A stretch of 64,000 nucleotides of DNA from Sorex araneus (lineage: Eukaryota; Chordata; Mammalia; Eulipotyphla; Soricidae): assembly GCF_027595985.1 (NCBI RefSeq), contig NC_073307.1, forward strand, positions 49,144,509-49,208,508, given 5' to 3'. Below are positions 1 through 64,000 of this stretch, piece after piece (position 1 is the stretch's first letter; every line of letters starts with the position of its first letter). The notes beneath the pieces are model-generated. The model did no database searches. It saw only the letters and a list, made by a program, of their open reading frames with translations, and was not told where the DNA came from. The translations under genes and the position numbers were made by a program.

Positions 1-849
1 TCAAAGCCATCTACCATGAACCTATGGCGAGCATTATCATCAATGGAGAAAAACTAAGGGCTTTTCCTCTGAGATCGGGGGCAAGACAAGGATGTCCACT
101 CTCACCACTTCTCTTTAATATAGTACTGGAAGTATTAGTAATAGCCATCAGGCAAGAAAAAGATATTAAGGGGATTCAGATTGGAAAGGAAGAAATCAAG
201 CTCTCACTATTCGCAGATGATATGATACTATACATAGAGAAACCTAAAAGCTCTAGTAAGAAACTCTTAGAAACAATTGACCTATACAGTAAAGTCGCAG
301 GCTATAAAATCAATACCCAAAAATCCATGGCCTTCATATATGCAAACAATGAGACAGAGGAAAGGGACATGAAAAAAGCAATCCCATTCACAATTGTGCC
401 CCAGAAAATCAAATACCTTGGAATCAGCTTAACTAAAGAAGTAAAGGACCTCTACAAAGAAAACTATAAAACGCTACTTCATGAAATAAAAGAGGACATG
501 AGGAAATGGAAAAATATCCCCTGCTCATGGATAGGGAGAATAAACATTGTCAAAATGGCAATACTCCCCAAAGCATTATACAGATTTAACGCGATCCCTA
601 TGGGGATACCCATGACATTCTTCAAAGAAGCGGAGCAAGCAATCCTGAAATTTATATGGAACAATAAACGCCCACGGATAGCTAAAACAATTCTTGGGAA
701 AAAGATGATGGGAGGCATCACCCTTCCCAACCTTAAACTCTACTACAAAGCGGTAACAATTAAAACAGCATGGTACTGGAACAAAAGCAGAACTGCAGAC
801 CAATGGAACAGGGTGGAATATCCCCACACACAACCTCAAATGTATGATC
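1..849 (+). mobile_element. L1 LINE fragment, ORF2 reverse-transcriptase region
   Basis: The frame is open across the whole fragment and carries L1 ORF2 reverse-transcriptase hallmarks: an [13 protein letters not shown] block (about codons 20-32 from position 24) and the FADD catalytic motif near codon 63, followed by L1-typical thumb-region sequence ending at QMYDH near 849. It aligns residue for residue with the minus-strand L1 at 7176-9173, with only scattered changes over the overlap. The 5' end runs off the window. The 3' end stops mid-ORF2 with no 3'UTR or poly-A, so the element was cut by a deletion or rearrangement rather than by ordinary 5' truncation. The continuation of the reading frame to 926 is non-L1 sequence. 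Confidence 0.93.
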
Positions 850-1043
850 ACCAAGACAGTTTTAAAGACAGTTTGTTTACATCTCAAAAGGGCAGAGAAG
901 GAATCTGCAGTTACACCTTGGCCTAAGTGAGGAGTGAAAGAATGGATGGGAGGGGTCCCTTTAGGTCCTGGGGAGCTCTGTTGACCAATCAGCGCCCTGT
1001 TACCTGCTCAAGAGCCGCATTGACACCAGCTAATCCAGGTGAG
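850..1043. other. Unique spacer
   Basis: Non-repetitive sequence between the broken L1 and the next SINE. No gene is recognised. Confidence 0.4.
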
Positions 1044-1252
1044 CTGGAGCAATAGCACAGCGGTAGGGCGTTCGCCTTTCACGCAGCTGACCCGTGTTCG
1101 ATTTCTCCGCCCCCTCTCGGAGAGCCCGGCAAGCTACCGAGAGTATTCCGCCCGCACGGCAGAGCCTGCGGCGTATTTGATATGCCAAAAACAGTAACAA
1201 TAAGTCTCACAATGAGGACGTTACTGGTGCCCGCTCGAACAAACCCAGGTGA
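1044..1252 (+). mobile_element. Second-family tRNA-like SINE (no poly-A)
   Basis: A tRNA-like head (agcacagcggtagggcg, then a B-box-like gtgttcgattt) is followed by a family-specific body: gcaagctaccgagagtat, tatgccaaaaacagtaac, tctcacaatgaggacg. The gacagtgaca tail seen in the 14.6 kb copy is missing here. Confidence 0.8.
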
Positions 1253-2307
1253 ACTCCAGGACTCTGCATTTGTCACCCGAGCTGTGGCTTACAAAAGGCT
1301 GGGGGGGGTGGGGGTCAGTGCTAGAGTGGGTTGGGGTGCTTCCGTCCTGGTTTCTCTGAATGCCTGGCCCTTGGAGAATGCACACTGGAACCACGGCTGC
1401 GCCTAAGAAGAAGCATTAAAGAATTGCAAAGGGACATCCAGGCTCTGGTGTCTCTCTCGGGTTTTGTTTGTGTGCAGCCGGAGTGCTCAGGAATGGGCTC
1501 TCCCTGCCTCTGTGCTCAGGGAGCATTCCCAGCTGTGCTCAACATGCAGTGCTGGATTGAGTCAGGGTGTGGACGCAAGACAAGAGCTTTGTCTTTTTTT
1601 GACTTTTTTTGTTGTCGATGTTTGTGGTGGTGGTGGTGGTGGTGGTGGTGGTGGTGGTTTTGTGCCGCACCTTGCAATGCTCAGGGTTATTCCTGCCTCT
1701 GTGCTCGGGGATCACTCCTGGCGGGGGGTTCAGGGGGAGCATATGGGGTGCTGGGGAACGTCGAACAGGGGTTCTCTGCATGCGAGGCAAGTGCCTTCCC
1801 CACTGCTGTCTGATTGGTCACTTTACTTTCTGTCTCTGTCTTTGTGTTCAGTCCTTCTTCACTGCACCAACTTGGAGGAGCCTGACTAGCACGGGTCACC
1901 TCTTAACACCAAGAACTGCGGAGTCTCAGACAACCACCCTCACAACTACCTCTTCTTTTCGTTCGGGCTCTGTGCTCCCACCCGCCGCCTCACCTCCCAC
2001 ACCTCGCTGGTGCTGGTGATGGAGCCTGGGTTGGCCCAGTACTCTCTGGCCCCACCACCTTAATGTCCTCACAAGTAGGTGAGGGCTGCCTGTTACCTCG
2101 GGCCTTAGGTCACCTGTGCTTTATCCCTGGTGACTCCACAGACCCTACCACGCACAGACAGTCCACACAGAGCTCTCTGCCAAGCAGGTACTGGCTGTCT
2201 CGAAGGATAATCCGCTGAGACTGACACCTTGCCTGACAGGCTCTGGGTGATGGGTGGAACTTACTGTCGGTAATCAAGCAAGCATCTCAATAAAGACTGT
2301 GTTTTCT
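1253..2307. other. Unique intergenic stretch with a GTG microsatellite
   Basis: It contains a (GTG)n run at about 1624-1660. A degenerate minus-strand SINE body sits at about 1660-1815, with a tgctcagggttattcctgcctctgtgctc-like segment. The rest is unrecognised C/T-rich sequence. No convincing exon. Confidence 0.5.
1624..1660. repeat. (GTG)n microsatellite
   Basis: Uninterrupted trinucleotide array of about 12 units. It sits at the poly-T end of the degenerate minus-strand SINE that follows, so it probably grew from the SINE tail. Confidence 0.9.
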
Positions 2308-2488
2308 TTTTTCTTTTCTTTTCTTTTTTTTTTTTTTTGTTTTTGGATCACACCTGGTGATGCACAGGGGTTACTCTCAGGAATGACTCCTGGTGGTGCT
2401 CAGGGACCACATGGGATGCTGGGAATCAAACCTGGGTCGGCCGTGTGCAAGGCAAACGTCCTATCCTCGGTGCTATCACTCCAGCCCC
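2308..2488 (-). mobile_element. Shrew-type tRNA-like SINE
   Basis: Read on the + strand: poly-T, gatcacacctggtgatgc, cagggaccacatggg, aatcaaacctgggtcgg, ctatcactccagcccc. It is flanked by direct repeats of aagactgtgttttct at 2293-2307 and 2489-2503, a clear target-site duplication. Confidence 0.95.
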
Positions 2489-2503
2489 AAGACTGTGTTT
2501 TCT

Positions 2504-2682
2504 GGTTTTTGTTTTTGTTTTGCTTTTTTTGGGTCATACCCAGCATTGCCAGTGGCAATGCTCAGGGATTACTCAGGAATTGGTCCTGGAGGTGCTCGGG
2601 GGACCAGATGGGATGCCAGAGATTGAACCCAGGATGACTGCTTGGAAGGCAAACACCTTCACTGTGCTATCACTCTGGCCCC
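2504..2682 (-). mobile_element. Shrew-type SINE, second of a serial pair
   Basis: Full-length minus-strand copy with T-rich start and ctatcactctggcccc end. A third copy of the target sequence (ctgtgtttcc) follows it, so it entered the same site as its left neighbour. Confidence 0.9.
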
Positions 2683-2780
2683 TGTGTTTCCTCTTTCAAC
2701 CCCAGAAAGTAAGTTTTGGTGTATCTATCAAGTACAAGGATTTCTGAGGGTCTAGCTCCCTTTTTAAAATTATTATTATT

Positions 2781-2948
2781 ACTTTTGGTTTTGGGGCCAC
2801 ACCCAGCAGTCCTTGGGGCTTACTCCTTGCTCTGAACTCAGGGATCACTCCTGGCAGTGTTCAGGGTGCCCTCTGAGGTGCTGGGGGATAGAACCTGGGT
2901 TGGCTGTGTGCAAGGAAAGTGCCCTACCTGCTGTACTATTGCCTGGAC
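2781..2948 (-). mobile_element. Older shrew-type SINE
   Basis: Diverged copy: ggggccacacccagcagt, agggatcactcctggcag, gatagaacctgggttgg, with a degenerate head (tgcctggac). Confidence 0.85.
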
Positions 2949-2979
2949 TAGCTCGCTTAATTTTTAAATTAAAAAAAAT

Positions 2980-3133
2980 TTTTTTTTGGTTTGGGCACCA
3001 CACCCAGCAATGCTCAGGGCTTACTTCTGGCTCTGCCCTCAGAAGTCACTCCTGGAGGTGCTCAGGAGACTCTACAGGATGCTGGGGATTGAACCCAGGT
3101 CAGCAATGCAAGCGTCCTCCCCGCTCTGGTCCC
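2980..3133 (-). mobile_element. Shrew-type SINE
   Basis: Minus-strand copy with imperfect target duplications: ctagctcgcttaa just before (2948) and ctagctcactttta just after (about 3138). Confidence 0.87.
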
Positions 3134-3487
3134 ACTCTCTAGCTCACTTTTAACTGAATGTGACAGATGCTAGAATTAACATCTATGACAATCCATTATT
3201 AATAGTATTGTAACCAAAAATATATTCTATATAATAATAAGCCTGAATGAGATAAAATTTTCCAGAACAGGTTCTGGGCTAGGCAGAATTTGTGTTGTGG
3301 TTTGCATGATGGTAGGCCAGGCTCCATAGTACCCAGCACGGCATAGATAGTACCTAGTACTGAGCACCATTGTTGGGAGTAGACCCCAAGTAGCCCCAGG
3401 GATGATGCAAACTGTCCTCCCCACTCCACTCCCAAATTAGAAGTTACACTGTTCTCAGTTCCAGAGGCTTCTTTAATAGATCTGTTG
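3134..3487. other. Unique spacer
   Basis: AT-rich at its left end, with a weak SINE-like segment around 3320-3420. No gene recognised. Confidence 0.35.
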
Positions 3488-3660
3488 TTTATTTTGGCTT
3501 TTGGGTCACACCTGGTGGCGCTTGGAGCTGACTCCTGGCTTGGCACTCAGGAATCACTCCTGCCAGGGCTGGAGGAGGGAGACCATCTGGAGCCCTAGGG
3601 ATCGAACCCAAGTCGACCACTTGCAAGACAAATACCCCTCCCAGTGAACTCTGACCCCCC
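3488..3660 (-). mobile_element. Shrew-type SINE, diverged
   Basis: ttttgggtcacacctggtg start, gatcgaacccaagtcgac B-box region, and a degraded head ending in a C-run. Confidence 0.82.
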
Positions 3661-4562
3661 CCTCTCCCCGCCAGGATTTGAGGGCTCCTTTCCTTCTGAA
3701 TTCTCATGGCTTAGATGGCTTAGAGTCACACACCTTTTTTTTTTTTCCTTTCTCAGGTTATTCTGGGTGGAGCTCAGCAAACCCTGTGCAGGCTGCAGTT
3801 AAACCCACGGTGGCAGTGAGCTGTGGTCTGAGTAAGACTCCTCTTGGGCTTCCTGGGGTCTGGCATCTCCCTGAGTGCTGTGACCGCAGAACAGGGGGGA
3901 AAGAGTCTCCCAGAGGTTCCTTTTGGCTCCTGGCATGCTTTGAGGTGCTGAATGTCCCCCAAGTCACTGTGCTTTCCCCTTTGCCCAGGTGTTTGGCCCC
4001 AGGCCCAGAGGCTGTCCTTGTGCACAGCTGAGCTGGCTGGCTGGCTGGGGTGGGACCCTCCAGGAGAAGCCTGACAATGCTGTCTCATACCCGCCCTTGA
4101 ACATCCTTCATGACTCACAAACCACCAAGGCACAACCAGCAGGGCCCTGGCAAGGAAGGGCGTGCCCAGAGAATGTTGCATCCATCATTCAACTGCCCTT
4201 GAAAAGAGTTCCTGGCCCCTGCCATCCTGGGGCGACAACCAGCCAGCAGCGCAATGCACATTTCCTGTGAACTTGAGAAACGTGGCCTATGCCCCAGTGC
4301 CCCTGGAAAGAGGCCACAAGCACCACTGGGGGTCCCAGAGTCTTGAGGCTGGCCTGGAAGGGCCCCGCAGAGCGAGGGTGGGGATGGTAAGCACTGCTCC
4401 AAGTCTATAAGCTATCTGGAAAGGTGGCTTCTGCCCGCTGGAAGACATGAACCGCAGGGCATGTGGCAGGCCTGTGTCTTTGGCGGGTCTCATACCTCAA
4501 CCCAGCCGCAGGGCCAGTGGCCTCGCTAATCACAGAGTTGATGTAAGGAACTCCAAATCTTT
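3661..4562. other. GC-moderate unique intergenic stretch
   Basis: Non-repetitive apart from a short T-run at about 3734. Overlapping short ORFs exist in several frames, but none shows a domain, signal peptide or splice framework that I recognise. Confidence 0.4.
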
Positions 4563-4753
4563 ATTTTTTTTTGTCTTTTTTTTTTTTTAGCCTTTTGGAT
4601 CACATCCGGAGATGCACAGGGGTTACTCCTGGCTCTCCATTCAGGAATTTTTCCTGGCAGTGCTTGGGGGACCACATGGGATGCTGAGAATCAAACCTGG
4701 ATCGACCGCATGCAAGGCAAATGTCCTACACACTGTGCTATCACTCCAGCCCC
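4563..4753 (-). mobile_element. Shrew-type SINE
   Basis: Poly-T, ttttggatcacatccggag, intact B-box region and ctatcactccagcccc head. It is flanked by near-identical ccaaatctttatttttt and ccaagtttttatttttt. Confidence 0.92.
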
Positions 4754-4782
4754 AAGTTTTTATTTTTTTGAGGGGTCTGCCC

Positions 4783-4979
4783 CTCCTTCCCTTTCTCCCT
4801 TCTTCCGTCCCTTTCCTTCCCTTCTTTTCTACCTCCCTTCCTTTCTCCCTTCCTTTCTCCCTCCATTCCTCCTTCCCTCCCACTCTCCCTCCCCTCCCTT
4901 CCTTCCTTCCTGCCTCCCTTCCTTCCCTTCTTCTTTCCTTCCTACCCCACTTCCTCCCTCCCTCCCTTCCTTCCTTCCT
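4783..4979. repeat. (CCTT)n pyrimidine-rich low-complexity tract
   Basis: About 200 bases of almost pure C/T on the + strand in irregular ccttcctt and ctccctcc units. It makes long but meaningless ORFs in several frames. Confidence 0.93.
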
Positions 4980-5146
4980 GTTGGAGTCATACCCAGTGGT
5001 ACTCATTGATTGTTCCTGATTCTGTGCTCAAGAGTAAACCCTGGCAAATGTTCGTTGCGCCATAGGTGGTGAAGGAGATTTGACCTGGGGTCAGCCACAT
5101 GCAAGGCAAGCCTCTTACCTCCTGTAGCCCTGATCTCTCTGGACCC
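4980..5146 (-). mobile_element. Degenerate shrew-type SINE
   Basis: Recognisable blocks are gtcatacccagtggtact, ctgtgctcaagagtaa and cacatgcaaggcaag. The rest has drifted. Confidence 0.65.
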
Positions 5147-5944
5147 CCAGTTTTGCTTTTTACTGTCTCTCTAAGCATGCTTTCAGAACTGTTCCATCTC
5201 ACAGAAACAAACACCTCATCTCTGCAGGTTTTCATTACCTTAGGAAGGGTAGTGCAAATATTTTGATACTGACTTTAAGGATATTGGCAATCCAAGCAAT
5301 AAATGAAATTAGCTAAATTATAGTGTAGGTTTCAAAGAGAGGGAAACATTAAAATTTTTTTTTTAATTCTTTAAAATCCAGCCTGAGCTTCCAGCTGTGG
5401 GGTACAGTAGCCCAGAGAATTCTGTACATCCAAAGGCAAGCAGCCCCCCATCACTGCAGGCCCTGTTTACTGCCCAGAAAGGGGCATGGATGCCTTAGGG
5501 GTCCCTGTCCACTCTCATCCCCCCCTCTTCATAGCAGCTGTCTTCTCTGTCCTTAGTCCAAGGAGGGTCCCTTGGGACCTACCAAGGTCTGGGCCTTCCT
5601 GTGACCAGGAAAACACTGGTCCTACAAACCTCCCGCATCCTGGCCTGCCAGAGTCTTGAGTGTCCGCACAGCCCTCTGCCCGCTTTCCTTTTGACACTTC
5701 TCTCTTCTCTCCACACCACCTTGGAACCTCCTCCTGTAAGACCTCGGAAGACAGAGGGAAAGAGAAGGAAGAGATGCAAGAGTGCAGCACATGCCCTCTT
5801 GGGCATACACACTGTCCCCCCTGCCCCCCAAATCTGACCCTAACTTTGGATCTGCAGGTGAGGAGGAGCAAGCCTGGGGGAGCTGCCCTACAGCAAACTC
5901 CTCTTCAGTCTGGCGTGCAGCCATCTAAAGCCCGCCCTTTCGTT
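5147..5944. other. Unique intergenic stretch
   Basis: AT-rich to about 5370, then C-rich. No repeat or gene recognised. Confidence 0.4.
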
Positions 5945-6299
5945 CCTCAAAACACGGGAAACTGAGCCTCCATGCCACCTAGCAACCCGGCTTCTGGGAA
6001 TATACCCCAAGGGCCCAAAAACAGACTGCAGAAGTGCCATGTGCTCTCCTGTGTTCACCGCAGCACTGCTCACAACAGCCAGAATCTGGAAACCACCCAG
6101 GTGCCTGGGAACAGACGGCTGGATAAAGAAACTCCAGTACATCTACACAACGGAATACGACTCGGTCACTGGGAAAAGGGAAGGCATGAAATTTGCTTAA
6201 ATATGGGTGGACAAGAAGAGTATCCCGTTGAGTGAAATGTGTCGGGAAAGGGATGGACATAGAATGCAGGCACTCATTTTCCGGGTATAAAGAAAACAT
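5945..6299 (+). mobile_element. L1 LINE 3' fragment, left part (ORF2 C-terminus)
   Basis: In one + frame it reads the LLGIYPK motif, then an ALLTTARIWK-like and GWIKKLQYIYTTEY-like segment, matching the C-terminal part of L1 ORF2 and the minus-strand copy at 7.6-8.4 kb. Frame shifts and stops show it is dead. A second-family SINE interrupts it at 6300. Confidence 0.88.
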
Positions 6300-6541
6300 T
6301 GCACTGTAGCTCTGTCGTCCCATTGTTCGATTTGTTCAAGCTGGCACCAGTAACGTCTCCATTGTGAGACTTGTTGTTACTGTTTTTGGCATATTGAATA
6401 CACCAGGGGTAGCTTGCCAGGCTCTGACGTGTGGGTGCGATACTCTCAGTAGCTTGCCGGGCTTTCCAAGAGGGATGTAGGAATCGAACCCGGGTTGACC
6501 GGGTGCAAGGCAGATGCCCTACCCACTGTGCTATCACTGCA
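6300..6541 (-). mobile_element. Second-family SINE inserted in L1
   Basis: This is the reverse complement of the 14.6 kb copy: caccagtaacgtctccatt, gttactgtttttggcatat, then a gggttgaccgggtgcaagg tRNA-like head. The 44 bases before it (6256-6299) are repeated after it (6542-6585) with about two mismatches. Confidence 0.9.
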
Positions 6542-6585
6542 GACATAGAATGCAGGCACTTATTTTCCAGGTATAAAGAAAACAT

Positions 6586-6975
6586 AGTATGAGACTAATA
6601 CCCAAAGACAGTAGAAATAAGGGCCAGGACGACAGGTCCACGGTAGGAGGGTCGCCAGAAGTTGCGGGTGGGGAAGGCAGTTAGGACACAGAAGAGACTA
6701 TGACAATGACAGTTGGAAATGATCACTCTGGACAAGAACCTAGCGCTGGAAGGAGGTAAAGGGATATGCATGATAACCTTTCAGTAGCACAGTGCCTAAA
6801 AGGCAGGCAAGTGAGCAAGAGAGGTTGGGAGGGGGTGAAGGGGAGGGAGGAAAATTGGGGACATTGGTGGTGGAAAATATGCACTGGTGAAAGAACGGTG
6901 TTGGAACATTGTATAATTGAGACCCAATCACCAATAACTTTGTAACTGAGTATCTCAAGGTGTTTAATTAAAAAA
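6586..6975 (+). mobile_element. L1 LINE 3' fragment, right part (3'UTR and tail)
   Basis: Shares with the other L1 tails in the window the run atgcactggtgaaag, a gaacattgtataattgag-like block and actttgtaactgagtat, ending in ttaattaaaaaaaaa. It continues the 5945-6299 fragment beyond the SINE. Confidence 0.88.
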
Positions 6976-6979
6976 AAAA

Positions 6980-7155
6980 TTTTTTTTTCCTTTTTGGGTC
7001 ACACCCGGCAATGCACAGGGTCATTCCTGGCTCATGCACTCAGGAATTACCCCTGGCGGTGCTCAGGGGACCATATGGGATGCTGGGATTCGAACCCGGG
7101 CCGGCCTCGTGCAAGGCAAACACCCTACCCGCTGTGCTATCACTCCAGACCCCCC
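6980..7155 (-). mobile_element. Young shrew-type SINE
   Basis: Close to consensus: tttttgggtcacacccggc, cagggtcattcctggctc, gattcgaacccgggccgg, gctatcactccagaccc. It sits directly at the poly-A end of the preceding L1. Confidence 0.93.
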
Positions 7156-7175
7156 AAAAATTTTTTTATAATAAA

Positions 7176-9173
7176 TTTATTTATTTTTAATTAATGAATC
7201 ACCATGAGGGTACAGTTACGGATTTATACACATTTGTGCTTATGCTTCCCTCATACAAAGTTTGGGAACCCATCCCTTCACCAGTGCCCATACTCCACCA
7301 CCAGTAAACCCAGCATCCCTCCCATCCTCCCCAATCCCATCTCCCCCCACCCCACCCTGTCACTGTGGCAGGGCATTCCCTTCTGTTCTCTCCCTCTAAT
7401 TAGCTGTTGTGGTTTGCAATAAAGGTGTTGAGTGGCCACTGTGCTCAGTCTCTAGCCCTCATTCAGCCCGCAACTCCCTTCTCCCGCATGGCCTTCGACT
7501 ACATTATAGTTGGTGATCCCTTCTCTGAGTTGCCCTTTGCCCAGAATGTGAGGCCAGCCTCCAAGCCATGGAGTCAACCTCCTGGTACTTGTTTCTACAA
7601 TTCTTGGGTGTTAGTCTCCCACTCTGTTATTCTATATGCTATAGATGAGTGCAATCTTTCTATGTCTGTCTCTCTCTTTCGGACTCATTTCACTTAGCAT
7701 GAAACTTTTCATGCCGATCCACTTAAATAAAAAATTCATGACCTCCTTTTTTCTAACAGCTACATAGTATTCCATTGTATAGATGTACCAAAGTTTCCTC
7801 AACCAGTCATCCGTTCTAGGGCATTCGGGTTTTTTCCAGATTCTGGCTATTGTAAACAGTGCTGCAATGAACATACATGTGCAGATGCCATTTCGACTAT
7901 ACTTTTTTGCCTCTTTGGGATATATTCCCAGCAGTGGTATTGCTGGGTCAAATGGGAGCTCAATTTCTAATTTTTTGAGAATCATCCATATTGTTTTCCA
8001 GAAGGGCTGAACCAGTCGGCATTCCCAGCAGCAGTGTAGAAGGGTCCCTTTCTCCCCACATCCTCTCCAACAGCGGTTGCTTTTGTTCTTTTGGATGTGC
8101 GCTAGTCTCTGTGGTGTGAGGTGGTATCTCGTGGTTGTTTTGATCTGCATCTGTCTGATGATTAGTGATATAGAGCACTTTTTCATGTGCCTTTTGGCCA
8201 TTTGTATTTCTTCCTTGGTAAAGTTTCTGTTCATTTCTTCGCCCCATTTTTTGATGGGGTTGGATGTTTTCTTCTTGTAGAGTTCAACCAGTACTTTATA
8301 TACCATTGATATCAACCCCTTATCTGCTGGGTATTGTGTAAATATCCTTTCCCATTCTGTGGATAATCTTTGTATTCTGGTCACTGTATCTTTTGCGGTG
8401 CAGAAGCTTTTTAGTTTAATGTAGTCCCATTTGTTGATCTCTGTTTTTACTCGCCTTTGAAGATACCTTTATCTTCAATATCGTGGAGGGTTTTGCCAAC
8501 CTTGTCTTCAATGTACCTTATGGTTTGTGGTCTAATGTTGAGGTCTTTAATCCATTTTGATCTGACTTTTGTGCATGGTGTCAGGTCAAGGTCTAAGCCC
8601 ATTTTTTTGCATGTGGTTGTCCAGTTGTGCCAGCACCATTTGTTAAAGAGGCTTTCCTTGCTCCACTTCACATCTCTTGCTCCCTTATCAAAGATTAGAT
8701 GATCATACATTTGGGGTTGTGTGTAAGGATATTCCACCCTGTTCCATTGGTCTACGGCTCTGCCTTTGTTCCAGTACCATGCTGTTTTAATTGTTACTGC
8801 TTTGTAGTAAAGTTTGAGGTTGGGGAGGGTGATGCCTCCCATCGTCTTTTTCCCAAGAATTGTTTTAGCTATCCTTGGACGTTTGTTGTTCCATATGAAT
8901 TTTAAGATTGCTTTATCCATTTCTTTGAAGAATGTCATGGATATACTTATAGGGATCGCGTTGAATCTGTATAATGCTTTGGGGAGTATTGCCATTTTGA
9001 CAACATTGATTCTCCCTATCCACGAGCAGGGTATATGTTTCCATTTCCTCATGTCCTCTTTGATTTCATGGAGTAGCGTTTTGTAGTTTTCTTTGTAGAG
9101 GTCTTTTACTTCCTTGGTTAAGCTGATTCCGAGGTACTTGATTTTCTGGGGCACGATTGTGAATGGGATTGCT
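7176..9173 (-). mobile_element. L1 LINE, 5'-truncated, ORF2 C-terminal half plus 3'UTR
   Basis: Read on the minus strand, ORF2 runs from the [11 protein letters not shown] block (about 9154) through the thumb region and [11 protein letters not shown]. It stops at 8447, then resumes in another frame at about 8384 and runs through [34 protein letters not shown] and IYTMEYYVA to a stop near 7632. The 3'UTR and A/T-rich tail end near 7180. One frameshift around 8440-8450 splits the reading frame. Near-identical A/T-rich direct repeats at 7156-7175 and 9174-9194 look like target-site duplications, so this is a normal 5'-truncated insertion of about 2 kb. It is closely similar to the fragment at 1-849. 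Confidence 0.95.
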
Positions 9174-9194
9174 AAAAAAATTTTTTTTAATAAA

Positions 9195-9510
9195 GGAAAC
9201 CCCTCTTCTCAAGATACCTAAAGGTATTAAAACAATGAGAAAAAAAAAAGCAAAACCGAAAAACCTGCTTTTCTAAAACGCACACCAGGTATTGCTTTTT
9301 CTCCACCCCAATTTATCCTGTGACTCAGTGGGCAAGATTTTGGGGTGATATAAACTCATCTTCCGCCCACTTGTTGCTAATAAAGTGCTCCTGAGTCTCT
9401 CAATGGGTCTCTCCAGATTGCCATGACCCTTGCTGGGGGGAGGGGGGGACTTTTGAACAGAGCCAGAAAAGACAAAAGATGCCTTTGGTCACTAATCTTT
9501 GCCCTGGGGG
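9195..9510. other. Unique spacer
   Basis: A-rich start, then unrecognised sequence with an aataaagtgc at about 9379. No gene recognised. Confidence 0.35.
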
Positions 9511-9650
9511 TGGGGGCACGGCACAGCGGGGAGGGCGCTGGCCAGATTCCATATCCCCCTCTCCCCCCTCCCCCCCCGCCCCTCGCACCCCACAGGGTCT
9601 CTGAGCACAGGGCCAGGAGTACATCCTGAGCACAGTTGGGTGTACTCTCT
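9511..9650 (+). mobile_element. Degenerate SINE with internal C-run expansion
   Basis: Head-like cacggcacagcggggagggcg, catatccccct, then gagcacagggccaggagta and ctgagcacagttgggtgt. A C-rich run replaces the middle. Confidence 0.5.
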
Positions 9651-10336
9651 CTCCCACCCCGCCCCTCCCCTCCCGGAACCGCCTCCCTCCCAGAAAAATC
9701 TCCCAGTCCAAAACAAAAGCCTCACTGAAAGCCAAGTGGAGGGCGGGGGCGCAGGTCTGGCCACCGCAAGGTGGGTCCTGCAGCCCCTCTCCCCCCACTT
9801 CCACGCTTAGCTCCGCAGAGCCATGCCCGGCGCGACCGCGGCTCCTGTCCACACCGCCAGCTCTGGGCGGGCTCTGGGCAGCGGGAGCAAACTGACTCCA
9901 TGGTGGGGGGCGGGGGCCTGCGTTGCCGGCACCACGGGTGCCCGACTGGGAGTCCGGGTGGTGTCCACGCGGGCGGAGGTGGGGCGGCTGCAGTGGGGCG
10001 CAGGGTTGGGGGCTGGGGCGCCCCCGATGATTGGCTCCAGGAGAGGGGTGGAGAAGGGCAGAGCAGGATCGGGCTATATTTAGCTCCGGAGCTGCCTGCA
10101 ACAACGCTGCTTCTGTCCCCCAGCTCCTCCTGGAACCAAGCCGGCTGCGGAGCACCCCCCACCCCCCACCCCACCCCACTCTCTTCCTTTTTTCTCTCTG
10201 GGGGCAGGGGATGTTTATATTCTGCAAGGTTAGAATCACCTGGCCCCCGCGACAGCGGGAGTGCAGAGAGACCTTCCCTCCCCCCTTCTTTTGAAAATTA
10301 TTCTGGGAGTGCCTGCCGGAGGGAGAGAGAGCTAGC
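9651..10336. promoter_or_regulatory. GC-rich, CpG-containing patch, possible regulatory element
   Basis: The only GC-rich unique block in the left 30 kb, CpG-bearing between about 9740 and 10050. At 10028-10083 it holds an inverted CCAAT box (gattggctcc) followed within about 45 bases by ctatatttag, which fits the MEF2 consensus YTAWWWWTAR and could also act as a TATA-like element. No transcript structure is visible. It could be an enhancer or an orphan promoter. The long ORFs crossing it in several frames reflect GC content, not coding. Confidence 0.35.
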
Positions 10337-10425
10337 CCGCCAGAGCCCGCCAGGAGTGATTCCTGAGCACAGAGCCCGAAGCATGTCCTGAGCATCCATT
10401 CCCCCAGTGTGGCCAAAACCGCCCC
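10337..10425 (+). mobile_element. SINE 3' fragment
   Basis: ccgccaggagtgattcctg, agcacagagcccg and tgtggccaaaac match the 3' half of the family. Confidence 0.65.
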
Positions 10426-10725
10426 AGATAAATAACATTATTTTCATTTGGGGCCCACACCCTGCTCAGTGCTGGCTCCCAGGGGTGCCGGGGGACTGTG
10501 GGGGACTGGGCTTCAGGCATGCAGAGCAGGGGTCCAGGCGGCCACCTTCCCCCATTCCCGCCACTCTGGCTCCCAGCTGGCCTCCACACTGGTCCCCTGA
10601 GAGCTGCTCTAGTGTTGGAGGGCTTGAGGTCACCCTGACTCTGAGGAAGGCCTTCCACAGATGCTAACCAATACCTCTTGTAGTCTGACTCAGGGGGAGA
10701 TCTTGCTAATGAGAACTCCCGGAGG

Positions 10726-10880
10726 ACTGGAGCCATAGTACAATGGGGAGGGCTGCGCACACCACACCGGTTCCGTCCCTGAGCATCCCATACAGTCCCC
10801 TGTGCACCACCAAGAGCGGCTCCTGACTGCAGAGCCAGGAGTAAGCCCGAGTAAGCTCAGATGAGACCCAAAACAAAACA
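10726..10880 (+). mobile_element. Older shrew-type SINE
   Basis: tggagccatagtacaatgg head, gttccgtccctgagcatcc, ggagtaagcccgagtaagc, then gacccaaaacaaaac tail. Confidence 0.8.
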
Positions 10881-11246
10881 AAGAAGTCTAAGGAGTTTTG
10901 GTGATGCTAGGAAACCCAGCTATCTTCTCAAGGTTCAAAGAACCTCTAACACTGTGTGTGCAGAGAGAGGGCCTAACTCCGAGGAAGGGGCTGGAGCACC
11001 CGTGGCCCATCCTGCAAACATCTGGTCCCAAGTCTAAACCTCCAGTGTCCCCTGTGTGCCAAGTGGGAATTAAATTTAAAAAGACCTTTTCTCAGGAACC
11101 CCAGCTTGTGGTTATGGAGGGTATCAGGGTCAAAGCAGGCATCCTAGCCCTTGGCGCCACCTCTCTGGCACACTGCTGGGGTGTTGGGTTTTGATTTTTT
11201 CCCCCTAAACTTTATTTAAGAGTCATGATTTAAAAAAGTCATTCTT
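10881..11246. other. Unique spacer
   Basis: No repeat or gene recognised. It ends in the target sequence used by the next two SINEs. Confidence 0.35.
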
Positions 11247-11432
11247 GTGGCTGGAGCAATAGCACAGCGGGTAGGGTGTTTGCCTTGCACGCGGCCGACC
11301 CGGGTTCGGTTCCCAGCATCCCATATGGTCCCCTGAGCACCGCCAGGAGTAATTCCTGAGTGCAGAGCCAGGAGTAACCCCTGTGCAATGCCGGTGTGAC
11401 CCAAAAAGCCAAAAAAAAAAAAAAAAAAAAAA
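11247..11432 (+). mobile_element. Young shrew-type SINE, first of a serial pair
   Basis: Near-consensus with tRNA-like A box (tagcacagcgggtaggg), B box (gggttcggttccc), body, and a pure A tail of about 20. It is preceded by aaaagtcattctt. Confidence 0.97.
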
Positions 11433-11441
11433 GTCATTCTT

Positions 11442-11618
11442 GGGGCTGGAGCAATAGCACAGCGGATAGGGCGTTTGCCTTGCACGCGGCCTACCCGGGT
11501 TCGATTCCCAGCATCTCATACGGTCCCCTGAGCACCGCCAGGAGTAATTCCTGAGTGCAGAGCCAGGAGTAACCCCTGTGCAATGCCAGGTGTGACCCAA
11601 AAAGCAAAAAAAAAAAAA
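11442..11618 (+). mobile_element. Young shrew-type SINE, second of a serial pair
   Basis: Almost identical to the copy just left of it. The target aagtcattctt appears before the first copy, between the two, and (as aggtcattctt) after the second. Confidence 0.97.
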
Positions 11619-11721
11619 GGTCATTCTTTGCTGGGTTTCAGGTATACAATGTTCTATCACCCATCCTGCCACCAGTGGCAACTTCCCTCCACCAGTGTTC
11701 CCAAAGTCCCTCTCCAGCTAT

Positions 11722-11880
11722 GTCTTGTTTTGTTTTCGGCCCTGCAGTGCTCAGGGCCTACTTCTGGCTCTGTGCTCAGGGATCAACTCCCTGCGGAGTT
11801 CACAGATGCTACACCATGCCAGGGGCTGAGCCTGGTTTGGCTGCACGCAAGGCAAGCCCTGGACTATGTCTTCAGCCCCT
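11722..11880 (-). mobile_element. Older shrew-type SINE
   Basis: ttttgttttcggccctgca, gtgctcagggcctactt, ggctctgtgctcaggg, then a drifted head ending tcttcagcccc. Confidence 0.75.
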
Positions 11881-11995
11881 CCCTGGACATATTTTTTTGC
11901 AGCTCTGGGCTCAAAGCCAGCAGCCTGCACATACATTCTACCCCTACGACATATCTCTGGCCCGTTGTAGTTTCCAATTTTAGTAAGGTCCAGTG

Positions 11996-12133
11996 GGGGC
12001 CGGAGAGATAGTACAATGGGTAAGGCACTTGCCTTGCACATGTCCGACCCTGGTTTGATCCCCCAGCATGGAGTAGGGTCCCCTCAGCACTGCCAGGCGT
12101 CAACCCTGAGCACCTCCGGGTGTGGCTCCAAAA
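11996..12133 (+). mobile_element. Shrew-type SINE, diverged
   Basis: gggggccggagagatagtac head, gccttgcacatgtccgacc, tggtttgatcccccagca, tgtggctccaaaac end. Confidence 0.85.
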
Positions 12134-12534
12134 CAAGTCCAGAGCCGGAACAAGGAAAGTCACATGACCAGGATGACAAAGACAAAAATCAGGGTCACGC
12201 AGCAGCTGGTGTCTGAAGGTCCTTTCAATTGTGTTCCTGACTGTCCCTCCTGGAGTGACAGGACATAGGGATTTTGGGGACCAAGGGTCTGGGACTCCAG
12301 GAGGTCCCCCCAGAGAGTTGGGGACCACCAATCTTCCTCTTGTGCTGGGCAGCTGTGCCTCCAGCAGAGAGATAGCTCGACCCACAAACCTTTCTCATGA
12401 GAGCCTGCGACACCAAATACATCAGTTTCAAGGCAGCAGCGAGGTCTTGAGGGATTCTGCACAAACTCAGTGTTTACATCTGGTTCTGGAAGCATCCCAC
12501 TGTGTTACCATGACGCCTTGTGTGCGTGCATGCA

Positions 12535-12578
<44 letters not shown>

Positions 12579-13258
12579 GAGAGAGAGAGAGACAGAGAGA
12601 GAGAGAGAGACGCACACAGACAGAGAGAGAGACAGAGAGAGAGAAGGGGGGCATTGGAAATCCCAGCTAGAGTCTGCAGTGTCATTTTGGGCTGCAGAAC
12701 GCTTCACCTCCTTCCAGCCTTTTGCTTTCCCTGCTAAACCAGCCTGGCAACGTGTGCATGGAAGTCTTCTAGCCTGTCGTTAGGACTGGCTGTAATTTCC
12801 ATTCCTCTGTGTTCATGATTGATGGCGAGGAGTTAAAAACTTTTCCAGGCCTTCACTGCCTTTTCCCCAACGGTGAACCCATACACAGCAGCTCAGTTCT
12901 GCCACAGCGCATCAGCCATGCGGTGGCCCGTACATATGAGCAGCCACCAATGAAGGAAAATGGCTTCCAGGCCAGTGGCTGACAGTCTCCGTGTACCATG
13001 TGGCCAAGGAGAGCAGGGTATGTCGTTGTGGTCTGGTCCAGTTCTGGACCTTCAGGCTAGCCTGGCCTTGAACCTCTTCATCTAGAGAAGGGGGCTAAGC
13101 CATCAGTGCTGGGGCTTGAGAGGCACGAGCTCCGTCCCCCCACCTCCCCAGCAAGGACACCTCCCTCCTCTTCCTCACGCTTTCCCCTTCTCTGTGAAAT
13201 GAGAATTCCTCTATCATCTGCCCCTTCCCTTTCTCTTTTCTTCCCCTTCCCTGGCTCC
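12134..13258. other. Unique intergenic stretch with a TG/GA microsatellite
   Basis: Non-repetitive on both sides of the microsatellite at 12538-12640. It has an isolated AAAATGGC at 12957. No exon recognised. Confidence 0.45.
12538..12640. repeat. (TG)n followed by (GA)n compound microsatellite
   Basis: About 20 TG units run into about 60 bases of gagaga with scattered ca interruptions. Confidence 0.95.
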
Positions 13259-13260
13259 TC

Positions 13261-13462
13261 TTTTTCTTTTGGGGGTTGGGGTGAGTGAGTCAAACCTGGT
13301 GGTATTTAGGGGCTACTCTTGGCTCTGTGCTTGGCAGGGGTCACTCGATCCCAGCAATGTTCAGTAGCCCATGTGGTGGTGGGGGGCAAGGGGAGGGTAG
13401 AGAGGGGTGCCCTGCCAAGTGCAAGGCAAGCTCCTTAAAGCCTGGGCCACCTCCTGGCCCTG
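13261..13462 (-). mobile_element. Degenerate shrew-type SINE
   Basis: gagtcaaacctggtggtat, ggctctgtgcttggcagg, gtgcaaggcaagctcc. The middle is expanded by a G-run. Confidence 0.65.
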
Positions 13463-13655
13463 CTTCTCCTCCTTGTTCCCCTCCCCTCCCACGGGGCTCA
13501 CATGGGGGCAGGGAACCCCTCTCTCTCATCGACAATCCATCTGCTCTGGATTCTATGAATCCAGCTCCAAGCATCTGAGGCAATTAATGGATCAACGTTT
13601 TGTCAATTGTGGAACTTACCTACTCATGTTACTATTACCAGCATATTATCTTCGG

Positions 13656-13755
13656 GCGGGGGAGGTAGTTGGGGGCCACACCTGGTGGTGTTGCCAGGAC
13701 TCAAACCACAGCCACATGCAATGCCCTTGCCTTCACTTTTGTACTCTGGCCATTA
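13656..13755 (-). mobile_element. Truncated shrew-type SINE
   Basis: gggggccacacctggtggtg, gactcaaaccacagccac, tgtactctggcc. The central part is deleted. Confidence 0.65.
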
Positions 13756-13954
13756 CCAGCATCTTCATCTCTATTTTTCAGCTTGGGAAGAATTGAGTCA
13801 GATGGGAGAACTTTGCTCACTCCTTTATCAGAGGGGCTGGGTCCTTCTTTTATCAAGGCCAAATTATGGATGCCTTTGTCAGTCCAAGATTTTCACACTA
13901 ATTAGCATTGCCTATCTGAGCACTGACTATTCACTCACCATCAAACCTATTTTT

Positions 13955-14205
13955 TCAGATTTTGTTTGTTTCTGGGCCACACCCAGCGATGAAAAGGGGT
14001 TACTCCTGGCTCTGCATTCAAGAATTACACTTAGAAATGCTCAGGAACCACATGGGATGCCGGGGACTGAACTGGGTGGTCCCTGAGTATGAATACTCAG
14101 GGATCACTTCTGGTGGGGCTCAGGTAACCAGATGGGGTGCCAGGGATTGAACCCTGGTTGGCTGCATGCAAGGCAAGTGCCCTACCCACTGAGCTCTCTC
14201 TGTGC
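13955..14205 (-). mobile_element. SINE with a partial duplicate body
   Basis: Starts tttctgggccacacccagc. After the first gggactgaactgggtgg it repeats a ctcagggatcacttctggtg body and ends in a full head. This is either two overlapping copies or a nested truncated pair. Confidence 0.8.
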
Positions 14206-14620
14206 CCACCCCACCTCTGCCCCTGAGACTATTACTATTAGTAATTTTTATTATTTAATTTGAATAAATACAAAAAAATGTATTTAGTGAAGCAATGCTG
14301 AGTATTTTCAGGTTCCCCAGTCGTAAGATAAAAAAAAATGCCTCACTGATAGGGACGTTGATGAATCTGTATAAAATTTCTGTATGTTACATTAATTGTT
14401 GAAAATGAACGATTCTGTTCTTTGTACAAACTCCTTTCTGATTTTTAAACACATTTAAATCATCTGCTGGGAGATTATTAAGCAATATAATTTAGTGATT
14501 ATGGATCTTAGTCTGAGATTCAGATGAATTTAAAGAATTTAGTGATTTTGCTGTTGAGTAACACTCCATTATTGTTGCACTTAATGTGAATTTTCATCCA
14601 CCTTAAATTTATGAAAGTAT
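14206..14620. other. AT-rich unique stretch
   Basis: No repeat family recognised, no gene. Confidence 0.35.
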
Positions 14621-14856
14621 GTTGGAGCAGTAGCACAACAGGTAGGGCGTTTGCCTTTGCATGAGGCCGACCCGGGTTCAAGAGCCATGCAAGCTACCGA
14701 GAGTATCCCGCCCGCATGGCAGAGTCTGGCAAGCTACCCGTGGTGTATTCAATATGCCAAAAACAGTAACAAGTCTCACAATGGAGACGTTCCTGGTGCC
14801 TGCTCGAGCAAATCAATGAGCAATGGGATGACAGTGACAGTGACAGTGATACAGAA
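14621..14856 (+). mobile_element. Second-family SINE with GACAGT tail
   Basis: The best copy in the window: gttggagcagtagcacaac head, gacccgggttcaagagcc, ctaccgagagtatcccgcc, atgccaaaaacagtaacaag, caatggagacgttcctgg, and a tail of gacagt repeats in place of poly-A. Confidence 0.92.
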
Positions 14857-15301
14857 CTGGGTGGGTCATATGCAAGGCAATGCTGTCTTATCATTCAGGC
14901 CCTGATTATTATTATTAAAAAAAAAACAACAGAGTATTGTTCAAAGACTCCTGCGTACTCTTCCTCAAGCTTTTTGCCCTGCTTCCCACTTGGTATCAAA
15001 CAGTGGCCGCACCTTCTGAAACATTTCTGAACTAGCTTCTGCTATACTAGCAGGGAATGTACTTTACCAGGATCTGAAGTGAATGGCAGGAGAGAAGCAA
15101 ACAAACCAAAACCAAAAGCAAAAGCTATATTCCAAAGCCTGCATATCATGAAATCAGTTTCCTTGTAGGAGCTGGATCTGTGCTTTCTCAGCCTGATTTT
15201 TCCTTTCCCGGTGGGGGACCCAATTCAGGTACTCTGCAAACAGGGTCTGGGCTTCACATTCAGTCACATCCCTGGTCCCTGCTATGATATTTCAAAGGTG
15301 A

Positions 15302-15348
<47 letters not shown>

Positions 15349-15396
15349 GAGGGAGGGATGGGAAAATCAATTCTGCTAAATCTGATGCCAGTTTCA
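14857..15396. other. Unique stretch with a TG microsatellite
   Basis: Contains an A-run at about 14917 and the (TG)n at 15302-15348. A weak SINE-like fragment may lie at 15200-15285. No gene. Confidence 0.4.
15302..15348. repeat. (TG)n microsatellite
   Basis: About 23 uninterrupted units. Confidence 0.95.
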
Positions 15397-15397
15397 T

Positions 15398-15490
15398 GTA
15401 ATTCCTGAGTGCAGAGCCAGGAGTAACCCCTGTGCATCATCGGGTGTGACCCAAAAAGCAAAAAAACAACAAAACAAAACAAAACAAAAC
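15398..15490 (+). mobile_element. 5'-truncated shrew-type SINE
   Basis: Only the 3' half is present, from gtaattcctgagtgcagag through gtgacccaaaaagc and an A-rich tail. Confidence 0.9.
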
Positions 15491-15528
15491 CAAAATTGCA
15501 GAAGAGATCCGTTTGCCAATGAATGCAA

Positions 15529-15696
15529 TTTTTTTTTGGGGGGGGGCTTTTTGGGTCACAGCCAATGATGCACAGGGATTACTCCTGGCTTTGCACTCAG
15601 GAATTACTCGTGGAGGTACTCGGGATACTGGGAATCGAACCCAGGTTGGCTGCGTGCAAGGCAAACACCCTACCTGCTGTACTATCGCTCCAGCCT
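15529..15696 (-). mobile_element. Shrew-type SINE, first of a serial pair
   Basis: Minus-strand copy preceded by aatgaatgcaattt and followed by ttgaatgcaatttct, its target-site duplication. Confidence 0.93.
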
Positions 15697-15710
15697 TGAA
15701 TGCAATTTCT

Positions 15711-15892
15711 TTTTTTTTTCCTTTTTTTTTTATTTGGGTCACACCTGGTGATGCACAGGGGTTACTTCTGGCTCATGCACTCAGGAATCACTCCTGGTGG
15801 TGCTCAGGGGACATATGGGATGCTGGGAATCGAACCCGGGTCGGCGGCGTGCAAGGCAAACGCCCTACCCACTGTGCTATCACTCCAGCCCC
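15711..15892 (-). mobile_element. Young shrew-type SINE, second of a serial pair
   Basis: Near-consensus. The same ttgaatgcaatttct follows it at 15893, so both copies used the same target. Confidence 0.95.
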
Positions 15893-16340
15893 TTGAATGC
15901 AATTTCTTACCATAATAATCTCACTCATTGTTCCTCACACCAAGAAGAAGAAAGAAAAGAAAGATCAAAAGGTGCTGATGAGGAAACCAGGGAGAGGTGC
16001 AGAGCTTTGGAGGTGTGGCTTAGGGACATGGGGTAGCGCTCATCCTGGCAGGGATCTGATGTGCAAGGGACCACCTGAATGAACCCTTCCTCTTTGCTGG
16101 GGCATTCTGCCCGTGTTCTGGGTTCAGTGATGATGTGGAAACATTTTTGTGGCTTCACCTAGTTCCCCAGCAGAGGCCTTGCTTGCTCCCAGCTTGCGTC
16201 AGTCTTTCCACAGTTAGCTCCCTCAGCACCACCATGGGCAGCCTCTCTCTCCCCCCCACGTCGGCTCCCCGCCCCCCCCTCCCCTGCCAAGCCGATGGGT
16301 GGAAAAAAGCAACCTTACTGCTGCATGAAAGTTTTGCAAC
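15893..16340. other. Unique spacer
   Basis: No repeat or gene recognised. Confidence 0.35.
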
Positions 16341-16519
16341 TTTTTTGGTTGTTGTTGGGGGAGGATGCACACCTGGTTGTGCTCAGAGCTTACTCCTGGC
16401 TCTGTGCTCAGGGATCACAGCTAGCAGGCCTGTGGCACCATATACGGTTTTGGAGATTGAACCCAGATTGGCTCTGTGCCAGGCAAACACCTTACCTACT
16501 GTACTATGGCTCTGGGCCT
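16341..16519 (-). mobile_element. Older shrew-type SINE
   Basis: gcacacctggttgtgctcag, ctctgtgctcagggatcac, gattgaacccagattgg, gtactatggctctgggcc. Confidence 0.82.
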
Positions 16520-16941
16520 GGGTTTGTGTCTTTGAATTAGGGAACTGGACTTTCTTTCTAAATGTTTCCTTACCAGTTACATAACCTGCTTCTGAGAATT
16601 ATCTGGCCGAATCTTCTACACATTGATCTGGAGTGGGTTTTCTTACTCAGTGTTATGATTTGTTTAACTACTAAGCCTATTAATTCTGCTGCATGTTATT
16701 AATAAAGTTCCCTTCCTCTAATGTTTGCCGGGTATTGATTTAATTAGCTTATTTGGGTCCCAGAAAATTTGCATTTTTATCTGTTCAGTTCCATCCATTT
16801 AGTCATCCATAATTCATTCCTTTGCCTTTGAGGCTAGAATAACCTACTTACCGAGTCTTCTCCAGCAAGGCTAGTGATGAAAGGGCAGTCTTTATGCTCC
16901 TGGCCTGCCAATGGGAGGGAATGTGCTGAATGTGTGCGTGT

Positions 16942-16986
<45 letters not shown>

Positions 16987-17047
16987 AATGTGCACACGCA
17001 CTGAGGTAGTTGGAGAACTCATTTCAACCTTGTGTTAAAGAAAAGGG
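16520..17047. other. AT-rich unique stretch with a TG microsatellite
   Basis: Contains (TG)n at 16936-16981. No gene recognised. Confidence 0.4.
16936..16981. repeat. (TG)n microsatellite
   Basis: About 22 units with one early interruption. Confidence 0.93.
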
Positions 17048-17220
17048 TTTTTTTTTCCTTTCTCTCATTTCCCATCACATCTAGCAGTGGTCAGGGCTGG
17101 CTCTGTACTCAGGGATCATTCCCCTCTGTACACAGGGATCATGTAGGGTGCTGGAGTTGGAACGTGGGCTGTCCATGTTCAAACCAACATCCTTATCTGC
17201 CGTGCCTTCTCTCCAGCCCC
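17048..17220 (-). mobile_element. Degenerate shrew-type SINE
   Basis: catcacatctagcagtggtc, actcagggatcattcccc, ccttctctccagcccc. Confidence 0.7.
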
Positions 17221-17300
17221 GCCCCACCACTGTTGGTTTTGTTTGGTTTGTGACCATGGGTGTGACTTGAAGAGCCCATTTCAGCTGAGACAAAATACCA

Positions 17301-17425
17301 AGGGCTCGAGCAAATGTTTTGCACTTGGGAGGCGCAGGTTTGATCCCTGGCACCACGTGGCTCCTCAGGCACTGCCAGGCCAGGCCCAATCCTACTCTCA
17401 TCCCCTCACTGGCAAATACAAACTC
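17301..17425 (+). mobile_element. Degenerate SINE
   Basis: cagtttgatccctggcacc-like B-box region after a gggctcgagcaaatg head. The tail is lost. Confidence 0.55.
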
Positions 17426-17864
17426 AGAATAGCCAGCTTCCAGAGGGGGCCTGGGGCAGGTCCAGCCTCATGGTGTGACCCTGAGTACAGCTTAGGCCTC
17501 TCTAGGACCCAGAAAGATGGTGAAACCTCCCTCTCAGTCCTCTTGAATGCTCTGATGGCATGAGTCTAGTTAGCATGGATTAGGTCCTGTCTTAGTGACC
17601 TGCAGATGATGGGTGGGTGCCAGGAGTGACCCTGACTTGGAACAGACAAACCCTGGTGGTGCTATGATTACCTGTGTGACAGTGATAACCCCAGTGGCAT
17701 AGTGCCTGGTCTGGGCCTGATGGCTCACCCTGGGGACCCCGCAGTGCTGATGGCTGACCCTGGGGGGTGCTCAGGGGCCCCTGCAGTGCTGGGGCTCTAA
17801 ACTCAAGAATCTCAAGCCTGCAGTGTGTGTATGCTACCCCGAGTCACATACCCCAGATTCTCCC
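17426..17864. other. Unique spacer with a short imperfect duplication
   Basis: ctgatggctcaccctgggg and ctgatggctgaccctgggg recur about 40 bases apart near 17720-17770. Confidence 0.45.
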
Positions 17865-18025
17865 ACATTATTATTGGGGTGTGGGATGTGCCCAGGGGGG
17901 CTTCTCCCAGCCCAGTGCTTGGCGGTGTTGCTCCTGGCAGTGTTCAGGGGACCAGGTGGTGCCAGAGATGCAACCTGGGCCTCCAAAGCAGATGGGGCCA
18001 AGGCCTTGGGTTTCTCCAGCCTTGT
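17865..18025 (-). mobile_element. Degenerate SINE
   Basis: gctcctggcagtgttcaggg and ccagagatgcaacctggg are recognisable. Confidence 0.5.
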
Positions 18026-18396
18026 TCCCTCTCCTCCCAATTTCACTCCACCTCCTCTGCCTTGTTCACCCTCCTCCCAGCCTTGCTGCCCCTCCTCCCT
18101 AACTCCTCCTCTTCCTCCCCCCACCTCCCACCCTCCCCCCTCGCACTTGTGTCTTAAAGGAGAAACTGTTACTGAACGACACAGGGAAACACAAGAAAAG
18201 TCCCAGCAACTCCTGGTGATCTCAGGCTGCTGAGCCTGTCTAGGTGGCTAGTCAAGGCTATTGTGTAACTCCCTACAGAGCTTCCAGAAAAGTGCCTGGG
18301 GGAGAGCTCTTTTGGATCACCCCCGCACAGGCGTGTGTTAGTCTTCAGGAGCACTAATAAACAGGATCCTGTGTTTACATAAAACAGACGCAGAAA

Positions 18397-18490
18397 AGGG
18401 GCCACAGGGATAGCCCAATGTACTAAATGCACGGAGGAGGCCAGGGTTTGATTCCTGGCACCCCCGAGTCCCGCCAGGGCACAGGGCACC
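18397..18490 (+). mobile_element. SINE 5' fragment
   Basis: ggggccacagggatagccc head and agggtttgattcctggcac B-box region. It ends at ccgccagggcacagg. Confidence 0.6.
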
Positions 18491-18557
18491 GTCTGTTAAA
18501 GGTAGAACAATAAATGGTGGCGATTGATTTAATTTAGCTTAAATGAAGTGGAAGTCC

Positions 18558-18692
18558 TTTCTTTTGGTTGGTTATGGGCCACACCCAGCAGTGCTCAGGG
18601 CTTATTCTGGCTCTGTGCTCACTGGTGGTGCTTGGGGGTGCCAGGATCAAAGCTGGGCTGGCAAACACCTCCCCTACTGTAGTGCTCCAGTC
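18558..18692 (-). mobile_element. Truncated SINE
   Basis: gggccacacccagcagtgct, ggctctgtgctcactggtg, tagtgctccagtccc. Confidence 0.75.
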
Positions 18693-19329
18693 CCTGAGGT
18701 TGCAGCTCTAAAATAGTAACTCTGTTGGGCTGCTGGTTGAGGGGTATGCGGTGGTCTGCAGGGTGATTCTCAGAGGGCCACCTCCCCCACACCCCCCGTA
18801 GTCAACTACTGTTTAAGCGACGCCAACAGTGCAGGGGGAAACCAAGGCCATAAACTCCGCAAAGCCTTGTGCTGTTTACCAGGGAGCAACAGGCCCCACA
18901 ACAAACAGAGGAATATTAGCTTACAGCACAGGCCCGCCACATGCTGAACTGCCAAGCCCTGACCTCATGGAGATTCCAAGAAGAGGAAGGGATCTCTCTG
19001 GAAGAGTTTGCACGAGCTGGTCTGTAGTACTGCACTTTGTAATGTGTGCAGGGCCCATCTGAGGGGGATAGGGAGTGAGTAGGGGTTGGCACGGGATGGG
19101 AGGGGTGAGCCATAGGATGAGGTGATATCAGGCTGGCTGAAGAGCTGCCCAATTCAACTGCCAAAGGCCAATCTTCGATCTGGAAGAGGCTTAACGGTGT
19201 GAGTAATAAATGGACAAAAAGTGCATCCAGACCAGTGCCTGGGGGCTGTGGCCACTCAGAGAACCTGAGAAGTAGTGGAAGATGCTCCAGAAAGAAAGAA
19301 ATGGTGGGTTTTATGTTTTGTGTGTGTGT
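18693..19329. other. Unique intergenic stretch
   Basis: No repeat or gene recognised. Confidence 0.35.
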
Positions 19330-19455
19330 GGGGCGGGATAGGGCATGGAGACAGTTCCATAAACATGAGCACAAGCTTTGCATGCAGGAGGTTGGGGTTT
19401 GGTCCCTGATACCGCATGGTCCTGCAAGCACTGCCCAGTGCAATCTCCAAAAACT
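19330..19455 (+). mobile_element. Degenerate SINE
   Basis: Only ggtttggtccctgatacc and weak flanking similarity remain. Confidence 0.4.
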
Positions 19456-19620
19456 GAGTCACAATGAGTCTCCAAGTCCCACTTCATGTGCTCCGACAAT
19501 AAAAAGTAGATTTAAGGGTCAGAGGCCATCTAGGATATCACAGTATCAAGAAGGGCCAGCATCAAGAGCTATGAGTAAGGTCCTGGGAGGGGGGAAAAGG
19601 AGTGGAGAATACTGGTCCTA

Positions 19621-19787
19621 GCTTTTGGTTTGTTTGGGGCCACACCTGGTGGTGTTCAGAGATTGCTCCTGGCCTGTGCTCTAGAAAACCCCTGGTGGAG
19701 CTCGGAGACCCACTACTGGCCAGTGATTGAACAGGCTAAGTCAGGTGCAAGGCAGGAGCCCTACCCACTGTACCATCCCTCCAGTAC
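19621..19787 (-). mobile_element. Older SINE
   Basis: ggggccacacctggtggtg, gattgctcctggcctgtgc, taccatccctccag. Confidence 0.75.
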
Positions 19788-19823
19788 CTGGTTTTACAAG
19801 GTTTTTTCCTCAGTCTTTTTCTT

Positions 19824-19993
19824 TTTTTAACCTTTTGGGGGCATCATCTAGCTGTGCTCAGGGTTGACTCCTGGTTCTGTGCTCTGGAATCATTCCTGGC
19901 AGATGCAGGAGACCCTATGGGGTGCTGGGAACAAAACTCGGGTTAGCGGTGTGCAAGGCAAGCGCCCCACCTCTGTGAGATCGCTCCAGCTTC
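19824..19993 (-). mobile_element. Older SINE
   Basis: tgctcagggttgactcctgg, atcattcctggcagatgc, ggtgtgcaaggcaagcgcc. Confidence 0.8.
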
Positions 19994-20140
19994 CCGGTTC
20001 AATGTTTTCAGGTGAGAGTACCTGATGGTATGACTGCTAAGCCTGTACTAGTCTGTTTGCCTGATGTTGAGCATGACGTTGTTTCTGTAGTCTCTGTGCC
20101 AGCAGGTCAAATATGAACCCAGAGTAATTAACTTAATTTA

Positions 20141-20315
20141 ATTTATTTTTTGCTTTTTGGGTCACACTGGCAATGCACAGGGGTTACTTCTGGCTAATTC
20201 ACTCAGGAATTATTCCTGGTGGTGCTCAGGGGACTATATGGGGTGCTGGGAATCAAACCCGGGTCGGCCGCATGCAAGGCAAATGCTCTACCCACTGTGC
20301 TATCGCTCCAGCCCC
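20141..20315 (-). mobile_element. Young SINE
   Basis: gctttttgggtcacactgg start, gaatcaaacccgggtcggcc, ctatcgctccagcccc. Flanked by agagtaattaactt and agagtaattcattt. Confidence 0.93.
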
Positions 20316-20474
20316 AAGAGTAATTCATTTTAATAGTGTGGGCCTGCTAATAAAAAAGTGAACTAGTGTTCTCCGAAAGGACGCCGAGGAAAGGAGTTGA
20401 TTGACTACTAGCAGGAAGAGGTGCTAGGTAGGCGGAAACAGTCCATCCTTTGGGATAGTGGGAATTTCATTTTA

Positions 20475-20633
20475 TTTTCGGTGGGGTGGGACTGTACCCA
20501 GCCGTGCTCATGGCTCACCTCTGGTTCTGTGATCAGGGATCAATCTTGGGGGAGTTTGGGGGTTCCTATGGGGTGCCAGGGATTAAATCAAAGTTCAAGG
20601 CAAGTGCTCTACCCACTGTCCTGTCTCCAGCTC
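20475..20633 (-). mobile_element. Older SINE
   Basis: gtacccagccgtgctcatgg, gggattaaatcaaagttc, with its ends drifted. Confidence 0.7.
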
Positions 20634-20644
20634 CTGAAACGTAT

Positions 20645-20812
20645 TTATTTTTAATTTTGGTTTTTGGGCCACATCTGGTGAGGCTCAGGGATTACTCTGG
20701 ACTCTGCACTCAGGAATTATTTCTGGTGGTGCTTCGGATGCCGGGGATCAAACCTGGGTCAGCTGTTCACAAGGCAAACATCCTCCTTGCTGTGCTATCG
20801 CTCTAGCCCCTG
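20645..20812 (-). mobile_element. SINE
   Basis: ggtttttgggccacatctgg, gactctgcactcaggaatt, gctatcgctctagcccc. Confidence 0.88.
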
Positions 20813-20829
20813 ATACTTATTTTTATTTA

Positions 20830-21025
20830 ATTTTATTTGGGGAGTATTGATCAGTATGCACATCTGATAGTGCATACTGAGGGCTTACTTCAGGCTCCGA
20901 GCATACTCCTGGCTCTGGGCTCAGGGGTCACTCCTATGGGCATGGGGGATTGTATGTGATGTCCGTGAATGAATCAGAGCTGGCTCCATATAAGGCAAGT
21001 ACCTTTGCCCAGTACTAGCTTTCTG
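20830..21025 (-). mobile_element. Highly degenerate SINE-like segment
   Basis: actcctggctctgggctcag and ataaggcaagtacctt suggest an old copy. Confidence 0.4.
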
Positions 21026-22862
<1,837 letters not shown>

Positions 22863-23033
22863 TGTTTTTGGGCCACCCAGGGTAATGCTCAGGGGTTACT
22901 TCTGACTCTCAACTCAGGAATTACTCCTCCAGGGGTTCAGGAAACCATGTGGGATACTGAGGATCAAACCTGGTTTGGCCGCATGCAAGACCACTGCGCT
23001 ACCCACTGTACTATTGTTCTGATCCTGGAGCAT
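22863..23033 (-). mobile_element. SINE
   Basis: gtttttgggccacccaggg, gaggatcaaacctggtttgg, with a drifted head. Confidence 0.82.
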
Positions 23034-23195
23034 TTTCTCCCCAACCGTCCACTTCCCTCAGCTCTGTGAATTCTCATGGAGACCCTGGCTTCAGACTGCA
23101 TGTTAGCCAGGGAAAATAAGGGCCTTTGCAGTGCAAGTTTGGAAGTATCTTTCCTGTTTTATTGTTTTGCTACTTATCATCCTTTCTCTTTCTTA

Positions 23196-23368
23196 TTTTT
23201 CTTCTTGTTTTTGGGTCACACCTAGTGATGCTCAGGGGTTACTCCTGGCTCTGAGCTTAGGAATCACTTCTGGTTGTGCTCAGGGGACCATATGGAATGT
23301 TAGAGATAGAACCCGGGTTGGCCATGTGCAAGTCAAGTGCCCTTCCTGATGTACTATCACTCTGGCCC
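23196..23368 (-). mobile_element. SINE
   Basis: gtttttgggtcacacctag, gatagaacccgggttgg, ctatcactctggccc. Confidence 0.88.
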
Positions 23369-23403
23369 TATTTCTCTTCCTATATAATTTACCCTCTCAC
23401 TTT

Positions 23404-23601
23404 TGTTTTATTTTGTTTTTTGCTTTTTGGGTCACACCCGGCAATTCACAGGGGTTACTCCTGGCTTTACACTCAAGAATTACTCTTGGCGGTGCTCGGG
23501 GGACCATATGGCATGCTGGGAATCGAATCTGGGTCGGCAGCATGCAAGGCAAACGCCCTACCCCCTCACTTCCTGGATCGATCGTGCTATCGATCCAGCC
23601 C
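23404..23601 (-). mobile_element. Young SINE with an internal insertion in its head
   Basis: Near-consensus except that about 20 extra bases (ctcacttcctggatcgat) sit inside the tRNA-like head at 23565-23583. The element is flanked by ccctctcactt (about 23391) and cccctcacttcc (about 23606), so the extra bases resemble the flank. Confidence 0.88.
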
Positions 23602-23832
23602 CGCCCCCCTCACTTCCTCTGCTATCTTCTTTTGTATTTAGTTGTAGGATTTTTTGTTGTTGTTTTTGGTAATTGAGAATCTGTGGTTTACAATACTATT
23701 AATAGTGATTTCTCATGCACACAACTCCAACACCACATCCATCCCTACCCTTTCTCTCTCCCAAGGATGCCAACACCCCTCATCCTTGAAGAGTTCTTTT
23801 TCTCTTGAACTTTTTTTTTATTTAAATCAGTC

Positions 23833-23925
23833 AATTTCGGCTTGGGGCCACAGGCAGTGGTGGTCAGGGCCTGTGCTTGGGGGTCCCTCCTGGTGTTAGG
23901 AGGGGCCACTGTTCCGAGGTGAGAG
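23833..23925 (-). mobile_element. SINE fragment
   Basis: Only the 3' half (in element sense) is left: ggcttggggccacaggcag and tgtgcttgggggtccctcc. Confidence 0.5.
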
Positions 23926-23969
23926 ATTATCCAAGAAGTTTTCAGCATGCTTGTTCAACTGAACAGCCT

Positions 23970-24175
23970 TTATTTGTTTTTTAGTTTTTTGTTTGTTTCT
24001 TTGTTGTTTTTTGTTTTTTAGCTTTTTTCAGGTTTTGGGTTGTTCAGGGGCTACTCCTCGCTCTATGCTCAGGAATTACTCCTGGCGGTGCACCAGGGAT
24101 CCTATGGGATGCCAGGCATGGAACCTGGGGTAGCTGCATGCAGGCACACACTCTCCCCAAGGTCCTGTGGCTCTA
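23970..24175 (-). mobile_element. Older SINE with a long T-rich tail
   Basis: ttttgtttgtttcttt lead-in, ttactcctggcggtgcacc, gcatggaacctggggtagc. Confidence 0.75.
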
Positions 24176-24393
24176 CTTCTGAAGAGCCTTTACTAATCTG
24201 CAGGGGCTTCTGTGCCTGGGAGCGGGGGTCTCTGGGCAACATTCAGCCCCCAGTCTAAATCCAGGCCAAGTTTGAAACATTCTGTATTGCATTTTGCTTG
24301 GCTCCATCAGTCAACTTTCTCATTAGCTAAAGCAAAGCACAATTTCAGGACAGAAGCCAGACGTGCCTTGAATTGTTGAAATATTTTCTACTT

Positions 24394-24580
24394 GCCCAAA
24401 AGTAGAGAGAGTATGGGAAATATTGTCTGCCATGGAGGCAGGGGGAGGGTGGGAAAGGGGTGGTACACCCAGGATATTGGTGGTGGGGAATGTGCACTGG
24501 TGGAGGGATGGGTGTTTGATCATTGTGAGATTGTAACCCAAACATGAAAGCTTGTAACTATCTCACGGTGATTCAATAAT
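24394..24580 (+). mobile_element. L1 3'UTR fragment (left of a SINE)
   Basis: tgtgcactggtggagggatg and gcttgtaactatctcacgg match the other L1 tails. The SINE at 24581-24755 interrupts it, and the gattcaataaaatttt tail follows at 24756-24792. Confidence 0.85.
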
Positions 24581-24755
24581 TTTTTTTTTTTTGCGCTTTG
24601 GGTCACACCTGGCGATGCACAGGGGTTACTCCTGGCTCTGCACTCAGGAATTACTCCTGGCAGTGCTCAGGGGACCATATGGGATGCTGGGAATCGAACC
24701 CGGGTCAGCCTCATGCAAGGTAAACACCCTACCCACTGTGCTATCGCTCCAGCCC
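24581..24755 (-). mobile_element. Young SINE inserted in an L1 tail
   Basis: Near-consensus minus-strand copy. gattcaataa is present before (24570) and after (24756) it. Confidence 0.95.
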
Positions 24756-24792
24756 TGATTCAATAAAATTTTAAAAATTAAAAAAAAAAAAG

Positions 24793-24951
24793 AAATATTG
24801 TCTACTTGGTGACGGTTGGAAATAGTCACTCTGGACCAAAACTAGAGTGCTAAGAGGAGGTAAAGGGATATACATGATAACCTTATACTACCTGTACCAC
24901 AAACCATAATGATCAAAAGAAGGAAAGGAGGGAGGGAGGAGAGAGGAGGGA

Positions 24952-25005
<54 letters not shown>

Positions 25006-25247
25006 AGGAGAGAGAGAGAAAGAGAGAGGGAGAGGCAGAGAGGGAGAGGGAGAGACAGGAGGGAGGAAAGTGTCTGCTGTAGAGGCAGGCTGGGGGTGGG
25101 GGTGACAGGAGAGAAACTGGTGGGAAATGTGCAAATGTGCACTTGTGCACTGGAGAAGGGACAGGTGTCAGAACATTGTATAACTGAAACTGAATCATGG
25201 ACATCTTTGCAACTGTTTATCTCATGGTGATGTAATAAAATATTAAA
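24793..25247 (+). mobile_element. Second L1 3' fragment at the same site
   Basis: Shares the gagtgctaagaggaggtaaag-type and cattgtataactgaaac blocks with the 6586-6975 L1 tail, interrupted by a (GA)n run, and ends aataaaatattaaaaaaaa. Confidence 0.85.
24934..25060. repeat. (GA)n microsatellite inside the L1 tail
   Basis: About 130 purine-rich bases, purest at 24957-25002. Confidence 0.93.
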
Positions 25248-26182
25248 AAAAATTATTTTCTACTTGGCAGCATATAAGAGCCATTTGTGATAGCTCTCTA
25301 GTCTGGCCTCGGGCTATTCCCAGGCATCCTGTCCCTGCATCCTGCGTCCCAGCCTCTTTTGGCGGCCACCTGCTTTTCTGCTAACTTGGGGTCACCTCAC
25401 ACATCGGGCACCAAGCCCTGGCCCATGCAAGCATCGCTGGCTTCCAAACCTTATCTGGTCCACAGAAGCAGCGCCCCAACTGTGCTGGGTAAGATGAAAC
25501 GAAACAAGCCTCGAGGGTGTGGGGGACAGCCAGGTAATGGGGGGGGGCGTGCACATGTGTAAGCGGGGCACATGTGCAGGAAAGCCGTGTAGGGGCAGAA
25601 GAGTGTGTGCGCAGAAGGAAATGCGCGTAGGCAGAAAGAGACTGATGCCTGCGCTGAAGGAAAGGACTGCACGTGGGAAGCAAGGCCAAGCACGCGAGGA
25701 GACCCTGCCCCCTTCTTCCCCGTGCAGAGAAAGGAGCAGCGTGCCCACCTCTGACCCACGTGGTCGGTGGGCAGCAAGAGGCTCCTCGCAGAGCGGCAGG
25801 AATCCGGGTTCATGACCCAGGCCGAGAGCATCTGGGCTTCACCATCTCAGGGAGCTGCAGGAAGGATGAGGTGAAAGGTCGACCTGATAGGGAGCTCTGC
25901 CTCTTCTTTGTTCATGGTTCAGGGCTTCCCTGAGCTCAGCTGTACAAAGTAGACAGCCAGCCCCCAAGAATGCCAGAGAATAGTGTAGGTGCCGTCTCAT
26001 TTTATGTCCCGGGATCCTCTATTAGTATCAAGGGCATTTCTGTTGCCATTCATAGCCTTGGGGTACTGCGCATGGTCCGTGATGTTTTTGATTTTTTGTT
26101 TGTTTTTGAGGTTTATTCTAAAAAGTTTCAGAGGTTTATTCTAGCAAAGTCAGATGACACACTTAAAAAGTTAGGGGGATAT
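25248..26182. other. Unique intergenic stretch
   Basis: Moderately GC-rich at 25.4-25.8 kb. No repeat family, exon or gene recognised. Confidence 0.4.
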
Positions 26183-26270
26183 GGTCCCCAGAGCCCACCA
26201 GAAGTGATCGCTGAGCGTAGAACCAGGAGTAAATCTTGAGAACCACCAGGGGTAGCCCATCAAAAATGGT
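26183..26270 (+). mobile_element. SINE 3' fragment
   Basis: ccaccagaagtgatcgctg and aaccaggagtaaatcttg. Confidence 0.55.
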
Positions 26271-26525
26271 GAGAAGAGAGAAGTGAGAAGTGGCAGGGCT
26301 GAGGAATCTGAGAGAGAGAGAAGAGTGCAAGCCTTGCATGTATAAGGTCTGGCTGTGAATGTTGGCATCAGAAATGCAAAAAAGTAAAGTTAGGAAAAAC
26401 AGAAGTTTGCTTTCTCTTCAAGAATGTCAACTAATAAATAGGTCTACTCATGAGCAGGTTCTGAGTTCTGGGTTCTTTCTTTTTCAGAAAGACAATACAT
26501 TCACCTGGTTCAGAATATCCAGGCT

Positions 26526-26630
26526 GGGGCTGGAGAGAGATGCTCTGTAAGCAGGACGCCCTGATTCCATCCCCTGCAGCACATGGTTCCATGTAATGCA
26601 GGTTTGGTGCACTGCTTGGGTGTGCCACCA
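26526..26630 (+). mobile_element. Degenerate SINE
   Basis: ggggctggagagagatgctc head and ctgattccatcccctgcag B-box region. Confidence 0.6.
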
Positions 26631-26886
26631 AAATGGTGGGGAGGGGGGACAGCCCAGTCATAAGTATTGAGTGCCAGTTTCCCTCCCACATACTTTTTTC
26701 TTAAAGATGCCATCCTAGAAGGTGGCCACTATAAACAGATCCTTAGAACGTTCCAGAAACGTTTTCTGCCTGTCCTCGTTTCCTTCTGGACACAATGACA
26801 TAGGAACAGAGTGACTCTGAGCATAGGCCCAGGCCCAAGCAAGGGTTCTTTTGTTCTCCTTCTCTGGGAAAGAAATAGTAGCAACA

Positions 26887-27060
26887 GGGCCAGAGTGATA
26901 GTGTAGTGGGGATAGCTCTTGTCTTGCACGTGGCCAACCTGGGTTCCATCCCTGACACCTCCATTTGGTCCCCTGAAGCTCCGCCAGGAGTGTTCCATGA
27001 GCACAGAGTGAGGAGTAAGACATGAGTAATGGTGTGTGTAACTCCAAAACAAAAGAAAAA
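26887..27060 (+). mobile_element. Older SINE
   Basis: ggccagagtgatagtgtag head, gccaacctgggttccatcc, ccgccaggagtgttccatg, ccaaaacaaaag tail. Confidence 0.85.
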
Positions 27061-27086
27061 CAGAACAGAAACATCAGTAACACAAG

Positions 27087-27091
<5 letters not shown>

Positions 27092-27142
<51 letters not shown>
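27092..27142. repeat. (TC)n microsatellite
   Basis: About 25 units followed by a C-run. Confidence 0.95.
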
Positions 27143-27146
<4 letters not shown>

Positions 27147-27566
27147 CCCCCCCCACCCCCGGGTTAACTGGCAAATCACCCTGCATGCTAGAGGGCTCTG
27201 GAAGGATAAGATGTGACCTGCCAGGTTCAGTAATATTTGAGACAGAGTTGGTCTAGTTTTAATTAGGGAAGAGAGGAGATATGTTGCAGATTCATCAGAA
27301 GAAATCTTGGCAATCAGCTCTCTAGGGAGACCAGGTTCTGTGGGGGCAGGGAAGGGCCTCCTTGGAGAGGTCTTTGCCTGGGCTATAAGGTGGGAGAAGA
27401 ACACTGCTGTAAATCACCCAGGCATGGCATCCTCATGGAACCTCAGAGACCCATAATCAGAGGGAGGTACACAAAGAGAATTCCGTGTTTCCCAGGTGGC
27501 ACGCCAAGATGCCAGCAGGAGGGTGTGGCCCAGCTTAGGGAGTCAGGTTTGGTGGTTTTTCAATAT

Positions 27567-27750
27567 TATTTCACTTTGGTTTTGGGGCCATACCTGGCAG
27601 TGCTCAGGGCTTACTCCTGGCACTGTACTCAGGGATCATTCACTCTTGGTGGAGCTCAGGGGACTGACCATTTGTGGTGCTGGGGCTTGAACTTCAGTTG
27701 GCCACATGTAATGCAAGTGCTTTAATCCCTGTACTGACTGTCCAGTCTAG
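27567..27750 (-). mobile_element. Older SINE
   Basis: ggttttggggccatacctgg, ttactcctggcactgtactc, ctgactgtccag. Confidence 0.8.
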
Positions 27751-27757
27751 GCTTTTA

Positions 27758-27912
27758 TTTTCTTTTTCAACTTCTGGGACATACTTGGTGGTTCTCAGTT
27801 CTGTGCTGGGGGTTGGGGTTGCTCCCAGCAGTGCCAGGGACCATATAGTGCCAGGGATATATCTGGACTCCTACATGAAAAACTTGCCCATTGAGTGCTC
27901 TCTTCAAGCCCC
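27758..27912 (-). mobile_element. Degenerate SINE
   Basis: gggacatacttggtggttct and ttcaagcccc. Confidence 0.55.
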
Positions 27913-27940
27913 AGAAATCATGTTTAAATAGAGGGAGGAC

Positions 27941-28115
27941 TGGGGCCGGAGCGATAGCACAGTGGGTAGGATATTTGCCTTACACAAGGCCAACCCAGAT
28001 TTGATCCTCAGCATACCACAGGGTCCCCCGATCATACCAGGAGTGATTCCGGAGTACAGAGCCAGAACCCCTGGGCACTGCTGGGTGTGACCCATACCTC
28101 TCCCCCCAAAAAATT
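27941..28115 (+). mobile_element. SINE
   Basis: tggggccggagcgatagcac head, caacccagatttgatcctc, ctgctgggtgtgacccatac. Confidence 0.9.
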
Positions 28116-28230
28116 GGATGGAGGAAGAACTGATTTTGAAGTCGGAAATGTTCAGGAGAGTGGAAGAGAGTGGACCTTCTCTCCAAAAGATCCAACTGGA
28201 CCTCTCTCTGTCTTATAGACAAAAAGAAGT

Positions 28231-28388
28231 TGGAAGGGATAGGAGAAATAGTACAGCTTGCCTAGTAGGTGGTTGACCCCATTGTAATCCCTCATACCAC
28301 ATGTGGTTCTCTGAGCGCTGCCAGGAGTGGTGGTAGTGCACAGATCCAGGAGGAAGCCCTGAGCTGGGTGTGGCCTCAAAGCAAAAAG
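28231..28388 (+). mobile_element. Degenerate SINE
   Basis: gctgccaggagtggtggtag and gctgggtgtggcctcaaagc. Confidence 0.65.
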
Positions 28389-29069
28389 GTCTAGAGCCAG
28401 TTCTCAGGGTTGAATCTTGCCTCTGTTGTTTCAGCCATGTGAACCTGGGAACATAAAATCCTTTGAACCTTAGTTTCCTACTAGCAGTACTACATGGAAA
28501 CTAATAATAGCCCCTCAGAGAGGTGTTGCTTCACTGTTACCTTACAATGAGGGCTTAGAACCATGACCAGCATGTGTCTAATTTCATTGTTTTTGCAGCT
28601 CTGAAGATTTTTAAGAAAGACCTGTTGGAGCTCGTATTGGCCCAGGGGTGCTTGGCGAGGAGTCTGCAAAGTCAGACTCACAGTTGGATCTCAGGCTGTG
28701 GTAGGAAGTGGGGAGGGGGGTGAATGATAGCTCAGTAAAAACATCACCGGGGAAGAGGAGAAGGGGATTCAGAGATGGGCTCCTTCAGAGAAAACCACCT
28801 CTCCGCAGGTCTGCAAAGTTCAAAGCTAGGCAGTGTGAGGGCACGTCTCTGGGAAGTTAAGTGGAGAATGGTTACTCACAGTGAAAGCAGAATTCTTTTT
28901 GCTTGTCCTCTTAAAAGTCAAAGTGGAAGCTAGGGAGAGTAGCTGGGTTGTGGAGTAGTAATCCAGGGTTTCTCAGGGAGGACGCTTGGTTTCTGTTTCT
29001 GCCCTCAGAAACTGGGGCCATATTAAACCACATCAATGAACAAGGGTGGTATTAATTATCTTAATTCAT
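28389..29069. other. Unique intergenic stretch
   Basis: No repeat or gene recognised. Confidence 0.35.
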
Positions 29070-29225
29070 TAGGTTTTTGAGCCATGCAGTACTGGGGGTG
29101 CTTGACTGTATTTGGGGAATCACTCCAGGAAGAGCTTGTGGGGGACCTTACTTCTGGGGTTGGGCATTGAATCATGGAGCCTCTCACGTGCACAGCATGA
29201 GATTCAGGCCTTTGAACTATTGGGC
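29070..29225 (-). mobile_element. Degenerate SINE
   Basis: tttttgagccatgcagtac, tttggggaatcactccagg, attgaatcatggagcctc. Confidence 0.5.
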
Positions 29226-29521
29226 CAAGGATATAATTTTTAAAAGGGATCAGGACTAGTTCCCAGGCCACAGGGAGCATTTAACTTCCTTTGATTGCAA
29301 CAAAGGGGGGGGGTCAAGGTATGAAGAAAACTAACCAGGTGCTTATCAAATCCCACCCTTCAAAAAAGAAAGAAATCTGTTAAAACTAAGTGCAAAACAT
29401 GCGTTCTAACCTTTTCATCCATTTTATTTTACTTTATTATTATTTTGCAGCACTGGGGATTGAACCCCAGGCAGCATGCACATTAGGCACTCAGCACCGC
29501 CCCCCTCCCACATACTCACCT

Positions 29522-29707
29522 ATTTTAATTTTTTTTTTTTTTTGCTTTTTGGGTCACACCCGGCGATGCACAGGGGTCACTCCTGGCTCATGCACTCAGG
29601 AATCACCCCTGGCGGTGCTCAGGGGACCATATGGGATGCTGAGATTCGAACCCGGGTAGGCCGAGTGCAAGGCAAACGCCCTACCCGCTGTGCTATCGCT
29701 CCAGCCC
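29522..29707 (-). mobile_element. Young SINE
   Basis: gctttttgggtcacacccgg start, gattcgaacccgggtagg, ctatcgctccagcccc. Flanked by ctattttaatttt (29520) and ctattttaaatttt (29708). Confidence 0.95.
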
Positions 29708-29734
29708 CCCTATTTTAAATTTTGACATAGTTAT

Positions 29735-29872
29735 TGTGGTTAGATTTTGGGTCACATTGGGAATGCGCAGGAATTATTCATGGCGGTGCTTGGGACTCTA
29801 TGGGATGATGGGATTTCGGTTGGCTGCATGGAAGGCAAGCACACTACCCACTGTACTCTCTCTCCAGCCCTG
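29735..29872 (-). mobile_element. Truncated SINE
   Basis: gattttgggtcacattggg, attattcatggcggtgctt, ctctctctccagccc. Confidence 0.8.
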
Positions 29873-29919
<47 letters not shown>

Positions 29920-29935
29920 TTATTTATTTTAACAG
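29873..29935. repeat. (TATC)n / (TATT)n microsatellite
   Basis: About 11 tatc units grading into tatt, abutting the head end of a SINE. Confidence 0.95.
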
Positions 29936-30699
29936 AGTTTAGTTTTCAGTTACTCCTGTGTTCTGCTGGAGTTGCTACCAGATTGATGCAGGAGAGAGCA
30001 CGGAGAATAAAGCAAAACTGGCTGAATGGAAGCTTGTTTGACCTGATGCTCCAGGGCAGGGCTGGGCAGGTAGAAAGATTGTGGACTTCAAACCAATACC
30101 TCTTTAACAAACCCGACCCGGGAGGGTGGAATTGGTCTAACCTGGATTATGTACCAGATTCATGAAAGTCTCCAGACACTGGACGGACACTGGTCGGATA
30201 CTAGTCGTACTCATACTGCTTCATTTAAATGGGCAGTGGGCAGCTTAGAAACCCTCCCATAAAGAGCATCTCTATGGATACTGAGCTAGAGATCCAACCA
30301 GAGATGACCCTATGGGAAATCTGGATGATCATAAGAGAAATCTTGCAGTCCTACAGTTAAGACATGGCGCTTGCCCAACAGCTATGAACGTGCATTTCGT
30401 TTGCTTGTCATCGTTGTCAATCATTGCTGTCGTCTTCAAATAGAAGACAAAAATCTAAACTCGGAAACAATCGAATCCTGAGCTTTTTTCCAGGGGCGAA
30501 GGCGTTCTGTGCAGGGCACATAAGTCAGAATAATTCAGGTGCACCAAAACCTCCCCCTTTTCTCCAAAGCCAGACCAGGGGGTCCGCACTGCGGGGTGCC
30601 AAGCCTGAGCCCCGCTCCAAACCCAAAGGTTCAACCCCCAACCAATCGCCGTTTAGGGCCCCTTTAGAAACTCAGAAACAGCTACGGAAGATGAATGGC
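29936..30699. other. Unique upstream flank of the CHASERR CpG island
   Basis: Non-repetitive. The last SINE before the promoter ends at 29872. No exon recognised. Confidence 0.45.
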
Positions 30700-31700
30700 A
30701 CCAAGTTCGACCTATGGACGTAGAGCCAGAGGAGGGGGGTGGGGCCAGTGTTGGCCAATGGGACGGCAATAAGGCGGGAGGAAGCCGCCAGCGAGCGTGC
30801 GTGAAGGGGAGGGTTGGCAGGAAGCTCGCGCAGCCAATCGCCGCGGCGGGCGGGCGCCGGCGCGCGTGCGCGCTGGGCGCCCGGGCTGCAGGCGGGAGGC
30901 GGGGTGGGGGCGGGGAGCGGGCGGCCGCGCGGCGCGGAGCTGCCGCCGCCGCTGCTGCCGCCGCCGCCGCCGCAGCCGGCGCCGCAGAGCGGAGAGGCCA
31001 TGTTGTGTGGTGTGTGGGGCGGGGGGGAGGAGGAGGAGGGAGCGAAGCCGAGCGAGGAGACGGCGGGGAGACGGCACACACTCGGCACAAGATGGCCGGA
31101 GAGGCAGCAGCAGCCCGAGCTGTCAGGCGCGCCGCCGCGGCCTGGGGGCCCGCCGGGCGCTGCCGTGGCGCCGCCGGCTGAGGCGAGGCGGGCGCGGACG
31201 GCGGCGCCGGAGCTCGCGGCCGAGGTGGCCGGGCCGGGCCGGGCCCAGCGATGCCGCCAGCGGCGCGGCGGCCGCCGAGACGCTGGCCCCGGAGCCCGGG
31301 CGGCGCGGGAGTCGGGGCGGTCCCGGCGCGGGAGCGGGCGCCGGGCGACCCCGCGGGGCCGGCGGCCGCACTCGGACCCGGTGAGTGTCTCCCCGGCCCC
31401 TTTTATTGTCCTTTGTCCTTGGCGGCCCGGGCGAAATGTCCTTGAGCGCACGAGCAGGAGGGGGCGGCGGGCCGGGCCGTGCGGGGCGCCGTGCGGGCGG
31501 GCGGCGGGGGCGCGGGGACCCCGGTGCGGAGACCGCGGCGCGCGGGGCCGGCGGGGGCGGGGGGCGGCCTGGCCGCGGGCTTCGTTCCCGCCGGGAAAGG
31601 GGCGGCGGCGGCGCCACCGCGGGAGCCCGCAGCCGCCTTCGGCTCGGGGAGTTGAATACAGATATTTGGGGTGGAAGGAACGAACGAAAGGAAAATAACC
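30700..31700. promoter_or_regulatory. CHASERR: CpG island, CHASERR promoter
   Basis: About 1 kb of very GC- and CpG-dense sequence with no TATA box. Two CCAAT boxes lie at 30755-30759 and 30834-30838. An NRF1-like GCGCGTGCGC is at 30862-30871, and a GC box follows in 30900-30920. Two YY1-like sites in opposite orientation are at 30997-31004 (GCCATGTT) and 31089-31096 (AAGATGGC). A GCC-repeat patch lies at about 30941-30975. This is a standard housekeeping-type promoter. The assignment rests on its distance of about 16.6 kb upstream of the CHD2 promoter on the same strand, matching CHASERR in human and mouse. GC-driven open frames cross it on both strands and are not taken as coding. Confidence 0.85.
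31000..31380 (+). ncRNA. CHASERR: CHASERR first exon (5' limit uncertain)
   Basis: GC-rich first exon within the CpG island, ending in a strong donor: gacccg then GTGAGT at 31381. The YY1-like AAGATGGC at 31089 would lie inside the exon, a common arrangement for YY1 sites just downstream of a start site. Confidence 0.65.
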
Positions 31701-33709
31701 CTGGCAGACCCCCGCCCCCCCGGGTGCAGGTTCTCCTCCCTCTGCGGAGCGTTCCCGGGCAGGTGGGAGAAACTCCCGTCCCCAGGGTCGGTTTTCATGC
31801 AGAACAATGGCAGCCCCCGACCGCCTTGTCAACAACACTAACAAAAGAATAAAATTCGATTTCTTATTTTGGCCCGCCCCCACCCCTTTCCTAATTTTTT
31901 TTCTGCGGGGGCTTTGAACTCCTTGAAAGCCGATCTGCAGCGGGGGTGAGTGGGGACGGTGGTGGGGACCGGCTGCTGCTCTCAGACCTGGAGGACGGCG
32001 AGGGCTGGGTGGAAAAAGGCAAGTTTCGGGGGAGCCGCTGCTCGGCGGACATTGGAGGCGGTTTCGGGGACAGCGATGCTTGGACGAATGACGTTTGCAC
32101 GGAGCCAGTTTATTTTTTCCCTGAGCAAGATTTCGGGGTCTCTGTGTAACATTGTGGTATTTGAATAACAAGCAAATAAATATTTTTTTCGGTGGGGGGG
32201 GAGACTTTTGCAAAAGGTCACGGGGAGCCGTTATCTTCGGCTCTGAGCACACCTGAGTATGGCGAGGACGTCCTTGGGTCAGTTCCTTGGACTTTTTTAG
32301 AAGTTCCAATCCATCGATTCATCATCATCATTATTAAATAATTTACGCGTTACTCTCGCGCCCCGCAACTCCCCCCAAGGCCCCACTTGGACCCACCCGG
32401 GGCGAGCTCCCCGATCTCTTTTCCTTTGTGAAGTTACTTTTCCGGGAGGGTGGAAGCCTCGGAGCCGGCGAGGGCGAGAGGAGCCATATTTGTTGCATTT
32501 GTTCCATGCACGAAAAATCGCTGTGCCGAGGCCTTGCGCCCCCTCCGCAGCCAGCAGCCCCCTCGGGCTCGGGGCTCCGTACCCTCCGCAGCCCCAGTCG
32601 GGGTCTCCAGGCGCTCCGACTCCATTTGCTGGGGCGAGGAATGGAAAAGTTGAAACCCTGCGGGGCTCAGAGACGGGGAATGCGCAGAACCTTTTGTGTC
32701 CTTCCCTACTCTCCGCTTCCTTTGCCTTCGCGTGCGGTGGCTCTGGTGGCCAAGGTTGCAGGTCCTACCGTGAGGAAGCGTACTACATGTTTGGGAGGTG
32801 GAGGTAGGACTGAAAATCCAGGAGGGGGGCGACTGGATCTCCATATTTACGAGGGTGTTTTCGCAGGTTTAAAATATACAAAAAAAATTCAGGCAGGGCT
32901 ACACGGTCTAACAATTGCGCACATCTTCCCTTTAGCACAGCTTGGTCTTGAAAACCCATTTTGGGTCTGCAAAACTATAGAGTTTGGAATTTTCTGAGCC
33001 CTGGATATGGTATTAAGTGGCTATTTTGGATCCAGTTGCTGAGGGTCGTCTTTGAGGCACCGAAATTAAAAAATATAAAATACGTGCTCATGTATACATA
33101 TGAAGGATAGTTTAACCTCATTTTTTAATGAGGTGGGAAATTGGAGAAATAAAAATGTTGAGCATCTAGGTTTGAAAAATTAGGTAAAGGTCAGAGATAG
33201 TACATATTTTAGACTTTCTTAAAAGACAAAACTAATATACCACTTGGTGAGATCCGATAACTGTGGTTTAAGATTTTAACCAGTGGCCATTTTAGCTTCA
33301 CTAATTTCTCCTTGGAGGAGCTGAATTCTAATTGCTCATAATTTTGAAAGGTATTTATGGATAGTAAAGGGAATTTTTAAATGATTTTCTGTCTTTAAAG
33401 ATGGCTGAACTTTAGTGTATTGCTTAGCATTAAAGAAAAATAATATTTGCTCAGAGATCAGATTTTTCTATATTTTCAACTCCAGTGCATTAATTTCTAG
33501 TATTTGGCCATGCAACCAAAAGATGAAGAAAACAAAGACTGATAGGTATGAAGCAACAATCTTAGATGTACAGGTTATGCAGATGAGCCATCTCAAAATT
33601 GTCTCTAGATTTATGTATTTGGAATATTTCCTCATTGTTTCATCATACTGAAACTTTGGCCAAGAAATGTTTAAAAATCTAAACATTGACTTTTTTTTTT
33701 TTTTTTAAG
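31381..33709 (+). other. CHASERR first intron (candidate)
   Basis: CpG-rich until about 31.7 kb, then intermediate, then AT-rich from 33 kb. No SINE, L1 or microsatellite recognised. An inverted AAAATGGC lies at 33286-33293. Confidence 0.5.
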
Positions 33710-33769
33710 GAATTTACAAGATTAAAATAAATTTGGTTGATGTTTCTGAACAAATTCAGCCCTTTTGAG
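33710..33769 (+). ncRNA. CHASERR: Candidate internal CHASERR exon, 60 bases
   Basis: Bounded by a run of T ending in AAG (acceptor at 33708-33709) and by a near-perfect donor, GAG then GTAAGA at 33770. Non-repetitive. This is a splice-site prediction by eye. Exon use is inference. Confidence 0.38.
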
Positions 33770-36700
33770 GTAAGACTGGGTAAATTTCTTTTTGAACTAA
33801 AATAGGCTTAATAGGTGTTCATTTTCTTAGATTATATTTTCATAAGCAATGATTATGAAATTTCAGAGTGAATATTTAGAATAATTTAACAAATCTTTTA
33901 ATTCTCACAATTAAATGAACATTGCTTCTATAACTTAATGTATATTTTGAATATTTTAAAATACTGAAGGCCTTTAATCCTTTGTTTAATTTTGGGACAG
34001 AGTAAAGACATAAAGATACATTTTTTTCTTTTTATCTCACTGCTTACTAGATACTGTGCAAGCAGTTTTAACCGCTTAAATATTTAAGGGGAAAAATGGA
34101 AAACTTGGTAGGGTTGCTTATTCTGGTAAAAGCTTATAGATTTAGGTGAGAAAATAAAAAATCAGATTTTCTGAGAAATGCTAAATATAATTAGTTTTCC
34201 TTCTATGTAATGAAAAGTTTAAAATACATAGTTTTATGACTATGGGTTGTTTCATCGATAAATTAGGAATTTTTTTCTTGTCAAAAGGTATGCCATTTTG
34301 AAGACTGAGACTGGAATTTTATCTTTCAAAATAAAGAAAATCTGTGAAAATATTTTGTATAACAAGTAAGTAATGTTAATAAATGTTAATACAACATCTG
34401 AAATGTAATAGCTACCGACACCGACATTTAGATAGGAAAATCTAATCACCTCTAAAAATACTTATAAGTTTCGTCAGTTGAACATTGTATTTTTCTCCTC
34501 CAAAAATGAAGAAAAGCCCATTAAGCTTTGTTACTTATATCAAAACACTATGACATTACTATTAAAACATTTGATATATGTAGTTTATAGCAGAGGAATA
34601 AGACATTCAGTACTTCCCAGTAAAATGGCGTTTCAGAATGACGAGCAAGTCGAGTTGAGTCATCACAATGGCTTTCCATTATGAAATGGATGTATTTTTG
34701 GCTATTTTTATGGCACAGGCTACATTTTAGAAATGGCCTAGAATTTTACTTTTGTTGGTACTAGGATTCTTATATGAACTATATTTTAAAAAATAAACCT
34801 TTCACATTCTAGGTTATTAGTGAATTTAAAATATTTTGTCAATTTTTGAGTTTCACAAGGTAGAAAATGGATTTGTATATTTCTTAGTCATAAAAGGTAG
34901 AAATAACTTAATATTTATACATTTTGATCACTAGATGTGAGTGAAAAAAAGTACCAGTTTTTTGGAAATAGTCTTTATTGGTAGAGAAAATATGTAAAAA
35001 AAATTAAATTTACCTTAAAATGCTAAGGATACCTAATAGCCAATCGAGTTTTTAAAAGGACAAGTTTATCTGTATAAAATGTTTGTGGAAGATAGTCATC
35101 TATCTGTTGCTATTAGATTTATTTTTTTAACTAAAGTTTATGATAAAGGCAATTATTTTCCTTGCCATTGCTGGTAGGTAACTTTTTCCTTCTCAGTTTC
35201 TTTTCAGTCTGTCAAATTTGTGTTTACAGTTTGCAAAAGAAAATTACTAGGAAAAAAAAAAAAAGAAAATTACTAGACCTTAACACTAGTTTGAGAGATG
35301 GTGATGTATACAGCACAGTGAAAATATCTTTCAGCCTAAGCCAACTTAACAAGATGCTAAATAATAGACTGCTAGATTGGGATTCAGATGTATTTGGACA
35401 CGGTTAAAAATGCAGAATTCGGCTGCTTAAAATTCAAACATGTGAAGCATAGTATAAGCTTAAGTACAAATAGGCAATAAAATTATTACGGCCTACCAAA
35501 TAGTGTAATTTAATCCACGTAAATGGCTTGAAGGAGGCCAGAAATGTTAAAATGATTTTTATTCTGGTATCGTAATTAAGTTGTAAATGACCTGGTAACT
35601 TCAAAATTAAATCACTCTTGAATTGTTTACTGTATATCAGCAGCAAGATAATGGACCACAGTGAATTTCATTTTAAAGAAATCCTCATGCATGTAGACTT
35701 GCATAATAGTGCCTGTTTATGTTTACTATTTGGAAATTCACTATTTACTATTTGGAGATTCTTGTGCCAAGTCTGTAGAAGGGGCAGCATTTTTGTAGAC
35801 AAAATGTTATTTTTGAAATTGCGAGCGAATTTAAGGATCATTAAAGATCAGGTTGGTGGTTGAGTGGGATATTGTTAATAATTTTAATAATTATCTGAAG
35901 GAGACTGCCCCCATAATTAATTAGAAGTTTTTCATGAGCCTGACTGTGAAGGTTACATTATGTGAAGCCAGTTGTTTTGGATATGTTTTTTCTTTCAGGT
36001 TCAGTTGACTGTCCACTGAATTGTTTCTCAGTTACTAAAAAATTTAGACTGGACAACCAATTAATTTGCTTTCCTCCTTCAAGATTTTATTCTTTGTTGA
36101 AGCAGAAGGGGAAAATGATAATTTGGGGCCATCTCCATCTTGTGCATTAATGGGAAGTGTGTGATGGAGTGAAGAGAACTCAATGTATACTGCAGAAGAC
36201 CCAGCTTCTAATGTCAACTTCCCATGCTGGAGTCTTGATACTCATTTACTGTAGAGCTTAGTCCCCTAAAATATATAACATTTGTAAGTTTCCCTTCTCA
36301 TCTTTTTAATTGTAGTAAAGCCCATAGCAAGTTGCATCTTCTTTCTGCACAAACTGTAGAGACTAATTTTGTATATTACTGCATTGCGGATCATACATGT
36401 CACTGGGAAACTTTGGCATATTACCAAAACTCTGGTGTACCTGACTTTTATTTTGAGGCACTCCAGGTCAAATATTATATGGAGGCTGATACCCTGGAAT
36501 TAAAACAGTACAGGAGTAACATTGTTTCGATGAATTTAAGGTTTAGGGTGCTGCCTCAAAAGCATTTTTATTTTTGAAATTTAGAGAAAATCATTGCAAG
36601 TACTTAAGACAGCATATTTAACGTAACATTTTTTCTATTGGGATTGTAAAACTATTTATAGTTTATGTGCCTGGTGTGATCTATTTAACTTGCTTAAATG

Positions 36701-37783
36701 TTTTTCAAATATAAAAACACTTTGCCTTTCCAGGTGGAATAATTCACTACAGACTTAAAATTTTCAGATTAACTGTTATTTCTGATGTAATTAACCGTAA
36801 CAGTTTATATTCAAAGATATCCTGAACTTTATAAATGAAAAATATGTGTGACTTGATTATTTAATAACATTCTAATCGCACAGTTTGTATAGTAAGTTTT
36901 GGTTTCTGTATGCACATAGCTAGAATTATTTTGAATATCTTTTGCTTTTTGAAAGTAAACTGATATTGAGTATTTCTCAAGCAGGCAGTTATAACTTCAG
37001 TGTGTATTATGTAATAATAACCATTTAAATTTAGATTAGTTTAGATACATGGTTTAACTTGGTTTGTGATTTGTGCTAAGAATTTCATAAATTTGTGATT
37101 TTTGTCAATAATTTTTGTAGATTTGTATTACAGCAAATTTAGTCTTGAGTGTAAAAAAATTTTAAGGACATTAGAAGGTGACAAACCAGATACACAAGAT
37201 TATTAGCACAGATGAGCTAATAAAAGTCTAGACTGACGCCATTTTGAAAGGTGCAGCAATCAAAATGGCTACACTAATTGTTATTCATCACTCTTAAAAT
37301 TTCCAAATTAAGTATGAATTCATACTATTGCAGAATACGAGAGATAGGAATATGAGCAAAATTGAAACTGGTTTTTAATTTTCCTCTTGCAAATGGGAGG
37401 TAAAATAACTATTTTAGGCTTGGAGAAGTTGATATAGGATTTGTAGATTGACATTATTACTAAGATTTGTGGTTGTATAAATTGAGATCTGAATTCATTT
37501 CTGGTTTGGTGGATGGGAACCCATAAGCGCATTAGTATCTTTTTAATAAGCATTTTAGCAGATCAACATGTGAAGAATTTCCTCTAGGCTTTTGTTTCAG
37601 CATTTCAGTATTTGAGTCAGTTGTACCCATTGAGATTAAATCAATTACCTTTAAGATTCATCTTTGTGTTCAATGTCAGATTATGTTTGGGAAGCTTTAA
37701 ATTTCTTCATAATTTGAGAAGAGGATATTTCAGCATTTTACTTTTTATTTTTGGTGTAGCAAGAAAGATTTTATTGAAACTTG
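33770..37783. other. AT-rich, repeat-poor CHASERR intronic sequence
   Basis: No SINE or L1. It holds AAAATGGC elements at 34292-34299 (minus), 34622-34629 (plus), 37238-37245 (minus) and 37262-37269 (plus). It also holds a 16-base direct repeat around an A-run at 35235-35276 and a possible acceptor ending at 35999. Confidence 0.55.
37238..37269. promoter_or_regulatory. Perfect 10-base inverted repeat of the AAAATGGC element
   Basis: GCCATTTTGA at 37238-37247 and TCAAAATGGC at 37260-37269 are exact reverse complements, 12 bases apart. On DNA this is a pair of divergent YY1-like sites. On RNA transcribed across it, it would fold as a 10-bp hairpin. Confidence 0.6.
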
Positions 37784-37938
37784 TTTAGAGGACTCAGAGT
37801 ACTGCAGGTAGAGTGCTTGCTACCTTGCACGCAAGCAACCTGGCTTGATTTCCATCACCCTTTATGGTCCCCGAGCCTGCCAGGAGTGATCTCAGTACTG
37901 CTGTTGTGGCCCAAAAAGAAAAATAAAAACAAAAGAAA
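37784..37938 (+). mobile_element. Older SINE
   Basis: cagagtactgcaggtagagt head, tggcttgatttccatcac, tgttgtggcccaaaaag tail. First SINE after a 7.9 kb gap. Confidence 0.82.
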
Positions 37939-37968
37939 CATTTCAGAAAGGTGTGAAGGGAGGGGAGC

Positions 37969-37978
37969 AAGATGGCGG
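37969..37978 (+). promoter_or_regulatory. YY1-like site AAGATGGCGG
   Basis: Exact match to the classical YY1 core AAGATGGCGG, just downstream of the SINE tail and in unique sequence. Confidence 0.5.
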
Positions 37979-38954
37979 GAGAAATACATGTTGGAGAGAG
38001 AACACAGGCTTTTCCAGAATGGAAATAGGCAAGCAGAAAAACATCGAGATAAGCCAGTGAGATCTGTGTTCAAGGGAGAATGTGGGCTTGGAGAGTGAGC
38101 CAACTTTTGACTGTCAGAGGTCATTGTAAAGAGATCTCTGCTGTATTGTGATCAGGTTTTTAAGCTACAAAAGGACTTTATATTTGTTAAGATAGTACAG
38201 AATTTGCTATGTAATCTGAAAACTTGAAACCTAGTAATTGAGAAGCGTTTAGTTGGCTTAATAATAGCTTAAATTATATTTTGCTTTTCAGAACTCCTGA
38301 AATTGTTGATCTTTAAATTGAAATTTTAGGGAGCTTTTTTTCAGAACCTCTACATACATGCCCTTGGGGTCATATGTTTCAGAGCAGGAATGACTAATGA
38401 AAGCACAGTACTGTATGAGTGCTTGAGATACGAAAGCTTTTCCCTGTGCAATTTTTAGAGGTTTTTTCAGCCTAATAAGTGAGAGCATGTTGCTTCTGTT
38501 ACCAAGTAGGTACTAATTTAGGAAGGATTTTGCTGAGTGTAGGTCAATCAGTTCAGTACAGTAATAAAAGTGATTTGATGGAATCAATAGAGTAGGGGGC
38601 CATTGACTTGTTTGTGGTGGAATGGGGTTCATTTGTATGGTTCTTCGAGGGAGTGGCATGGAAACTGCCTCCCTCCGTAGTTTGACATTTTCTCTTAAAA
38701 TGGTGTTGATTGAGGTATATGGTATGAGTTATGAAGAGTTGAAAATAATGGCCTTGCAGGTCAGTGATGGAGGGTTTAGAAATCTGGAAAGTATATTAGG
38801 TGGAAGGACGAAGATGTAATTCTGTCTGCTGTATTAAATGTTTTTCTTGTGTTCTGGTTGCCAAGTAGATTCACCTAAGAATCCCAGAGAATATCCCAAA
38901 AGAATCCATTTTGTTGGAGTTATTTAGGACTGAGGCTTAGGAATATTTTTGCCC
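37979..38954. other. Unique intronic sequence
   Basis: No repeat recognised and no exon called. An AAAATGG (AARATGR) occurs at 38697-38703. Confidence 0.4.
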
Positions 38955-39080
38955 TGCAGTAGGTTTTTGAACTACATCCTGCACTACTCAGGGAAATGCC
39001 TGACGGTGCTCAGGGGGACTGACCATCCACTACAGTGGGAACCTGGCCCTTCTGCGTAGGTCCTCAGCCCTTTTGGCAAC
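38955..39080 (-). mobile_element. Degenerate SINE
   Basis: gaaatgcctgacggtgctca and ggggactgaccatcc. Confidence 0.5.
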
Positions 39081-39103
39081 CTCCCCAGCCGTTATGAGTT
39101 TTT

Positions 39104-39268
39104 AAATTTTGTTTTGTTTGTCGTTTTGGGGCTACAACCGGCACTACTCTGGGCTTATACTTGGCTTTGCATTTAGGGATACTGCTGGGTGTGGGCAAAC
39201 AGGGATATCATCTAGGTCAGCTACATGCAAGGCAGGTGTCCTATCCACTGTTACATCTCTTAGGCCCC
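39104..39268 (-). mobile_element. Older SINE
   Basis: tcgttttggggctacaacc, gctacatgcaaggcaggtg, tctcttaggcccc. Confidence 0.75.
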
Positions 39269-39559
39269 GCTTTTGTTACTTTTTTTTTTTTTTAGGGGGT
39301 GTGATCCTTAAGTGTTTTTGTATAGATAAGTAAATCTCATCTGTAGCTAGTTTAAAAATTCTTTAAGATCAGATTTAAGAACAGATTAGTTTTGCCGTCT
39401 TATTTTCTGCTTGGAAGATGGTCATAGCTCATAAATATGCATGTCTCTTGGTGGTTGGATGAGTAATCCTTATAAACTACAATAAAGTGTCATAGTTTCC
39501 AAATAAATCATGGCATTTTAATAATCTGTTAATCATTTTTTTTTTTTTGCTTTCTTCAG

Positions 39560-39626
39560 GGATGTGGAACCTGAATTCTTAAAGGGCCCGCCCGTACACC
39601 CTGATAGGTGTTGGTGGAAGCACTTA
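39560..39626 (+). ncRNA. CHASERR: Candidate internal CHASERR exon, 67 bases
   Basis: A long T-run and gctttcttcag form a textbook acceptor ending at 39559. CACTTA then GTAAGT at 39627 is a strong donor. The enclosed sequence is unique and markedly more GC-rich (aaagggcccgcccgtacacc) than its AT-rich surroundings. This is the best internal exon candidate in the locus. Use in CHASERR is inference. Confidence 0.48.
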
Positions 39627-39721
39627 GTAAGTTTTATTCAATTTTCATGTTTAATACATTTTTTATTTTTGAGTATGACTGGAAAGTTTGAGTAAATAGA
39701 ATTGTGAAAAAATAGAGGGAT

Positions 39722-39895
39722 TGGTTAGGGAGAGAGCCCAAAGGAGTTGGGGCACATGTTGTACATGTGGGGTACCCAGGTTCGATGGCTGGCATCATGG
39801 GGTATTCTGAGCAAGGATTGGAACTTTGCTGCCCTGTCCCCCAACCTGAGCATAACCTATACCCTAATTGGATCGAGTGAGCCAAAGAGAGAAAA
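39722..39895 (+). mobile_element. Older SINE
   Basis: gttagggagagagcccaaag head and caggttcgatggctggcatc B-box region. Confidence 0.7.
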
Positions 39896-40028
39896 TGGTA
39901 TATTGTGAAACTCAAAGCAGAAATAAGTCAACCAGGTTATACCTGAGTGAATTTTTACTCATTTACTCATATTTCTAGTTTTTCACACTGAAACTCAGGC
40001 AAAATTAAATGCAAAGAAATTCACATTT

Positions 40029-40425
40029 TTGGGGCTGAAGTGGTAGTACAGGGGGAAGGTGCTTGCCTTGCATGAAGCTGACCTGGGTTCAGTCCTTTTT
40101 TTTTATTACTATTATTATTATTAATCCCAACCGCATGGCTTGGAACACTTTTTTTTTTCTTGGGTCACACCCAGCGATGATACACAGGGATTACTCCTGG
40201 CTCTACACTCAGGAATTACCCCTGGCGGTGCTCAGGGGACCATATGGGATGCTGGGAATTGAACCTGGGTCGGCTGCGTGCAAGGCAAATGCCCTGTCTG
40301 CTGTGCTATTGCTCTAGCCCCCCTGGGTTAAATCCTTGATACCTTATATAATCTCCCAAGCCCTCCAGGAGTAAGCCCTGACCACCCCTGGGTGGACCTT
40401 CTGCCTACCTCCCAAAGAAAAATCC
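40029..40425 (+). mobile_element. Older SINE split by a later insertion
   Basis: The 5' part at 40029-40096 (ggggctgaagtggtagtac through cctgggttcagtcc) continues at 40323-40425 (ctgggttaaatccttg through ggagtaagccctgacc). ctgggttcagtcc and ctgggttaaatcc are the target duplications of the insert. Confidence 0.85.
40149..40322 (-). mobile_element. SINE nested in an older SINE
   Basis: tcttgggtcacacccagcg, gaattgaacctgggtcgg, gctattgctctagcccc. The 50 bases between the host and its poly-T (ttattactattattatt and cgcatggcttgg) are probably part of the inserted tail. Confidence 0.9.
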
Positions 40426-42353
40426 AGATTTTAATGTTTCTAATACTTAATTTCAGTTTTGAGTGTTGATCTATTTCCCCCATCTTTGTAAATAAAGTTT
40501 TATTGAAACACAACTATTCTCTTCCATTTTATCTATGCTTTTACAGTTGTGGAATTGAGAATAGTTTGTAGCTAATGGTCACCAAAATGAAAATATTTAG
40601 TCTTAATCCTGTTTGGAAAGCTCACTTATCCTTGCCTAGGTCCATTCCTTTTAGTCAGGTTTACCTTTTCCTGTGTTAGAACCAAAGCTTTTAAGATTCT
40701 CTTACAGAGCTAGAACACACTTCATTGGATTTTAATCTTGTAATTCTAATTAGATAATGGCAAACTTCAATTTGAAAGCCCAACAAAATGTTCTTTGCAT
40801 ATTTGAATTTTGCTTTGAAATCGGATTCTTGAAATGGAATAGTTTTTCTAATTCCTACCTAGAGGAAAGTAGTTGGGAAGAGCTAGTGCTAATACTCAAG
40901 AAATGGATTTGGCTGGATTTTCAAACGGTTTTATTTTTGACTGAATTTTTCTTCCTTTTTAGATATGATTACATGCTGTTTTATAAGAATTATTTTAAAA
41001 TTACAGTTGGGAATCCTGTTAATTTTTAATTCTACTTATTACTTAAACTTATGATGTATAAATGGCTACTTAGGCCTGCTCAGCATAAAATTATTTATTT
41101 TTACATGGGATTGAGAGTGCAGAGATGAAATGTAACACAAAAATTGACTGTCTTTCAGAGATTTCCTGGTGCATAGTGAATGTTCACTATTTGTTGATTA
41201 ACCAACTGCTGTTTCACACTAATGGAATTTACTAGCAAAATGTGATATGCTTTAAATATTAACTTTTTCGTATGACTAGTTAAAATGTAATAAAAGTTAT
41301 GGATAAACTACTAAATTTTAATTTTTTAAACACCTCTAGTCAAGTTTTCACCCTAATTGGGGAAATGGGATTTACTTTTAAAACCTTAATTCTTTTTTTA
41401 ATTACTGTAATTGATTTTATTAATCTTATTCTCATAGTGATAAGTAACTTTTTTAAGTCATTTTACAGTTTTTGTACATTTGTTGGGGACTGCTTCTGGC
41501 TCTGTTTTCAGAGCTTCATTTGGATCCAACCTCCCATGTGCACAGCATAGCGCTCCTCTAGTTGAGCTTGCTCTTTAGCTTGGCTATTAGATTTTTATTT
41601 CTAATTTATTTAGAATCCAAGTTTGATATTTTGTAATCATTTTGAGCATTCAACTTCTGTTTGGTCCTAAGACAAACACATGAATTCTCACAAGTAAATA
41701 TTTTAAAATTTAAAGATGAAAATTGGTAAGCACTAAAAATCTTGATACATTCAGGACCAGATAGGCTTCTGTTCTGAATTGCAATTCTTTGATTTTGCAA
41801 TAAATATCTAAAAATAATATAGATTACATAATTCCAAAATTATAGCACTAAAAGCACCTATTTTAAAAATGGTAATCAGGAAATTTTACTTTCCCAGATT
41901 TATTTGTTGCTGTTAGAAAAGGAGTTTGCTAGGAAGTTAAGATAACAGAGTGTACCCTCTTAAACCCAAACCAGATCACTCATTCTCTTGCTTTCAGCTG
42001 ACAGATTACTTGGTCTTAAAAAGTCCCAATGTTCTTTAGTGGATTTACGGAATTAGAATTTCAGAGAAGCCTGCTGTACTGCAAACTATTGTTTCCAGAA
42101 CTTTTGGGTGTAGATATTTGGGCATTTGAAGAGTTGTTACTCATTACCTTCTATAATCTTTACCTTTGCTTGTTGAATTGTTTTAGAACAAGCAGATTTA
42201 CTTTAAGCGGATGTGAATAAATACCACGATGGAAAATTTCTAACATTTCATATTGTGAACATAACATACACAAAAGATCCTATTTATTTAATGATGAAAT
42301 TCTACATTAAATCTTTATCTTCTGATCTATTTTAGCTTATAAATGATTAGAGT
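40426..42353. other. AT-rich unique intronic sequence
   Basis: About 1.9 kb without recognised repeats or exons. Confidence 0.4.
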
Positions 42354-42525
42354 GTGGCCCAAAGCGGTAGTACAGCACTTAGGGCATTTGCCTTGCTTAC
42401 TGCTGATCCCGGTTCCATCTCTAGCATCCTGTATGGTTCCCCGAATCACATCCACCAAGAATAATTCCTCAATGCCAGGAGTAAGCCCTGAGCACTGCAT
42501 GATGTAGCCCCACTCTCACATTCTC
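42354..42525 (+). mobile_element. Older SINE
   Basis: gtggcccaaagcggtagtac head, gatcccggttccatctctag, ggagtaagccctgagcact. Confidence 0.82.
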
Positions 42526-43067
42526 CCGCCCACCTCCTGTTCCCCACTCCCAGCCCAGCAATAACTAGAGACTAGAGTTATCATGTAGGCTCTGATAGTC
42601 TAAACATGCTCACGTGTACTTATTTTAATGTAGACTACATTGTGTTTTAGAGCAGAAATGGTCTATTAATTAATTGACCTTCTGATTCTATGAATTCTTC
42701 AGAGATATATTGGAACATAAATTATTTGTTAAAGTAAGGCTACTTTATAGGTCTTCAATTTCTTTGGTTATTGAGATTATTGAGGGAAAGCAGTTGATAT
42801 TTATTGAGGTCTTCCTCTATGCCATGTAAATGTACATATTCTAAATTAATTCTCACTACTACCCCATGAGGTAGGTACTGCTACTATTTGTTTCATAGGT
42901 GAAGTGAGGGACTGTAGATTTTGTTAACAAGAAAATATTCAGGCTCACAATGGCCTTGTGCTTTTTTTGTTAACACATTTGAGAAATTGCTTATTTAATT
43001 CCTGTAAGAATGTGCAATTTGTAATAAATAATGTGTTACTCATAAATCTCTCCCCAGTCTTTAGATC

Positions 43068-43248
43068 CTTTTTTTTTTTTTTTTTGCTTTTTTGTGTCAC
43101 ACCTGGCGATGCACAGGGGTTACTCCTGGCTCTGCACTCAGGAATTACCCTTGGCCGTGCTCAGGGGACCATATGGGATGCTGGGATTTGAACCCGGGTC
43201 GGCCGCGTGCAAGGCAAATGCCCTACCCGCTGTGCTATCTCTCCAGCC
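43068..43248 (-). mobile_element. Young SINE
   Basis: Near-consensus copy. ccccagtctttagat before (about 43053) and after (43246) is its target duplication. Confidence 0.96.
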
Positions 43249-43262
43249 CCAGTCTTTAGATT

Positions 43263-43977
43263 CTTGACTGGGTACATTTGCTTATTAACAAAATTCTCAC
43301 TTAGTCTTTAATTCACTTAGAATTATAGATTTAGCATGGATTGGTTATGGCTTTAAAGCCTCATAGTTACTTGATTTCATGTGTCATTGTAACTACCATC
43401 TTGCATATATTGACAATGTATGTCAATAGGTATTGACCAATCAGCATGTGTTTCTGATCCTATTTTGCACCTAGTACATTTTATTAACTTCAGAATGATT
43501 CTAATAGAATGACTAATATTAACGAAGGTTTTCTTTTGGCGTTTTTTGAAAGTAACCAGTGGTTTTAAGAAGAAATATTATACAATATACTGGATAAATT
43601 TTGCCTTTTGTTCTTGTTTTGGAAGATTATAAACCAGTGAGTTTATTATTAATTGAACCATCACCATTGATGTAACCTGATGTCAGTACATTGATTTCAT
43701 TGTTTATCATCATATTTACATCTACATTTAGGACTTGGTCATCTAGCATTAGTGATTGAAGAGAAATTGATTACTTACTAATACATTTGCAAGATGGAAG
43801 ATATTTTACTGATGATGTGAAATGTATGAGTTACTTGATTTTCCTTTATAGGCTGAATAGAAATTGGCAAACACAAAGGAAAATATTTTGGCATTTGAAT
43901 TTAATTGCCAATATTGTGACTTATTTTCAGTTAAAGCTAGAAGCTGGGGTCTGTGTCTTGGTTACCTAAATAATTTT
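43263..43977. other. AT-rich unique sequence
   Basis: No repeat or exon recognised. Confidence 0.35.
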
Positions 43978-44172
43978 TTTTTTTTTAACATTTCGGGTCA
44001 CACTTGGCGATGCTCAGGGGTTACTCCTGGCTCTGTACTCTGTACTCAGGACTCTGTACTCAAGAATTATTCCTGGCGGTGCTTGCGGCCCATGCAGGAT
44101 GCCGGGGATTGAATCCCAGTTGACTGCATGCAAGGCAAATTGCCCTACCCTCTGTACTGTCATTCCAGCCCT
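43978..44172 (-). mobile_element. SINE with a duplicated ctctgtactc segment
   Basis: catttcgggtcacacttgg start and a triple ctctgtactc in the middle. Target duplications are ggttacctaaataattt (about 43960) and the same at 44173. Last SINE before an 8.7 kb gap around the CHD2 promoter. Confidence 0.93.
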
Positions 44173-45048
44173 GGTTACCTAAATAATTTAATTAAATAGA
44201 CTTCCATGTTACAGATAGGCCCCAATTTTTAACTTCTTAGAATGCAAGCAAATGTGCCCAATAAGCAAATATGACCTTATCAGTAACAATGACTTAGATT
44301 TTTCTATGAATTTAGTTTGAGGAATGCAAAATTTAAATAAGTAAGACCAGTGTCAACACTTAATTTCATGGTGTGTCTGTCAGTGGAAAAATCTGGCTCT
44401 CCTTTTTACCCATTGAGTTCATAATATTAAAGTGGTGACTTTCTTTTTCTATGAGTAAAATTTGTTATTTTACTGTTTATTTTATTGCTGTTTGAAATTT
44501 GGTGATTCTCAGTGACAAACGTCAAAGCAGGCAGATAATTTGTTTTATTGATTTTTTAAAAAATAAGTACTTATATTTCTGCACTTTTCCACAAGTAGCT
44601 AGAGATTGTGGGAGCTTTGTTTGTCAATAGTTATTGAAGCAGAAGGAATCTCTTTTGGGTAGGAAAACCATCCTATCATTCTTCCCTTTAAGACAGGGTC
44701 TCATGATTAGCTCTATTTGAAGAAGCATGGGAAATTTAAGATTTCAGCTTTGGAACATATATATAGTTTAGTTTCGTTTGTTTTAAGAATTTTGTTTGAT
44801 TTTATTTATGGAGTCCGTGCACTAACTGGACTACTAAGATTTCATCTTTTGCCTGTCATTTTGGTATGGTTTCATATGGATCAGTGACAGCAGAACTTGG
44901 TAACTCTGGCCTACACACAACTGGAATATTGTGTGGAGTGCATGTACTGCTTTTATGTTATAAAGTTCCATAGTTTAAAGCTGTTACATAATTAAAATGT
45001 TGTGTAGGGTAAGGGTATCTTCAAGGTGGGTGGATGTTCTGTTTGCAG
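44173..45048. other. AT-rich unique sequence upstream of the terminal exon
   Basis: No repeats recognised. It ends in the acceptor gttctgtttgcag at 45036-45048. Confidence 0.45.
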
Positions 45049-45470
45049 AAATAAGATGATTGGTATTCCAACAGCATTTTTTTCTTTTAATGTTTTCATC
45101 AAGCACCCAGTCAGCTTGAAGAGTCTCAAATGGACCCTACCACTGAGAAACCAAGATGGCAGCCCACTGTGGGGGATTGAGGAAAATGGATTAAAACAAG
45201 AGTGCTGTGATAATATGCAACCCAGACAGGGTTCTTTTTGCATGGAGCTGATGAAATGAATGAAGACATAGGTTTCTTACAAGTGGACAGTGCATTTGAT
45301 TTTCTAAAGACTTTGTATCATTAAAACAAGTACATTTTTGACATTTGGAGAAGATGATAAATTTTCACAGATGATAGTCTGTATACCTGCAATATTTTGT
45401 GGTTTGACTTGTATGAGTTTGACCTTGTGGAATGTTAACTTGAATAAAATTTCTAATACTTAAAAGTTTC
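45049..45470 (+). ncRNA. CHASERR: CHASERR last exon (candidate), polyadenylated
   Basis: The acceptor gttctgtttgcag ends at 45048. Downstream, AATAAA at 45443-45448 gives a 3' end near 45460-45475. The exon contains four matches to AARATGR, at 45053-45059, 45153-45159, 45183-45189 and 45351-45357, against roughly 0.1 expected by chance in 420 bases. Comparative work on CHASERR described repeated AARAUGR/AUGG elements in its last exon that bind the helicase DHX36, so these copies are the strongest sequence argument for orthology. An alternative acceptor (ttttcatcaag, ending 45110) would shorten the exon and drop the first motif. Confidence 0.72.
45443..45448 (+). terminator. CHASERR: Polyadenylation signal AATAAA
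   Basis: Canonical hexamer inside cttgaataaaatttc, about 2.2 kb upstream of the CHD2 promoter. Confidence 0.75.
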
Positions 45471-45475
45471 TTAGT

Positions 45476-47599
45476 TTTGGCTTTTTTTTCCAAGCTGAAG
45501 TTTTATTAACTACTAAGTTATCACCTTAATATTTTCACCTTGACGATTGCCTGGCAGTAAAATTTACTGAATAAAACTGGTAAAATGAAAATGGTGTGCT
45601 GGAAATGTTTTACTTGGTTGATTAAGATGTCTTTCTTTTTTTTTTACACAAAGGTGTGGAAATTTATTTGCTTCAAATGGGATTGCTTGGTTAAGATGCT
45701 GCTTTGTGAAACACTACAAAGAAATCAATGAATAATAATAGAATCTTTAATTTGCCATGATATTAATGAAATTTTTTAACAAAGTAAGCTTTTGCTTTAC
45801 AGTGACAATGGTTCTAGTCTTTGAGTTTTGTATTGATGGGAAAGATTCCTTTGAACTATGTTTTAAATGTTAAGCATAAAATAATCTTAAAATAGTTATT
45901 ACTCAGAACATTTAAATTGAACTGATCTGTTCTATTTTAATAGTTAATATTAAGGAAAGTGTTTTTGAATTTATAGAGATGTGTTTGTAGGACAAAATAA
46001 TTTTGGCGGTAGTGTTTAATAATTTCATGTAAATGTGAAATAGGATTATTAGGGCATTTTCCCCTTACTCTATACCATTTGGAGTTAAAGTAGAGGAATT
46101 GTATCATGTCATGACTCGTTTGAATTCAAGGTGAAAATTGGAATTTTATTTATTGCAGATCAACTAGTACCTATTTCAGTAAATTAAAAAAGATATGGTA
46201 GACTTTTCATAGGCAAGTAAATTTATTTTACTCGCCGTGTTAGAAGGAACAAGAAGTCGAACATGAATACGTTTTGGGGGTTGGTGGTAAACAATTTTGC
46301 TTTTAGTATTAATGCCAAATACCAGTGTGTTGAGTGTATGAACCGTGTTGAGTGCTTGGAAGGATTCTCTTTGAGCCTCTTTAGTCTGTTTAAATCAAAA
46401 GTAGAATTTTGATTTTGATACACAATTCTTGGGTAGAAAGTGTAGAATTGAAACTGGGTTTCAGTTATGGATATATTTCCCCGGCTGCATTATTGCTTTT
46501 GTTTGGTTTTACTTTAAAATGTATGTCTTGGAAGGTTAGAGTTGTGGAATATTATGGTGTTGAGTAAGGAACGTTGATTTGTTTGATTTGCTTTGGATGT
46601 CTAAATATTTTTGTGGCGTGTTTGTTGGGAGAAAAAAAGTAGATTAATTTGTGTGTGTGGCCTTTCCCCCCCTTGATAGTGACGATTATATAGATGTTAC
46701 AGTTTGGATATTTAGGAGAATTTGCCTTGTGAAATGTGATACGTCGCCATCAGATCTTACTAGCTATTAATTTGCCGTTATTGACATGAATATGTACACC
46801 CTGACATATGAATGATGGCTTGGGTATATATGTATGTTGTGTCGGTTTTGAAATGGGGGCCTGTGGTTGGTTATTTAAAAGGTGATCATGATGCTTCCGT
46901 ATCCCTGAATTGGAATAATTATGTTTTGCCTGAATCTGTGGAAAGAAAATTTACTGTTTATGAATTTATATTTTTGCAAAGCTGTGTAATGGGTTAAGGT
47001 ATTTTGTGAATGAAGAAAAATCGAGATTCTTGAATTAAAACCAGTTGTGTGCATTTTTGCGCTAATGCAAGTGAACACTAGGGAGGCGCTCTTGAGTTGT
47101 CCCCCTCCCCCCCTTTCCATTTGGGATGGAAAATCCCCCCATAAAATTAGCCTTCCATTAATTTTTAGGCTTCATAAGGAAGGCAAGATTTGAATTTAAT
47201 TTACGAAATTCAGCTTTTGCTTTCATTTGGGGACCATTTTTACCCATGGGGGGTCATATATTTAAAGGATTAGTATTTAAGCTGGGCTTTCCATTCCCCA
47301 AGAATTATCCCTTTTTCAAAATGGCTTGATAAAACACTACTTCCTGTCCAGAGAGGAAGTTATTTTAGCTCAAGGACTGTAATATTTAGCAGATCTTTAG
47401 ACAAAAGGAACAAATTACATTTGTCTCTGGCTTAAAAAGGGTGCTGGTGCCAGAGGGGGTTAAGAAACCCTCCCCCCTCCCTCTGATGGGGTGGTCTGGA
47501 GGGGCAGGGAGGTGTGGGGGTGGGGGTCCTCAGGCTTCCTGGGATGGAGGATCTTTTTTTTTTTTTTGGTTGAGATGAAGGGGTGGGTCTATGGTACAT
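45476..47599. other. CHASERR-CHD2 intergenic spacer
   Basis: AT-rich, no SINE or LINE. It contains AAAATGGC at 47318-47325, C-runs near 47100, and a T-run at about 47553. The long repeat-free stretch next to a dosage-sensitive promoter suggests conserved regulatory content, which alignment would test. Confidence 0.5.
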
Positions 47600-47760
47600 C
47601 ACCTGAGTTGTGGGGTAAATGTAGAGAGTGTCAATCAAAGGCAGAGCTCAGAGCTGGGAAGGAGGCTCTAGATGGCGGCGGTGCCTTAGAGAGCGCGCGC
47701 TCAGCTGCCTGCCTTCCCCTCACTTTACGCAACTTTCCCTAACTTTCAGGCTGCCTCAGG
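47600..47760 (+). promoter_or_regulatory. CHD2: CHD2 core promoter region
   Basis: TATA-less, with a small CpG-containing core (gatggcggcggtgcc, then gagagcgcgcgctcag). A YY1-like GATGGCGGCGG lies at 47671-47681. The start site is placed at or just after this motif by analogy with YY1-initiator promoters. That placement is inference. Confidence 0.65.
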
Positions 47761-47922
47761 GGGCCCCCGCAGCCCCCTGCCTCTCCTAGCGACTTCCTGG
47801 GGTCGATTTGAGCCTTTTTTTGGGGAGAAAAGCAGCTTTTAGGAGCTTGCTTTGCGAGCCTTGTTGGAAAGCAGCAGCCGTGCTGAGAGCCCAGGTCGTT
47901 GTTTTTTCCCAGCTTAGAAGCC

Positions 47923-47955
47923 ATGGCGCACCTCCATTTTTGTACGCTCTCCTAA
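47923..47955 (+). other. uORF 1 in CHD2 5'UTR, 10 codons plus stop
   Basis: Encodes MAHLHFCTLS then TAA. The ATG has a near-ideal Kozak context (gccATGG), so most scanning ribosomes would be expected to initiate here if the exon 1 start is correct. Confidence 0.55.
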
Positions 47956-48032
47956 TGAGGTTTTTTTTTATCTTCCGGACCCGTTTTAGTATTAATTGTT
48001 GCTTTGTTTTTTTGGCCGCTGGACACACTTGA
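47955..48032 (+). other. uORF 2 in CHD2 5'UTR, 25 codons plus stop
   Basis: Its ATG overlaps the stop of uORF 1 (TAATG), an arrangement that can allow termination-reinitiation. It encodes an F-rich peptide beginning MRFFFIF. Confidence 0.5.
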
Positions 48033-48152
48033 GTCTTTTTATTTATTTTTGGGTTTTTTTTTTGTTTTTAACGGAGAAATTTGTTTTTATTTTTGATCGT
48101 TTGGGATCTATTTTTTTCTTGCTAGCTAGGACTCTGGCTTTGGACCTACTAC

Positions 48153-48502
48153 ATGGATCAGGTAAGTTCATGCACAATCGTGATCATTTGAAAGATTTAT
48201 ATGTTTAAGTTAGCTTTATTTTTTGTGAATAGAAAAAATTACTGGATGACGCAATAATATAGATTGTTATTTGTATCCAGTGTGTTACTTTGAGAAACTT
48301 TCCTTATTGATAGTGATGATTATCCCTGTTTGGTTTATCCCTTTTTTTTTTTTAAGGAAAATTAGTAATATGTTGGGATTTTTGAGGTGCTTACCGTTGT
48401 TGTATTATAACAATATCGTTACATTGCCAGGACTTCGTTCCTGTTAATAAAAACCATCGCTAGAAGCTGGGACCTTACCTTTCTTTCAACTTTTGACAGT
48501 AA
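48153..48502 (+). other. uORF 3, completed only by splicing (three codons)
   Basis: ATG-GAT-CAG are the last nine bases of exon 1 (48153-48161). The first three bases of exon 2 (48500-48502) are TAA. The spliced leader therefore holds a minimal Met-Asp-Gln-stop ORF about 68 bases upstream of the main start codon. Confidence 0.55.
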
Positions 48503-48570
48503 ATACCTGGGCACAGGACTTCAAAGCAAACACAGATTCCCCCTTCCCCTTAATATTTAAGAATTAAAAG
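48500..48570 (+). other. CHD2: CHD2 exon 2, 5'UTR part
   Basis: The acceptor cttttgacag ends at 48499 after a pyrimidine-rich tract. The 71 untranslated bases contain no ATG. Confidence 0.8.
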
Positions 48571-48632
48571 ATGATGAGAAATAAGGACAAAAGCCAAGAG
48601 GAGGACAGTTCGCTCCACAGCAATGCTTCGAG
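48571..48632 (+). CDS. CHD2: CHD2 coding exon 1 (start codon), chromatin remodeller N-terminus
   Basis: CHD2 is a nuclear ATP-dependent chromatin remodeller of the chromodomain-helicase-DNA-binding family, working on nucleosomes in transcription and DNA repair. This exon encodes MMRNKDKSQEEDSSLHSNAS plus two bases of the next Ser codon. It matches the mammalian CHD2 N-terminus as I know it, apart from any difference I cannot check. The start is the first of two adjacent ATGs, both with A at -3. The donor is TCGAG then GTATGA at 48633, phase 2. The residues before the chromodomains are acidic and serine-rich and are expected to be disordered. The next exon lies 12.45 kb away. Confidence 0.96.
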
Positions 48633-50949
48633 GTATGAGCTATCAACTTTCTTCCTTTTTTCCTTTATTTTTGGGGAAACCTCAGCCTACATTGTTTACC
48701 GGAACAGACCTGGAGAGCTGTCTGCTTTATTTTTAAGAATTTGACTAATTAGGATTCAGTTTTTAAAGCGTGACCTTGAGATTGCTAATATGCCACACCC
48801 TAATTTTTTGGTAGCAATTTATGAAAGTTGAGTTGTGACTTAAGGCCTCTCAGAGCAGTCACAAGGTAAGGGACCTTTATTCAAGGGGGTCTTCCTCGTA
48901 AGCTGCCGTGTTTCTCTCAATAAACTTCAGATTGGAGGTTTTTGTTCTCTAGAAAAATGACCTTGTCGGTTTAGCCATTGCTGCATTGCACCATTTTACA
49001 TACAAGGCAGATTTTTTTCTTTGAAGAATCTCGGATACCCGAACTTGTAACTGAAGGCCAGAGAGGAGCCTTGTAGTAAATTATAGTAAATAGACATTTG
49101 AGAAAGTTATATGAATGAAAAAATGGGCATTTTCAGATGAAACTGCAAAACGGACCCCTTGAATGATAGCCTTCAGTTTATAATTTTATTTGCCTCTCCG
49201 TTTCCATGGGTGCTCTGACATTTTTAGAGATTTTGAGAGGATTTATGAAAACCTTTGCTTGATGGTTAGTTTCTGCATTTATAAAATCAAGCCTGGGATC
49301 CCGGAAATTCTGAGAATGAAACTTAGTATATACTTTTGTATTTATTACTGTGCTTGTTACAATTGTATATTTTATTTCGTATTTGAAATATAAGATTTCC
49401 AGCTGTATGCTTATATTTAGACAGTGCTTTCTCGTTGGGCTATAGTTTTTTTAATCCTTGCATTTTAGCCTTAGTTCCTTTAAATTCATGGTTTTATTTC
49501 AATAGTCGCATGGAATGCTTTATCTTCTGAAGCTTATAAATGTATTCTTTATTTAAATCGTGTTCTCACATTTGTTGCAGTATCTTAGTGACTAAGTAAT
49601 AAAGGCTTTTAGACATTTTGCTGTATGATTTGTATATTTAAAAAGAATACATTTCTTGATGTGTATTATGAATTGTGACGAATTCATGAAGCTAACAAGG
49701 ATGTGATTGGTTATGACTTTTAAATCATTTACTTTTGTAATTTTATGCAAATAACATTTTCATTAGGGAATTTAAAACTTTTGAATATGACTTTTTTTCC
49801 AAGTAGGTGACTTTGATGTTTTACTACTTTAAAAAAATATTTGATCCTTGTTTTTTAATGTGTATATTTTGCAAATGAAATTGTTTCATAGACAAGTCTT
49901 TTGAACTGGGTAGCCCATTCTGTAAATTGTCTTGGTTAGATTTTGGATAGAAAATTTTTAATCCTGAACTATTGAATTATTTTTTTCCCTGAAGAAAATG
50001 GGCTATTTGTAGAAATAGGAATCCCCACGTAAATTTCAACCTTTTATTAAGATTCAGTGCCTAAAATTCATTCCCTACCCCTCCTTCCCCCCCTCTGTGA
50101 TTTGCATAGTTTCACGTGGGTTTTGATTTTCTTATGTAAGTTTTGTGGTTAAACTCTGCTTTCTAATTTAAAAGAGTCAAGTAGCACTGCTATTCATTTC
50201 CTAATGTCCTGTTACCTGGAAAAACACTTTGAAGGGTTTGTGGGGGTGAGAGATGTCACTGTTCAGCAAGTAGCTATGCATGGTACTTTCAAAGGGGTTT
50301 CCGTCTTTGTTTTGAGACCTACCTGATGAATGTCCAGAAATATTGAGGCTCTTGGAAGAGTGTTTTTTTTTTTTTAAATTTCTCCAAATTTACCGCAGGT
50401 ACATAATTGTGACATCACTTCCTTGGAAAGTTGGAAAGCTGAAGAGGTGGTCAGTTTCTCCTGTAGAGCTGTTTTGTGGCAAACTAAGCTTAAGTCCACT
50501 GGACCCCAGAGTAGTCTTGGTTTTTGCTTCCTGAGTACCTCTCGGCTTCCCCTGAGGCCCAAGTTCCTATGGCAAAATGTTTCGTGTGGGGGGGAAGCTG
50601 CAGGAGCACCTTTGAGCCCCGGGGGAGGGAGGGAGGAGTCTAGGAATCTTTGGTCTGAGAAACTGGGATCCATCTGGAAGGACTGCTTGCAAGCAATGCG
50701 GTTCCTCGGGTTGTTTCCATCGAATTCGTTACTCTTGTATCCTTTCCAGCTCGCCACTTATACTATACTCGTTTGTTACACTTTTGTGTTGCACTTTGCT
50801 TCAAAGCTTCCTCCAAAAAGCTACAGTTAAAAAGTTCCTCCCCAAAGCTACAATGGAAAGACATTTGATCCTAGACAACTTTTCCAGTGATACAAAGCAG
50901 AGTCAGTGGTGGTCCTGGGCTGCCCTGTCTCTGCCCCGTGTTTGGAATG

Positions 50950-52100
50950 ACTGGCCCTTGCAAGTGACTTCAGTGCTGTCACCAGAAGGAAGCCAGGAGG
51001 GAAGGGGCTGGGAAACGGGAGCTGGTCGCCCCCCAGTTCTGTGAGTCCCTGTGCTGCATGGTGCCAGTTCAAGCACTGAAATGTTGATGAAATTGATTGC
51101 AAAGCGACTGTCCTGGAACTAGATTTATTTGCTGCCCCCAGCTGCGGGTACCTCGCCGTCCCACCCCGTGCCTGGCTCCCCCGGGAGGCTGGGGGCCGCA
51201 GACACGCGCGGTGCACTCGCTCGTGGCCCAGAACTGGCCGCTTTGGAGGTGGCAGCCATTTTATAACGCTGCTGAGGCTAAATAGGGATTTTTTTGTTTG
51301 TTTTGGAGACCGAAAAGAAAGAGACTCGAGCCCTAAAATGCCCTCCCTCCTACCCCTACTCGCACTGCCCCGGGTGGGCGCCCTGCCCCAGCAGGCAGGG
51401 GCCGTTTGGGCGCCGGCGCGGGCGCCAGCTCGGGAGCCCCCGGCAGCTTGGTGCGGGGCCAGCTCAGTCACAAAATGGCTGTTCTTTGTGCCGCAGCGCT
51501 GACAGACATACTGCATTGCACTGTGGACTCGCCGAGCAGCAGGAAGTTGCCGTGCCGAGTTCAAAGGGCGGCCGGCGCCGGCGCCGCGCGCTCATTGGCC
51601 GCCGACGCGCCTGGTAACAGCGAGTCAGCGGCGCCGGCCTCCCCTACTGGCCCCGCCCCGTGACGTCAGCCGGCGCGCCGCGGGCTGTGAGGGCGGGCGT
51701 GGCGCGCGCCGTGACGTGGGGTCTGGAGACGTCGCGGCTAGGAGCCCGGGGAGGGGGAGGGAGCTACAGCGCCGCGGCACCGCCGCCAGCCTGGTCGGGA
51801 CTTTTCCGCTGGGCCGCGCCCTGCTCCGGGCCCGGCTTTTCTCTGCTTGAGAAAGTTAAAAAGACATCTATCCGCAGCCCTGCCAGTTTTACTGCATTGT
51901 CTCTGCTTTGCGGTCTGCCCCGCTGCCTTCCCCTCGTTGTAGTTTGCCCGCCCCGGCAATGTAATTCATGACCCCGGAGCCCAGGGAAGAGTACCTGAGC
52001 CTGTCCCGTGCCTCTTAACGTGGTATCAAGTCCTTTCCCCCTTGACATTTGAAGGAGAAAGATGCAGGTCCGTAGCGTGCAGAGGGTCGTGGGGCCGAGG
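50950..52100. promoter_or_regulatory. Second CpG island, inside CHD2 intron 2
   Basis: GC- and CpG-dense, strongest at 51.38-51.85 kb. It carries an inverted CCAAT box (ATTGG, 51594-51598), a perfect palindromic CRE TGACGTCA (51661-51668), a half-CRE TGACGTGG (51712-51719), and AAAATGGC elements in both orientations (51255-51262 minus, 51472-51479 plus). No CHD2 exon is recognised here. It could be an alternative or antisense promoter, or an intronic enhancer. Orientation is not decided by sequence. Long GC-rich minus-strand frames across it are not convincing. Confidence 0.65.
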
Positions 52101-52910
52101 CCCTTAGAGACCAAGTGAAGGGATCACTGCCACGCATCCCCCCCAGCTGGACACGCACGGACAGCGGCGACTCCACTGACCTCAGCTATAGGCCTCAGCT
52201 ACCGTTGCCAGCACCTGGCGGGTTCAGCGATGCTCCGCATGTAGTGCTGCTCCACTCCTCAATAGCTGTGATCACTTGGAAACTGGACTGTTTAAAATTC
52301 TGTGCTGTGGAGTTTCCGTGCCTGGGTACTGTGGTACTGAGTGTGTGTGTGGGGCTTCCCTGGAAGCCCTTGGTGAGGGGGTCAGCTGGAACTAATTGCC
52401 AAGGTTGGCTTCGAGGTGCTAGTCATGTATCACGAGTTTTAAGTGGCAAGAGAGACGTGTGCACACTCATGTGCCCACTGGATTCTCACAGTGTTGGCTT
52501 ATATCCTGCAGGTAGTTTTAGCAGAAATAGGACCCAGCTGCAGTGGAGGTGACCAAAGGATGGGTTCCCGTCTAGATTCCCATCAAGTGTTTATGAAGAG
52601 ATAGACAGGGGTCTTGTACCCAACATGGGAATCAAATTCTATGAGGGCCAGACCCTCTGTGATAGTGAGTCACTATAGCCGCCGTTTATTCATCAGTGGA
52701 GATACCTATTACAAGTTCATTATATGTAATGCATCTGCACACATAATACATGTATGTATATATTCGGAATACGAATACATACCTACTCGTGTTTCATAGG
52801 CTTATTTCTCCCTAGTTTTTTAGTAATTCTTTGGAAGGTTGATGGGAACTTTAGGTGAAAGTGAAATTCCAGTTCATAAATTCATAGACATGTTTGTCAA
52901 AGATTGGGCC

Positions 52911-53083
52911 TTTTTTTTCATTTTTACATAGTTTTTTACTTTGGCACCAGATTCTGCTCAGGGTTCAATCCTGGCAGTGTGCTCATAGGTCACTCCTGTA
53001 AGGCTCTGGGGATCATATAGGTCAACTGCATGCAATACAAGTGCCCTACCCGGGTAGCTGAACTACTCTCTCACCCACTGATC
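52911..53083 (-). mobile_element. Older SINE
   Basis: gctcagggttcaatcctgg, ggtcaactgcatgcaata. First SINE after the 8.7 kb gap. Confidence 0.7.
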
Positions 53084-53182
53084 TGTATGAATATAAATTA
53101 TGTCCAGAATTCTTAACAGCCTTAGCAATACTCTCGCATTCTCATTTTCTCTTTATTGTGCATGTCTGATTGACTAGTACTC

Positions 53183-53305
53183 GTTTGGGTCACATTCAGT
53201 TGTGCTCAGGCTTATTCCTTGCTCTAATCTCAGTGCTTTGGGACCATGTGGAGTGTGGGGATCCAACCCTGGTGGGAGGCATACAAAGCAAGTGCACTGT
53301 TAACA
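53183..53305 (-). mobile_element. Truncated older SINE
   Basis: cgtttgggtcacattcagt start. It ends after ggtgggaggcatacaaag. Confidence 0.65.
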
Positions 53306-53318
53306 GGAATTTTCAACT

Positions 53319-53487
53319 CTTTTTGTTTGTTTTGGGCCACACCTGGCAGTGCTCAGGGGCTACTCCTGGCTTGCTCAGAATCATTCCTGGCCATTCTCTG
53401 GGGGACTTTATGAGGTGCCAGGGATCAAATCTGGATTGGTTGCTTGCAACACAAACACCCTATCTGCTGTACTATTGCTCTGGTCCC
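53319..53487 (-). mobile_element. SINE
   Basis: gttttgggccacacctggc, gatcaaatctggattgg, ctattgctctggtcccc. aattttcaactct (53308) and aattttcgactct (53489) flank it. Confidence 0.9.
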
Positions 53488-53721
53488 CAATTTTCGACTC
53501 TATACGGGCACCTACAGCAGGATCTGCAAACGGTGAGGTTGATTGACTTTTGAAGCAGTACTTTTTTGTCAACATTTTTGTTCTGTATTGATGCCTTGAA
53601 ATTCAGAGAAGTGGCATAGATTTAAGTAGTCATTGTTATACCCCAGAGTATCAGAGTTCTGTTGAAGATGTTACAGCCCAAAAGACATACTGTTACCATG
53701 TGGGTTAAAACGCATCTTACT

Positions 53722-54127
53722 ACAGAAACCCAAAACCGAGAGGCCGCTAAGTGTGGTCACTCGACCTCATACCTCTTCATCCTCAGCAATGGAAAACAAA
53801 TTATCTAATGCTTCCTTTTCAGCAGGTCTGACTTTAGGGGAGAGGCTCTCCAAACAATAATAGTGAGTTTTGTTGAAATATTGTATGCAATCAAAGTGAA
53901 AGTAAAGTGAAATTTATTAGTTACACAGTGGGGGCTTAGGGTGGGGGGGCTAGGGGCGTGGGGGGGTTAGGGGTGTGGGGGTGCGGGGTGGAGCTATACT
54001 GGGATTCTTGGTGGTGGAATATGTGCACTGGTGAAGGGATGGGTATTCGAGCATTGTATAACAGATTTAAATCTGAAAACTTTGTAACTTTCCACATGGT
54101 GAGTCAATAAAAAATTAAAAAAAAACA
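53722..54127 (+). mobile_element. L1 3' fragment (3'UTR) in CHD2 intron 2
   Basis: atgtgcactggtgaaggg, gcattgtataacagatt and actttgtaactttcc match the other L1 tails. It ends in tcaataaaaaattaaaaa. aaaacgcatcttac before (53708) and aaacgcatcttac after (about 54128) is a clear target duplication. Confidence 0.9.
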
Positions 54128-55778
54128 AACGCATCTTACATGTGGGCATGCCACTTCTACCCAGTTCCCTGTTTTGGTTGAAAAAACCCTAGTAATTGTA
54201 TATTGCTATGGGTTTTCTGCCCGTTTGCAAAATGGCATGAAATGGCTAGAGATGAGCTGATTAAACACTTCCTTTTGGATTATTGCTTTGAAGAGGGGTT
54301 CTTTGGAGACAAACATTTCCGTAAAGATGAAGTCATTGGAGGGGATGGGGAGAAGCTAGATGACATTTGAGAGACATTTCAAATGGTAAAAATTGTAGCA
54401 AATTATTTCCTCAAAGAAAAATCTGGAAGTGTGTTAAATGTTACTGTTATAAATGTTACTGTTATAAACAAGTATCAAAGCTCACAATTTTTGTCACTGA
54501 GTGCCTCCTTCCCCAGCCGGGGCAGCCAGCCCTTACCTCTTAGTGAACTGTTCACTGGATGTCACCTGTGGCTTTCAGCCTCCTCTTTTCTCCCAGAAAA
54601 TATTCTGCAGGAAACTTGTTGACGTAACCACTGGGTTTGGGTTTCCTACCTATGAGCCATGTGTTTTGTTCGTTGCTCTGGTATGGTGGTGTCTCTTTGT
54701 CTCTTTGCAAAGAGAAACTTTGTGCATCACCTAAAGCTATTCTGTATATAGTGAAGTTAATATTACCTTCTTTGTGGCCTTTGATTGCCCCACTCCCACC
54801 CCCACTTCCAGCTCAGTAAATCCAGCCTTGCATTGGGTTCAGATGTGAAAACCCTAGTGAGACTACCCAGCACTCCTGGCTTTGGAACTTAGTAACTGGA
54901 AGCGTTGATGGGGCCCTCCAGGGCCCAGGTGCTCTCCTGGGCTTGATTTGGCATCAACCCAGGGATGGAACAGTATACTCTGCATGGTGTGTTCTGACCT
55001 CCTTGGTCAGCCTCAACTGACAGGGCAAGTCTGGGGCCCAGGACACAGATAGTGGGTTTATAGGGTGGTGGGGTAAGGGAGGGGAGCCCTAGACTTCTGG
55101 AAGCCCTGCATGGATCACATTTATAAACAGTCCCCCTCCCCCCACACACAGCGTTTTACTGTTACAGTATGCTTGGTTGGTTCCAGGGTACAGTTCTGGG
55201 GTTATTTAAACCATACCTGCTGGGTGATTATATATTAAGACAGATGGTTCTAAGTTCCTCTGACTTAGGGGGAGAAGGTCCTGGCCAATGATATTTGAGT
55301 TCCCTTTCATGGCCGGAGCTGTCTGGAACATTCAGTGCTGAGCTCTGGAAATACTTCCCCCAGCAGAACTTGCAGAGTTGGACTCACATGTGCTCAGCTT
55401 AAAGGCTTGGCCTCACTTCCCCACATTATTTTGACATTTCAGAAATACAGTGGTTGACAGGAAGAGTCTGTTCCACCGAAAAGTGCTTTGTCAGCGGCAG
55501 CTACTCATACAATGCTGATTCCTCGGGGCTTCACCTTTTTATTGCCTTAGCCCTTCCCCAAGGATTCTTTGAAGTGCCTGATGGCTCAGCCCCTTGCAGG
55601 CCTTAACGGGGGCATAGAGGGGGGAAGACTTCTTAAAGAGTTCAGTAGGCAGGTTCTCCTCCACCTTCCCTTGTCAGTTCCAACCTTGGGGTGCTTTACA
55701 AGCGAACTGTTTCCTAGAATTTTTTTTTTTTTTCTGAGAAAGCCAGCTCTCTGGACGGAGCAGAGGGTTCTCCCACCC

Positions 55779-55782
<4 letters not shown>
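54128..55782. other. Unique intronic sequence
   Basis: Contains AAAATGGC at 54229-54236 and a 15-base tandem duplication (aaatgttactgttat twice) at 54436-54465. No exon recognised. Confidence 0.45.

Positions 55783-55850
<68 letters not shown>
55783..55850. repeat. (GT)n microsatellite, 34 units
   Basis: Uninterrupted, 68 bases; the longest pure dinucleotide GT array in the window. Confidence 0.97.
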
Positions 55851-55853
<3 letters not shown>

Positions 55854-56335
55854 AGAACAGCTGTTTGTGTGAGTCATCCCTGCTGCCAGGCTGGGCTGTC
55901 AGCAGGCACGAAGTAGACACCTTTTCTCTCCCGCAGCCAATTATTTTTGCCCGTACTTATCTTCTGCTGCCTAGCCAGGTGCAGTGCTGGGGGGAGAAGG
56001 AGTGGCAGTGATCCAGTGATCCCACCACTGCCGTCTGTTCCCCCCTCTTGCTTTTAGTCTTCTGCCCCGTGGTTCTTTACATGTGGTTTATTTTTGGTTT
56101 CCTCTCCTTTCCTTTATGTTTTTTGAATTAATGGAGTTTTTTTTTGTGGTTGTTTATTGAAGTTCTTTTGGCTGGAAAAAGCCCTCATGGGTTGCAGGTC
56201 TGCATGCGTGTTTCAGATCTGCAGGTGGAGCTTTGTTTCTAGCATTTCTCTAGATTTTTAATTTATATTATATAATAATTTATATTTATGACCGTGTTTT
56301 CTACTTTAATTATCTTTTTAAAGTTTTTTTTAATT

Positions 56336-56494
56336 TATTTTTGACTTTTTGGGTCACAACCACTGATGCTCAGGCAGTGGTTGTGACCCATTGCTGGCAG
56401 TGTTCTGGGGACCATGTGATGCTGGGGATAGAAAACCCAGGTCAGCTGTGTGCAAGGAAAACACCCTACCCTTTGTACTATCACTCTGCCCCAA
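56336..56494 (-). mobile_element. SINE
   Basis: gactttttgggtcacaacc, gatagaaaacccaggtcag, ctatcactctgcccc. A small inverted copy ggttgtgaccca appears at 56381. Confidence 0.85.
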
Positions 56495-56544
56495 TGTTTA
56501 ATGTTTTTATTGTGTTTAATTTTTATTCCTAATGTTCCTTAATT

Positions 56545-56690
56545 TTTGCTTTTTTGGGGCATACCTGGCACTGCTTAGGGTTTACTCCTGGCTCTGTGCT
56601 TAAGTGCTCAGGGGCCCCAATGGGATGCTGAGCATCAAAACCAATGTCAGCCACATGCAAGGCAAGCACCCTCTCTGTTGTCCTATTGCG
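56545..56690 (-). mobile_element. Older SINE
   Basis: gcttttttggggcatacctg, ttactcctggctctgtgct, cacatgcaaggcaagcacc. Confidence 0.8.
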
Positions 56691-57109
56691 GCGCAGTCTC
56701 CTCATTTCTGTTTCTAGCCCTTCTCCCATTGCATGCCTTTCCTCCCCCTTTTCAGCTGCCTCCAAGTCCGGGCAAGCTTGAGTTTGGAGACCTGAAAGCA
56801 AAGGGAGATTGAATGCTGATAAGGAGGGTTGAAAGCCTAGTAGAAGAGGAAGAATTTCTGCTTTAGGGACTTGCAGTTCCAACTCGCCCTTTCTTTTAAG
56901 AAGAAAACTTGAGCCTAGGGTCATATGAGTAGCCCTGGGGTGTGCTTTGCTGAGGGAGGCCTGCTTTATCTCTGCTGGGTGTGGGAGTACAGCTAGGTGT
57001 GGCTCTCTTACTCCCACCCCTTCCAAAAACAAAAGTATGCTAGTGGAATTCTTCTCACCCTAATGTTTCCTCTTTTTTAGTTTCTGGAAGAGAACTGCGA
57101 TGCTGGGTG

Positions 57110-57256
57110 GTAGGGGTGGGTTACTCCTGGCTCTGCACTCAGGAATCACTCCTGCAAGTGCCAGGGGACCGACCATATGGGATGCTGGGGATTGAACCAG
57201 GGTCAGCTGCATGCAAGACAAGTGCCCTCCCCACTGTACTATGACTCTGGCCCCTC
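57110..57256 (-). mobile_element. SINE lacking its poly-T end
   Basis: gggttactcctggctctgc, gattgaaccagggtcagc, ctatgactctggcccc. Confidence 0.85.
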
Positions 57257-57464
57257 CAAGATTCCCTGAATTCCTGACTTTGTCTCTTTCAATTCTAGTG
57301 CTGCCTCTGCATTTTTAGTTAAACCTCCCAAAGCTTGATTCCAGAATGAACTTTGAATGGATTGCATTCCATTTAGAATTCCTTCGAGCTCAGAGATCTC
57401 ATACTTGGCCTACCACACCCTTTTCACAAACAAAAGTCAGTGCACCCCTTCCCATTAGAAATTT

Positions 57465-57572
57465 ATCCCCCCCCCCTTTTTGTCTACACCTGGCTGTGCT
57501 CAGGGAATACTCCTTATTTTGTCTTAAGGAGCATTCCTGTCAGTGCTTTGAGGACCATACGCACAGGGGCTC
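57465..57572 (-). mobile_element. SINE fragment
   Basis: tgtctacacctggctgtgct and ggagcattcctgtcagtgc. Confidence 0.6.
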
Positions 57573-57624
57573 CGCACAGGGGCTCCGTATGAAAAACTAA
57601 TGCGTTAACCTCCCTTTTCTTGGA

Positions 57625-57700
57625 GTTTGGAGGCCACACCTGAGTGTGCTCAGGGCTTACTTCTGGCAGAGTTCAGGGGACCCCATTGGATGCTGTACTA
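57625..57700 (-). mobile_element. SINE fragment
   Basis: ggaggccacacctgagtgtg and ggcagagttcaggggacc. Confidence 0.6.
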
Positions 57701-58325
57701 TCCAGTATCCTGAAATCTACATTAGGGGAATTAACATTAAGCACGCACCCCACCCCTAGCCTCACCTAGGCTACTCCTCCCAACCCTCTTCCTCTTTGTT
57801 TAACCCCACCCCAGCCTCCAACCCCTTGGAAGGAAAGTGCCTTCCAGAAGGTTTTGGGAAGTTGTTACTAGGAAATGCTGCCCATTAGTCTTCCTTTGTC
57901 CCTGTCTGGCTTGTTACAATGGAAGGCTTTTACATGCATATTTACTTAGGGAGGAGGGTTAGTGTAGCAGAGGGTAAGCATAATGTAGTTCCCTAAGCTC
58001 CCTGGCTCCTTTCAAAGCTGGTGGGTGGTGCTATACCCCATGGAGTGACTCTCCACAGGCCTTTCTCTTGATCAGGTGAGCAGTGGACTGTAAGGAGGAG
58101 ACACTTCTTAGTTCACCTCTTCCGGTGGTGGTGGTGGTGGTTGTAGTTGTACTTGTACTTTTGCGTGAGTCAGCAAAGGTGATCTCAAGAGATGAACTTG
58201 GAAAGGACTGAGTAGTTTTTACCTCCTGTGCCTGGTGCCTTCGGGCATCGGGACTGGGTGGAGTCTGAGCACAGGCACATTAGTTGGAGTGGCCCTCCTG
58301 ACCCGACACAGACATGACAAGCCCT
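57701..58325. other. Unique intronic sequence
   Basis: Contains a short (TGG)n at 58123-58141. No exon recognised. Confidence 0.4.
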
Positions 58326-58520
58326 TACTTTTTTTTTGGCGGGGGGGGGTGTGGCGGGGAAGTCTGGGCCACATCCAGAGATGCTGAGGGGTTATTCCTG
58401 GCTCTGCACTCAGGAGTTATTCCTGGTGGTGTTCAGGGGACCATATGGGGTATTAGGACCAAACCTGGTTTGGCCTCGTGCAAGGCAGGTGCCCTCCCTG
58501 CTGCTTAATCTCTCCAGCCC
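58326..58520 (-). mobile_element. SINE
   Basis: tctgggccacatccagagat, gttcaggggaccatatggg, aatctctccagcccc. Confidence 0.88.
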
Positions 58521-59473
58521 CAGCATCCCTTATTTTGTACATGAGAACCCTGAAGCCCACAGGCTTCCCAAAAATGAATGTTGAAAGGGGACCCAGAATG
58601 TGGCCAGTCTGCTCTAGGGTCACTTAAACATCCTGCGACGCACCGGAGGGACATAATCTAGCTCTTGGCTTCTTCACATTGCACCTTAGCCAGGAACTTG
58701 GTCACAGTGGGTGCCTGGGTGCATGGTACTGTTTAAAGGTGGGCAGCTGGTGACAGCAGTAAGGCCTGCAGGGGAGAAGTGGTGGGAGAACTGAGGAGGG
58801 GAGGGGCGATGGGCAGGAGAACTTTATTTGTCCTTCAGTACACAGATACGAAGAGAAAGGTTCAGGCTGCCACAGTCCCAAATGGCTTTCTTCATTGCTT
58901 TTGCATTCGAGTCACTTGAAAATGTTCAATAAACAAGTCCCACCCCTCGCTGGGTCTGCATGGAGCTGGGGCCATTTCGGGGCTGTGGGCGGACTGAGCT
59001 GTACTCTAGGGAGATGAGTGGAGGTGACAAGTGCCAGCCCTTCCCTTGACATTCAGCTCCAGGTGGCATCTGGCTGGCGGGTGTGCTATTATGGTGAGGG
59101 CTGGTGAGTGGCAGTATCCGCCTGGCCGAGCACTTGCTTGTAGCACTTGCTTGATGGGGGAAAATAAAGTCGGGCTGCTGTGTGTGTGATGCGTCGCAGG
59201 CTTCTTGAGGGTGTATGCTTGTGAGTCGCCTGGTGCTGCACCTGTCCAGGCTGTTGTCTGGGCACATGCCCAGGGCTGGGGGTTTGGGCTGCCACTTTGG
59301 AGATGCTGGTCCAGAGGTTGCTTTGCAGGAGGAAGGGCCAATGCGATGGACGTTTGGACTTGGGCAGGAACCTTTGAGCCTACAGCTCCATTCCCTGCAT
59401 GAGTCTGTCTAGTTGTACCTCGTTGCTGGGGTCCAAGCAGTGCTTGGATCTGGGCCCCACCCCACCTCCTACA

Positions 59474-59475
<2 letters not shown>
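58521..59475. other. Unique intronic sequence
   Basis: No repeats recognised and no splice-bounded exon called. Confidence 0.4.

Positions 59476-59509
<34 letters not shown>
59476..59509. repeat. (CA)n microsatellite
   Basis: About 17 units. Confidence 0.95.
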
Positions 59510-59511
<2 letters not shown>

Positions 59512-59647
59512 AGAAATAAAACAGTACCATGCCTCTGGGCCCCTGAAACTGGAAACCCTGGCTTCACTCCCTAGCACCAATGATCTAGGAGTAGCGAGCA
59601 CCAATGGGTGAGGTCCAGGCCCCAACTCACATAAAAGAACCATCCAT

Positions 59648-59822
59648 GGGGCTAGAGCGATAGCACAGTGGGTAGGGCATTTGCCTTGCACGCGGCCAAC
59701 CTGGGTTCGATTCCCAGCATCCCATATGGTCCCCTGAGCACCACCAGGGGTAATTCCTGAGTGCAGAGCCAGGAGTGACCCCTGTGCATCGCCGGGTCAC
59801 CCAAAAAGCAAAACAAAAACAA
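59648..59822 (+). mobile_element. Young SINE
   Basis: ggggctagagcgatagcaca head, ctgggttcgattcccagca, cgccgggtcacccaaaaagc tail (a gtg deleted). Confidence 0.95.
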
Positions 59823-60334
59823 ACTATCCTGCACCTGTGTGGAAGAATTTTCTGTCTCCATTCCTTGGTAATTAGCCTGATGCACACAGACAGACCTGCG
59901 AGGATCCTTTGCCTGCCCCTCCCCCACCATCCCCAAAATCTTGACACCTAATGCCCTGTTGCCCCTTGGAAGGTCGTAGTTTTGTCAATTGGTAGAGGCT
60001 TGGTCTGCCAACACATTGGACGGGGGATTTTTTTGTTGTTGTTCAGACTGAGATGTTTGACAGATTTTGCTGCCACTGCCACCAGGACACGGATCTGCCA
60101 GGCTGTTCAGCCATTTTGTAAGCGAAGGAAAAGAAACCACTCCCCAGTGCTGAAATGGTCACTGTGCGCCTCTTTCCAGCAAGGGCCATGCTGCCCCCTG
60201 GTGGTGGCTGGGGCCATGGCCAGGAATAGTAGCCATCCATCTGCTTTTTTAAAGTATGAGTCATGGTTTCTCACTTGACCACCTCTCAAGACTACAGTTT
60301 ACGTGTTATAAAAGGACTTTTGTACTGTTACTAT

Positions 60335-60493
60335 TTTTGTTTTGGGGGCCACATCCAGAGATGCTCCAGGGTTACTCCTGGCTCTGCACTTGGAATCTTG
60401 AGTAGTACTGGGGGAACCATATGGAGGCCTGGGTTCAAACCCCAATTGGTTGTGTACAAGGCAAGCGCCCTCCTCTGCTATCTCTCCAGCCTC
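60335..60493 (-). mobile_element. Older SINE
   Basis: tttgggggccacatccagag, ttcaaaccccaattggttg, ctatctctccagcctc. Confidence 0.82.
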
Positions 60494-60589
60494 AAGGACT
60501 TTGTTTTGTTCTATTTAGGCTGGGGGCCGGGGGTAGCATTGAGAATTTTTTTGTCTTGAGGGGCAGAAAACAAACACCTAAGACATTTT

Positions 60590-60715
60590 ATTATTACTGT
60601 TTCTGGAGGAAAGGTGGTGATCTTCTCGGAGGACCATATGGGATGCTGGGGATCAAACCTGAGTCTGCTGTGTGCAAGTCAAGTGCCCTCCCCACTGTAC
60701 TATCCCTCTGGCCCC
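60590..60715 (-). mobile_element. SINE with an internal deletion
   Basis: gaggaccatatgggatgctg, gatcaaacctgagtctgc, ctatccctctggcccc. The middle is missing. Confidence 0.8.
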
Positions 60716-61084
60716 AAACACGTGATGCATTCAGACTATATCAACCTGATTCCAGATCCTACCTGTGTCCTCTTGGGAGAGTTCTCGAACTAGTTTTGCT
60801 CCTCCCTTGAATGGTAGGGATAGTGCTATGCCCGTTCTGAGTGTTTGTCCAAGAGCTGATCTGGGCACAGTCTTTGGTCTGTGTCCCTGGCTCAGAAAAT
60901 GACATTGATTAGGAATGTGGAGAACGACAGTCTTGCAAATGCGAGAATGCCAAAGGGACCTGGGACACTGATGTGGTGTCTGACCTAAATTACTTTCTGC
61001 TGTCATTTTGCAGGAAGGATATTTAAAAAACAAACAAAAATACAAGTCACATAATGATTTTAAAATCTCACTGTTTTAACAAAG

Positions 61085-61316
61085 TCACTCAGCCTCTGAA
61101 GAAGCTTCGGGTTCAGACTCCGGCAGCCCGTCGGAAAGTGAGCAGGGCAGCGATGCAGCAAGCGGCCATGGCAGTGACTCGAACAGCAGCACTGAGTCCT
61201 CTGAGAGTCCGTCTGAGTCAGAGAGTGAGTCGGCAGGGTCCAAGTCTCAGCCGGCCCTACCGGAAGCCAAAGAGAAGCCAGCATCTAAGAAGGAGCGGAT
61301 AGCTGATGTGAAGAAG
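61085..61316 (+). CDS. CHD2: CHD2 coding exon 2, Ser/Glu-rich N-terminal region
   Basis: 232 bases. With the two bases carried over from the previous exon it reads 78 codons beginning [15 protein letters not shown] and ending [10 protein letters not shown] (residues about 21-98). The first part is a dense run of Ser with Glu/Asp ([24 protein letters not shown]). It then turns basic and Lys-rich ([18 protein letters not shown]), the typical CHD2 N-terminal region before the chromodomains. The acceptor is aacaaag at 61084 and the donor is AAGAAG then GTACTC at 61317, phase 0. As far as I remember the human protein, most differences are conservative, at P/Q, A/P and S/T positions. The reading frame is intact. 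A second + frame across the exon is an overlap artefact. Confidence 0.96.
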
Positions 61317-61531
61317 GTACTCCCTCCATCACAGGGCCTGCACCCTCTGGTGGGCCAGCATTGTCCCCAGGAAACTTGATGGTGTGTCTTCTGAGGGTAG
61401 CTGGTAGCTGTTTTTGCATTTCTCATGGATCTAGGACACGAGACTTAAGGGGAAATGATGACATGTGGCTTCAGATTGCCAGACACACAGACAAAGGGGC
61501 ATATGTTTGATTTGAGGGTTTAAAAAGAAGT

Positions 61532-61680
61532 GGTTAGTGGGGCAGGAGAGGTAGTCCAGTGGTTAGGGCGTTTGACTTGCATGCAGCTGACCCGGATTCT
61601 AGCCCTAGCATTCTATATGGTCTCCCGAGCACCACCAGGAGTTAGCCCTGAACACAGCCAGGTGTGCCTCGCTATTCTCT
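61532..61680 (+). mobile_element. Older SINE
   Basis: gggcaggagaggtagtccag head, cgtttgacttgcatgcagc, caccaccaggagttagccc. Confidence 0.83.
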
Positions 61681-62183
61681 CTTTCCCGTGCATTTTGCCC
61701 CTTTTCATAGTGGAAGTTGTGTGTGTGGGGTGCAGACAGCTGCTAGGAACATGCCTAGCGTGTGCAGGAGTCTGGGCTTATGGCCAGGGCCTTACAAGGC
61801 ACCGGCCCTCTCAGCCCTGGCACTTTCTATTCTCCAGGCCCTGTTAACCTGCCTTTAGACTTGACTGATTTGATCTCTGGGGAGTATTGCTACAGATGAG
61901 ACATTAAAGACATAGGCGACTCCTGAGGAAGAAGCCATGCGGTATCAGAGAGCAGTGGTAGGAGTTCCTGCCTGAGAATGAACGAGGATTTGTGCTTAGC
62001 ATGTATCTGGCCTGGGGCTCACTGCCTGAGGAATGGACAGGGTAGCGGCCTGGCTTCATCAGACACAAACAGAAACACTGTTTGTCTTTGGGATTGCTCA
62101 GATGGGCCAGTGCACAATCCAAGCCTGCAGAGCTGAGATAAAACTTGTGCCCGGGGTTGGGGGCGTAGGGGGGTGGGGGTTGG

Positions 62184-62366
62184 GGTCAGAGCAATAGTAC
62201 AGCAGGGCCGGTGTTTGTCTTACACACTGGTTTGATCCCCCACATCCCATTAGTTCAACAAATACCACCAGGAGTAATGTTGCACTCCTGAGTGCAAAGC
62301 CAGGAGTAACCTCTGAGTATCTCTGGATGTACCTCAAAATCATCCTTCCTTTACCTCTCCCCTCCC
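62184..62366 (+). mobile_element. Older SINE
   Basis: ggggtcagagcaatagtaca head, tggtttgatcccccacatcc, caccaggagtaatgttgcac. Confidence 0.82.
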
Positions 62367-62496
62367 AAAAAAGAAAACCACTTAAAACTTGGAACTGGAT
62401 GTGGCTCAGGTGGTAGAGCAGGAGCCTTGCCTGTGCAAGACCTTGACTCCATCCCTGGCACTACACATTTCCCACCGCAGATTCAAAAAGGATGCA

Positions 62497-62685
62497 ACAG
62501 GGGCTGGAGTGATAGCACAGCGGGTAGGGCGTTTGCCTTGCACCTGTCGACCCGGGTTTGAATCCCAGCATCCCATATGGTCCCCTGAGCACCGCCAGGG
62601 GTGGTTCCTGAGTGCGCAGCCAGGAGTAACCTCTGTGCATTGCCAGGTGTGACCCAAAAAGCAAAAAAAAAAAAAAAAAAAAAAA
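62497..62685 (+). mobile_element. Young SINE
   Basis: Near-consensus with an A tail of about 22. aaaaggatgcaaca before (62484) and after (about 62682) is the target duplication. Confidence 0.97.
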
Positions 62686-62697
62686 GGATGCAACAAA

Positions 62698-62890
62698 GGG
62701 GCCAGAGAGATTGTAAATTGAGTAGGTGCTTGCCTTACATGCACCGGACCTGAGTTTGATCTCTGGCATCCCATATGATCATCTTGCTCCCCCACCCCCA
62801 AGAACTGCTAGGTGCAGAGTGCAGAGCCAGGAGTAACCCCTGAGCAGTCAGGTGCAAACCAAAAGCTAAACAAACAAAACCAAAAGTTGG
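62698..62890 (+). mobile_element. Older SINE
   Basis: aggggccagagagattgtaa head, cctgagtttgatctctggc, ggagtaacccctgagcagt. Confidence 0.85.
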
Positions 62891-62937
62891 ATGATGGATA
62901 AAGTCAAGGAAGGCCACAGAAAGCCCCTAGAGGAGGA

Positions 62938-63085
62938 CTTCTTGTTTGTTTGTTTGGCTTGTTGGGCCACACCTGGCGCTGCTGAGGGATTGTTCCCTGC
63001 GGGCTCAGGGGACGGTATGCGATTGAACCAGGGTTGGTCATGTGGCAAGGCAAGTATCCTACCTGCTATATAATCTCTCTGGCTC
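62938..63085 (-). mobile_element. SINE with internal deletion
   Basis: ttgggccacacctggcgctg, gattgaaccagggttggtc, aatctctctggctc. Confidence 0.82.
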
Positions 63086-63191
63086 TTCGATGGAGACTTT
63101 TTAAGTGGGAGTGGTACTTCTTACCTTGCTGTGTCATCCAAGTCTCATTTCTGTGTTCCCTGAGTCAATAGTGTGTCATTCAGTGTAACAC

Positions 63192-63388
63192 CTTTTTTTG
63201 GGGCGGGTGAGGGAGGGTGGAAGGTCACACCCAGCAATGCTCAGTGATGCTCAGGGCTAGTCTTGGCTCTGTGCTCAGGAGTTACTCCTAGCGGCGCTTG
63301 GGGGACCATATGTGTTGCCGGGGATTTAACCCCAGGTCGGCCGTGTGCAAGGCAAATGCCCTACCTGCTATACTATTGATCCGGTCCT
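63192..63388 (-). mobile_element. SINE
   Basis: aaggtcacacccagcaatgc, with a duplicated gctcagtgatgctcag start, ggtcggccgtgtgcaagg, ctattgatccggtcc. Confidence 0.87.
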
Positions 63389-63627
63389 GTAACAGCCTTT
63401 TGTCATGAGGCATGGTTGAGTTTAGTGTCCTGGGATAGTATGCCTCATGTGTTCGAAAATGATTCTACCACAATAAAACTAACACACTGACTCTTCAAGC
63501 CCTTCGCTGGCTTGAGTTCTCTTAAATAGCACTGATGGATCCAGTCTCTGAAAACCGTCAAGTATATATAATAAGCCTTGGGGCCAAAACCAAGAGCTTC
63601 TAGACATAATTCTTTATCATTTTGCAG

Positions 63628-63714
63628 ATGTGGGAAGAGTATCCTGATGTTTATGGGGTCCGGCGGTCCAACCGAAGTAGACAAGAACCATCTCGATTTA
63701 ATATTAAGGAGGAG
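63628..63714 (+). CDS. CHD2: CHD2 coding exon 3, basic N-terminal region
   Basis: 87 bases, 29 codons, phase 0 at both ends: begins [17 protein letters not shown] and ends SRFNIKEE (residues 99-127 of CHD2). This is the conserved region just ahead of the Lys/Arg-rich stretch that leads to the tandem chromodomains, which lie beyond the window with the SNF2 ATPase and DNA-binding domain. The acceptor is ttttgcag at 63627 and the donor is GAGGAG then GTAAGG at 63715. It matches the human sequence as I recall it and is intact. The exon starts with ATG, but that is an internal Met codon, not a start. Confidence 0.97.
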
Positions 63715-64000
63715 GTAAGGAAAGCTGAAGGTCTCAAGGGTCTCCATGTAAACTGCTGGTCTTCACATTGTCCTTCCCGACTCTGGTCTGACTCTGGTAT
63801 GTTCCCCTGGGAAAGACCACATTTCGGGCCTGGGGTATGAAGGTTGCAACTGAGCTTTCTCCTGCTCACAGCAGAGAGAGCATCCTGTGGTTCTTCTAGA
63901 AAGGAGCCTACCAACAGTTCAACGAGGAGGATCATGTGAGAGTGTTTGATTAGCCAGCAGAGACCTGCACATGGTCTTCGCTACTTTGGTTTATATTTTG
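63715..64000 (+). other. CHD2: CHD2 intron 4, start only
   Basis: Begins GTAAGG. The next CHD2 exon is not reached, and no SINE is seen in this stretch. Confidence 0.88.

Follow-up and report, generated by a model that had tools for sequence, protein, structure and literature searches.

Is the CpG island some 16.6 kb upstream of the CHD2 promoter in the shrew Sorex araneus part of the same gene as a candidate polyadenylated exon near 45.47 kb, and could that gene, CHASERR, restrain CHD2? The earlier note on the window (the whole stretch of 64,000 nucleotides analysed here, to which all positions refer) had paired the two elements as a CHASERR-CHD2 tandem by eye. The identification of the locus as such a tandem is strongly supported by orthology to published oligonucleotides, a five-exon model, conserved RNA elements and a spliced retrocopy found elsewhere in the genome. 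We consider it very probable that a CHASERR orthologue lies ~2.2 kb upstream of CHD2, in tandem with it, and would repress it in cis as a negative-feedback brake, by extrapolation from work in mouse and human.

Orthology to human and mouse CHASERR

Orthology was assessed by mapping to the window the oligonucleotides printed in PMC6841665 (mouse 3'RACE and 4C primers) and PMC7718957 (human primers, shRNAs and ChIRP probes), i.e. by short sequences rather than by an end-to-end alignment. Each of 32 oligonucleotides was compared with 60 shuffled versions of itself on the real window; the P3 pair, which its paper uses as a distant control, had no good site and was excluded from this test. Ten of the 32 scored better than all 60 of their own shuffles, with sites at both ends of the gene (promoter and exon 1; last exon) and in the CHD2 promoter, and the significant sites follow the order expected of the gene along the locus. 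At the 5' end, the + strand matches are P1F (exact, at 31001, just upstream of exon 1), the human full-length forward primer (exact, at 31092), P1R (31108, 1 mismatch) and pGL3 R (31117, 2 mismatches). The last exon is matched, also on the + strand, by the human qPCR oligonucleotide q600R (exact, at 45104), a mouse RACE oligonucleotide (45110, 5/26 mismatches), the mouse inner 3'RACE oligonucleotide (45138, 1/25 mismatches) and the human ChIRP probe 5 (45152, 3 mismatches), and the two mouse Chd2-promoter 4C primers fall at 47400 (1/24 mismatches) and 47427 (2/24 mismatches), again on the + strand. Sequence similarity to both human and mouse CHASERR is thereby established at the level of oligonucleotide matches, and the island at 31 kb and the exon at 45 kb can be assigned to this gene, as the earlier note had proposed.

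For comparison, nine unrelated control oligonucleotides from PMC7718957 have best + strand sites with 3 to 8 mismatches, the best of them being NFKBIB F (3 mismatches at 17538). The shRNA-1 target (33736) and ChIRP11 (45729) were each equalled by 1 of their 60 shuffles, and 20 of the 32 oligonucleotides had no significant site in the window by the same test. Most human oligonucleotides for NR_037601 and NR_037602, for the far promoter (P2, pGL3 forward) or for the distal 3' part lacked a significant site there; ChIRP8 (best site 45408) and ChIRP7 (tied best site 45331) fall in the last exon and did not beat their shuffles. A scan of the whole window against Rfam reported no family reaching its gathering score.

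Exon model of CHASERR

The predicted promoter of CHASERR is a CpG island at 30551-32200 (GC 0.70, CpG observed/expected 0.99, 195 CpG). Exon 1 (31089-31380, + strand), covered by the human primers, probably starts near 31089-31092, with the YY1-type motif AAGATGGC at its start, and ends at the donor GACCCG/GTGAGT at 31381, which ranks in the top 0.28% of GT sites in the window according to a simple matrix. The donor noted earlier within the island is thus corroborated; this and all other splice-site ranks come from simple matrices built on consensus frequencies.

In the model, three internal exons (2, 3 and 4) are added to the two elements of the earlier reading. Exon 2 (33710-33769, + strand) contains the human shRNA-1 target with 4/21 mismatches and is flanked by an acceptor in the top 0.09% and a donor in the top 0.31%. 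Exon 3 (34288-34365, + strand), the 5' edge of which is set by the model and the acceptor of which ranks at 2.8%, has 15 bases identical to the human ChIRP probe 3 and is present in the retrocopy. Among 13 human queries, some of them overlapping, that were compared with the intronic region, these two (sh1 and ChIRP3) exceeded their 20 shuffles. The search of the intronic region with human queries did not recover exon 4 (39560-39626, + strand), which was called because of the quality of its splice sites (acceptor in the top 0.05%, the strongest of the model; donor 5.1%) and because the retrocopy spans the exon together with both of its junctions.

The last exon (45104-45464, + strand) is supported by q600R, the mouse RACE oligonucleotides, a junction of the retrocopy and motif counts, and its 3' end is predicted from the AATAAA signal at 45443-45448 (+ strand), the conserved CHASERR poly(A) signal (PMC7798263); a polyadenylated terminal exon close to 45.47 kb is therefore retained from the earlier note. 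Its acceptor had previously been placed at 45049. The matrix scores of 45049 and 45104 are close (1.1 and 2.3; top 10.2% and 6.5%, respectively, the latter being the weakest splice site of the model), and it is the retrocopy, joining exon 4 directly to 45104, that decides for the latter, so that 45049 was discarded.

According to PMC10705407, a four-intron human CHASERR isoform has all of its splice sites well supported in a 470-genome alignment, and a six-exon isoform of 1787 nt is given as the major form in colon cancer (PMC7718957). Since the ChIRP11 site falls past the modelled 3' end, and in view of that six-exon isoform, longer forms or forms with extra exons may exist in the shrew as well. 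A 62-codon ORF that begins in exon 1 has its stop in exon 2, ahead of the junctions that follow; the comparable mouse ORF, likely to trigger NMD, has 117 codons (PMC6841665). A start-proximal 29-codon ORF (31092-31181) begins with ATGGCCGG in a YY1/TISU-like context and recalls the short 5' ORF of Cyrano (PMC7798263).

A spliced retrocopy of CHASERR

Two queries, first the last exon and afterwards the spliced model, were run against the host genome (G000), which comprises 65 contigs totalling 2.41 Gb and carries the window on contig C6; this search scores the best candidates only, and further diverged copies may be missed. Besides the native exons it revealed one further strong match, 95% identical, on contig C12 (G000:C12:326546526-326546901; L003:4526-4901). 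The C12 copy corresponds to 34296-34365, 39560-39626 and 45104-45341, is intronless and is joined at the predicted exon ends; its alignment stops at 45341 and is followed by five bases and then by 13 A. We interpret it as a processed copy, truncated at its 5' end, of a CHASERR RNA that had been spliced and polyadenylated, which implies that germline transcripts of this kind, with exons 3-4-5 joined, existed in this lineage. The spliced and polyadenylated RNA is thus attested indirectly, by a genomic copy of exons 3-5 with an A-run; exons 1 and 2 are absent from it, so that joins 3-4 and 4-5 of the five-exon architecture are recorded in the genome and junctions 1-2 and 2-3 are those of the model.

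The window also contains ATTAAA at 45320-45325 (+ strand), apparently the poly(A) signal used by the source transcript. Because the A-run of the copy begins ~21 nt past the end of this hexamer, and the window itself has no A-run at that place, the copy suggests an upstream poly(A) site after ATTAAA. The end of the copy could also be explained by loss of an internal segment extending to the AATAAA site, a reading that the same ~21 nt spacing makes less likely.

Processed pseudogenes are made by LINE-1. The C12 copy resembles them in its joined exons without introns, its 5' truncation and its 3' A-run, and differs from them in its origin from a lncRNA instead of an mRNA and in that no clear target-site duplication surrounds it (the longest shared word is 6 nt). 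Exon 2 alone, used as a genome query, found only its native copy, and a weak match on contig C1 (72% identity over the GC-rich exon 1) was set aside as probably compositional. No report of a CHASERR retrocopy was found in the open-access papers searched.

The retrocopy also bears on the alternative that island and exon have nothing to do with each other, the former yielding a chance transcript and the latter carrying a fortuitous polyadenylation signal upstream of CHD2. The two elements are 14 kb apart with no link visible by eye, and exon 1 is missing from the retrocopy; however, exact or near-exact matches to human and mouse CHASERR oligonucleotides are found at both ends in the correct order, and a spliced copy of exons 3-5 contradicts a chance pairing. 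We regard this alternative as extremely improbable, and treat the two elements below as the ends of one CHASERR gene.

The CHD2 side

The CHD2 exons were located with a human CHD2 peptide as query. Coding exons 3 (61085-61316, + strand; tblastn E-value 3e-38) and 4 (63628-63714, + strand; 3e-14) have AG/GT edges in the sequence, and exon 2 (48500-48632, + strand; MMRNKDKSQEEDSSLHSNAS) carries the ATG at 48571. The noncoding exon 1 (47668-48161, + strand) has an approximate start and a donor at 48162 in the top 0.03%, and sits after a conserved block at 47400-47450 (+ strand), the target of the mouse 4C primers. These observations agree with the placement of CHD2 exon 1 and its promoter near 47.68 kb in the earlier note, with a start that we infer at ~47668. 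The tandem arrangement on the + strand (CHASERR poly(A) signal at 45443, probable CHD2 start ~47668) and the spacing of about 16.6 kb between the promoters (31089 to 47668) follow, both as the note had described them.

A second CpG island (51051-52100, GC 0.64, CpG observed/expected 0.86) lies ~4 kb inside CHD2 and contains a CRE-like TGACGTCA at 51661 and ATTGG (reverse CCAAT) at 51594; it looks like an internal promoter. Human MIR3175 lies near the corresponding position. As to the wider sequence context, the AT-rich block 33000-50000 (GC ~0.28-0.40), which takes in the CHASERR introns as well as the CHD2 start, is set between GC-richer flanks, and the kilobase of the CHD2 promoter within it has a GC content of 0.47. 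The window contains tRNA-Ala-like SINEs, in keeping with a shrew origin, and, at 7632-9208 on the minus strand, open frames that resemble, as judged by eye, the C-terminal part of L1 ORF2. An interspersed repeat at 37930-38140, which contains AAGATGGCGG (the best 40 of 1015 candidate matches were scored), resembles an L1 5' end.

RNA elements of the last exon

Two k-mers, AAUAAA and AAGAUG, are kept in all CHASERR sequences from 16 vertebrates, and the related motif AAAUGGA occurs in 11 of the 16 (PMC7798263). The shrew last exon has AAUAAA as well as AAGATG at 45153 and 45351 (2 versus 0.32 expected, P-value 0.036) and AAATGGA at 45128 and 45184 (2 versus 0.11 expected, P-value 0.006), and plain ATGG is not enriched in this exon (4 versus 2.26, P-value 0.18). 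Association of CHASERR with DHX36 and an increase of Chd2 upon treatment with the antisense oligonucleotides ASO1 and ASO3, directed against the last-exon elements, are described for mouse cells (PMC7798263). By analogy, the CHASERR RNA, or its transcription, would repress CHD2 in cis in this animal too, as a negative-feedback brake of the kind indicated by the mouse and human experiments, and the AARAUGR elements of the last exon, for which DHX36 association is described in mouse cells, may contribute to that brake.

Strand skew of the CHASERR-CHD2 gap

The gap between the genes (45465-47660, + strand, 2.2 kb) has no SINE-like hit. With SINE-like copies masked, the excess of G over C on the plus strand sets in at the CHASERR start: the GC skew rises from 0.012 before the island to 0.108 over the CHASERR intron region, peaks at 0.262 in the gap and falls to 0.058 within the 5' part of CHD2. 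A skew as strong as that of the gap, in either direction, was reached by 1.3% of 154 overlapping 2.2 kb background windows taken from 20 sampled 10-kb stretches, in a test made post hoc. The skew fits long-term plus-strand transcription that includes read-through of the gap, and together with the retrocopy it is the main addition of this analysis.

This observation raises the possibility that the gene is indeed CHASERR while the brake is transcription itself, with read-through of the 2.2 kb gap disturbing the CHD2 promoter and the RNA sequence playing a minor role. The skew of the gap, the strongest of the four regions, would fit such read-through in the germ line over long times, and PMC6841665 concludes that what is needed is either the RNA itself or the act of transcribing the locus. 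Against it, the last-exon elements are kept and enriched, and ASO1 and ASO3, targeted to these very elements, act on Chd2 in mouse cells (PMC7798263); the skew test, moreover, is a post hoc comparison of overlapping windows. We therefore judge a purely transcriptional brake unlikely, albeit the most serious competitor, and prefer a brake to which the CHASERR RNA contributes.

YY1-type motifs

Between 31089 and 47680 the motif AAGATGGC occurs four times on the + strand and never on the - strand, against 0.08 expected from a genome sample, a post hoc test in which the genome rate is given by 2 hits in 200 kb sampled. Shuffles of the window expect 1.45 copies on the + strand of the whole window, where 4 are seen, which makes the excess less striking. 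The copy at 37969 was set aside, as it lies inside an interspersed repeat. In human, YY1 binds the CHASERR promoter, with a site at -4 of the start (PMC7718957); the YY1 passages found in PMC7798263 concern the Cyrano lncRNA, and in PMC12644095 the mention found is an entry of the reference list.

One could speculate that the locus acts partly as DNA, AAGATGGC at the CHASERR start and in the last exon and TAGATGGC at the CHD2 start being putative YY1 sites that tether the two promoters. The one-sided excess of AAGATGGC and the YY1 binding reported for the human promoter speak for this idea, yet one of the four copies belongs to a repeat, the sampled rate depends on two hits, the contrast with the shuffles is far weaker and the test was post hoc; we find it improbable. 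We give equally little credence to a composite reading in which the deeply conserved AAGAUGG of the last exon would have two roles in the same bases, one in the RNA and one as a YY1-type DNA site (AAGATGGC) like those at the CHASERR and CHD2 starts, and the brake would combine RNA action, promoter tethering and read-through of the strongly skewed gap.

Conservation and comparison with known systems

The tandem order, the exon structure and parts of the sequence of CHASERR are conserved throughout vertebrates (PMC6841665; PMC7798263). The proposal of the earlier note that the arrangement existed in the common ancestor with Eulipotyphla is hence true, but trivial, being far shallower than the published conservation; the interpretation, though correct, is not new, since the locus is known and deeply conserved. 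Its value is modest, and consists of a full CHASERR exon model for this genome and of the retrocopy, which serves as a naturally made cDNA of the last three exons. Because loss of Chaserr in mice is lethal soon after birth (PMC6841665) and CHASERR deletion in people is associated with a neurological disorder (PMC10705407), every clean orthologue helps to narrow down the RNA elements that are important.

With human CHASERR/LINC01578 and mouse Chaserr/1810026B05Rik the shrew gene shares the strand, the tandem order with CHD2, the five-exon model, the sequence of exon 1 and of the last exon, and the last-exon elements AAGAUG, AAAUGGA and AAUAAA. The distance from the CHASERR end to the CHD2 start is 2.2 kb, as in mouse (PMC6841665), whereas the last exon spans ~361 nt, compared with ~500 bp after the last 3' splice site of mouse Chaserr (PMC6841665). 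The shrew locus differs from its human and mouse counterparts by the spliced retrocopy in the same genome and by the apparent upstream poly(A) site.
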